Shown here piece after piece: positions 1 through 44,488 of a stretch of 44,488 bases of DNA (positions are counted from its first letter, which is position 1; each line of letters starts with the position of its first letter). The position numbers and the translations under genes were made by a program. Under the pieces are notes generated by a model that was given only the letters and a program-made list of their open reading frames with translations, did no database searches and was not told the DNA's origin. Source of the DNA: Spirogloea muscicola (Eukaryota > Streptophyta > Zygnematophyceae > Spirogloeales > Spirogloeaceae); the NCBI GenBank assembly GCA_009602725.1, contig WELB01000144.1:93500-137987 (forward strand), in the 5' to 3' direction.

Positions 1-414
1 GACCTGATGTTGCTCACTCGTGGGTACTGAGCTTTCCTCTGCATCGTTTCTGTGTTCTGCAGTATGTTGTAGTGTAGTCCTTTCTCCGGCTCCTCTTGCT
101 TTGGCTTTGGACATTGTCCATTCTTTTTTGGGCTGGCTTTGCCAGCCCCTCTTTTCTATGGGCGCGCTCTTCTCTTTGGCTGGCCTCTCCCAGCCACCAG
201 TTCATCTGGCCGCGCTTGCTTTTTGCAGGCTCAGGTCAGAGAGAAGAGCGCGCCCATAGAAAAGAGGGGCTGGCAAAGCCAGCCCAAAAAAGAATGGACA
301 ATGTCCAAAGCCAAAGCAAGAGGAGCCGGAGAAAGGAGTACACTACAACATACTGCAGAACACAGAAACGATGCAGAGGAAAGCTCAGTACCCACGAGTG
401 AGCAACATCAGGTC
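1..414. repeat. Near-perfect inverted repeat, 175-bp arms, 64-bp loop
   Basis: Bases 1-175 are the reverse complement of 240-414, with a single mismatch seen (a G/C difference in the GTGTAGTCC versus GTGTACTCC stretch near base 79). The loop is 176-239. Each arm carries the GGGCTGGC/GCCAGCCC core found in dispersed repeats elsewhere in the window. The left arm begins exactly at the window edge, so the arms may be longer. It could be a foldback (MITE-like) element or two inverted copies of a retrotransposon tail; transcription would give a long hairpin RNA. No coding function is apparent. Confidence 0.93.
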
Positions 415-960
415 TGAGTAGCTCGCTGCAGGGAAAGAGGCGCTCCGCCGAGACCCAGAGAAGCTAGGCTCCTGAAAGTGGGTCCCCTGGCCAGAGCCAG
501 AGGAGCCGGGCTCTCCGGTCCCGTGAGACCACCCTCGCTGACCTGAGGCTGCTCAACAGGAGGGTTGTTACTGAGTCGGCACCATCTTCGGCTTTGGATT
601 TTGTCCATTCCTTTTGCGTTGGCGTTGCCAGCCCCTCTTCTCTCAGGGCGAGCCCTTCTCGCAAATGCGCAGATCACCCGCGATCAGACGAGTTCTTCCT
701 GCTCGCCATCGATACGCACGGGGCGATGGGCGCTCGGTGGCTCGAGCAGCTCAACCAGCTCTCACGCCACCTTGGGGAGCCGGTGGACTTTCATGCAGCC
801 GGGTCGCTCGCGCAGGTTTACCGCGTGCGCTCGGCCGTCTTGCTGAAGAGGTCTATGGCCCGCGCGCAACAGCTGCGTGCCGGCAGAGCCCTCGCTGCTG
901 CCTCTGGCTTCTTCTTCTGGCTCTGGCCAGAGGACCCGCTTCCAGGAACCCAGTCTCTCT
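415..960 (+). mobile_element. Degenerate fragment of non-LTR retrotransposon 3' end (copy A)
   Basis: Between about 665 and 920 the + strand translates to a stretch with DEFFLLAIDTHGAMGARW, HAAGSLAQVYRVR and LRAGRALAAASGF. These match the better preserved copy at 25902-26766 (residues DVHGAFGAKW, SLAQVYRMRLAVSLQR, LRAGRALAAASGF). That copy resembles the endonuclease-containing C-terminus of LINE-type elements. The upstream part (415-660) carries GTCCATTC and GCCAGCCCCTCTTCTC motifs of the associated noncoding tail. No intact frame spans the fragment, so it is a dead copy. Confidence 0.7.
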
Positions 961-1270
961 GACCTGAGGCTGCTTGGTTCCTGGGGTTACTGACTGTCTC
1001 GTAGCTGCTTGGTTCCTTTTTGTGCTTGTTCTTAGTGCTTCCCCTGGCCCCTTCTCGTCCTTTGTTCATTCTTTTTTGGGCTGGCTTTTTGCAGCCCCTA
1101 TTCTCAATAGGCGAGCCCTTCTTCTTCTTCTCCTCTCTCTGTTACTTAATGCCTCTTTCCACTCGAGTCACTGTGTGCTTTTAGCGCTTTCTCTGGCCTC
1201 TTCGAACTTTGCTCATTCTCTCTCTGGGCTGCCCACTTACAGCCATCGCCCATCCCCTACCGGAAGCGCC
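961..1270. repeat. Dispersed GGGCTGGC-type repeat copy
   Basis: This stretch holds the TTCATTCTTTTTTGGGCTGG core followed by a GCAGCCCCTATTCTCAATAG variant. It is a diverged reverse-complement relative of 27690-27830; for example GCTTCCCCTGGCC here is GGCCAGGGGAAGC there. It belongs to the noncoding repeat family attached to the retrotransposon tails. I see no gene in it. Confidence 0.65.
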
Positions 1271-1274
1271 TTTC

Positions 1275-1610
1275 TCCCGGGTCCAGAAATGCAGAAGTGG
1301 CTTTCTCAATGCGGGCAAGGGCTGTATAAAGCCAGCCCGAAAAGAATTGACAAAGGTTTGAAGGGGCCAAATGACGGAGGGGCCTAAAGCGCTATGTCAG
1401 AACGGGTGTAGGATGGACCACTCGGTAGCTACAAGTGAGGAGCCTCAATTCCGACAGACTAGCTGCCGGAAAATAATCCCCCTGAATCAAGCTAGAGGCA
1501 GCAGCGAGAGCACGGCCAGCACGCAGATGCAAGGCGTGGGCCATGGACCGCTGGAGGGAAAGGCGTCGCGCAAGCGAGCTCCTCCCCGTCCATGGGGTGT
1601 ATGACAGACT
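1275..1610 (-). mobile_element. Retrotransposon 3' end, minus orientation (copy B)
   Basis: Read on the minus strand, 1610-1490 encodes a short decayed piece of the shared C-terminus (nucleotides complementary to GCACGGCCAGCACGCAGATG). It is followed by a noncoding tail that on the + strand contains GCAAGGGCTGTATAAAGCC and AGCCAGCCCGAAAAGAATTG. The block is nearly collinear with 25225-25510, which makes the two copies of one element. It is too short and mutated to be functional. Confidence 0.7.
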
Positions 1611-1624
1611 GTAAGACGAAGTGA

Positions 1625-1806
1625 GCTCTCTAGATAGACGTGTTTCGCAGGTGTTTCACATGCGCCTGTCCATATCCTTTCAGCGATGCTTGGCCCACAC
1701 CTTGAATTTGCGTGCTGGCCGTGTAGCTGCACCCTCTGGCTTTCGTCAAGGGGATTGCTTTCCGGCAGCTAGTCTTTCTGCCTTGCTACTAACTACTACT
1801 AACTAG
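1625..1806 (+). mobile_element. Retrotransposon C-terminus fragment (copy C)
   Basis: The + strand frame gives VFHMRLSISFQRCLAHTLN followed by LRAGR and SGFRQGDCFPAASLS. This aligns to YRMRLAVSLQRSLAFAVHL and SGFRQGDVFPPASYS of the copy at 26600-26766. It lies back to back with copy B, so this site holds two inverted 5'-truncated copies. Confidence 0.7.
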
Positions 1807-2396
1807 AGGGTAATATTCATTATCCTACATGGTCCTTGCTTAGTCATGTCATTCAAAGAGACGTGACCTCTTCCAAAGAGATAGACTCTTCCGATAGAGG
1901 GCGATGGCTGAAGCTTTTCTGTTACCAATATATAAAAGAAGCTCTTCCTGAGGAGATAGGACGCTTACAGCAGAGGGCGGTGGCTGTGAGAGGCCAGCCC
2001 AAAACCAATATAATACATACTCTGTAGACAGGATAAAAGGTGTAGACAGGATCAAAGGGGATGCCAGAAATATTCGTGGTGCCATCATATTAAAAATGGT
2101 GTCAAGTACACAAATGCCCTGAGTGCTACACCGGGCATATTGGTCAGAGTGGAGCCTTCGATGAAGCACCATCATCACCATTGTGTGGCAGAAGAGACAG
2201 CTACCTGAAACTCCAGGAACTCTATTGCTCACAGCAAATAATTACAAGTGCAGCTCTTCTGAGAAAGTCCAATCTAGAGATGCCCTCGACCACCGCATGT
2301 GGGGCACATTACTGTGCCAGAGCCTCCACACCCTGGCCATACGAATTCCACAATCAGTTCTGCAATCAACTCATGCGCTGCTAATATCTTTAATAT
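1807..2396. other. Non-coding; repeat-like 5' part, 3' flank of the zinc-protein gene
   Basis: Bases 1860-2010 contain the GAGAGGCCAGCCCAAAACC and GGGCGATGGCTG motifs of the dispersed repeat family. There is also a short tandem of GTAGACAGGAT near 2022-2055. From about 2060 to 2396 I see no coding pattern; this is presumably 3' flank of the minus-strand gene ending at 2397. Confidence 0.5.
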
Positions 2397-3800
2397 CTAG
2401 GTAGTCCTTGCACAGCCTGCCCAAGTGCTAACCACATGCAAAAGCTGAGCTAGTCAGCACTTCTGCAAAATGTGCACGTCTTCACCTGTCAACCAACTAA
2501 ATCTGCAAATTGCTAGCTTCACCTGGCTTACCTAGACATCGAACCTTCACAATGACGCCTTGGCTCTCCAGTGTAGGCTCCACATACAGCCCACAACCGG
2601 CACACGTGGGGCAGCTGACAGCTCCCAATACTTCACATTTTGAGCATGGTGGGTACGCTCCAATGGTTTTAGCCTGCACAGGCAGCCCTGCACGTCAAAG
2701 AGGTGCACCTTGTAAGAGCCATCTCACCGCCACTTCAATGTCAACAGAAGAGCACAACGGCATTGTCAACCTCCTAGCTCAAGGGGGTTATTGTCCAGAT
2801 TTAGCATATTACAGCAATGTTAGCTGCTGATTTGCAACCGGGTGCTTTGCTGATGCCTATTAAAGCCCTTCAGTTCAGAACTTACTTCAGTTCGAGACTT
2901 AGAGTACCTAGCTTCTAGCACATGTCCTGCATTTACAGGTATACCAAGCTTCTTGCAACAGAAGCCGGTGTTCTGGCCATCGGCTATGCAGCAGAAGACA
3001 CCACCACCTTTCTTGATTCTTGAGGCCGAAGCCACATGTGCAGCCCCCAGCTCCCTTGCTGAGACGCCCTGATGAGCAGATTGCAACTACATGCAGAGCG
3101 AAGAAGGAGAGTAGCTGACCTTTGGGCGTCTCAATCTTCTCTCTTGGCGTGGAGGTGTCGCAGTAGTAGAGACTTTCGAGTTTGCTCCTATAACGATCCG
3201 AAATCAGAGGCATCGAATTGTTCCCAGGCCGGTTGGCTGTACCATCAGTAGCATCACTTGCCTGAAAATGGGACAGCCAACGCATCCTGTGTTCAGAGAG
3301 CTTCTGTCAGCCTGCTAGCAGGTATGTTGTAGAACGTAGAACTCCTCGCTAATTCTGTGCATCAGCTACATATCTGCCTTCAATTTGTAAGCACTGCAAA
3401 AGAGGACTCTCTCAGGGAGGGTACTGGGCAGTTGTGCAGACCACTGCGAGTTGCCTTACAAAGTTTGCCCTCATCAGCATGCCTCGCAACAAACAGGACG
3501 GACACAATGGCACTTATACATAGCCATGCCTCCAGAACGGTGCATTACATTGCTGCACCGCGTCTGCGAACGGCTTCGTGAATGGAAGTCCAGCAATGGT
3601 GCTAGACCCCTCACTGTAGCTGGACCTCTGCCACCGGGCTTGCTGCACCGCGTAGCCGCTGCGGGCGGCCCACTGCTGGGAGAGGCTCCAACACAGCCTC
3701 GGCAATGCCACACGCTGGCCCCAGGCTGCGCATGAGCGGCCGCGGGCTGCAAGGCCCCCGCCGTCGCCTGCAGGCAGCCTCGCAGCACCGCCGTGGTCAT
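2397..3800 (-). CDS. Plastid-type cysteine-pair zinc protein, five exons
   Basis: Exons on the minus strand are 3800-3549, 3261-3120, 3058-2945, 2687-2532 and 2416-2397; all phases agree and give 227 residues. The N-terminus (MTTAVLRGCLQ..., rich in Ala, Arg and Ser) looks like a chloroplast or mitochondrial transit peptide. The C-terminal third has a CC pair (VFCC), a second (FCCKKLG), then PPCSKC, SCPTCAGCG and, only after splicing, RCLGC. Three CxxC pairs with glycines recall DnaJ-type zinc-finger or BSD2-like plastid proteins, but I cannot name the family. The last exon is only 20 bases and completes the third CxxC, which supports the splice model. A start at 3824 in the same frame is possible. 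It is divergent from the DUF288 gene, sharing a GC-rich promoter. Confidence 0.72.
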
Positions 3801-4229
3801 GACCGGGGCCCCGCCCCGGAGCACGACGAGGCGGCGGCCCCGGCGCCACAGAGCCCCGGAGGCGGCGGCGGCGGCGGCGGCGGCGNCTGCCCGTCGCCGC
3901 TACCGCCGCCGCCGCCGCCGCCGCCGTCGCCGCGCGCGGCTGCCTCTGGCGAGGCGCGGGCGCCGCGGGACCTTTGTCCCAAGCGGAGCTTCCGTCACGG
4001 CACAAGGCGGTGGCTTGGCGCCTGCGCCCCTTGCGGAAGCACCGCCGGCTGAGTTGACCGGCGGCAGGCCTCTCCTGGAGGGCCTGCGTTTCAGGCTTCT
4101 CCTGGAGGGCCTGCGGTGCCCATGGCCGCCGGCGGCTGCGCAGGCGCTGTGACGTGCAGCGGCCTCTGCGACCGGCGTGGGAGCTGACGCCTTCAGGACC
4201 TTCCTTAGGCCTTTGAGGGATCCGCGCGG
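3801..4229. promoter_or_regulatory. GC-rich divergent promoter with CGG/GCC triplet repeats
   Basis: This 430-bp stretch separates two head-to-head genes. It contains GGC triplets at 3859-3885, one undetermined base at 3886, and CCG/GCC triplets at 3893-3930. A roughly 31-bp imperfect tandem (TCTCCTGGAGGGCCTGCG twice) sits at 4070-4115. Shared bidirectional promoter function is inferred from arrangement only. No TATA-like element is evident. Confidence 0.5.
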
Positions 4230-7200
4230 ATGGCGGCGGGCCTCAAGGGCCATGCAGCCAAACCCCGCGGCGGGCCGCGGGCCACAGTGGCCGTCGTGGC
4301 CACTCTTTTGACTATTGGCTTCTTCTTCTTCTTCAGCAGCTCGCAGCCAAAAGATAAGGTCGCGCCCCAGGTGAATCCTCAACCCTTGGCACCCACCTAT
4401 GGTCACAGCTGCTTCTGTCAGCTAGAGTATGTCGCAGCACTCTAGCTGAGGACAGGCACTCGTCGACCAAGCTGGGACGTTTATTTGTACTTGGGCTCAG
4501 TGTTGAGGTCTACTATATCACGCGCAGGATGTCTTTGACAAGGGCTCCACGGGCATCCCATCAAGCTCTGTTACCACCGACGAGGTAGGCCAGACCAGCT
4601 GCGGCAGTGCATGGCATGTATGGAGTACCATAGATTCTCCAAGTATCCCTACAGAAGAGCCTGATTTGACATACTGTTGGGTAAAGGCCTGCTGAGCAGC
4701 CTCTGCGTCCTATGCTTCTCTCATCTGCCAAGTAACTTGAGCATGGGTTGCACCACCATATCCAGGCTATCGGCAAGACCAAGAGCTTAGCAGAGGAGGA
4801 AGTCAGCGAAGAGGAAGAAGCTGCAGAGTTGGTCGTTGCAGAGAGGCAAGATGAAGTGCCACGAAGCCAGCAGGATGCTGGTGTTGCTCTTAGCATGCAC
4901 CAGAAGTATGGGTCAGGATTGAGTGCAGATATTGCTGTGGAAGATCAGGCAGGCCATATTGCAGGCAAGTCAAGACGAGGCAAGGCCAGAGAAGGCTGAT
5001 AAGAGTCACTGTCATCTATCAGAATGTGTCCTGCTTGAAGCCCCCTGTAACTTACTTCATTGCATGAGCTGATAGTTGGCTGCTTTGAAACAGCAACAGA
5101 GTCAGAATTCTGTCATCATCCAAGACCTGTACTGCAAGTCCGATTGCAAGTACCCTTTGCAAACATGTTTGATACAAGATTTCTGTATTACTCTTGCAGG
5201 CCGTGCGGTGCACGCTTGGGCTGCAGACTGGAACAGAGATCATACCCTCATAGATTCATTGAAATGCTCGTCGGAGGGTTGTGGGCAACCATGGAGCAAA
5301 GGTCCTCAAGGAGTGGCTGGCTGGAAGGCTGGTGGTCAGAAGCCCATCAAGGTCAACGCACAGACCCAGCAGATGCTTCCTTCCGGTAAGACATACAATC
5401 CTTCACCACTCTGGGCAGACGTAGGGGCTGCACCTCCTTGACCTCAAGTGTTTTGTGCTTGTGGTCAAGTTTTCTCCTGATCACTGAAGTTACTTCTGTG
5501 CACGCTTGCAGAAAAGTGGGTGGTCCTGACCTACCACAAGGATCCAAAGGCAATCACTCGAGCCAATCTTACCTCATGGATCAGCGCTGGATGGAGTCTG
5601 GTTATTGTTGTAGATCGCAAAGAGGACCTCAGAAGATTTCGTCGCTGCCGCAAGCGTTGTCGTGTTGTAGATCGTGTCAGCTCCTTGGAGTTTGGCTTTA
5701 AGGTGAGGTGCCCACGTCAATGCTTTCACAACGCACATCGTGGCCTTTTCCTACGAGAAGTAGGACTAAGCATGTCCATGCTGTGTGTACACAGTGCTTC
5801 AGCTGATTCGTTGATTCTACATACGTATATCAACTACTGTATTTGCTTGTTCCGTATTGTGCTTGTCAGTGCTCGACATCTTTCAGTCCCTTGCTAACTT
5901 TCAGTGTCACCCTTAAGGTGCAGTCTCTGATGAATCTGCTGAGATGCCTGTCTTTGACGACATGTTTTCAAGACAGCAAGAATAATTCTCATGTATATGA
6001 TTTCAGATAGCAAGCAAGGTATGGAGCAAGACAGCAAGAAAGATGATTGGAACCCTGGTTGCAATCAGGGAGGGAGCAAAAGCCATCTATCAGACGGAAG
6101 ATGAGGGGCACTCTGTACATAACCCTCATCTTAACTGGATCAAGCCAATGCACATACATGGTGCATTTGCTGTACATGACGAAATAGAAGGCCTGGTCAA
6201 TCCCTTTGCATACTTTGGTCAGGTGAGTCTACACAGAATTGTATTTCTCTTTATTCTTGACTTCAGGACTTTCATGAGAGGAAGTCAGAGAAAGAAGTGA
6301 CTGTTGTGCTTGCATATCCAGCATGTGCATCCACATTATGCCTTCGTACCACGTGTTCGTCAGTCTCTTGCTGAACACTTGCTACCAGTGGCTGTTAGAG
6401 CTGCCAGTCATATATGCCCATTTGATGGATGCCTTGTGAATTTGTATGATGACCTACATGATGACCTATTTCAAGGCAGAGGGTGGTGTCATTTGTGACC
6501 TCTGTTGTGAGATGTGTATTCTTTTGGCTCTTAGGATCGGCTCTTTCCAAGGGGATTTCCAATTGAGGTAGGCAAGAAGGTGATGGCAGGAGACTTTGAA
6601 GAACCAGAGTACAAGACAAATGTGAAATTCTCCACATTTTCGCCTATACAGCAAGGAGTGACAGATGGTGAACCAGGTATGCCTTCGTTCCTGCTCTACT
6701 GACATGCTGAAGTGCACCACACTGCTTGGGGCATTTGGCCAGACTTCTTCCAAGCCTTGTTGCTGGATTGCTATCTTTGTCTCCTTTACTCTACCGTGCC
6801 TGTAACCACTCTGAGCTGAACTTTCACTTGAAGCTACGTACTTGGAAACTGCAGTGCGCCCCAGCTAATCGACAGGCAATAGGGATTGCTATTTAACTGT
6901 AGTGATCAATGACCATAAGTAGCGCAATCCGGACGGACGATGTATTTATTGGAATACCCTGTCCCGCTCTGGACCTCTTGCATGTCACAACATCATAAAT
7001 AGAATGTACTACTGGGTCAGCATGGTCTTATTGGAGCTCAATGATTGCTGTAATCTTGGCAGACTTGGACCCCTTCTGTAGGATGGAGCAAGTGAAGGGG
7101 GCAGAGGCAGGAGGTGTGTTGTTTCGAAAATGCCAGCTGCCGTTGGTCATTCCAGAGGGAGGCCTGGCTCCATTCAATACACGCCACACTATTTATTATC

Positions 7201-9718
7201 AGCCAGCATTCTTCCTTCTCTTTGTGCCAAGTATGGTTGTTGGTTCCTACACACCCTCCCACAAAACAATCGCTTCGGTCTGCTTGTGTACATCAGTAAA
7301 CATTTCTTTGATGTACTTTTATCTAGTCACGTAGTCTCTTGGAAGGAAAGCTAGGAACAAGTATGTGATCATTGATTATGCTTGTTAGTGCATTGCTTTC
7401 TTATGGCAGCACTTGCTTCTACACCTTCGTAATGAATGCCAAAGAGGTATACTTAAAGAAGTACAAAGTTGTTGGGCTCAAGCACAATATGTGTCATCTG
7501 AAAGCCCCTCTTCTTGCTGGCTTTGTTTGTGAATGCAGCCACGGTTGGGACTGGTGTGGCTGACATCTGGGCTGGGTACTGGGGCCAACGATTGCTTTGG
7601 GAGATGGGTGGTCAGCTCACCTTCATCCACACTGGAGAGTATCATAAGACGGCGCATCCGATCACACATGACTCTGTTGATGTCAGCACCCTACTTTTCT
7701 CTTTCCCTGCACTATGTTGTCAGAGGATGATCGTGGTCTGCCTGATTCTAGCTTAATAGGTGCTGCAATGTCAGACTGTAGTGGGAACAGCGTATCTCTG
7801 TGAGTGCTTTGCTTATCAGGAAGGATGGCACCTTACTGAGTACCCTTTGAGGATGGTCGCATTTCTCTGCAGGCCCAGCAGCTACAGGCTCAGGCGCAAG
7901 AGCTTGTTGACTACCTCCAGGCTTGGGATTGCAAGCTTGACCACATGTATGACTGTGCTTTGGAGCTAGGGAGACAGATGGCCCTGAAGGGCTTCTGGGG
8001 TTTCGAAGATGCTCTCCTCCTGCGTGACTGGCTCGAGGACGTTGCTTCTCTTGGCCATGTACCTCCCATGGTACATCAGGACGCTGCCAAAGAGCATCGA
8101 ATAACTTTGCCAGAGGAGATTAGCTTCCCATACCAGATCAAATCTACCCCACTGGCCTGTGGTGTCAATTCTCAGCACTGGACCATTGTCAAGGAACGCT
8201 TTGTCAATGTCAGGCCAGATAAGCTATGCTACCCCGGCAATGAAGCCCCCCCTTGGGTGGTCACACTTAATAGCACCGCTTTGGGTCTACTTAGTGAACC
8301 ACAGCGTCCACGTGCCCGAGTCTTGCAAGCAGAGTTGCCAGCAAGGTTTGTCTACCTTGTGCAAGCTCCTGGGGCACTTCCCAAGCTGCTGAAGGATGTC
8401 GTGTGTCACGGAGAATCGGAGGCCCTGCTGCTGACCTACAAGGAGGAGGTGTATGATGCCATCTGGGCACCTGGTAAGGCTAACCTGCTTGCTCGGGCTG
8501 GTGGCAGTTGCTTCTACATACTGCTACCCTGTCAGGGCCATATTTCAGCGTGTGCCAGCTTTCCTAAGTGCTGCCATGTGCTTCTAGTCAAAAACTGATG
8601 TACTGCTATACCATCACCCTGCAGCGATGACTGAGAATGTTGAAAGATTGCCCTACTCACCTACTCCTGATTGAGCTGATACTGTCATGCCCAGTATAAG
8701 TTTGTCTGGATGCCATGTGTTTTGAAAGTCGTTGTACACCAATACATGAGCAACCCGACATGTTGCTCATTCTAGGAACTTCCTCTGACAATTCGCCGCG
8801 TTTATCCTTCACAATTGTGTGTCTAGGCACAACATGGGCAGAAGGGAGAAACATTCTGTTTTCTGCTGCTCTTCAGTTGGAACAGCTGCGAGGATGGAGA
8901 TATACGTATTATGTCTTTGTGGACGATGATCTCACAGGCACTGGATCTTGGAGAAGTTTTGAAGAGTTCCTGGTCAAACAGCAGCCAGCTCTTGCAGAAG
9001 CTGCGACAGCGTCTGCATGTCGCAAGCTTGCCAGAGTGAAGGACACTTTTGCGGCTGTGAGTATCTCTTTTTCCCCTCAGGTTGCTCATTGTCTGAGCAA
9101 GCAATTGCTAAGTGGCAAACCTATGCATCTGCAATTGGATCTCTTGGTACAGCACCCTGTCTTTTACAACATTGACATGCAGCGACTGGTCATAATTAAG
9201 ATTTCATTTACACTTCTGCCAAGCTAAATTGCACGCGACGGTTTTGTGGAGTGTCAGAAGGTTGCAGTCCTCTGTACTGGGCTTCTAATTGAGGACTCGA
9301 CATGGCCATGTTTCGACAGGCTTACCACCTTCAGGGATTGCTGAATGCATATCACTACGAGGCAGCTCCTCAGCTTCTGCCCTACTCGACCGCATTTGAC
9401 AGCTCCAGTTGGCAGCTTGCCCAAGCCATCCAGACACACAGGTGCTCGCTCCTTTACACGGGCCACTGCATGAGGTACTATGGCCTGCAGGTGTGTGGGC
9501 GAGAAAGTCGGCCGTACCCCAGAGGGTACAGGCGGCTAACGCCTGCTGAGGAAGCCCTTAAGGCAGCTGTGAGGGCTGCGGGGAACGAGTCTGAGAATGT
9601 TCTCTCATGCTTCAAGCCTCTGAGGCAAGTTATGAGGATGGGAGGAGACCGGTACGAAGCCCTACCTAAACAGGGCTCTTATGCCTCCACAGACTTCCGT
9701 AATGCGCCTCGTTGTTGA
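4230..9718 (+). CDS. STELLO-like DUF288 membrane protein, glycosyltransferase-like
   Basis: A membrane segment near the N-terminus (VAVVATLLTIGFFFFF, exon 4230-4370) makes this a likely type II Golgi protein. Well supported exons are 5200-5385, 5512-5702, 6007-6222, 6535-6676, 7063-7230, 7539-7681, 7873-8473 and from 8776. They carry hallmarks of plant STELLO/DUF288 proteins: EKWVVLTY, ARKMIGTLVAIREGAKAI, NPFAYFGQ, LFPRGFP, FNTRHTIYYQPAF, GYWGQRLLWEMGG and GFWGFEDALLLRDWL. The C-terminal half has a DxD-like YYVFVDDDLTG, then NAYHYEAAPQLLPY and RPYPRGY before the stop. STELLO proteins in plants assist Golgi assembly of cellulose synthase complexes; the algal role is inference. Exons at about 4766-4970 (charged, Glu-rich), 5067-5150 (possible coiled coil), around 5920-5950 and 9081-9330 are less certain. 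One intron at about 4971 may use a GC donor. Confidence 0.85.
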
Positions 9719-10806
9719 GACTTAGTTAGCGTTACCCAGCTTTGGCCGTTGCTTCCCTGGAGCCTTGGTGGTCAAATCAGGAGACTTACCTCCATCGCTC
9801 ATTTGTGAAGGATGCGATTCTGATGTCTCTTGGAGTCACTTATTTATTTGTCAAAGTGACAAGCATTCTGATGGATTCTTTCCTCTTAGACATTATTAGA
9901 AGGTGCTCAACGCAATCATCTAGCAGATTCTAGTCATTCATGAGGATACTACCGCCTTCAACATCCTAAGGATATCCTATGACCAAGCTTGCGATATAGC
10001 TGCAAACGTTGTCAATACCAGCTGACTCTCGAACCGTTGTGAGAGTGGACAGTTTCAGCCTAAGCAACAATGGGCAATGATCACATGCTTGCTGAGTTGA
10101 GCATGTGTCCTTAGTGTGTCAGCAGAATGCTTGAGAATGCCACTTAGAGACATGGAGCTGGTATTGAAAGTGAAAACTATTGGTGACCTCTATGTGTAGC
10201 AGTTGCCGCTGTCATGACACCTTTTGATATGTCGAACTGCGTTTGCCTACGTAGTCCTGCGGCCCATTGAGCCTCATGACTGTAAGGGCAACCACAATCA
10301 CTCTCTGAGAAGTGTGCAACTCAGTCGAAGTGGCCAGCATATCACAAGTGCACAGCTCTTTTGGTGCTCCAGATTGACAAATACGAGCTCTTAAGATAGC
10401 ATGTACGCATACATGTTCACATGTCCTACACTTGCAGTGCCACACATGCAGCACACCACTGGAGTACAGGTCTTGCATTGTCCACGACTCCCAAAGTTAA
10501 CAGACAGCTGACAATCACTTGGCGTATTGATGCCTCCACGTGATTGCACAATGTCTTGCGTGCAAGCTCTTGAAGACCAGGGCCCAAAGTGACGGCCCTA
10601 GAAGACGAGGAAAGATTTCACCAGAGGTACCTGAAGTCCTGCAGGTTCTATGATGTACTTTGACACAAGTAAAGGTACAGCTTGCCATTGCTCCGCATGC
10701 TTGATTGCATGCCAAGCCAAAGGACAAGCTCCCACTTTCCAAATTCATCAAAGACCCCTGGTCCTGGCAAGGTCTGAAGTGGCCAGATTAAAGCAAGCTT
10801 GCCATA
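9719..10806. other. Intergenic between two convergent genes
   Basis: This kilobase lies between the ends of the DUF288 gene and RPS10. Only short open frames without codon structure or family resemblance are present on either strand. I see no RNA gene, repeat or mobile element. It presumably holds the 3' UTRs of both genes. Confidence 0.6.
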
Positions 10807-12233
10807 TCACTGAGGTGCACCAATGGCACCACCTCCACCCCCGAAGCCGCCTCCGCGACCAAATCCACCCCGGCCACCACCCTGCAACCAAGGACAAGAA
10901 AGGCACTATCAGACAGCTGAACTATGGTGATGCAAGAAGCGACTGACAGTGCAAGATGCACATCATGCTAGTCTGCAGACCACTTCAGGCGCATGCTGGC
11001 GATATCCGGCCAATCGCAGATGGAGATGTCATGAGAGACTGCTGCTTAAATGTTCATGCCTCATCCATCATCCAAAATTGGCAACATCGGCAGAAAACAA
11101 GTAAGCAATCTCCGAAGACAGCGGCAAGAGGAGGACACTAAGCACCGATTGAAGGCCCGACGAATGCACACACAGGGGGCGGGCTGGTAGGTAAGTAACT
11201 AGACAGAGGGGGCATGCCGTGGCCACCAACCATGACCCAACACACCTCTCGGAACTCGGGGCGGAACTCGCCCGGCGCGCCTCCCTTGTCACCGTAACCA
11301 CCAGGAGCGCCCCGGTAGCCCTCGCGGTCGCCACCAAAGCGGGGCCGGTCGCCTCCGCCATCAAATCTCCTGCATTATAAAGCGCAGGGGCAGCCCGGAA
11401 TATAAAACAGAGAGCTGCTCCGGAGGCTAGACACAAACGTGGCCTCTGACAAGCAACCCCGCCAACGCCTCCAGGTCCCCAGACAGGCCAGGGTCCCAAG
11501 TGTCCCCATCACCGCAAGTAGTGAGGACATCTCCACACTTGTGCCTGCCTCAGCTCGCCTGCTGCCACATCAGGTGGCCGGCATCAGTACGGGCTCTGCT
11601 GAAGCTGCTCGGCGGCGCACCTGGGGGCCCGGTCGTCGCCCATGGGCCGGCCAGCGGGCCGCGCCGACTTCTTGAGCGTGGCGGGCACGATCTCGGACGG
11701 GAGGTTGAGGTAGGTGCGCAGGAACTCGATGCCCTCGTTGGTGAGGTACCAGTAGTAGTGCCGCCAGGCGAACGTCTCCTTGACGTACTCCTTGCTCTTG
11801 AAGCTCTGCATCAGCTTGATGACCTGCGCCACGAGCCGCCGCCCGGCATGGGAGCCGGGACAGCAGGGGCCGCGTCAGACGCAAGGCCCCTCTGCCGAGA
11901 GCTGCTGCACCGGCCGTTGCGAGGGCGCCACAGCAGCTGCTGGCTGCAGGCCAGCGGCGCCGACGCGGCCAAAGCCATAGCCAAGCAGCGCTGCAGAGGC
12001 GGAGGAGCCACCTGGAGGTTGGGCACGTCGATCTCCGGGTGCTTGGGCGCGTCAAAGTCCTTCTTGGCGAACAGCACGCCCTCTGCACAGGCGCGCCCGC
12101 GCGTGGCGCCGTCAGCGGCGGCGGCGGCGGCGGCGGCGGATGCGGCGGCGCCGGCGGGCGAGGAATGCGGCGAGGGAGGCGGACCCTTGAAGAGGTACTT
12201 GTAGATCTCCACGCGGTTTTTCTTGGAGATGAG
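10807..12233 (-). CDS. RPS10: 40S ribosomal protein S10 (eS10)
   Basis: Exons on the minus strand are 12233-12185, 12082-12012, 11823-11621, 11369-11246 and 10881-10807, all in phase, giving 173 residues after the initiator. Family landmarks are plain: [72 protein letters not shown] and [10 protein letters not shown]. These are followed by the usual Gly/Arg-rich tail ([16 protein letters not shown]). Length fits eukaryotic eS10. The protein sits near the mRNA entry of the 40S subunit. Oddity: the first exon begins at CTC (Leu2) right after an AG acceptor, so the initiator ATG must lie in a separate upstream exon. No ATG followed by a GT donor is visible between this exon and the divergent UAH gene. 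Confidence 0.95.
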
Positions 12234-12412
12234 CTGCGGGCGCAGGCGCAGGAGCAGGCGCGGCGTACGGGTCAGGCGCGGCGCCGGCTGCGGGGCGGCG
12301 GCGCCGCCGGCGGCCGCCGTTTACGCAGCGCCCCCGGGTCCGGAGCGCCGCCGTCAAGTCAGGGGCCGAGCCTGCAGCGGCTTCTGGCAATCATCCCGCC
12401 GCCTCCGCCGCC
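12234..12412. promoter_or_regulatory. Shared RPS10/UAH head-to-head region
   Basis: Only about 180 bases separate the first recognisable RPS10 exon from the UAH start codon. The stretch is very GC rich (GGCGGCGGCGCCGCCGGC). It must contain the missing RPS10 first exon and both promoters unless that exon overlaps UAH. The intron acceptor before RPS10 exon 2 is pyrimidine poor. Function is inferred from position. Confidence 0.5.
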
Positions 12413-15400
12413 ATGGCGGCCGCGCCGGCGGCGGCCGAGGAGGCCGCGCTGCTCGGCGCCGGTGGCGGCGGCGGCGGCGGCGTGGCGCTGAGGCCCGCCG
12501 GCGACGCCGAGGTCGACGCTGCCACGGGCGATGTCCTGCGCCCCGTGGACGTCGTGGAAACCACGTCAGCGCCGGCGCAGGCGTCCGGCCCCGTCGTGCT
12601 CATGCTCTTCACGCTCGCCATCGGCGCCCTCTCTGTCGTCCTCTCGGTCTACCACAGCCACGCCTCCTGGGCCTTCAAGGCCGCCGACAAGCCGCCGGTC
12701 TTGCGCTCGGCCACGGCGGACGGCCCCTCGCCCTTCCCCGTGAATCTCAGCCTTCCTCTGCACATCGACGTCGACGGCCTGCAGCAGTGGGTACGCCTCC
12801 TGAGCCATGCTCCATGCCACAGTGAGCTGCACTAGCTCCAATCTTGGTGTGGAGGAGCGCCGACCTCACACCTTGTAAGCGAGCTGAACTATGCGGGAGT
12901 GGTACTTGGGATGTCATGTGCAGTCAGAGCTGGAATTTCAGATACTGCTGGTGTAGGTCTTTAGGTTCAGCATGACGACTCTCTGAGACGTCCATGAGGA
13001 GCAAGCCAGCTGCAAATCCATGTGTAGTGCCTCTGAGGCAGGCCGTGCCCTGCCGTCGTGGCATCTGCAGATTGACGAGCTGAGCCTGTTTTCAGAGCAT
13101 GCAGCTCCATCGGTCACTCGCCAAGTATACTCCAAGGAGGACGTCGTTGCTCGCAGGTGATTGTGAACGACGCAGTGTGTAATCTGCACACCTGTTCACT
13201 ATGCTACCTCTACTTCTGCGGGTGCGCTTGATTGGTGGATGGCTCCAATCACGAAGCCCTCCTGTGTCCTCCCGCAGGTACATCAAGTCGCTGATGGAGG
13301 ATGCTGGCCTCAAAGTGCGGGAGGATGCTGTAGGGAACATCTTTGGGCGCTGGTGAGCACATTGCTTTCCCATCAGCTTCAAGTTGCTCGCAAATTCAGA
13401 AGCTCCTCAGCAAGCCTGTCCATGTCCTTACTTACTTGTGTATGTCGTTCTAGCATCACTTTGTTGCAGTTTGTGTACCTGCTAGTTTGCATCTCTGATC
13501 TTCTTTAGCTGATATGTCAACATGCAGTGGTTCTTTGTTATTGTGGGGTGGGAATTCTTGCTTTGATTTGCTTCACACTGAGCCCTTTATATGACACTCT
13601 GCTAGTGCAGGGAAGGTGCTGATAAGACAGCAGCTGCTATCAGCACCGGCTCACACATAGATGCTATCCCGCATGCTGGCAAATATGATGGGGTATTGGG
13701 TGTTCTGGGACCAATTGAGGCGTTCAGAGCGTTGCGCAGGTACTTGATGCTTGCTGCTGGTGGTATGTCCAGGGTTGTCTGGTGTTGCTGCTTCGTGTTT
13801 CTCTGAGGTGCTAATGGGCCCACAAACACGTGTTTTATAAATTGCACGATACTGCAATCAAGCTGTAGATCACACAACGTCGACACTGCTTGAGATTACT
13901 GTTGCATTTTGTTACCATCCTTAGATACACTTGTGCTGTTCAAGGTCTTAACTCATCTCCCAACGATTTCAGTCAAGCCTGTTCGACCTGCTCAGGTCTG
14001 GTTTTCAGCCAAAGAGGTCACTGGAGGTCATTATGTTCACGTCCGAGGAACCAACCAGATTTGGTCTGGGGTGCCTTGGCAGGTTCTTAGGCCCTCTCAA
14101 CCTGGCCACCGCTGTTTTCACAGAGCAGCTAGATTGTCCACCTAACACGATACGTAGAGACTGGCAAGCCCAGCAAGCAGCTGCTCCAGTCTACTTCTAC
14201 TTGTATTGCCAACAGAGTACCACAGAATAGCTGCAGCCAATCTTTCAATCAGAAGGAGCAGATTGACTGACACTTTCCTCTACATCTGCTGTGGCAGCCG
14301 TGTCATGGCTGGCCAAGTTGGCTTCTCAGACATTCTGAAAGGTGCAGTAGACAGCAAGGGAGTCTCATTCGCGGATGCTGCAACTGAAGCTGGATATGCC
14401 AGCCCCCTTCAAGGTCTCAAGAGTGCTGTGATTGCAAAGGGAGCTTACCATGCCTTCGTTGAGCTCCACATCGAGCAAGGGCCGTTCCTGGAAGCAGAAG
14501 GTGAGTAGTGGAGTCAGTAACCTCCTTCACTGGATGTATTATGGACAGGCTAAAGGTGTTCTATATACATGAGGAGATGCAGCTGATAAGGCATGCAGCT
14601 CCTGTGTCCATGTACTTACCCTCCATTACTCCTCTACTAACTGGAACCCTGGTAAAAATTGAGGGTTGACCTTCTTAGATTGTAGATATCAAGTGCAAAT
14701 GTCACTGTAGTAAAGGGTTTGCTGAGGGGCGACGTCTTGGTAATTTGTATGGACAGGGATCCCAATCGGCATTGTGACTGCTATAGCAGCTCCAGCTAGT
14801 CTGGTTGTCGACTTCAGAGGACCAGGAGGTCATGCAGGAGGAGCTCTAATGCCTCATAGGTCAGCACACAGCGTGCTCCTGCATAAGGCTTGTACACGTT
14901 ATGCTCATCACCAGATGCTACGACAGTTGGATGTGTCGAACATTGTATATCCGTGAGATGAATAGATTGCAGGTGGCGATTATGGGGTGATGCATATCTC
15001 ATGTAGACAAAATCCTGTGCCCCTGTCGGCAATGATGTAGACATGATGCGGGTCTTGCTGGAGCTGAGCTGGCGCTAGCAGTAGAGGCACACGTACTTTC
15101 CACGGGTGCAAATGACACAGTTGGAACTGTTGGTGAGCGCTCGTAGCATTGTGTATGCTGAGTGTGTATCTTGAATCAGTTGGCATTTTGCACCGTTACT
15201 TAGACTTACAATGTGGATGGTAGTCAGGATTGTTACTCAAAAGGTCAGGTGCGCACATGCAGTAATCCAACCTGGTAAGCTCAACTTTATTCTCTCATGT
15301 GATGCTAAGGACAAGGGTGATGATGCCATCACCAGGTGTGATGCAATATGAGCCAGGAGCCATCAATAGCATTGCCAGAGATGTGCACCTTGAGATTGGT

Positions 15401-16325
15401 GAGCATGTGTATCAGCCCCTGGTCAGAATGTCTTCAAGGACGCCTATATTAATATATGCTACACACGATCAGTGGATATTTCTGGCCGCTCAAAGGGCAG
15501 CCAAACACATGATGCTGTCACTATATAAGGACCATTCTTAAGCAAGTAGACTCTGCTCTTGGCATGAATCGTTTAGAAAGTTATTTTCTGCTCATTGCAT
15601 GGCTGCAGATATCCGTGACATTGATGGAGATAGGCGCGACACTGTAGTAGAGAAAGTGAGATCCTCTGCGCAGAGTATTGCAGCCCATAGAGGGGTCGAG
15701 TTGGTCAACTTCACTACGCTCAATCAGGACCCCCCTGCTATCAGTGATGCCCTTGTCATCAAAGCAGCAGTATCATCTGCTGACGAGGCTCAGCTGGATC
15801 ACAAGTTGATGGTCAGCAGGGCTTACCATGACTCCGCTTTCATGGCGCGGTAAGAAGTTACAATCTGCATGTTCGTTCCAGATTGGTGAAAGGCTTCGTC
15901 GCAATGTTGTTTTCAGAAGGTGAATGGTTCGATGTGAGCAGGTGGTACTTTGTGGTCCAATGGTATCGACTCTTCATGATCCCTCATTGTTGACCCTCAC
16001 AGGATTGCACCAATGGCCATGATTTTCATACCCTGTTATAAGGGTAGGTTGTCCTCCTCGTACTTGGTGTAGCATTTGCTTGCTGACTTCCTTTGCAATT
16101 GCATATGTGCTTCAGATGGTATGTCTGCTCATATGCATTGGAGGTGTCCTCATTCAAGTCTGCAGTATCGAAGATCGGTGTCTATGAATCATGGAAAATC
16201 ATATGCTTTCATGATCTTTGCTGGCAGGCTACAGCCACAGACCGGATGAGTCAGCAAGTAAAGGGGATATGACCAATGGCGTGCATGTACTAGCTCTTAC
16301 AATGGCAAGGCTCTCTTTGCACTGA
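12413..16325 (+). CDS. UAH: Ureidoglycolate amidohydrolase, M20 family, 12 exons
   Basis: Exons: 12413-12790, 13071-13156, 13278-13352, 13611-13739, 13996-14082, 14298-14500, 14757-14859, 15041-15132, 15336-15398, 15609-15849, 16003-16043 and 16228-16325. All phases agree, giving 531 residues. Conserved segments match plant UAH closely: SEHAAPSVTRQVYSKEDVVA, RRYIKSLMEDAGLKVREDA, VGNIFGRW, TGSHIDAIPHAGKYDGVLG, FTSEEPTRFGLGCLGS, ELHIEQGPFLE, VTAIAAPASL, GGHAGGALMPHR, PGAINSIA, IRDIDGDRRDTV and SRAYHDSAFMARIAPM. Metal-binding candidates are His in GSHID, Asp in KYDG, Glu in SEEP and His in SRAYHDS. It releases ammonium from S-ureidoglycolate, giving glyoxylate, the last step of purine-ureide breakdown. 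The N-terminus has a hydrophobic anchor (VVLMLFTLAIGALSVVLSV), fitting the ER location of the plant enzyme. Confidence 0.96.
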
Positions 16326-17986
16326 GTGCCAAGGACTAGGGAGCCCTCGATGCTGGAAGCTGTGCCTGTCCGAGGAGCTTCCTGAGTGGCGGCTATTTAC
16401 ATGACGCCAGCTTTTTCTAGGCCTCTCAGCCAGAAAGAATTGCTAACAAGGATTGTTGTCACGTCGGACACATTAGATTTGTGTTCAGCTGTCAGACTGA
16501 CTCGTCGCAGACATTCTTGGACAGAGATAACTGGCTGAATAGTACAAGGGCTACGTCCTCTGAGGGACACAGGTGAACATGTATTGTTTCCCAGTCTATC
16601 CACCTTGGTTTGGAACCCGAACAGATAGTCTGCAGTCACTTCAAGACCAATATTAATTCTTTCAGGAGGAGATCCTATCCTGATGAAAGCTGTACCTCTT
16701 TAGACAGTCCAAGGGATATTGCTCGTCACAATGATGATGTTCCTATGAGTAAACATTACAATTCTATGCGTAACGTCAGTACTAAAGCACATCATAATAA
16801 GATTGCCAAAACTACAGCTACTGATGTAAGGATGGATTGAAGTCCTGCACTTCATGACGAATTCCACTACTCTTTGGTGCACAACAGCAAGTAAAAGCTT
16901 GCTTCAGCAACTTGGCAGAAGCCAAGAACGGTGTACAGGAGAGTGAAGTAACCACACAATAAAATCATAAGTAGTGACATTATCGTCATGCAGTCTAGCA
17001 AAGCTAATGGCAGCCAAATATTCGACAGTCAGAAGGACCTTAGTGCGAGTGCCGGTGTTTTGATTGCAGTCATCAAACACGATTGCATGATTTTGGACAA
17101 ATCCATGTTGTAGTTTGCACTAGCATAACCATATCACCTATGACATGCTTAGTAAGTAGATTCAATCGCGCGCCCTCGGGAGGCGGTTCCATAATCTGCT
17201 TAGCAAGCCGCTATTCTTGCTCTGTGACTGTTCTCAAGCTTGCTTGTCAGAGCAGGAAACGGCAAAGTGTCCTCACACAACTGCTGAAGGCCAGAATATG
17301 AATGTTAAGATTGGAAGGCTTGTACCTGCAAAGGAGAGAAATTCTTCCAGTAGAGAGCGATGGCTGTAATTGGCCTGCCCAGGAAAAGAATGAACAAAGC
17401 TTGAAGGGGCCAGAATTGCGCTAGAGCACAAAGCGACCCAAGTGGCCACTGGGTAATCCATATTCCCTGTTGCGCAGCCGCTGTCAGAGAAACTAGTCTA
17501 AGGGTAGCGGGTCCCCTGTCTATAGCTAGAGGCTGCAAAGGCATCTGCTGCTGGGTCTGGCAGGCCCGCGCTTTACTACGGGGCAGCCAAGGTGGCCCAC
17601 TGTGTGGTGGCTTTGCATCTGATTCTCTAAGCTGACCCTTTCCTGAGCTGTCGGCGGGGAGTGCAAGCTGTATGGGCCAAGGTGATGCGATACCGAAGGG
17701 CCGCGGGCCAGGTACCGACTTATCTTGGGAGGGCGCTCGGCTGCAGGATTGCGCATCGGCGCCCGTGTGTCACCTTCAGAGATTGGACGGCCTAGTGCCA
17801 CCATCTCGGAGGTGGTAGTAAGTTCATCCGAGCTCACTCCTTCTACCTAAGGGGCCCAGCCTGGGGCCATGCCAGCACGCTTGAATGCAGGGTGCTGGCT
17901 GGCTCCCAGCTCTGCAGGAGGCCAAGTACGCAGTGGGTGGTTGAGGTCGTCTCATCGTCCAGCCGTGACATGGGGCGGAGCGAGGG
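16326..17986. other. Intergenic between convergent UAH and EXORDIUM-like genes
   Basis: No coding pattern is seen on either strand from 16326 to 17300. Bases 17315-17420 contain a copy of the dispersed repeat (GAGAGCGATGGCTGTAATTG, AAAAGAATGAACAAAGC, AAGGGGCCAG). From 17500 to 17986 the sequence is unremarkable, with only short frames. No RNA gene is recognised. Confidence 0.55.
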
Positions 17987-20880
17987 TCAAGGGCGCTTTG
18001 CTTTGGAGGCCTTGGTCTGCTTCTTGCGGGCAGGCGGCGGCGGCCGTGGCTGGAGGCGAGCCTGCGCCACGAGTGGTGGTGGGGGGGCCCTGCGCTCGGG
18101 CGGAGGCGGGCGAGGAGGCGGCTGGGGAGGCGGCGGAGGCCGCGGCGGCGGCGGCNGCCTCGGTGGCGGGGGCGATCTCGGCGGCGGCGGCGGCGGCGGC
18201 GGCGGCTTCGTGGCGGCGGGCTGAGCCAGAGTCGACTGCTTCTGAGAGGCGCAGGCGCCCACTGTCGCGTCCCACAGCTGCTGTATCATGAACCTGCGTT
18301 CCACAGGGCGGGTGTTCGAGTCAGAATGGCAGAGAAAGGATCTCAACCATGTCATCATTCACCCCAGCACAGGAGAGGCTAAGACCCTCTCAGCAGCTGG
18401 AACGGTGAACATGCGGCCTGCACTCCGTCACAGAGGTAGTCGGAAAGCTGTCCTGCATGCTGGCGGAAGATACTGGCATGACCTCAGCTTGAGCGGCCAG
18501 CTCCTTAACGGGCTGCAGTCCTGGGCGACAGCTACTCGTGTGCTGCTCAAGTTCCTCACCTGTTGCCATTGATCCCTATAAGATTGTACTCGTAGGCTTG
18601 ACTGCCGAAGCCAACGCTTGTCACTTGACCGTATTGGCCCCTCTCACAGAGGTCGGCCAACTCCTCTCCTTGACTGTCGGTCCAAGCCGTATTGTACAAG
18701 TTGGGGTCTGTTGTATCAAACTCAAATGCCATCAGCTGCCACAATTGACGATGTGTGAAACCATTGCGCTGCCTTGACTGGTGAGACTCTTGTAAGCAGA
18801 GCACTTTCCGCAGCATCTGTAGAAGTAGATGTAGCTACAGCCGAGCGAATGTCCATCAACCTTCTGCCCAAACCTTCTGAGCCAGTATCAATGCTCCTGG
18901 TCTAGCATTAACATGCTTATGCGATGCGTGCGTCCTCACCTGTGGCGATTTCTGCCAGCTCGTGAGCCAGGACGTCAATCAGGCCGTCAACCCCAATATT
19001 GTTGCTGGGCGAAGTCTGGTAGCCGTCCACCACGCTTTGGATGCACCACTGAGGGCACTGGACGCTGGAGTCACCCACGAATGCATATTTGATCTGCATC
19101 AGGTGAAAGCTGGCCCGGTTTGTCATTCCTTGTTGCCAGCATCTGCTCCAGTATGCCCGTGAAGCAGTGAAGCTCACAGTGACATGCATAATGCATTGAG
19201 GACCAGACGCCACTCTGCATCTTGCAGTCTGAGCCCTGCAGCACGTGCCAGTAGCCCTGTGGTTCTGCTGTGGTTTTGAGGGTGTACCATAGGTGCTCCA
19301 GCTACCCAAGCGGGGTATGGATCGGAGGTATGCCAGCCGCAGTATCCAGCGCCACCCCCATTGCAGAAGCCAGATACAGGGTCCAGCGTTTTTGAGTTCA
19401 ATGTCACCCTGGGATCCGTGAGCACGATATACGCTCCATCTTCGTCAGCTGTGGCAAAGGATCAGGCGGAGGTCACGAGGATGATGATGCTCAAGCTTCA
19501 AACGAATCATGTGTAGCAGGCCCGCATCTTTGAGACAGGGCTTGCATTTCACATGGGAAGCAATGGTAGAGAATAAAGGGTCAGGCAGGGTACCTGGCAG
19601 ACTGCCACTACGTATTTGGTTGAAGACTATTGATCGTATAGCGTTATTGTCATCGTCCAAGCTGACAATGCCACATTCACCAAAATCAGTACTCCTCGCA
19701 CGACCTTCCCAATCAAGTCCTGCAACAGCGCTTCCTCAGAACCATCACAATTAGTAGTCTTCGAAATGTTAGTGCAACTGATTGCTCACCTGAGCCCCAG
19801 CGATCCAGAGTCAAAGACCTCCTTGACCACCGTGACCTGGTTGGTTATGTGATTTCCGGCTACATCGGTGTAGTAGGTCACAATATTCCACCATTTCTGC
19901 AGAGCGGCAGCTAGAACGTATGTAAGTAACATATGGAGCATGCCAGTTTTGTCCAGCCTAAGATGGTGGTGGCTGGAGGCGATAGCCGTGGCCTTCATGC
20001 TCGACCGCGGCAACCAATTTGACATGCAACTGGAGGAGCCGGGCTGCACCTGTACGGTAGCGCCGTCCTGTTTCGCTGTATTGGACACGGAGTGGAAGAA
20101 ATTGAGAACGATGGCCCTGGCAGACACTGACCAGGAGCCATACCATATGATGTACACCTTGAGCACGTTGCTCATGATGGGTCCTCCATTGTAGCTGCAA
20201 CCAAACACCATCACCCATATTTGTCATGCAGCTGGTCGCCAAGCTCCAACACTGCACCGAGGAGGCCGGTCCCCCGGTCCTGAGCACACTCCACCCCCTT
20301 TTGACGGTATAGTGCGGGACTAGTGCTTAACGCTGTCCCCAACACGACCAACTGGCATGGCTGTGTCTTCATCTTGGAGTACGTGCTACTCTTGTAACCT
20401 CCATTGATAGATAGCACACTCAAGGGGTCAAGCTCTGCCAAGCCTCACTTGTTCTGGCCAGCAAAGGCTCTGAGAGAAAGCAGTGGAGTGAAAGGAGGGG
20501 CTGGCTCACTTGATGCCGTAAGGACCACCGCCGACAAGGCCGGCTGCACCCCTGGGCTTGGATGGGGCTTCTCTCTCCAACTGGCTCAGCAGGGCCGCCA
20601 TTGGCGGCTTCGCTTTGACGTGGTAGGCGGCTCCATCACGCCGCCAGCGGCGAGTGGTCGAGTTGGACTCCTGTGCGTCCACTGAGTACTTTGGAAGGCT
20701 GCGGTGGCCGGTGTGTCCCTCACTGCCCTCGTTCTCCCCACCATCGTTTCCTCCTCTCCCTCTTGCAGGTCCTCCAGCATGTGTGGGCTTGTAGTGGCGG
20801 CTCGCTTCTGTCCCAGTGAGAAGGCTTCCAAGGAGCAGCGTTGCGACCAGAACTGCCGTGACGGCCAATTGCGCCGCCAT
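17987..20880 (-). CDS. EXORDIUM/PHI-1-like protein with proline-rich tail
   Basis: Minus exons: 20880-20510, 20194-20050, 19896-19790, 19661-19594, 19448-19306, 19093-18940, 18707-18560 and 18293-17987; phases all agree, giving 480 residues. A signal peptide (MAAQLAVTAVLVATLLLGSL) leads into a spacer. The EXORDIUM domain follows: INYNGGPIM, VYIIWYGSW, KWWNIVTYYTD, VYLVLT-like AYIVLTD, SGFCNGGGAGYCGWH, KYAFVGDSSVQCPQWC, IGVDGLIDVLAHELAEIATD, GEELADLCERG, YEYNLIGINGNRF and QQLWDA. The last exon encodes about 75 residues of PPPP blocks and a basic end (PARKKQTKASKAKRP). Plant EXORDIUM proteins are secreted and promote cell expansion. The tail resembles hydroxyproline-rich glycoproteins, so an extracellular-matrix protein is inferred. 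One undetermined base lies in the tail at 18156. Confidence 0.87.
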
Positions 20881-21370
20881 TGCGCCCCACTCTAGTGCAA
20901 GCAGGGGAAAGGCATCTGGCGGTGCGGACACACAAGCCCGGCCGCCTGCTGCACGAGCAGCTGCTGCGCTACCTCAGAAGGCCGGCCGAATGCGGACCCG
21001 GCCGCGAGCCGGCGAGCTCGTCGGCTGCAGAGCCAGCGCCGTGAGCAGTCATCGATGGCATCCAATGGCTGGGCCGGGGTGTCCCCCGCAGCGGTGGTCA
21101 GCGAGCGAAGGGCTTGGAGGCTGAGGCAGGCGGTGACGGCCACGTCGTGGCGAGGGCCGCAAGGGCCTCGTCTTCGAGGAGCGGCAGCCCGGGCGGAGCT
21201 CCGGTGGGGCGGCGGCGGCGGCGCAGTGAGCGTCCGCGGAGCGCGGCGAAGGTCAGGGCCAGTGAGGCCGGGGGCAAGCGAGGTGCGCAGCAGGAAGGCC
21301 TGGGAGGTGGGCCTTTGATGTGAGGAGACTGGAGGGGATAATGGAGGAGGACGAGGGGGGGGGGGGGGGG
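20881..21370. promoter_or_regulatory. GC-rich 5' region of the EXORDIUM-like gene
   Basis: This very GC-rich segment lies upstream of the minus-strand signal-peptide exon and ends in a run of 16 G before an assembly gap. Open frames here are compositional. It likely holds the promoter and 5' UTR; a divergent gene starting here cannot be excluded because of the gap. Confidence 0.4.
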
Positions 21371-21924
21371 NNNNNNNNNNNNNNNNNNNNNNNNNNNNNN
21401 NNNNNNNNNNNNNNNNNNNNNNNNNNNNNNNNNNNNNNNNNNNNNNNNNNNNNNNNNNNNNNNNNNNNNNNNNNNNNNNNNNNNNNNNNNNNNNNNNNNN
21501 NNNNNNNNNNNNNNNNNNNNNNNNNNNNNNNNNNNNNNNNNNNNNNNNNNNNNNNNNNNNNNNNNNNNNNNNNNNNNNNNNNNNNNNNNNNNNNNNNNNN
21601 NNNNNNNNNNNNNNNNNNNNNNNNNNNNNNNNNNNNNNNNNNNNNNNNNNNNNNNNNNNNNNNNNNNNNNNNNNNNNNNNNNNNNNNNNNNNNNNNNNNN
21701 NNNNNNNNNNNNNNNNNNNNNNNNNNNNNNNNNNNNNNNNNNNNNNNNNNNNNNNNNNNNNNNNNNNNNNNNNNNNNNNNNNNNNNNNNNNNNNNNNNNN
21801 NNNNNNNNNNNNNNNNNNNNNNNNNNNNNNNNNNNNNNNNNNNNNNNNNNNNNNNNNNNNNNNNNNNNNNNNNNNNNNNNNNNNNNNNNNNNNNNNNNNN
21901 NNNNNNNNNNNNNNNNNNNNNNNN
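21371..21924. other. Assembly gap (554 N)
   Basis: Undetermined bases flanked by a G16 homopolymer on the left and a 123-base A homopolymer on the right. Both edges suggest sequencing failure in low-complexity DNA. Confidence 0.99.
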
Positions 21925-22229
<305 letters not shown>

Positions 22230-22480
22230 TTGGCCCTTTGTTCATTCATTTTTGGGCTGGCTTTTCTCCGCCCCTATCCTCAATGGGCGAGCCCTTCTCT
22301 CGTGGGAGCTCCTCCGCTCCTCCCCCTCGGCTCATCTGACTTCCTAATGCTGGCACGGGGGTACTAAGAGCGCCCTGCCTGCCTTAGCCTGTTGCTCCGC
22401 TAACACAGTCATGAACACCCTCTGTATGCACCTGGCTGGCGTTCACAGCCGCAAACTTCATATCAGCAGCCGCTTTCCGC
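22230..22480 (+). mobile_element. Retrotransposon tail fragment (copy H)
   Basis: TTTGGGCTGGCTTTTC and CAATGGGCGAGCCC match the dispersed tail family. Then CTCATCTGACTTCCTAATGC, GGGGGTACTAAG and TATCAGCAGCCGC are nearly collinear with 42320-42450 of copy G. Only the extreme 3' end is present; no coding sequence survives. Confidence 0.65.
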
Positions 22481-24520
22481 CCTGACGCCCGAACCCGCCA
22501 GGCAGATCTCCCTCTGCACCGGCCGCGGGGGCGTCGCTTGCCGCAACTACCACCGCCGCGCTCTCATCGTCAGATCGCACTGTGCAGCGCAGGCCGGAGC
22601 TGCATCGTCCTCTCCTTTGGTTGCCCCGCCATACAGGACAGCAAAGGGTGCATCCCGGCGTCGGTGCCGCAGGCTCGCTCGCTTAGGTGTACAGGATGCA
22701 TCTATCAGTCCGCCTCAGCGCTCCCAAGCATTTGCAGTGCATCTGCGCCCATTGGCTGCTGTTTTAGGCTTCGAGTGGTGGTTAAAAGTGCGGCAGCAAG
22801 CTATCTGAATTGAGGCCGGCCTTTCACAGCCATCGCCCCCTTTAGAGAGCTTCTTCTCGATTGAACTGCTGGCCACCTTCGCTCTGCCTTCTCTTCCATC
22901 CATCATCTTCACGTTCTTTTGTCCTGTTTAGCTGAGTTTGATATGATGCTGCTCATCGGAGGATCTTTTATCAGTATGTGCATCGAACATCGTCATGTCC
23001 CTCGTTCGAACTCAAGGGATACTTCTCGACCGAGCATTGGACCACTCTCGACTATCCTTCATGAGTGAAGTCTACTGTCCAAGAGAAGTCCTCCAGCTGA
23101 TCAACTTCTACATCAGCAGCAAATTGACAGGTAGACATTTGCTAGTGTTTTATGATGACTAATCTAAGATTGTGCTGTATGATATGTTCCTCAGCGAGCA
23201 CTCGAGATGGGATGAGCAGTTGAGTGAACCAGAGACAAGTGAGACTCTTGCCAGAATGGAGTTACTTGCTAATCAAGACTCAATAAGTTGCTTCCAATTG
23301 CCTTGCACTAGGAGTGGCTGGCCTCGGCAGTCGAAGGGCAAGCCCCGTCCAAGCATTGGGTTCTTGCCAAAGTGAGAACAGCACTTACTTGCTTACCGAC
23401 TTGGCAACCTGCTTCCGACCAACTCACATTGCAAGAGTGGCAGCTGACCTTGGCCTTGGCAGTTGTGGGTGGCGCCTAAGTCCAAGCAGCGATTGAGCCG
23501 CAATTGCCTGCGAGTCTTCTCCTTTGTTGCTTAAACCACCTCACTAAGCAGAGCACCAACGCATGCATCTGCCGTTTGCTTCCAAGAGACTGCTTAAAGT
23601 GCAGTTGCCGAGAAGGGGAAAAATGCCTCCCGTGTTTGCTTGCAATCAACAGGCCTGGCTGCCACCACCCCCAAACGTGCAAGATAGGGCAACTTGCGAT
23701 GCAGGCACAACACGCAAGCAAGCCGGCAAGAAGGCTGATTAAGCATGATCATGGCGGTCTGCCGACAACGTTGCATCTGAAGCCCAAGGATCAGTCACGA
23801 AAGCAGCGGAGCACGGAGTAGAAGCCCGCCATCTGCAGCGTGCTTCTTGCCATGCTTCTTGCCAGACTGGCTTTGGACGAACACAACGGTGCGAGTGAAA
23901 GCTGGAGGGGGTAAAGGGTCCATCGTGGTAGTGTCCTATCCGGCAATAACAGGGGTAGCATCTCGAGGCTTCAAGGACTTCGAAACAACGAAAGGCCGAG
24001 AAACTTGCGCCCTGCTTCCGCAAGGGCCAAGCTGTGCATCGCGTACATCTTGGAGCTGCTGCTGCTACTGCAGGTCACCACTGGAAACGGCCTCAAAGCC
24101 TTCCAGAGGAGAAGCGAGAAGCGCAGGTGCCGCAGGACGAGGCCAGCACAATCTCAAGGGCTGAGGGGGGAAAGGTCCCGACAGCAGCGAGGAGCTTGCA
24201 AGTGCACCCAAGCGCGCGCAGCGGGCGGCGGCACAGCGGAGGTGGCACTTGCCGGCAGAGCCGCATACGCCGGGCCGGCACTAGGTGGGAATTGTTAGCG
24301 TGCGAGTGGAGCGCAGGCAGCGGCGGAGGCCCTGGCTGAGCGAAGGGGTCGGCAGGCCCGGCACGGCCAGCGTCCGAGGCAGGAGAATGTGGCGATAGAG
24401 AGAGCTCACGGCGAGGAAAGCGGTGGGCGTGGAACGTCGAGTAACTTCGGCGCCAGGAGCGTGAGCGCACGAGGGCATGGTGGAGGCGGCGTGGGCACGA
24501 CTGCCGCAGGTGCTGGAGAT
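22481..24520. other. Intergenic, no recognised gene
   Basis: Two kilobases with short frames on both strands, none resembling a known family or showing a coherent exon-phase series. 24100-24350 is GC rich and could be a decayed gene or promoter. No RNA gene or clear repeat is seen. Confidence 0.45.
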
Positions 24521-25225
24521 AGAGATAGCTCTTCCTATGTAAGGCAATGGCTTTGAGAGGCCAGCCCAAAGTAATGAACAAGGTCTGAAAATGAATGATG
24601 AAGGAAGGCCGGAAGGTTATCAACGTGGGCGCCAGGGAGGGCGTGGGAGAGACGTGCATTGAGTGATGGGTGGCCTGAGTTCGAACATAAAACACCAGCT
24701 CTTCCAATATAAGGCAGGGGCTGTAGAAAGTCAGCCCAGAAAGAATGGACAAGGTCCAAAGGGCCGGGAGGCGCCGAAAGCACAGAGCTTTGCAAGACTG
24801 CAGCAACGGGAGCTTAGAGTCCAGCTCCTCTTCTCTATGGGCGAGCACTTTCTTCTTATTAACCCCGAGTCAGCAGACGCAGATCGGAGTAAACTTTGGG
24901 AAAGAGAATGCGGCTGCTGACATTGAAAGAGCGGCTGTAAAAGCCAGCCAGGTGCTCTTGGGATTCCCCAACAAGACCCATAAGCACGAAAAGCGCTTTC
25001 TCAAAGCTTACCCTGTAGGATAATCACTCATTGACCTCTAGTTAGCAGCCGCAACTCAGAAAGACTAGCCACGCCGGAAACAGCGCTTCCAAAAAGCAGT
25101 CCCACTTGATGAAAGCTAGAGGCAGCAGCTAGAGCATGGCCAGCACGCAGATGCAAGGCAGTACGGACCTCTGGACCTTGTCCGTTCTTTCTGGGCTGGC
25201 CATTCACACCTCCCGCTCCCTTTGG
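24520..25225. repeat. Cluster of GCCAGCCC-type dispersed repeats
   Basis: Several copies of the family core occur: GGCTTTGAGAGGCCAGCCC at about 24549, GTAGAAAGTCAGCCCAGAAA at about 24723, TGTAAAAGCCAGCCAGG at about 24936 and GACCTTGTCCGTTCTTTCTG at about 25172. The arrangement is a patchwork of truncated tails in both orientations with no intact gene. Confidence 0.6.
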
Positions 25226-25690
25226 AAGAAGTGGCTCTCCCAATGGGGCAAGGCCTGTGAGAAGCCAGCCCGAAAAGAATTGACAAGGTTCGAAGGGGCC
25301 AAAGTACGAGCTAAGCAGCGACTGCAGGGCCTGAAGAGGCTATGGCAGAACGGGGGAGGATGGACCACTTAGTAGTTACAAGTGAGGAGCCTCACATCCG
25401 ACAGACTAGCTGCCGGTAAAGTATCCCCTTGACGAAAGCCGGAGGCCGCAGCGAGAGCACGGCCAGCACGCAGATGCAAGGCGTGGGCCATGGATCGCTG
25501 GAGGGAGACGGACAAGCGCATACGATACACCTGAGCCCACGAGCCAGCGGCGTTGAAGTCAGCCGGCTCACCGCGCCTGCGGGACACAGCGCGCCGTGCA
25601 AGCCTGGCCAACAGGTCGAGCCAGTGGGATCCGAGAGCCCCATGCACGTCCACAGCCAGGGGGACGAACTCGTCGGCAACCGGGTGGTCG
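25225..25690 (-). mobile_element. Retrotransposon C-terminus plus tail, minus strand (copy D)
   Basis: Minus-strand frame 25653-25369 reads MDVHGALGSHWLDLLARLAR, then SWAQVYRMRLSVSLQRSM, LRAGRALAAASGFRQGD and LLTCNY*. It is followed by a noncoding tail to about 25225 containing the complement of AGCCAGCCCGAAAAGAATTG. It is the same segment as copy E on the opposite strand 500 bp away. It is 5'-truncated, so only the endonuclease-side C-terminus remains. Confidence 0.75.
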
Positions 25691-25734
25691 GCGTGTTTGG
25701 AAGCCCTCAGAGAATGAAAGGCGCTTCCAGAAGA

Positions 25735-25890
25735 GGGCGGTGGCTGTGAGAGGCCAGCCCAGACAAGAATGAAAACAGTTCCAAGGGGCCAGAGAAGGGC
25801 TCACTTTCCTGAAGAGAGAAGGCGCGCGGAGCGCATGAAATGAAAGGGAGGCCAATACAAGCCAATACATTGTTCCTGAAGGCAGTAGAG
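25735..25890. repeat. Repeat junction between copies D and E
   Basis: The segment begins with GGCGGTGGCTGTGAGAGGCC and then holds GAAGGCGCGCGGAGCGCATG. The same 20-base string recurs at about 38380-38400, with similar flanking sequence. Confidence 0.6.
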
Positions 25891-25901
25891 ATCGCTAACC
25901 G

Positions 25902-26870
25902 ATGTCCCACTACCGGACGGCAAATGTGCTCTCGGCGTCCTCACCAGGGGCGGCTGCTTGGCTGTCGGCTCTGCCGATCCACGACGCGCTCCGGATGCCG
26001 GACGCCGCATTCCGAACGGCGGTGCACCGCCTCCTCGGCCTCCACCCACCATGCCTAGGTGGAGTACAACAGTGCGAGTGCGGCGAGCGCAGCCCGGACG
26101 CGGCGTCACTGGCAGCTCACATGCTCCGATGCGCACGGGGAGGGGAGCGGACCGGCACACACGACCTGCTCCGGAACGCGATGTTTGGCATATTTGTCGA
26201 AGCCGGTTACACTGTGGCGCTGGAGCACTCCAGCATCATGCCTGACTGCTGGGGCGGACGGCCGCCTCCACACTCGGCGCGCCGATCTCGTCGCTAGCGC
26301 GCTCGGCGGGGGGCCTCGGCTCATTGCCGACGTCGTCACAACGGACTCCTTGGATTCCAGGAGCGCAACACGCTCGGCGGAGGAGGCGGGCTACGCCGTC
26401 CGCCAAGCGGCCGCCGCAAAGGAGCGCAAGTACTCAGATCACCCGGTAGGCGACGAGTTTATCCCACTCGCCGTCGACGTACACGGCGCCTTTGGCGCCA
26501 AATGGCTGGACCTCCTTCACCGCCTTGCGCGGCGAGCAGCGGCCCGCCGCGACGGGCAGCAAGGCGAGCAGCCCGGCTTCCATGTCGCCGGGTCCCTCGC
26601 CCAAGTTTACCGGATGCGCCTGGCCGTCTCTTTGCAGCGGTCCCTAGCTTTTGCGGTCCACTTGCGCGCAGGCCGCGCTCTGGCGGCGGCCTCCGGCTTC
26701 CGTCAGGGCGACGTCTTTCCGCCTGCTAGCTACTCAGATTTGCATCTACTGACGAGAGGTTACTGAGAGTTCGCTTACTGCTGTCTCAGTCCTTAGCACT
26801 CCGACTCCTTCAGACCTTGTCCATTCTTTTGGGCTGGCCTCTCCCAGCCACCAGTTAATCTGGCCGCGCT
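25902..26870 (+). pseudogene. Non-LTR retrotransposon C-terminus (best copy, E), one frameshift
   Basis: Frame 25902-26297 carries a zinc knuckle (CECG, then H and C in AAHMLRC) followed by GTHDLLRNAMFGIFVEAGY and PDCWGGR. A shift of frame near 26255 continues as RRADLVAS, IADVVTTDSLDS, VRQAAAAKERKYSDH, FIPLAVDVHGAFGAKWLDLL, SLAQVYRMRLAVSLQRSL, LRAGRALAAASGF and LLTRGY* at 26766. A CCHC finger followed by a PD-(D/E)XK-like RPD/D...K region is the layout of the restriction-like endonuclease end of site-specific LINEs. The tail then has CCTTGTCCATTCTTTTGGGC. No reverse transcriptase remains, so it is a 5'-truncated dead copy. Family assignment is from pattern memory. Confidence 0.75.
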
Positions 26871-27230
26871 TGCTTCAAATGTGGGGGTGGGCAGGGAGCT
26901 GGAAGGTCGACCGGCGCTGGGCGGGGAGGGCGACGGACCGCCTCCCCCGCCTCCCCCCGTTTGGGCTGGCCTCTCCCAGCCACCAGTTAATCTGGCCGCG
27001 CTTGCTTTTTACCTTAGCCTCCCCAGGAGGAAGAAGTGGTTCTCCCAATGGGGGCAAAAAGAGTGCTGTGAAAAGCCAGCCCGAAAAGAATCCCGCCGGG
27101 GGGGCCCTTACCATCCATAAACCCTAAACTATAAGTAGGAAGCTCTTCCCATTTAAGGTTGTGACTGGGCTACGCTTTATGTGGCCACCAGTTTGCACAG
27201 TGCTTTGACTTGACTTGGCCTTCACACTGT
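26871..27230. repeat. Further GGGCTGGC tail copies
   Basis: TTTGGGCTGGCCTCTCCCAG and TTAATCTGGCCGCGCTTGC at 26960-27005 repeat the same words at 26830-26875. An inverted GAAAAGCCAGCCCGAAAAG follows at about 27069. An isolated AAACCCTAAAC lies at 27117-27128. Confidence 0.65.
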
Positions 27231-27690
27231 AGCTGATTGGGCTAAGCGAGTCTCAATAGTCAACGGTTAGCGGACGATGTAATGGTCGATTCCATAAATA
27301 CCGGGAATCGAACGGGTGAAGAAGTGGCTCTCCCAAAGGGGGCAAGGGCTGTGAGAAGCCAGCCCGAAAAGAATTGACAAGGTTCGAAGGGGCCAAACTA
27401 CGAGCTAAGCAGCAGGGTGGTGAAACCACCCTTTGGGGTACCCTGTCTGCGGGCCCTCTTGCCCGTTAACAATACTGTAGCGAATCGGAGTTGACCGATA
27501 GTCAGTAGTCAGCAGTTAGCGGACGGTGTAACGGGTCGATGACCATGTATACTGGGAACCTGACGGGTGTCACACCCTGCGGGAGAAGCGGCTCTCCCAA
27601 TGGGGGCAAGGGCTGTGAAAAGCCAGCCCGAAAAGACGAAGGTTCGAAGGAGCAAAATGACGGAGGGGCCTAAAAGAAGGAAGGGCTCGC
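27231..27690. repeat. Two tandem units of about 250-265 bp with hairpin
   Basis: TTAGCGGACGATGTAATGG at 27267 recurs as TTAGCGGACGGTGTAACGGG at 27516. Each is followed by GGCTCTCCCAA, GGGGGCAAGGGCTGTGA, AGCCAGCCCGAAAAGA and AGGTTCGAAGG. Between them AGGGTGGT (27414-27421) pairs with ACCACCCT (27425-27432) around a GAA loop. Confidence 0.7.
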
Positions 27691-28550
27691 CCATTGAGGA
27701 TAGGGGCTGGAAAGCCAGCCCAAAAGAAGGAACTAAGTACGAGAAGGGGGCCAGGGGAAGCGCTAAGAAATACGAGCACAACAAGAAACAAAGCAGCTAC
27801 ATATTACTCAGTAACCCCCGCTAAGCAGCCTAAAGCGCTATGGCAAAACGGGTGGAGAATGGACCACTCAGTAGCTACGAGTGAGGAGCTGAGGGGTGCC
27901 CTTTCTGCCTTGGACCTCTTGCCCATTACGCTGGTGGAAACGCCGGGTAAGTTTCCCGATACCATCTCGCTGACTATCGGTTAGCCCGATCCGCTACATT
28001 ACATGCGCCCGCTCGCCTTGTCGTGAGCTCATCCAAAGTGAGGCGATGACTGTGAGGAAAGAAAGTGGCTATAGTGGAAGGGACGCGGGCTGTGAACAGC
28101 GAGCCCGGAAAACAATTGGATAATTTTGTGAGAAGCCAGCCCAAAACAAAAGAATGAAGGAATGAAGCAAGGGGAAGTCAGCGTGTGATGCGAGAAGCTC
28201 TTAGAAAGGATGGCTGCGAGAAGCAAGAATGTCTTTGAGAGGCCAGCCAAAATGGGACATAATCTGGGGCCAGAAAGCGCAGGGCACGCAGCTCCATGCA
28301 GCTAAGAGAGAAAAGGTCCAAGAGGGGGCTAAGCAAGTGACAAACGCGAATGGGTGCCCGATCACTCGTAATCAAGCACCAGATTTTATATTAGCAGCCG
28401 GACGAGAAAGAAGCTCTTCCAGAACGGAAGATGGTCCTTCAGAAGGCGGCGATGGCCATGAAAGGCCAGCTCAAAGGAAGTGGACAAGGTCCAAAGAGAT
28501 TAGATAGCGCATATCACTCAGCAAAGGAAGTGGGTATCACGGATGGCTGC
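27691..28550. repeat. Mosaic of dispersed repeat fragments
   Basis: 27691-27830 is the inverted relative of 961-1130. Cores recur at 28080 (CTGTGAACAGCGAGCCC), 28130 (GAGAAGCCAGCCCAAAAC), 28235 (GAGAGGCCAGCCAAAATG) and 28455 (GAAAGGCCAGCTCAAAGG). No gene is seen. Confidence 0.6.
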
Positions 28551-29570
28551 TCAACGACACCTGGTCAACAGGCGCAGGTCAGAAGTAGCAGCCTGACTCG
28601 TATAGAAGTTTCCATACGAAACAAGTAGTCGCATTCAATACGCCTGAGCTTAGTGGCGGCAGGTAAGGCACAGATCCTCTGAGGTGCAGAGCGGCCAAGT
28701 ACAGTAGCAGGCACATGCACGAACGATGGTGTCTCCTCTTTGCGGGCTGGCCTTCCACCGCCCTCGCCTTTTCTGATCAGAGAAGTTGCTGCTCAATTGT
28801 TGGGCGCCTGGTGTGAACCGTCCATTAACCGCGCGTCTGCACACAAAGACCGCGGGCCAAATGCCTGATGGCATGTTGCAAGGCCCCCCTGCCACCAGCC
28901 AGAGCTCGCCCAGCTTGTCAATTCTTTTCAGGCCTGGCTGTTCACAGCCCTTGCTTCTTCTCATTTGGGAGAGCCACTTTCTTTCTGGTGCAGAGCATGG
29001 GCCTGAGCTCGCTGCAGACAGAATGACAGGCGACCGTGCAAGGTGGGGGAGCCTTGTTGGCGGAGCCCATCTCGGCCGGAAGCACATCCTCACTACGTGC
29101 AAGCCCTAGGCTGGGCAGTACCCTTGAGCAAGTCGTGGAACGAGCACCGGTGCAGCCAAAGGGTGGTTGGTGGCGATAACAGCGGGGACAGGCAAATTAG
29201 TAAGAGGGGAAGTGTGACTGTTACGAGCGACAATGGTCTCAGGGTGGTCAAAGTAGATCGAGCTGCAGGCCGGCCACGCCAAGGTGGCGCTGCGCCGGTC
29301 CCAGTTCCGGGTGTGGGGCCCCCCCGCCGACTCGCACTGTGCGCCCACGCTGCGCTGGCCCGCCAGCGCCAGGCCGCAGCCCAGCCATCGGAGCCCGCAG
29401 CCTAGCGCGCGCGATCGCTGAGCTCGAGCCTGGCCTCCCCTCGAGCGCCCACTTCCTCGCCAGCCGGCCGCTCGCCTGCACAAGCAGGCCGCGCTCGCCA
29501 CGCTACCACATTCTGCGATCGCCCCGCTGCCCGGACTCGCAGGCCCACGTCCGCCGTGGCAGCCCCAGCC
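28551..29570. other. Intergenic with one repeat copy; promoter of second EXORDIUM-like gene
   Basis: 28915-28990 is a + oriented repeat tail (GTCAATTCTTTTCAGGCCTG, CACAGCCCTTGCTTC, TTTGGGAGAGCCACTTTC). The rest shows no coding pattern. From 29270 the sequence turns GC rich, as at other gene starts in this window, and probably holds the promoter. Confidence 0.5.
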
Positions 29571-32500
29571 ATGGGACCGCCTCAGCACGGTAGCTCTGCT
29601 GCCCTGGGAGATGGGGCGCACTGCAGCCGCACGTCGAGGCCGGGTGGTCGTGCACGAAGCGCCGCGCTCGTGCTGACCGCAGTCTTCTGCACTTGGAGCT
29701 TCCGGGTGAGAAGTCAGTTGCGGTGCGGGCCTCGGCATCCTGCTGACGTCTATGTTTACGTAGCCTGCCCTCCGGGCCCCTGGCTACTTGCTCGAGTCAA
29801 GTCCGGCTCCCAGCTTCAGCCGACGGTCGAATGCCGCGTCCTGACACTCAAAGGCTTTGGGTTGTGACCATGCTGGTGTCAGATGGAGCAATCGGCAGCC
29901 GCACAGGTATGGTCCGATGCAGGCATCACAAATGGAAAGGCTGGAGCACGCAGCACCCTTGAAACTCCTGCACCTGCATCCTCGCCGCCAACGTACAGGG
30001 GGATCATGTAGGTCCACAGATTGTCAGGCTTTCATGGCCTCGCTTTGCTCTGTTCTGGCAGCACTGAAACACGACGCTTAGGACCCACATCGCTGCTCCC
30101 TGACCAACGCAATGTTGAAGTGCAAAGCTTCGACTTGCTCCCTAGCCAAAGCACACATCAATCTCACGATTTGCAGCTTCCAAGGCTTGGCTTCACTTGG
30201 GCCCTCCGAGTACCTCTGTTTTACATGTAGGGTGCTCGAGTCAGCCACACTCAGTAACTTTGGGCAATTGGTGTGGTGCGTTGCACTGATGTGCAGCTAC
30301 CAGGGAGGGCCCATCCTTAGCGGGCCTGTACTGGACGTGTATCTTGTGTGGTACGGAACTTGGCCATCTGAGGCTGACAAATCCGTGATTCGCAACTTGA
30401 TCAGATCACTTGACTATAACACCAACTCCAACCAGCAGGGCTCCACGTTACAGGTCAGTCGAGGACACTGGGCATTGTACTGCACAAGCTTCTTGCCATG
30501 TGGCACTCGATAGAATATTATGATGGGCTCTCCAACGTTCCACGGAATTGTCAGAGGCAAAATTGAAGCGCTGCCATAGCTCACTGCAGCAAGATAGTCA
30601 ATTGCCCAGGTCATTATTGGTAGTGACCTCTGCTTATGAATGAGGTCCATCTGTTTTCAGAAATGGTGGAATGTGGCACACATCTACACCGACAGTACAG
30701 GTGCAATGGTCAGCAACAACATCTCTCTGACTGGAGAGGGTGTAGATTCATACTCCTATGGCCGATACTTGTATGTTAACCTCGACAACCAAACCCTGCC
30801 CGATATCAAAGACATCTTGAATAACCAAGTGGACAATGGCTACCTGCCAGCTGATGTGAACGGGGTCTACTTCTTGATCACAAGTGCCGATGTCTTTGTC
30901 TTGGATGCTACTGGTAAGTAGCACCCCCCACTTATCAGCTCAATTGGTGAGACCTTCTCCCGTGCTATAGGCCTCGCTGATGGTGCAGCTTATCTGTTAG
31001 ACTGTACCTCCATTTACTAGGCTGTCTGCAGTCCTGCATTCAGTATAGCAGAGTGCTGTAGCCGGAGCCCGAGAGCTTCAGTCAGCCTGAAATTAAAATC
31101 ATATGAGAGAGCTGAATCGGAGAGCAAACCTTGCTTGTTTGTGAAACAGACAGCAATGGGGGCCTATGTGGTCCAGGCACCAGAGGCTACTGCTCACAGC
31201 ACACTATGGAGTCTTACCTCGCTACAGATTTTATCACGACGTAAGCAATCTCGTGCCGAGGGAGCACTTGTGAAAGTTCACAGTTGTCCTTCGAGTTGAT
31301 TCCCTGAGATGACCTCCTTTGGCTAATTGACAAAAAAGAATCCGCATGGGGATTGCATGCTCGGTGCGAGGATGGTTAGCGAAGCTGGTACGGTTGTGTA
31401 GACCCGTTCTGATGACCACACACAAAATCTGTCTTGAGTAGTCAGCCGCCTCACCTACCTTTCTTGGCCACACACTGCAGCACCTCCCTCAAGTACGCAG
31501 TCCTGGGGGACCCCAGCCAATGCCCCGAGCAGTGTATCCCTTTCCAGCAAGCAAATCCAAGCGCCCAAGCGCCAAATGGCAATTGGGCCATTGATGGCTT
31601 GGCCAACAACGTTGCAGCTGCACTGGTCAACAGTGCCACCAACCCATCCGGTATTAGTGGAGGGCCTCCTGGTTGGGTCAGCAATCTGACTGCAACTATA
31701 CAGGAAGAAGTGGCCAGCAAGTGTTCGCACTCGTTTGGGACCCTTGCAGTCAATGGCAGCGTCGAGTACAACTTGATGGGGACCGGCGGCCAGAGGTGAG
31801 CGCTTCTGAACGAGCTCATGACTGACCCCCTGCTCATACTCTTGACGTCCTCTAGACAGCGTCCTGATAGAGGCACCAAGTGTGCATGCGCTTGTGCAGG
31901 TTTGCGGTGCAGCAGATCTGGGATCCTCTTGCAGGCTCGTGCTCGCTTGGCGACCCAAATCCTGCTCCTCCCCCTCCGCCTTCTCCCCCTCCACCACCTC
32001 CCCACCGACCTCCTCCGCCCCCCCCACCTCCACTTGCCAGTCCCCCTCCTCCTCCTCCTCCCCCTCCCCCTTCCCNNNNNNNNNNNNNNNNNNNNNNNNN
32101 NNNNNNNNNNNNNNNNNNNNNNNNNNNNNNNNNNNNNNNNNNNNNNNNNNNNNNNNNNNNNNNNNNNNNNNNNNNNNNNNNNNNNNNNNNNNNNNNNNNN
32201 NNNNNNNNNNNNNNNNNNNNNNNNNNNNNNNNNNNNNNNNNNNNNNNNNNNNNNNNNNNNNNNNNNNNNNNNNNNNNNNNGGCCACCTCCTCCTCCTCCC
32301 CCTCCTCATACCCCACCTCCCCCTTCTCTTCACCCGCCGCTATCTCCTCCCCCTCTCTCTCCCCCTCCACAACCTCTATCTACTCCCGCCCCCCATATTG
32401 TGGCGCCTCCATCTCCTCCACCCACCTCGCCACCTCCTAGTCTTCCGCCGCCGCTCCTTTCTCCTCCATCCACGCAGCCTCTCATCACTCCTCCACCGTC

Positions 32501-33440
32501 CCCTCCCCTTCCTCCTCCTCCCTTGCCAGCTCCTTCCCCTCCTCCTCCCTCTGCGCAGCCAAGTCCTCCCCTTCCTTCTCCCCCAGCTCTGCCCCTCACG
32601 CCACCTCCTCCTCCTTCCGGTTCCCTAATTCCATCTCCAGATGCTCCCCCATCTCCTCCGCCTCCCCAAGACCCCATACCAACTCCTTTCCTCTCCCCGC
32701 CACCTTCCCCACCTCCTTCCCCTTCTTTGGCACCTCTGCCTCTACCTCCACCTCCAACTGATTTCGTTCCAGTCCCACCAATAAGTCCTCCCTCTGCAGC
32801 CTCGCCTCCACCCACGGCGTATTCCCCTCCAACATTCACACATAACTCCTCGCCCAGCATGTCTCCGCCTCCTCATTCTCCGACTGATGTATCAGCCCCT
32901 GTTGGTGCCAAGCCACCTCTTCAGCACCCTCCGACACCCTCGCCTAAGCCACGTCCAGGCGGGGGCCCCGTTCCCAACCCAGTGAAGGCAAAGGCCCCTC
33001 CATCTTTACCAAGCTATCAACCTGTTTCTCCATATCCTCCCACTGGCATTGCTCGTAAGCCCCCTGCTACTCTAAGCCCTCCACGGCCGCCCAAGGGCAG
33101 GAAGTACAAAGTGAACACGACTCTGGTCGCAGCTGCACCACCCTGCATCTATCCACCTCCATCTGGTCCTACTGGTCACCACCCTCGTAACCAGGGCCAC
33201 CATGAGTTCAGCTCATCTTCGATGCTCAAGTTCCTGTATGACATCCTATCTTTTGCAAAAGGCTCAGCTCGTCAGCCTCCCCATCCTCCATCCCCTCCTC
33301 CACCCCTTTGTAAACCTGCCATTGGCCACCATCCACACGGAGCTGGCCACCACAAGAAGCCCCCACCTGCTGCTGCGGTGGGGCCGCCTCTGCCTCCCAA
33401 GAGTATGCATTCTACCAAGGGTCACTCAACCTTCGGCTAG
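29571..33440 (+). CDS. EXORDIUM/PHI-1-like protein with very long proline-rich tail
   Basis: Phase-consistent exons: 30062-30226, 30297-30453, 30661-30913, 31150-31240, 31481-31795 and from 31900 through a gap to the stop at 33440. The domain shows YQGGPILSG, VYLVWYGTW, KWWNVAHIYTD, GVYFLITSADVFV, GGLCGPGTRGYCSQH, KYAVLGDPSQCPEQC, WAIDGLANNVAAALVNSAT, EEVASKC, YNLMGTGGQRF and QQIWDP. The HELAE motif of the family is absent. The tail exceeds 400 residues of PPPP, PPSPPP and SPPP blocks, like hydroxyproline-rich glycoproteins and pherophorins. It ends with two GHHP-type motifs and a Lys-rich stretch. A possible first exon 29571-29705 holds a hydrophobic AALVLTAVFCTW but does not join in phase with 30062, so the N-terminus is unresolved. 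Reading frame differs on the two sides of the gap. It is a paralogue of the gene at 17987-20880. Confidence 0.82.
32076..32280. other. Assembly gap (205 N) in proline-rich exon
   Basis: Undetermined bases inside CCT/CCC-rich coding sequence. The proline frame before the gap and after it are not the same modulo three with 205 bases between, so the gap size is probably wrong or an intron is hidden. Confidence 0.97.
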
Positions 33441-34240
33441 AATAGCCAAGCGAGCTCCTAGGTCTGGTGGCAAAGAAAGCCTGCTCTGATGCTTCGCCGT
33501 TATTGCGTGACACTATGACCGGCAAGTTGCCATCTGTTGTACATTCCTGTCTTGGCCTTGGCTGGCAGCAGATTTGATTAAGAGGGTCGATGTTGTGGTT
33601 CTGGTTGCCTAAGATGCCCATGCGGCACAGCCTTCTCACAAGCAAGTGACTCAATTGTGCAGCACCACCAACTCTAGTAATATAAGTTGCGACAGTACAA
33701 GCACGGTCATGAAATGCTAGAGGCGTCACTCGCTTGAGCTAATGCTGTGCCCTTGGAGAGTGTTCGTCACATAGGAGCTTGATTCTACCCACACACATGT
33801 CAGGGAGATTCATGTGCTTCGTGAACTCTGTCCAGCAGCACAGGAGCAGGCAAGACTTGCCTGCCCATTGTGCAGTCAGCAGGTGCTGGTAGATGCAGCG
33901 GCATGAAGAAGCAAGCGAATTGTGACAGAAGTGACAAGTATGTAAAAGACAAGGACATCTTAACGAGAATGGTTTAGGACGATGGTGACATGCATCCTTG
34001 CCAACATAACTGCCCACTGCACAGCAATCGGTGAATTTGATGTCAAAAGCTATGTACCTCACCCATTGAGCATATCGGGGTCTAATATTGACAGGATTCA
34101 GACTCCATCTGAATGATACCGATTCCACGGTCAGAGACCTCACAATGTGATCTGGCCAAAAATGTGATGGGACCAGGATACGAAGAACATACTGATCTGC
34201 ACCTTCTGCTGGCAATTGTAGCTGTCGCTGTACTAGGAGA
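33441..34240. other. Intergenic between convergent genes
   Basis: Eight hundred bases between the ends of the second EXORDIUM-like gene and the RNase T2 gene. Only short frames without family resemblance occur; no repeat or RNA gene is recognised. Confidence 0.55.
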
Positions 34241-35903
34241 CTAAAATGAGGGGAACTGCACAATCTTGGGACAGGCCCTGACTTTTGGAAAGACGGGGCA
34301 GTCAATTAATGTTCGAGCATCTGTATCCACGCAGATGTAAATCTGCGTCACAGTCACAGAAGTGACCAATTTAAGAGAGGTCTGACCACATCGGATTGTT
34401 AGCAAAGCCCTTGTCAAAAATCTGTTCAGATCCAATGTCTCAACATAACAAAAATGGGTGTTTGGGAAGCAGCACACCTGGTACAGCTGGGGCCTCCTCG
34501 CTTCGTCCTTGTTGCACTCAACAGCCGGGGTGTACCCAGTGTAGCCTTCAATTGCATCTGTGATGTCACGAAGATTGTAGCTCGCTCTGTTTGCCAAAAG
34601 GCGACAATGACATGAATATGCAAAAAGTTGGTAGTGAGCCTCTTGCAGAGAAATACCTCTATTTCATCAATGTCGAAGTGTGGCAACTCCTCCAAGTTGC
34701 TTGCAAAACCGTCAATAAGTCCTGTACAGAGGTCCTGTACACTGAGGTACGGCTTTCACACTGGAGAGCAGTACACACCCGGGCGTGATGCCGGCATCAG
34801 CAAGGGCCTTGGTGACAAGTGTGTCCTTCCACAGCTCCAGAGCAGCCTGCACATGTAATATTTGACTGATAATGCAGATCTGTAAGGTAGACAGTTGTCA
34901 AGGTAAGAGATAGTTAAGTAACTGTAGCTGAGTTGCAAAGTGCTTGATTGTAGTGCAAAGAGCATGAGTCTCCTGAGCCGTAGGCCAGTCACAGATGGGA
35001 GTGACCTCCAACATAAGCACAGCTGCTCCAAATATCGGCTAACCTCGAAGTAGGCATGCTCGTCCGACATCGTATCAGCGCAGGTCCCATGCTTGCTCCA
35101 CTCGTGCGACCAGAAGCTTTCGCCCTTGCTGGCAGGACAATTCAGCGTGTCCCAGAAGTCCTCCAAGTCGCTTTCCAGGTCACGGATCTGGACAGTACAG
35201 GAGGCAGCTGCTAGAGCACACATCAGGGCTTCATTGTCGTCGTCCTTCGCAAAGTTCGGCAGTCTCAAGTCCACTGTTATTAGATGTCACCAAGCCACAC
35301 GGGCACAATTGAGCTCGATTCCTGAAGAGCCAGAGGTGAACAGACCAATGAGCAGCGAGGATCATACAGGTGAGTATGACAAAAGCGATGCCTTGAGTTG
35401 ACAGGTGGCAAACCTCGGAGATCCTGAAGGGCCGACTGGGGTCGCAGTCCTGGGGATAGCTGCCATCCGCATAATTGGGCCACAGTCCGTGGATGGAGAA
35501 CTGGGCATCGGGCTTGCCCTTGTCGGGATTGTAGCAGCACTTCCTATCGCAGGTAGTCCGCACCGGCGCATGTGCAACTCAGCTGGAGCCCGAATGGCAG
35601 GCTTGCCAGCTGCGCTGACAGATTGCGCACCCCAGAATGGCTACCGACATTTGGTGCACGACACGACGAGAGCCGAGCACCATTTGGCAGGGAGGGTGCC
35701 GCTCAATGCACACCTTCGTGGCACAGGGGGAGCAAGGCGGACTGCCGAGCAGGGGGGCTGCTGCGTGCCCACCTGCCGGAATTGCAGTACGAGCCGGGCC
35801 ACTGCTGCACGAAGAAGAAGAAGTCGAACCCACCAGCATTGACGGCGTTGGCCGCCAGCGTCGTCGCCACCGCCTGCGCCAGCGCCGCGCCGCCCGCCGC
35901 CAT
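34241..35903 (-). CDS. RNase T2 family ribonuclease, six exons
   Basis: Minus exons: 35903-35773, 35543-35414, 35187-35044, 34846-34779, 34586-34478 and 34342-34241; all phases agree, giving 227 residues. Landmarks: FDFFFFVQQWPGSYC at the mature start, RKCCYNPDKGKPDAQF, the first catalytic motif FSIHGLWPNY, SDLEDFWDTLNCP, the second catalytic motif FWSHEWSKHGTC, HAYFE, YNLRDITDAIEGYTGYTP, ECNKDEARRPQLYQ and YICVDTD. The catalytic histidines (IHGLWP; HEW and KHGT) and paired cysteines are present. RNase T2 enzymes cut RNA after forming a 2',3'-cyclic phosphate and usually act in the secretory path, vacuole or outside, often in phosphate recycling. The N-terminal 25 residues (MAAGGAALAQAVATTLAA) make only a weak signal peptide, so localisation is uncertain. 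ATG at 35903 has a Kozak-like GCCGCC context. Confidence 0.95.
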
Positions 35904-36130
35904 GGTGCCTGGAGGTGGGGGGAAAGCTACGGCTGCGCGGGCAAGGGGGTGGAGGGAGCTGGGCCACCTGGGCCAGCGCGTGTAGGCGGCGCGACGAGAT
36001 GCGAGCTGCGCACGAGCAAGCGGGATTACCACGCGGCGCGCGCGGAGAGGCGGAGAGGAGCCGGCGTGGAGCTGCAGCACCTAGCCCGCCCCGGTTGGCT
36101 CGGAGCATCTGCCAGAAGGAATGACTGAGG
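35904..36130. promoter_or_regulatory. GC-rich upstream region of RNase T2
   Basis: GC-rich leader immediately upstream of the RNase T2 start, ending near 36125, where repeat-type sequence begins. Promoter function is inferred from position; no partner gene is visible on the other side. Confidence 0.4.
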
Positions 36131-37860
36131 GAAGTTAAGTGCATGTGTGGATGATCCGATTGTCGCAAGGTGCAAGACAGAAGCACTGCCATGACTGATG
36201 TTCGTCGATGGGCTCAGGAGCCGCCGGTGCCTGGGCAGCTCTGCGTGCATGTTGCTTGTGTCGCAGAATGGAAGAAGAAGCTCGCCCAAATTTACGAAGG
36301 TGGCCAGGAATCTATATTTAAGAAAGGCCAGCCCAAAACGAATGGACAAAATAACCACGAGCATCTGGCATGGGGGTGGCTGCATGCGAGTCACATGATT
36401 GCTAGCTTGAGATGCTCAGCACTCGACTGTCTCGTGCGGCTGCTGACCAAGATAGATTAGATAGTGAGCACCCAGTGGCCACTTAAGTCGTTGTGTGCGT
36501 AGCGCTTTTCTGACCCCTTTAAATTTCGTTCATTCTTATTTTGGGCTGGCCAATCACAGCCATCGCCCTCTACTCAAAGAGACGCTTCCAGTATTGGTTG
36601 ATGCCTGTAAGTAGGTCGTTGGGCTCCCCCCTTGACCTTAGTCCATTCTTCTTGCGCTGGCCAGCGCCTTCATTCAGCAAGCTTCTCCAACCTTTCACTC
36701 CGTTAGCAATTTACTTGATTGATCAGGCAGGCCATCCACACCTGCCACCTGAAAACATCACAATCTTCCCATGCAGCTGACCTTTGGCTCGTACCTGAAC
36801 GATGCGGAGCTGCACTTCCTCAGTGAATCTCTTGGACACTTTCCGTGGGGACGTAGATATCACTGATTTCTGATGCGCAATGCGGAGCTGCACTCTCTGT
36901 GACTTCTGGAAAGTCGCTCAATAAGCTCTAGTCAACAGATGCAGAACAAACCAGTGAACAAGGTCCAGTCGGGGAATTGGGAATGCGTCCACGAAGGAGG
37001 GTCGTTCAGTAAGCTGTAGTTAGTAGCCGCAAGTCAGGGTCACCAGCAGCCAGAAAGAAAGATCTTTCAAAGTTGGGCAATAGAAGACATGAATGGACAA
37101 GGCTTGGAGTGGCTGGACGAAGGAAGAAGCTGCTCCGTCAAAAAGAGCGAAGGCTGAGAAGAACTAGCTTCTCAGAAATAGGGCTATAGCTGTGAGAGGC
37201 CAGCCCAGAGGAACGCACAAGGTCAGAAGGGCCAGCTGACAAACAGTAACCAGGTCTTGGATATGGAAAATTGACACGCTGGACAACAAGCAGTCTACTA
37301 AGGATGGCCGCTCAGTGACCCCTGTTTGGCAGTTGCGAGTCAGCTGGAGGCAGCAGCAAGTGACCGATTATTTCTGAATTGGCTTTTTCACAGCTCTGAG
37401 GCTTCGTCTATCTCCTGGAACAGCTTGTCGATGCCAGCTGACGTAGTCGGGCGAGTTGCTTAGGGCAATCTAGTGTCCCACAAGCAATCATTGCTTGCTA
37501 CAGTATGCGGCTATCGTTGAGTCTGCCTGCAGCGCTCCCAGGCACAGCATGCTGGGCGAGCACTAGGCCAGGCTAATGGCTTGCGTGGTGGTGCTCTGGC
37601 TCCTCAGCTTAGCTTGTCATTTATGTGTGTGCTCACTCGTGGGTATTTAGAGGACCCCTCTTGCCACCGTATTGAGAGCAAGCGCGCCTTATTGCCCGTT
37701 ACCAGGACTTCGTACGGTTCAAAGTGGCCTCCCCATCTGAGGTACGTCTTTAGATGTGCTTGCCTTTGTACTTGGTCATTTGGCCTTTGTTTGTTGCAGA
37801 TACACGATAATTTATCTGAACCGCGCGTCTTTCTTCTTGTTGACGCCTTTTGGCCCTTTG
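36131..37860. repeat. Repeat island 2, first part
   Basis: Cores of the dispersed family occur at about 36325 (AAAGGCCAGCCCAAAACG), 36530 (TTCATTCTTATTTTGGGCTG), 36645 (GTCCATTCTTCTTGCGCTGG) and 37193 (GTGAGAGGCCAGCCCAGAGG). Between them are short frames only. Nothing between 37250 and 37860 is recognised as a gene. Confidence 0.55.
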
Positions 37861-38120
37861 GACCTTGTTCATCCTTTCTGAGCTGGCGTTTCACACTGCT
37901 TGCCCCCTTGGGGAGAGGACCAAGGACGTTCAAGGACGGATGCCCAAGGACGTCGTCATCGCCGCACCCTAAACATTGTAGGCGTGCAACCTGGTGGGAG
38001 ACCACGGGCCTTGGCTAATGTCGTCACTACAGAGGCAAACGAAGGTCCAGCATCGACCCACATCACTGGCCACGCAGTGGGCAGGCAGAGCAAAGAAAGC
38101 TGCAGCACTGCATCAAATAA
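37861..38120 (+). mobile_element. Retrotransposon fragment (copy F)
   Basis: After a tail-type GACCTTGTTCATCC stretch, the + strand reads NIVGVQPGGRPRALANVVTT followed by EANEG and AVGRQSKES. This matches ADLVAS...GGGPRLIADVVTT and AVRQAAAAKE of copy E. It is heavily decayed and 3'-truncated. Confidence 0.55.
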
Positions 38121-38369
38121 CCCCACTGCGATCAGCTCCTGCTAGGTGCAGTCGACAACTTTGGCTGTAGAGTTCCTCGATTCCACAGTTGCCTCGTGAC
38201 ATTGCCAGTCTAGGCTATGCATGACGCGCAGATGTCCTTCCAGCCGAGATGGCCTTGCCAGCTGCATATCTGTCGTTCTTGCGCCGTCGAGTGTCTCCCT
38301 GTTCGCAGCGTGCTCAGGCTCATGCTTTGCACCAGAAAGCTGGGCGAGCTGAGCTCTAGTTGGTGGCAG

Positions 38370-38784
38370 AAGAGAGAGAGAAGGCGCGCGGAGCGCATGA
38401 AATTGAAAGAGTGGCCAATTGTAGCCTCACAAATGTCCTGGCAGAAGGGCTTGGTTTTGCCATCTGGTATTCGGGGACTGATTAGCGACCTTCGTGCTTC
38501 TCGACACAAAAAGACCAAAAGAAGAAGAAGTGGCACTCCCGATGGGGGCAAGGGCTGTGCAAAGCCAGCCCGAAAAGAATTGACAAAGGTTCGAAGGGGC
38601 CAAATGACGGAGGGGCCTACAGCGCTAAGCAGCTACGAAGGGGGCCTGAAAAGAGGGAAGCTCAGTACCCACGAGTGAGCAACACAGCACACAGAAAGAG
38701 AGCACAGAAGCAAGCGCGGCCAGATTAACTGGTGGCTGGGAGAGGCCAGCCCAAAAGAACGGACAAGGTCTGAAGGAGTCGGAG
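38370..38784. repeat. Repeat island 2, last part
   Basis: Contains GAAGGCGCGCGGAGCGCATG (shared with about 25820), the AGCCAGCCCGAAAAGAATTG tail with AATGACGGAGGGGCCTA (shared with 1330-1385) and GGGAAGCTCAGTACCCACGA (shared with the inverted-repeat arm at 380-400). It ends with CCAGCCCAAAAGAACGGACA, immediately before the telomere-type run. Confidence 0.7.
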
Positions 38785-38817
38785 TTAGGGTTTAGGGTTT
38801 AGGGTTTAGGTTTTAGT
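38785..38817 (+). repeat. Interstitial telomeric repeats (TTTAGGG)n
   Basis: One partial TTAGGG, two full TTTAGGG units, then degenerate TTTAGG and TTTTAG. The G-rich strand is the + strand, so a telomere at this point would have capped the sequence to the left. TTTAGGG is the plant and Chlorella-type unit. Confidence 0.9.
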
Positions 38818-39160
38818 GGGTGGACGTGGCCTTGTCCGTGGCACCCCAGCGGTCGCCGCCCTGCTCGCGCCGCGCACTCCCGCTCCGCTCCCGCTCCCGG
38901 CGCAACCGCTCGCCCTGCCTTTCCAGGCAGCGCGCTTCGCCTCGGACCACCTCGCACGGCACGGAGCACTGCTGAACACCACACAGCTGCTTGCCTGGAG
39001 ACTGCCAGCGCCAGCCCATCCACTGGGGGCTTCTGCAAGTGCAGGCTCAACACCTCTGTGCAGTCTGTGCAGCGTAGAAAGGGCTCCCTGCTGGGCACAC
39101 TGGCTCTTGTACGCAGAGCCCGTCAACGAGCTCGGCAGGGGTGTGGCTTACCGCACTCAG
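38818..39160 (+). other. GC-rich open segment, possible 5' exon without ATG
   Basis: An open frame (starting VRGTPAVAALLAPRTPAP) runs from the telomere repeat to a good donor, CAGGTACAC, at about 39160. Ala/Pro/Leu-rich composition is like the transit-peptide exons of other genes here. No ATG occurs anywhere between 38818 and 39160 on this strand, so if it is an exon its start has been lost to the left. Confidence 0.35.
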
Positions 39161-39931
39161 GTACACATGTTGATTGCCCTCGAAGTTGCAGCCATCAACC
39201 TTCTCAAACTCTCCGGTGCACTCAGTAGATGGTCACCCCTCCCTGGTGTTTCCCAAGGAAGCTGCTTCGCTGGGCAGTACCTCTTTGAGCACCTGCCCTC
39301 CCATTCACCTGCTCGTCCTACTTGTGATGACTTGTGATGGATGAAGCGCATGCCAAATAGTGCCAGAATCTTTACCCATCGTTTCCGTTCTTCTGAAAGG
39401 AGGTGTGCGGCAGCCGTCAGTACACCATCACGGCTACACCCTGCCCTCTGGTGTCTTCCCTGAAATACCAGAACTCCTTGAGGAGGTCTTTCGAGGCTGC
39501 GCTAGCACAACATCTGTGCCAGATGGCTTCGCAGCTGGCCAGGCATGTTAACATCGTGAGGTTCAAAGCTCATGCGGTTGCCTCAGGTGCTGCTGCTCGA
39601 GAGATGCTCAGAGGCAGTCAGACACGGCACCAGGCAGCTGCATTCACCCCAACCTACTGCCGCAGCGTCAACCAGAGACATGATATAGCGGGCACAACCA
39701 TAGGCCACGGGCCTCAAGTGATTCAGGCTGCCCGAAGCTCAGGCGAGGAGCATGATGAGAGGTCGGTGATCCAAATGTGCTTCTCCAGATAACATCAGGT
39801 TACGGATGATGATGTTTGCATATCAGCGTGTAGGATTCAGGGCTTACAATGGTCAGCGGCTTAAGTCAGCTTGGTCATCCTTGACTTGACAGAACTGTAC
39901 CTGGAAGCTTTGCGACCTGCATAGCCAGCAG

Positions 39932-40768
39932 TTGTGACTCTGTGCCACAGCTTCTGAGGGAAAATTGTGACAATCCTGCATTGCGCCAGTGCACTATCAG
40001 ACTACCTTGGGACATGTGGTGCAGGCCATCTTTAGATGACGTGGAGCGAATCTCAAAGGGCCTATCAAGCAAAGCCAAGATCGGCAGCCGGCAAGTGCCC
40101 CACCGCTTGAATGCAGAGGAGCGCAAGGTTCCTCTCTTCTGCCTTCATAACTTATATGTGAACCTTGAGACCCGCCATTGTGTGAAGCGCGTGAGCACTC
40201 AGTAATAGCGGCCCACTTGCTGACCATCACATTGGGCAGGCGTATGATCTGGCCAAGGAAAGAGGCTATGTTGTCATCAAGCCTCAAACACGGCATTATC
40301 CACTGAGGAACACTTTCCGCAACTTCTGCGATGCAAGCGCGCAGCCTTGCATCAGGATTGAGCAGGTGCGCCTGCATGGTACCACACCGCTGTGCTGCTT
40401 GAGAGGATGGATGTCAAGGTCTTTTGGACGCTGGCATGCTTGTACTGTGTGTTGTGGGGCAGGTCGTCCAATGGCAAAGCACCAGAGCTTAGTCAAGTTG
40501 CTGAATGTCCTCTTCAAAAAGGCCTTGATGATGTGGTGTGTGTCAGGGGACAAGTGCAGATAGCGACAAGCTTGTGGTTGATTTGACCACCCTCAGACTT
40601 CCAGACAAGGAATTGGAAGAGGTTGTCCAACAAGTCTGCAACATCGTGCAGCAACCAAACTTCTCGTCTGGTGCACAGCTCACCATGGCCATGACTTGTG
40701 CAATAGCTGCAATCAGCTGTTACAGTTGTGGAATTCTGGACGTGTTAGTGCTCATCGTGTGGTCTTAG
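39932..40768 (+). CDS. Conserved plant/algal protein of unknown function, 5' end unresolved
   Basis: Phase-consistent exons end at 40127, run 40240-40365, and start at 40547. Together they read PSLDDVERISKGLSSKAK, GSRQVPHRLNAEERK, AYDLAKERGYVVIK, LRNTFRNFCDASAQPCIRIE, then DSDKLVVDLTTLRLP and LEEVVQQV. I recall a plant family, predicted to be plastid, with the pattern SKG..K..GSR.VPHRLN..ER...A..RG, FR..CDA...PC and VVDLS.LR; its function is unknown to me. The open frame stops at 40768, but a donor near LEE or a further exon at 40845-41152 is possible. Upstream exons between 39160 and 39930 are not resolved. Confidence 0.55.
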
Positions 40769-41854
40769 CATATGCCTTGAATGCACGCTAGACTGTTGGT
40801 CTTTGAGAGCTTATGGTTTGTGCATTCTCTGGTTTTGCGTCCTAGCTATTACAAGGAGCTCAGTGGTCTACTGCAAGAAGGCCCCTGCCAGACCAGCATG
40901 CTGACACAAAGTCGTTTGTTGGCTAAAGGTCCTGACGGGCAGGAATCAAGATCAGGCGAGTCTGATGCGGACATTGGAGTGCCACACGAGCAACTAAGCA
41001 GAGAGGAAGGTGTTGATGGCCTCGCGAGGAGTCAGAAGGGTCTCATATGTGTGCCATGTGACAGGAGCACGGGAAGGACTCTTGCAAAGGCTATTTTTAG
41101 CACCTGGAATGACGGGCCTGGCTTCGCAAGTGGCCAGCTGAAGGGCCAGTGAGTCATATGTCCCCCTCCGAAGGTGCAATAGTTGTTGTGAAATGACCTC
41201 CGGAGCTGCAGCATGAGCACTTGCGTTCAGCACTAGCAGCACCTTGTGGTGGTCAGAGCATTACGTGACCACCTGTGCTTCCAAACACCCGTGAGCAAGT
41301 CGAGGCGAAACATGGCCAACTCATGAGGCTGAGCCCAGCTTGGGGGGCTCTTGCAAGGACCATCCGGGATGGAAGAAACGTTGTTGCGCTTTCTTGTCTT
41401 CACAAGCTTTGCCAATGCGCATAGCAGACGGAGGCGCCTTGCAGGCTGCCTTGCCCTGGTCATGCAAGGGGCTCAAATGTGTAGACTGCAAGTCGCTAAC
41501 TTTAGGTTGAGTAGGCAATGGGCTCAATGAGTGGACTACGAGCCTCTAGTATTATTTTGACAAGGAAGCAAAGTGCATTCCCTGTGAATCAAGGTCAAAG
41601 TCCAGCCTGCTGCAACTTTCAGCTTGTTTTGGCTACTCAAACAGGGAGCTCCATGGCTGTGACACCTGACAGTGCACCTTGTGCATTATTATAAGATTCG
41701 CAAGCAGCAGAGCTAGAGGGCCAAAGCATTGGCGTGAGCCTGCTGGTCTGCTCGCTGTGAGTGCCCACAAGTGCGAGTGCGCAGGACCCATGAGTGAGGG
41801 GCTTGGAAGGGAAGCCGACTGCTTGGGTGCGTGACCATGATGGCTGGCCATTGC
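40769..41854. other. Intergenic, no firm gene
   Basis: A + frame to 41152 (YYKELSGLLQEGP ..., acidic and Ser-rich) could be the last exon of the preceding gene but lacks family support. From 41153 to 41854 I see nothing coding or repetitive. Confidence 0.4.
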
Positions 41855-42470
41855 TTCCAAGGCCCTAGGACGAGGCGTGTTGATCTGGTTGGCGTCCCCC
41901 TGGGAGGTGGCAGGCAGCTCCTCATGAATGTCGTCCTCACCGACAGCTTCCGGAAGAAGGGCCCCATAACTTTTGAGACAGGCTATGCTGTCAAGGTGGC
42001 CGAACAGAAGAAGTTGCACAAGTACAAGGACCACCTGGTGGGTGATACCTTTTACCCCCTGGCCATGGACATCCACGGGTGTTACGGGGGCTCGGTGGTC
42101 CTCATTACTTTCGCTGCTGGCATCTCAAGCTGACCAGCGGCTCTGGGAATAGGGTGCAGCACTTCCTGGAGGCTAGGTGCCTTTGAGTCTTGTGTCCTGC
42201 TACCGCATGCGTTTATCTATGTCCCTTCAGCGCTCCAAAGAGCTTGTTTTGCACCGCCGAGCCGGTTGCGCCCTTGCAGCAGCCTCTGGCTTGCGCAGCC
42301 GGGTTGCTCTTCCTCCCCTCAGCTCATCTGACTTCCTACTGCTGACAAGGGGGTACCCCCGCTGCCCTGTCTTCCAAGCCTGTGGCTCCGTCATGAACAC
42401 TGTGTATGCATCTGGCTGGCTTGCACAGCCGCTCTTTAGATATCAGCAGCCGCATTCTTTCTAAGGTCAA
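41855..42470 (+). mobile_element. Retrotransposon C-terminus fragment (copy G)
   Basis: The + strand reads RRVDLVGVPLGGGRQLLMN, VVLTDSF, YAVKVAEQKKLHKYKDH, VGDTFYPLAMDIHGCYGG. After a frame change it reads YRMRLSMSLQRSKELVLH, RAGCALAAASG and FLLLTRGY. All segments align in order with copy E. The end region (CTCATCTGACTTCCTACTGC through TATCAGCAGCCGC) matches 22330-22470. Frames are broken, so the copy is inactive. Confidence 0.75.
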
Positions 42471-42687
42471 GGTTGCACGCCGTGAGCGGCAGCAACTCCT
42501 CCTTGGTTACCTCGATGACTGCGCGCGACCCCAGTCTCTGTACACACACACCCAACACCACTTCATGCTAGCATCAGCTACAGGTGATACTACACAAAGT
42601 GCCGCCCATTGCTATGTCCAAGTTGACAGAGCCAGCACTTGCACAGTGCAGGCTCCACAACAGCGGCAACGTGGTCACTCGAGCTAG
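42471..42687. other. Short intergenic spacer
   Basis: No coding or repeat signal is seen between the retrotransposon fragment and the stop codon of the minus-strand transporter gene. Confidence 0.5.
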
Positions 42688-44488
42688 CTAGCAGACCTGC
42701 CGGACGTAGCCATACACCGTGCAGCCAAGGAGCGTGATACCACAGCCGACGACGTTGAGCCAAGACATGGGGTTTCTGAAGAGGAGCCTGCACCAGGGCA
42801 CACATTGCAGATCGACATGAGCTGGCGGACAACTCGCCATGCTCCCAGTCAAGCGGTGTCCTTCTGGTGCTGGTAAGTGAGAGTGTTGCAGACCAGGAAG
42901 CGGCGATGGCGACGGCGGTCTTCATGTTGCCCGCAACATTGAAGGTGAGCGCCGACGTTGTCTGAATGACGTAGAAGATGGAGTAGTTGAGGGAGAAGGC
43001 AATGACGCCGGACACGAGGAGGACGGTGAAGGGAAAGGCGAGGCCGCCGCCACCAGGGCCCCGTCGCTCCAACAGCCACAGGTTGAGGTCAGGGCCCTCA
43101 AAGAGTGCAGCAGGCACAATGAGTAGCGCGGTCGCGTATGGCGCCATGTAGTACACCTGACGATCGCCAACCACAGCAGTTTGCAAACATCGTCAGGCTC
43201 CAGCAGACGGGTAGGCCGATAGCAGGAGCTCCAAGAAGGTGGCTGGCTATGGCCAGCTATGCAAGGCAGCCATTCCTCTTCTCTCACCGTGTTGAGGCTG
43301 TCAAAATTGTACTTGCCGTGCAGTATTGACTCCGCCAAGATGGTCTGCACTCGCCGAGCGATGCAGACCCCACGTGTGAGCGCGCAATGCAGTGTGAGTG
43401 ACATGCGCACTGGGGCTCAGGGTGCTACTGCCAGTCACCACAGCTGCAGATCGCCGCACCTTGGTGGATGTAACAAAGCAGCCGGCCATGGCAGCAATGA
43501 AGCCCTTCCACACGAAGCTGAGCTCGGTGACGCTCGTGATCACGATGCCACCAACGACAGGTAGCAGCGACAGGTACACGCGCACATCAAACTGGCGGCC
43601 CCAGACGAGCCGCTGCAGAAGGACTGGAAAGGGAAGGAAGGTGAGGGATGAAAGGTAACAACAGGATCTGGCCAGCTTACTGATGCGTGGGCCAATGCAT
43701 GAGCCCTGCAGAAGTGCTTGGTGACCGATTGGACCACGAGGAAGCTGGATTGGTATGGAGGAGAGGTGGGGGGACCGCAGGAGGAGGGGAGCACGCACTG
43801 GTCGTGGCGGGCGTGAACGACTTGATGGTCTGCATGAAAGAGACGGGGATGGAGGACAGCGACACGTTGCCGAGCACGATGTTGATGCAGAAGACGACGG
43901 CCATGGGGAAGACGCGCGTCCAGTGGTCGGCCGCCTTCACCTCCACCAGCGGCCGCAGCTGCCACGCGAATGCCGGGACCCAGGAAGGCGATCAGCGGCC
44001 ACCGGAGGTCGCACCCAGAGAGAGTGGAAGCGCAGGCGGAGGGAGGCGGTGCGCGCACCTTGAGGACGCGGAGGAAGAGCTGGGCGCCGAGCGCGGAGAC
44101 GACAAAGTGGACAGTGCTGAGCGTGAGCGGGAACACAAAGCCCAGCTCTGCAGGCCGCACAAGCACGGCAGCGCCGCCGGCGCGTTAGCCCCGTGGCAGG
44201 GCTGCGGGGCTGCGGCAGCAGAGCTGTCGGAAGGAAGGCGGGGAGCACCTTGGAATATGTACTTGTTGAGGATCACGGTGGCGACGTTGAAGAACCTGCG
44301 GCGGCGATGCCCGCAAGAGAGGCGACGGCTGAGGCGGCGAGAGAGGGGGAGGGGGGGGGGAGAAGCGAGGCGGGCCAGACGGCGGCGGCGGCGGAGGCGC
44401 TGGGCTCACCACCACTGGCCGATGGAGATGGCCTGGGCGGCGCTGCCGGCGCCGGCAGCGGCGGCGGGCGGCGCGGCGGCACCGAGCG
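42688..44488 (-). CDS. Nucleotide-sugar transporter, UDP-GalT1/TPT-NST family (5' partial)
   Basis: Minus exons: beyond 44488-44410, 44295-44249, 44147-44059, 43958-43799, 43623-43460, 43344-43288, 43156-42894 and 42787-42688, all in phase. Landmarks: QWWFFNVATVILNKYIFQ, FPLTLSTVHFVVSALGAQL, HWTRVFPMAVVFCINIVLGN, PVSFMQTIKSFTPATT, LLPVVGGIVITSVTELSF, FVTSTKTILAESILHGKYNF, VYYMAPYAT, LNYSIFYVIQTTSALTFNVA, FRNPMSWLNVVGCGITLLG and YGYVR near the C-terminus. This is the multi-span plant family that carries UDP-sugars into the Golgi lumen; exact substrate cannot be read from sequence. The Ala-rich N-terminus continues past the window edge, so the start codon is missing. It fits the wall-polysaccharide theme of the DUF288 and EXORDIUM-like genes. 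Confidence 0.93.

Follow-up and report, generated by a model that had tools for sequence, protein, structure and literature searches.

The window, i.e., the whole stretch of 44,488 nucleotides analysed here, contains two adjoining EXORDIUM genes on opposite strands, both with a proline-rich tail behind the domain. The reading that we favor, with a probability of about 0.6, is that they encode wall proteins carried on a proline-rich stalk, one enzyme-like (minus strand) and one a pseudoenzyme (plus strand), drawn from an enlarged EXORDIUM/PHI-1 family.

Gene models and domain identity

An earlier note on this DNA had described a whole EXORDIUM domain followed by a proline-rich tail in both genes and had proposed a Pfam search as a check. 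The description was borne out by the spliced models and by full matches of both proteins to Phi_1 (PF04674), with 143 and 130.5 bits against a gathering cut-off of 25, covering positions 2–274 and 3–274 of the 276 in the profile. Phi_1 was the only Pfam match in either protein, and an Rfam search of the window gave none. The features are as follows.

17987..20880, minus strand: EXORDIUM (Phi_1) gene with short proline-rich tail; spliced model, 8 exons, 486 aa
20880-20510, 20194-20050, 19896-19790, 19661-19594, 19448-19288, 19093-18940, 18707-18560, 18293-17987, minus strand: exons of this gene
20800..20880, minus strand: N-terminal hydrophobic stretch, signal-peptide-like by eye, sequence MAAQLAVTAVLVATLLLGSLLTGTEAS
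18248..20511, minus strand: Phi_1 domain, residues 124-400, introns within the span (Pfam E 1.5e-41)
18941..18964, minus strand: HELAEIAT, HExxE candidate metal site, intact (sequence alignment)
17990..18205, minus strand: proline-rich tail, 72 aa, C-terminal end ...KKQTKASKAKRP
21371..21924: assembly gap between the two genes, 554 N, homopolymer edges
29571..33440, plus strand: EXORDIUM (Phi_1) gene with long proline-rich tail; 7 exons
29571-29705, 29883-30007, 30297-30453, 30661-30913, 31150-31240, 31481-31795, 31900-33440, plus strand: exons of this gene
30298..31945, plus strand: Phi_1 domain, residues 88-374, introns within the span (Pfam E 1e-37)
31614..31631, plus strand: AAALVN at the HExxE position, site lost (sequence alignment)
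31967..33437, plus strand: proline-rich tail, in one open frame with the domain in the C17 copy
32076..32280: assembly gap of 205 N inside the plus tail; the frames on either side do not join as written

The donor at 19288, picked by homology, is the least certain splice of the minus-gene model. Like the land-plant EXORDIUM/PHI-1/EXL proteins, both products have a full Phi_1 domain and a secretion-like N-terminus, hydrophobic by eye. The HELAE...ADLC segment, which we take to be present in Arabidopsis EXO, is kept in the minus gene, whereas the plus gene differs from its land-plant relatives in having lost the HExxE site. Both differ from them in the tail, which measures 72 aa in the minus protein and, where the plus gene is copied on contig C17, 486 aa. 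The contrast with tail-less plant proteins, drawn already in the earlier note, agrees with the portion of PMC2661892 available to us, in which the conserved region of land-plant EXORDIUM covers nearly all of the roughly 300 aa of the protein. The same portion describes EXO as essential for leaf cell expansion in Arabidopsis, and none of the literature matches gave a biochemical activity for EXO.

The HExxE site and bacterial relatives

We found 25 bacterial Phi_1 loci, in Verrucomicrobia, Acidobacteria, Actinobacteria and others. Over their best segments they are 31–43% identical to L014, the sequence at the top of the query. They have His, HExxE, Asp, Glu and Cys at the same positions, but are intronless and showed no proline-rich tail in the translations viewed. 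HExxE was intact in all 24 bacterial rows scored, each of which has the full set H, H, E, E, D, E, D and C; these residues were also invariant across a set of 26 sequences that leaves out L054 and L058. In the alga, 12 of 27 genes have the site, including the minus gene, and the remaining 15, including the plus gene, have lost it, in every case with H, E and E changed as a set. A truncated copy (L028) was left out of all domain alignments and counts, and L041, whose sequence has the site, was removed from the site table and trees by the DP filter and kept in the invariant set.

The predicted structure of a bacterial Phi_1 protein places HExxE on a helix, as in zincins. Its overall fold may resemble that of metzincins (adamalysin/ADAM/ADAMTS/TACE, pappalysin), a remote structural match only. 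However, the motif is HExxE instead of HExxHxxGxxH/D, and there is no significant sequence relation: a sequence profile search of the PDB gave matches at chance level only, and NCBIfam had neither a model fitting bacterial Phi_1 nor a related peptidase model. A zincin-like fold is nevertheless probable for the Phi_1 domain. Since the bacterial relatives keep its HExxE site, the ancestral protein probably depended on a metal in its role, which would most likely have been that of a hydrolase. Among the literature matches listed, EXORDIUM never appeared together with zincin, metzincin or HEXXE, and in some it co-occurred with metalloprotease.

The strongest competing explanation accepts the tails and the domain as real and takes Phi_1 for a lectin- or peptide-binding module, with HExxE as a structural metal site and no catalysis anywhere in the family. 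The loss of the site in more than half of the algal genes would fit, as would the departure from the canonical zincin motif and the lack of a sequence relation to peptidases of known structure and to a peptidase model of NCBIfam. In addition, the only site-less pair tested, the plus gene and its C17 copy, has a dN/dS of 0.22 over the N-terminus and domain, indicating purifying selection on the domain and thus that Phi_1 is useful without HExxE (for the minus-gene domain against its C15 copy the value is 0.19). Against it stand the eight residues kept together in every bacterial row, the concerted change of H, E and E in all of the losses and the predicted position of the site on a helix. We consider a wholly non-catalytic family unlikely, although it deserves serious attention.

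The enzyme-like and pseudoenzyme reading would work as follows. Both proteins would be secreted, with the Phi_1 domain on a proline-rich stalk, presumably hydroxylated and glycosylated, that would embed it in the extracellular matrix. The minus protein, which keeps HExxE, could exert a metal-dependent action near its point of anchoring in the wall. Given the lost site, the domain under purifying selection and a tail several times longer, the plus protein is most likely a non-catalytic binding or scaffold partner.

The proline-rich tails

The part of the plus tail behind its gap (385 aa) is 39% Pro and 12% Ser, with the final 176 aa less repetitive, and contains 11 SPPP and 9 PPPP motifs, the minus tail not being included in this count. 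A SPPP/PPPP stalk on a folded, presumably secreted domain is the arrangement of chimeric HRGPs and extensins, yet the extensin cross-link motif YxY was absent from this post-gap tail and from its two copies. Of the extensin/pherophorin-like module of the earlier note, the HRGP-type tail was borne out, and the likeness to pherophorins was not supported. In pherophorins, DUF3707 domains (PF12499) surround a proline-rich rod; we found no PF12499 match in the genome, although a search of this kind does not show absence, and with Phi_1 alone in both proteins we rejected a pherophorin relationship. No EXORDIUM chimera appeared among the HRGP and extensin literature matches listed.

The fusion had been presented as a feature of these two genes, which proved not to be so: a proline-rich tail or linker is found in 13 of the 27 EXORDIUM genes modelled in this genome (L031–L033 could not be scored), so that about half of the family would share the tailed form. 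In some members a CBM14-like domain lies behind a proline-rich linker, and the five CBM14-like domains found are all behind EXORDIUM genes. The tailed group had a support of 51 in a quick tree built without the site columns, and the grouping of all 13 tailed or linkered genes (p-AU 0.509) is neither shown nor rejected.

It could be argued that the proteins end soon after the domain and that the proline-rich exons form genes of their own or are low-complexity DNA that is not translated. The joining of domain and tail is a prediction of the gene models, and both window tails are interrupted, the plus tail by its gap and the minus tail by a single N at 18156 within a CCG run. In that run the C15 copy of the minus gene is frame-shifted (indels not multiple of three), the same C-terminus following in another frame. 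Constraint on the plus tail is weak, and none was detected in the proline-rich part of one copy pair. However, on C17 the domain and tail of the plus gene form a single reading frame of 867 aa (one codon with N), with no stop between the last domain exon and the end of the tail. The window, C15 and C17 copies have the tail reading frame and C-terminal blocks in common, the C15 copy being open for 351 codons with a stop seven codons early, while in the window copy and C17 the other two frames are broken by 5 and 10 stops. Blocks of 40 aa with at least 18 Pro at 26 EXORDIUM loci also favor the gene strand, 35 against 5 on the opposite strand; at the 15 of these loci not scored as tailed or linkered the numbers were 4 and 5. 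We regard this alternative as very improbable.

Arrangement and ancestry of the pair

On contig C15 an N run of 10.2 kb follows the minus gene, and beyond it lies DNA collinear with window positions 32349–36558. On C17, DNA like window positions 11598–12303 precedes a 10.0 kb N run, and DNA collinear with 22476–35689 comes next. These collinear pieces imply an old head-to-head pair, laid out in this way before the three copies arose. A recent inverted duplication, or an adjacency created by assembly at the 554-N gap, could be suggested by the homopolymer edges of that unresolved gap and by the failure to see the C15 plus domain and the C17 minus gene, which would fall inside the N runs, but the 36% identity of the two Phi_1 domains and the pieces collinear on both sides of the N runs speak against the first, those pieces also against the second, and we rejected both as very improbable.

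The three intron positions reported earlier as shared by the two genes (phase 2 before Y.GGP, phase 0 before KWW and phase 2 before RF..QQ.WD) are real and support their common ancestry. Among the 27 modelled genes, only the window pair and its copies L027 and L024 have all three at the exact column and phase. In four other genes, L025, L026, L030 and L034, an intron of phase 0 lies two columns away from the second position and one of phase 2 a single column away from the third, so that the second and third introns may be older than the pair. The extra minus-gene introns after GLR and after SLP were confirmed, but their count was not, a third inside HELAEIAT|DP having been missed. One intron, at LDAT|D, occurs in the plus gene and is absent from the minus gene, and near IKY/TSLKY each gene has an intron in a slightly different place and phase.

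The host and its relatives

We found 92 GRAS exon matches in the genome, many of them in threes by eye, presumably the mark of a zygnematophyte with a triplicated genome. A triplication is stated for Spirogloea muscicola in the accessible part of PMC11547041. On the GRAS genes we rejected a chlorophyte origin: judged by sequence, the host is a streptophyte alga, probably a zygnematophyte, so that the search of chlorophyte proteomes suggested earlier was probably aimed at the wrong group. Zygnematophyte EXORDIUM-like genes probably belong to the same family and the same algal group. Twelve are given for Mesotaenium (PMC10505561, in part), and an EXL protein is raised under osmotic stress (PMC12820192, in part); neither paper, in the portion available, speaks of tails, of CBM14 or of an enzyme-like fold for them.

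Implications

Tentatively, and at rather less than even odds, EXORDIUM would derive from bacterial secreted metal-dependent hydrolases (metzincin-like, with HExxE) that in streptophyte algae were set on HRGP stalks and chitin-binding modules and repeatedly became pseudoenzymes, the window holding one site-bearing and site-less pair. A candidate fold and metal site would open the question of EXO activity to a test by point mutation, and the tailed and CBM14-bearing algal forms hint at the place of the domain in the wall. With a site-bearing and a site-less gene side by side, catalytic and non-catalytic roles could be compared in a natural setting.

The EXORDIUM gene pair and its surroundings

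The window lies at C144:93500-137987 in a genome of 153 Mb and 471 contigs (C144 is the contig that bears it), and both gene models were built by spliced reading against relatives. Phi_1 is the Pfam EXORDIUM/PHI-1 domain.

17987-20880, minus strand: EXORDIUM gene (minus gene), 8 exons, 486 aa, spliced model
Residues 124-400 of the minus gene: Phi_1 domain (Pfam, E 1.5e-41)
29571-33440, plus strand: EXORDIUM gene (plus gene), 7 exons, spliced model
Residues 88-374 of the plus gene: Phi_1 domain (Pfam, E 1e-37)
7843-8595, plus strand: weak match to STELLO glycosyltransferase (E 3.4e-6, just under the curated cut-off)
34759-35286, minus strand: ribonuclease T2 exon, downstream of the plus gene (E 9.5e-14)
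42593-43936, minus strand: triose-phosphate-transporter family stretches (best E 7.4e-14)

The earlier note had described two inverted EXORDIUM-domain genes with proline-rich tails and had proposed a Phi_1 search of both proteins; the spliced models and the Pfam matches bear the description out, with some corrections. The 5′ ends of the genes are directed toward each other, with 8.7 kb between them. The minus-gene protein has a hydrophobic N-terminus and a proline-rich tail of 72 aa whose C-terminal end is the basic KKQTKASKAKRP; the tail of the plus gene is far longer.

The STELLO-like stretch fits a streptophyte. Searching for GRAS genes yielded 92 matching exons, of which many, by reading, fall into sets of three similar ones; GRAS genes and a triplicated genome suggest a zygnematophyte such as Spirogloea muscicola. 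Genome triplication is described for this species in PMC11547041. The window also contains an internal repeat that resembles plant-type telomere sequence (TTAGGGT, 4.6 copies, 38785-38816) and dispersed repeats at 25224-25428, 26762-26876, 27318-27413 and 38705-38785, which are about 87-99% identical to sequences at L010, L011, L013, L022 and other EXORDIUM loci. A 123-base A run (21925-22047) adjoins a 554-N gap and is probably an assembly edge.

Reality of the proline-rich tails

The plus tail is interrupted by 205 N, and the flanking frames are mismatched as written. This question is settled by the copy on contig C17 (L024), in which the last domain exon is open in a single frame through the tail to the stop, giving 867 aa, 486 of them tail, with one codon containing N and the same C-terminus as the plus gene. 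A third copy of the tail (L064, contig C15) has an open frame of 351 codons, with a stop seven codons before the expected end; the corresponding domain would fall within an N run and was not seen. The three pairwise comparisons among these copies gave dN/dS values of 0.47, 0.60 and 0.87 over the tail. For the proline-rich part alone the value was 1.03 in the pair with C17, and therefore constraint there is weak or absent, the frame nonetheless being kept. The plus tail is thus well supported. The minus tail is likely to be real; its copy on C15 (L027) has indels in its CCG run that are not multiples of three, and the same C-terminal sequence resumes in another frame.

Introns and age of the pair

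The two window domains are 36% identical. The genes share three introns, one of phase 2 preceding Y.GGP, one of phase 0 preceding KWW and one of phase 2 preceding RF..QQ. Among the 27 modelled genes, only the window pair and its copies L027 and L024 have them at exactly these columns and phases. The earlier note had taken them as evidence of one ancestor. The introns are real, but the second and third may be older than the pair, because in L025, L026, L030 and L034 introns of matching phase lie two columns away from the second position and one column away from the third. It had also given the minus gene two extra introns; these are present, but the number is three, and the plus gene has one of its own.

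On C15 the minus-gene copy is followed by a 10.2 kb N run and then by DNA collinear with window 32349-36558, and on C17 DNA like window 11598-12303 is followed by a 10.0 kb N run and DNA collinear with 22476-35689. Each contig shows one gene plus the expected flank beyond its N run, and from this the head-to-head layout would be present in three copies.

A fusion wider than the pair

The Phi_1 profile matched 46 exon places in the whole genome, grouped into 28 loci, 27 of which were modelled over the domain. The remaining one, L028 (C18:471000-480000), is a truncated minus-gene copy, about 88% identical to window 19327-20668 and breaking off mid-domain. A proline-rich tail or linker was found in 13 of the 27 (the two window genes, L010-L016, L023, L024, L027 and L029), while 11 proteins end shortly past the domain (L009, L017-L022, L025, L026, L030 and L034) and three (L031-L033) were not scored. 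The proline-rich stretch starts within the final exon of the domain in 8/13 tailed genes and is joined through an inferred intron in the other five (L010-L013 and L029); the L011 linker runs into an N gap. The fusion of EXORDIUM with a proline-rich tail thus extends beyond the window pair and is a novel form within an established family.

Pfam CBM_14 gave four genome matches, each lying 3′ of an EXORDIUM gene and sharing its strand, and a search with one such domain found a fifth, behind L014. All five CBM14-like (peritrophin-A) Cys domains found in the genome sit behind EXORDIUM domains and proline-rich linkers (L010, L012, L013, L014 and L029, on C25, C311 and C203). The pherophorin-like module suggested in the earlier note found no counterpart, DUF3707 having no match in the genome search, which is not proof of absence.

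When 27 algal domains were placed in a tree with 24 bacterial ones, 11 tailed genes out of the 13 formed one group (support 86/92). Support fell to 51 in a quick tree from which the site columns had been removed. A constraint joining all 13 was not rejected (p-AU 0.509, tree lacking the site columns), and on this quick tree the tail requires two changes over the 24 algal rows counted.

Earlier papers describe 12 EXL homologues in Mesotaenium (PMC10505561) and 18 EXORDIUM-like proteins in Marchantia (PMC8792609). EXO of Arabidopsis is an extracellular protein that leaf cell expansion requires, and the conserved region takes up nearly its entire length (PMC2661892), whereas the window proteins add a proline-rich tail. 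Among the matches listed in a search of the open-access literature, none described an EXORDIUM protein bearing a proline-rich tail or CBM14 domain, and none assigned the family a zincin fold.

A candidate metal site and its repeated loss

One bacterial homologue was noted in 2009 (PMC2661892). We found bacterial relatives at 25 loci in Verrucomicrobia, Acidobacteria, Actinobacteria and others; three of these (L040, L049 and L051) each have two neighbouring Phi_1 reading frames. A His followed by HExxE, the candidate metal site, and by D, E, D and C is kept in all 24 bacterial rows scored, and the same columns are invariant in 26 bacterial sequences (from 23 of the 25 loci). The site is kept in 12/27 algal genes, including the minus gene; each of the residues H, E and E is replaced in the other 15, including the plus gene. 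The latter is not a pseudogene, because its N-terminus and domain are under purifying selection relative to its C17 copy (dN/dS 0.22). On the trees this distribution needs at least five changes.

The domain, frame, copies, site pattern and family distribution are direct observations of this analysis. As to function, the window proteins would be secreted and their proline-rich stalk hydroxylated, anchoring them in the wall; members with the candidate site may bind metal and hydrolyse, and site-less members may have a binding role. The bacterial metallopeptidase Svx cuts extensins (PMC13164431), and is cited only because it shows that such activity on proline-rich wall proteins exists, with no kinship to Phi_1 implied. 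More interesting than the fusion itself is that EXORDIUM is likely to be of zincin origin, and that its site has been lost repeatedly within the family.
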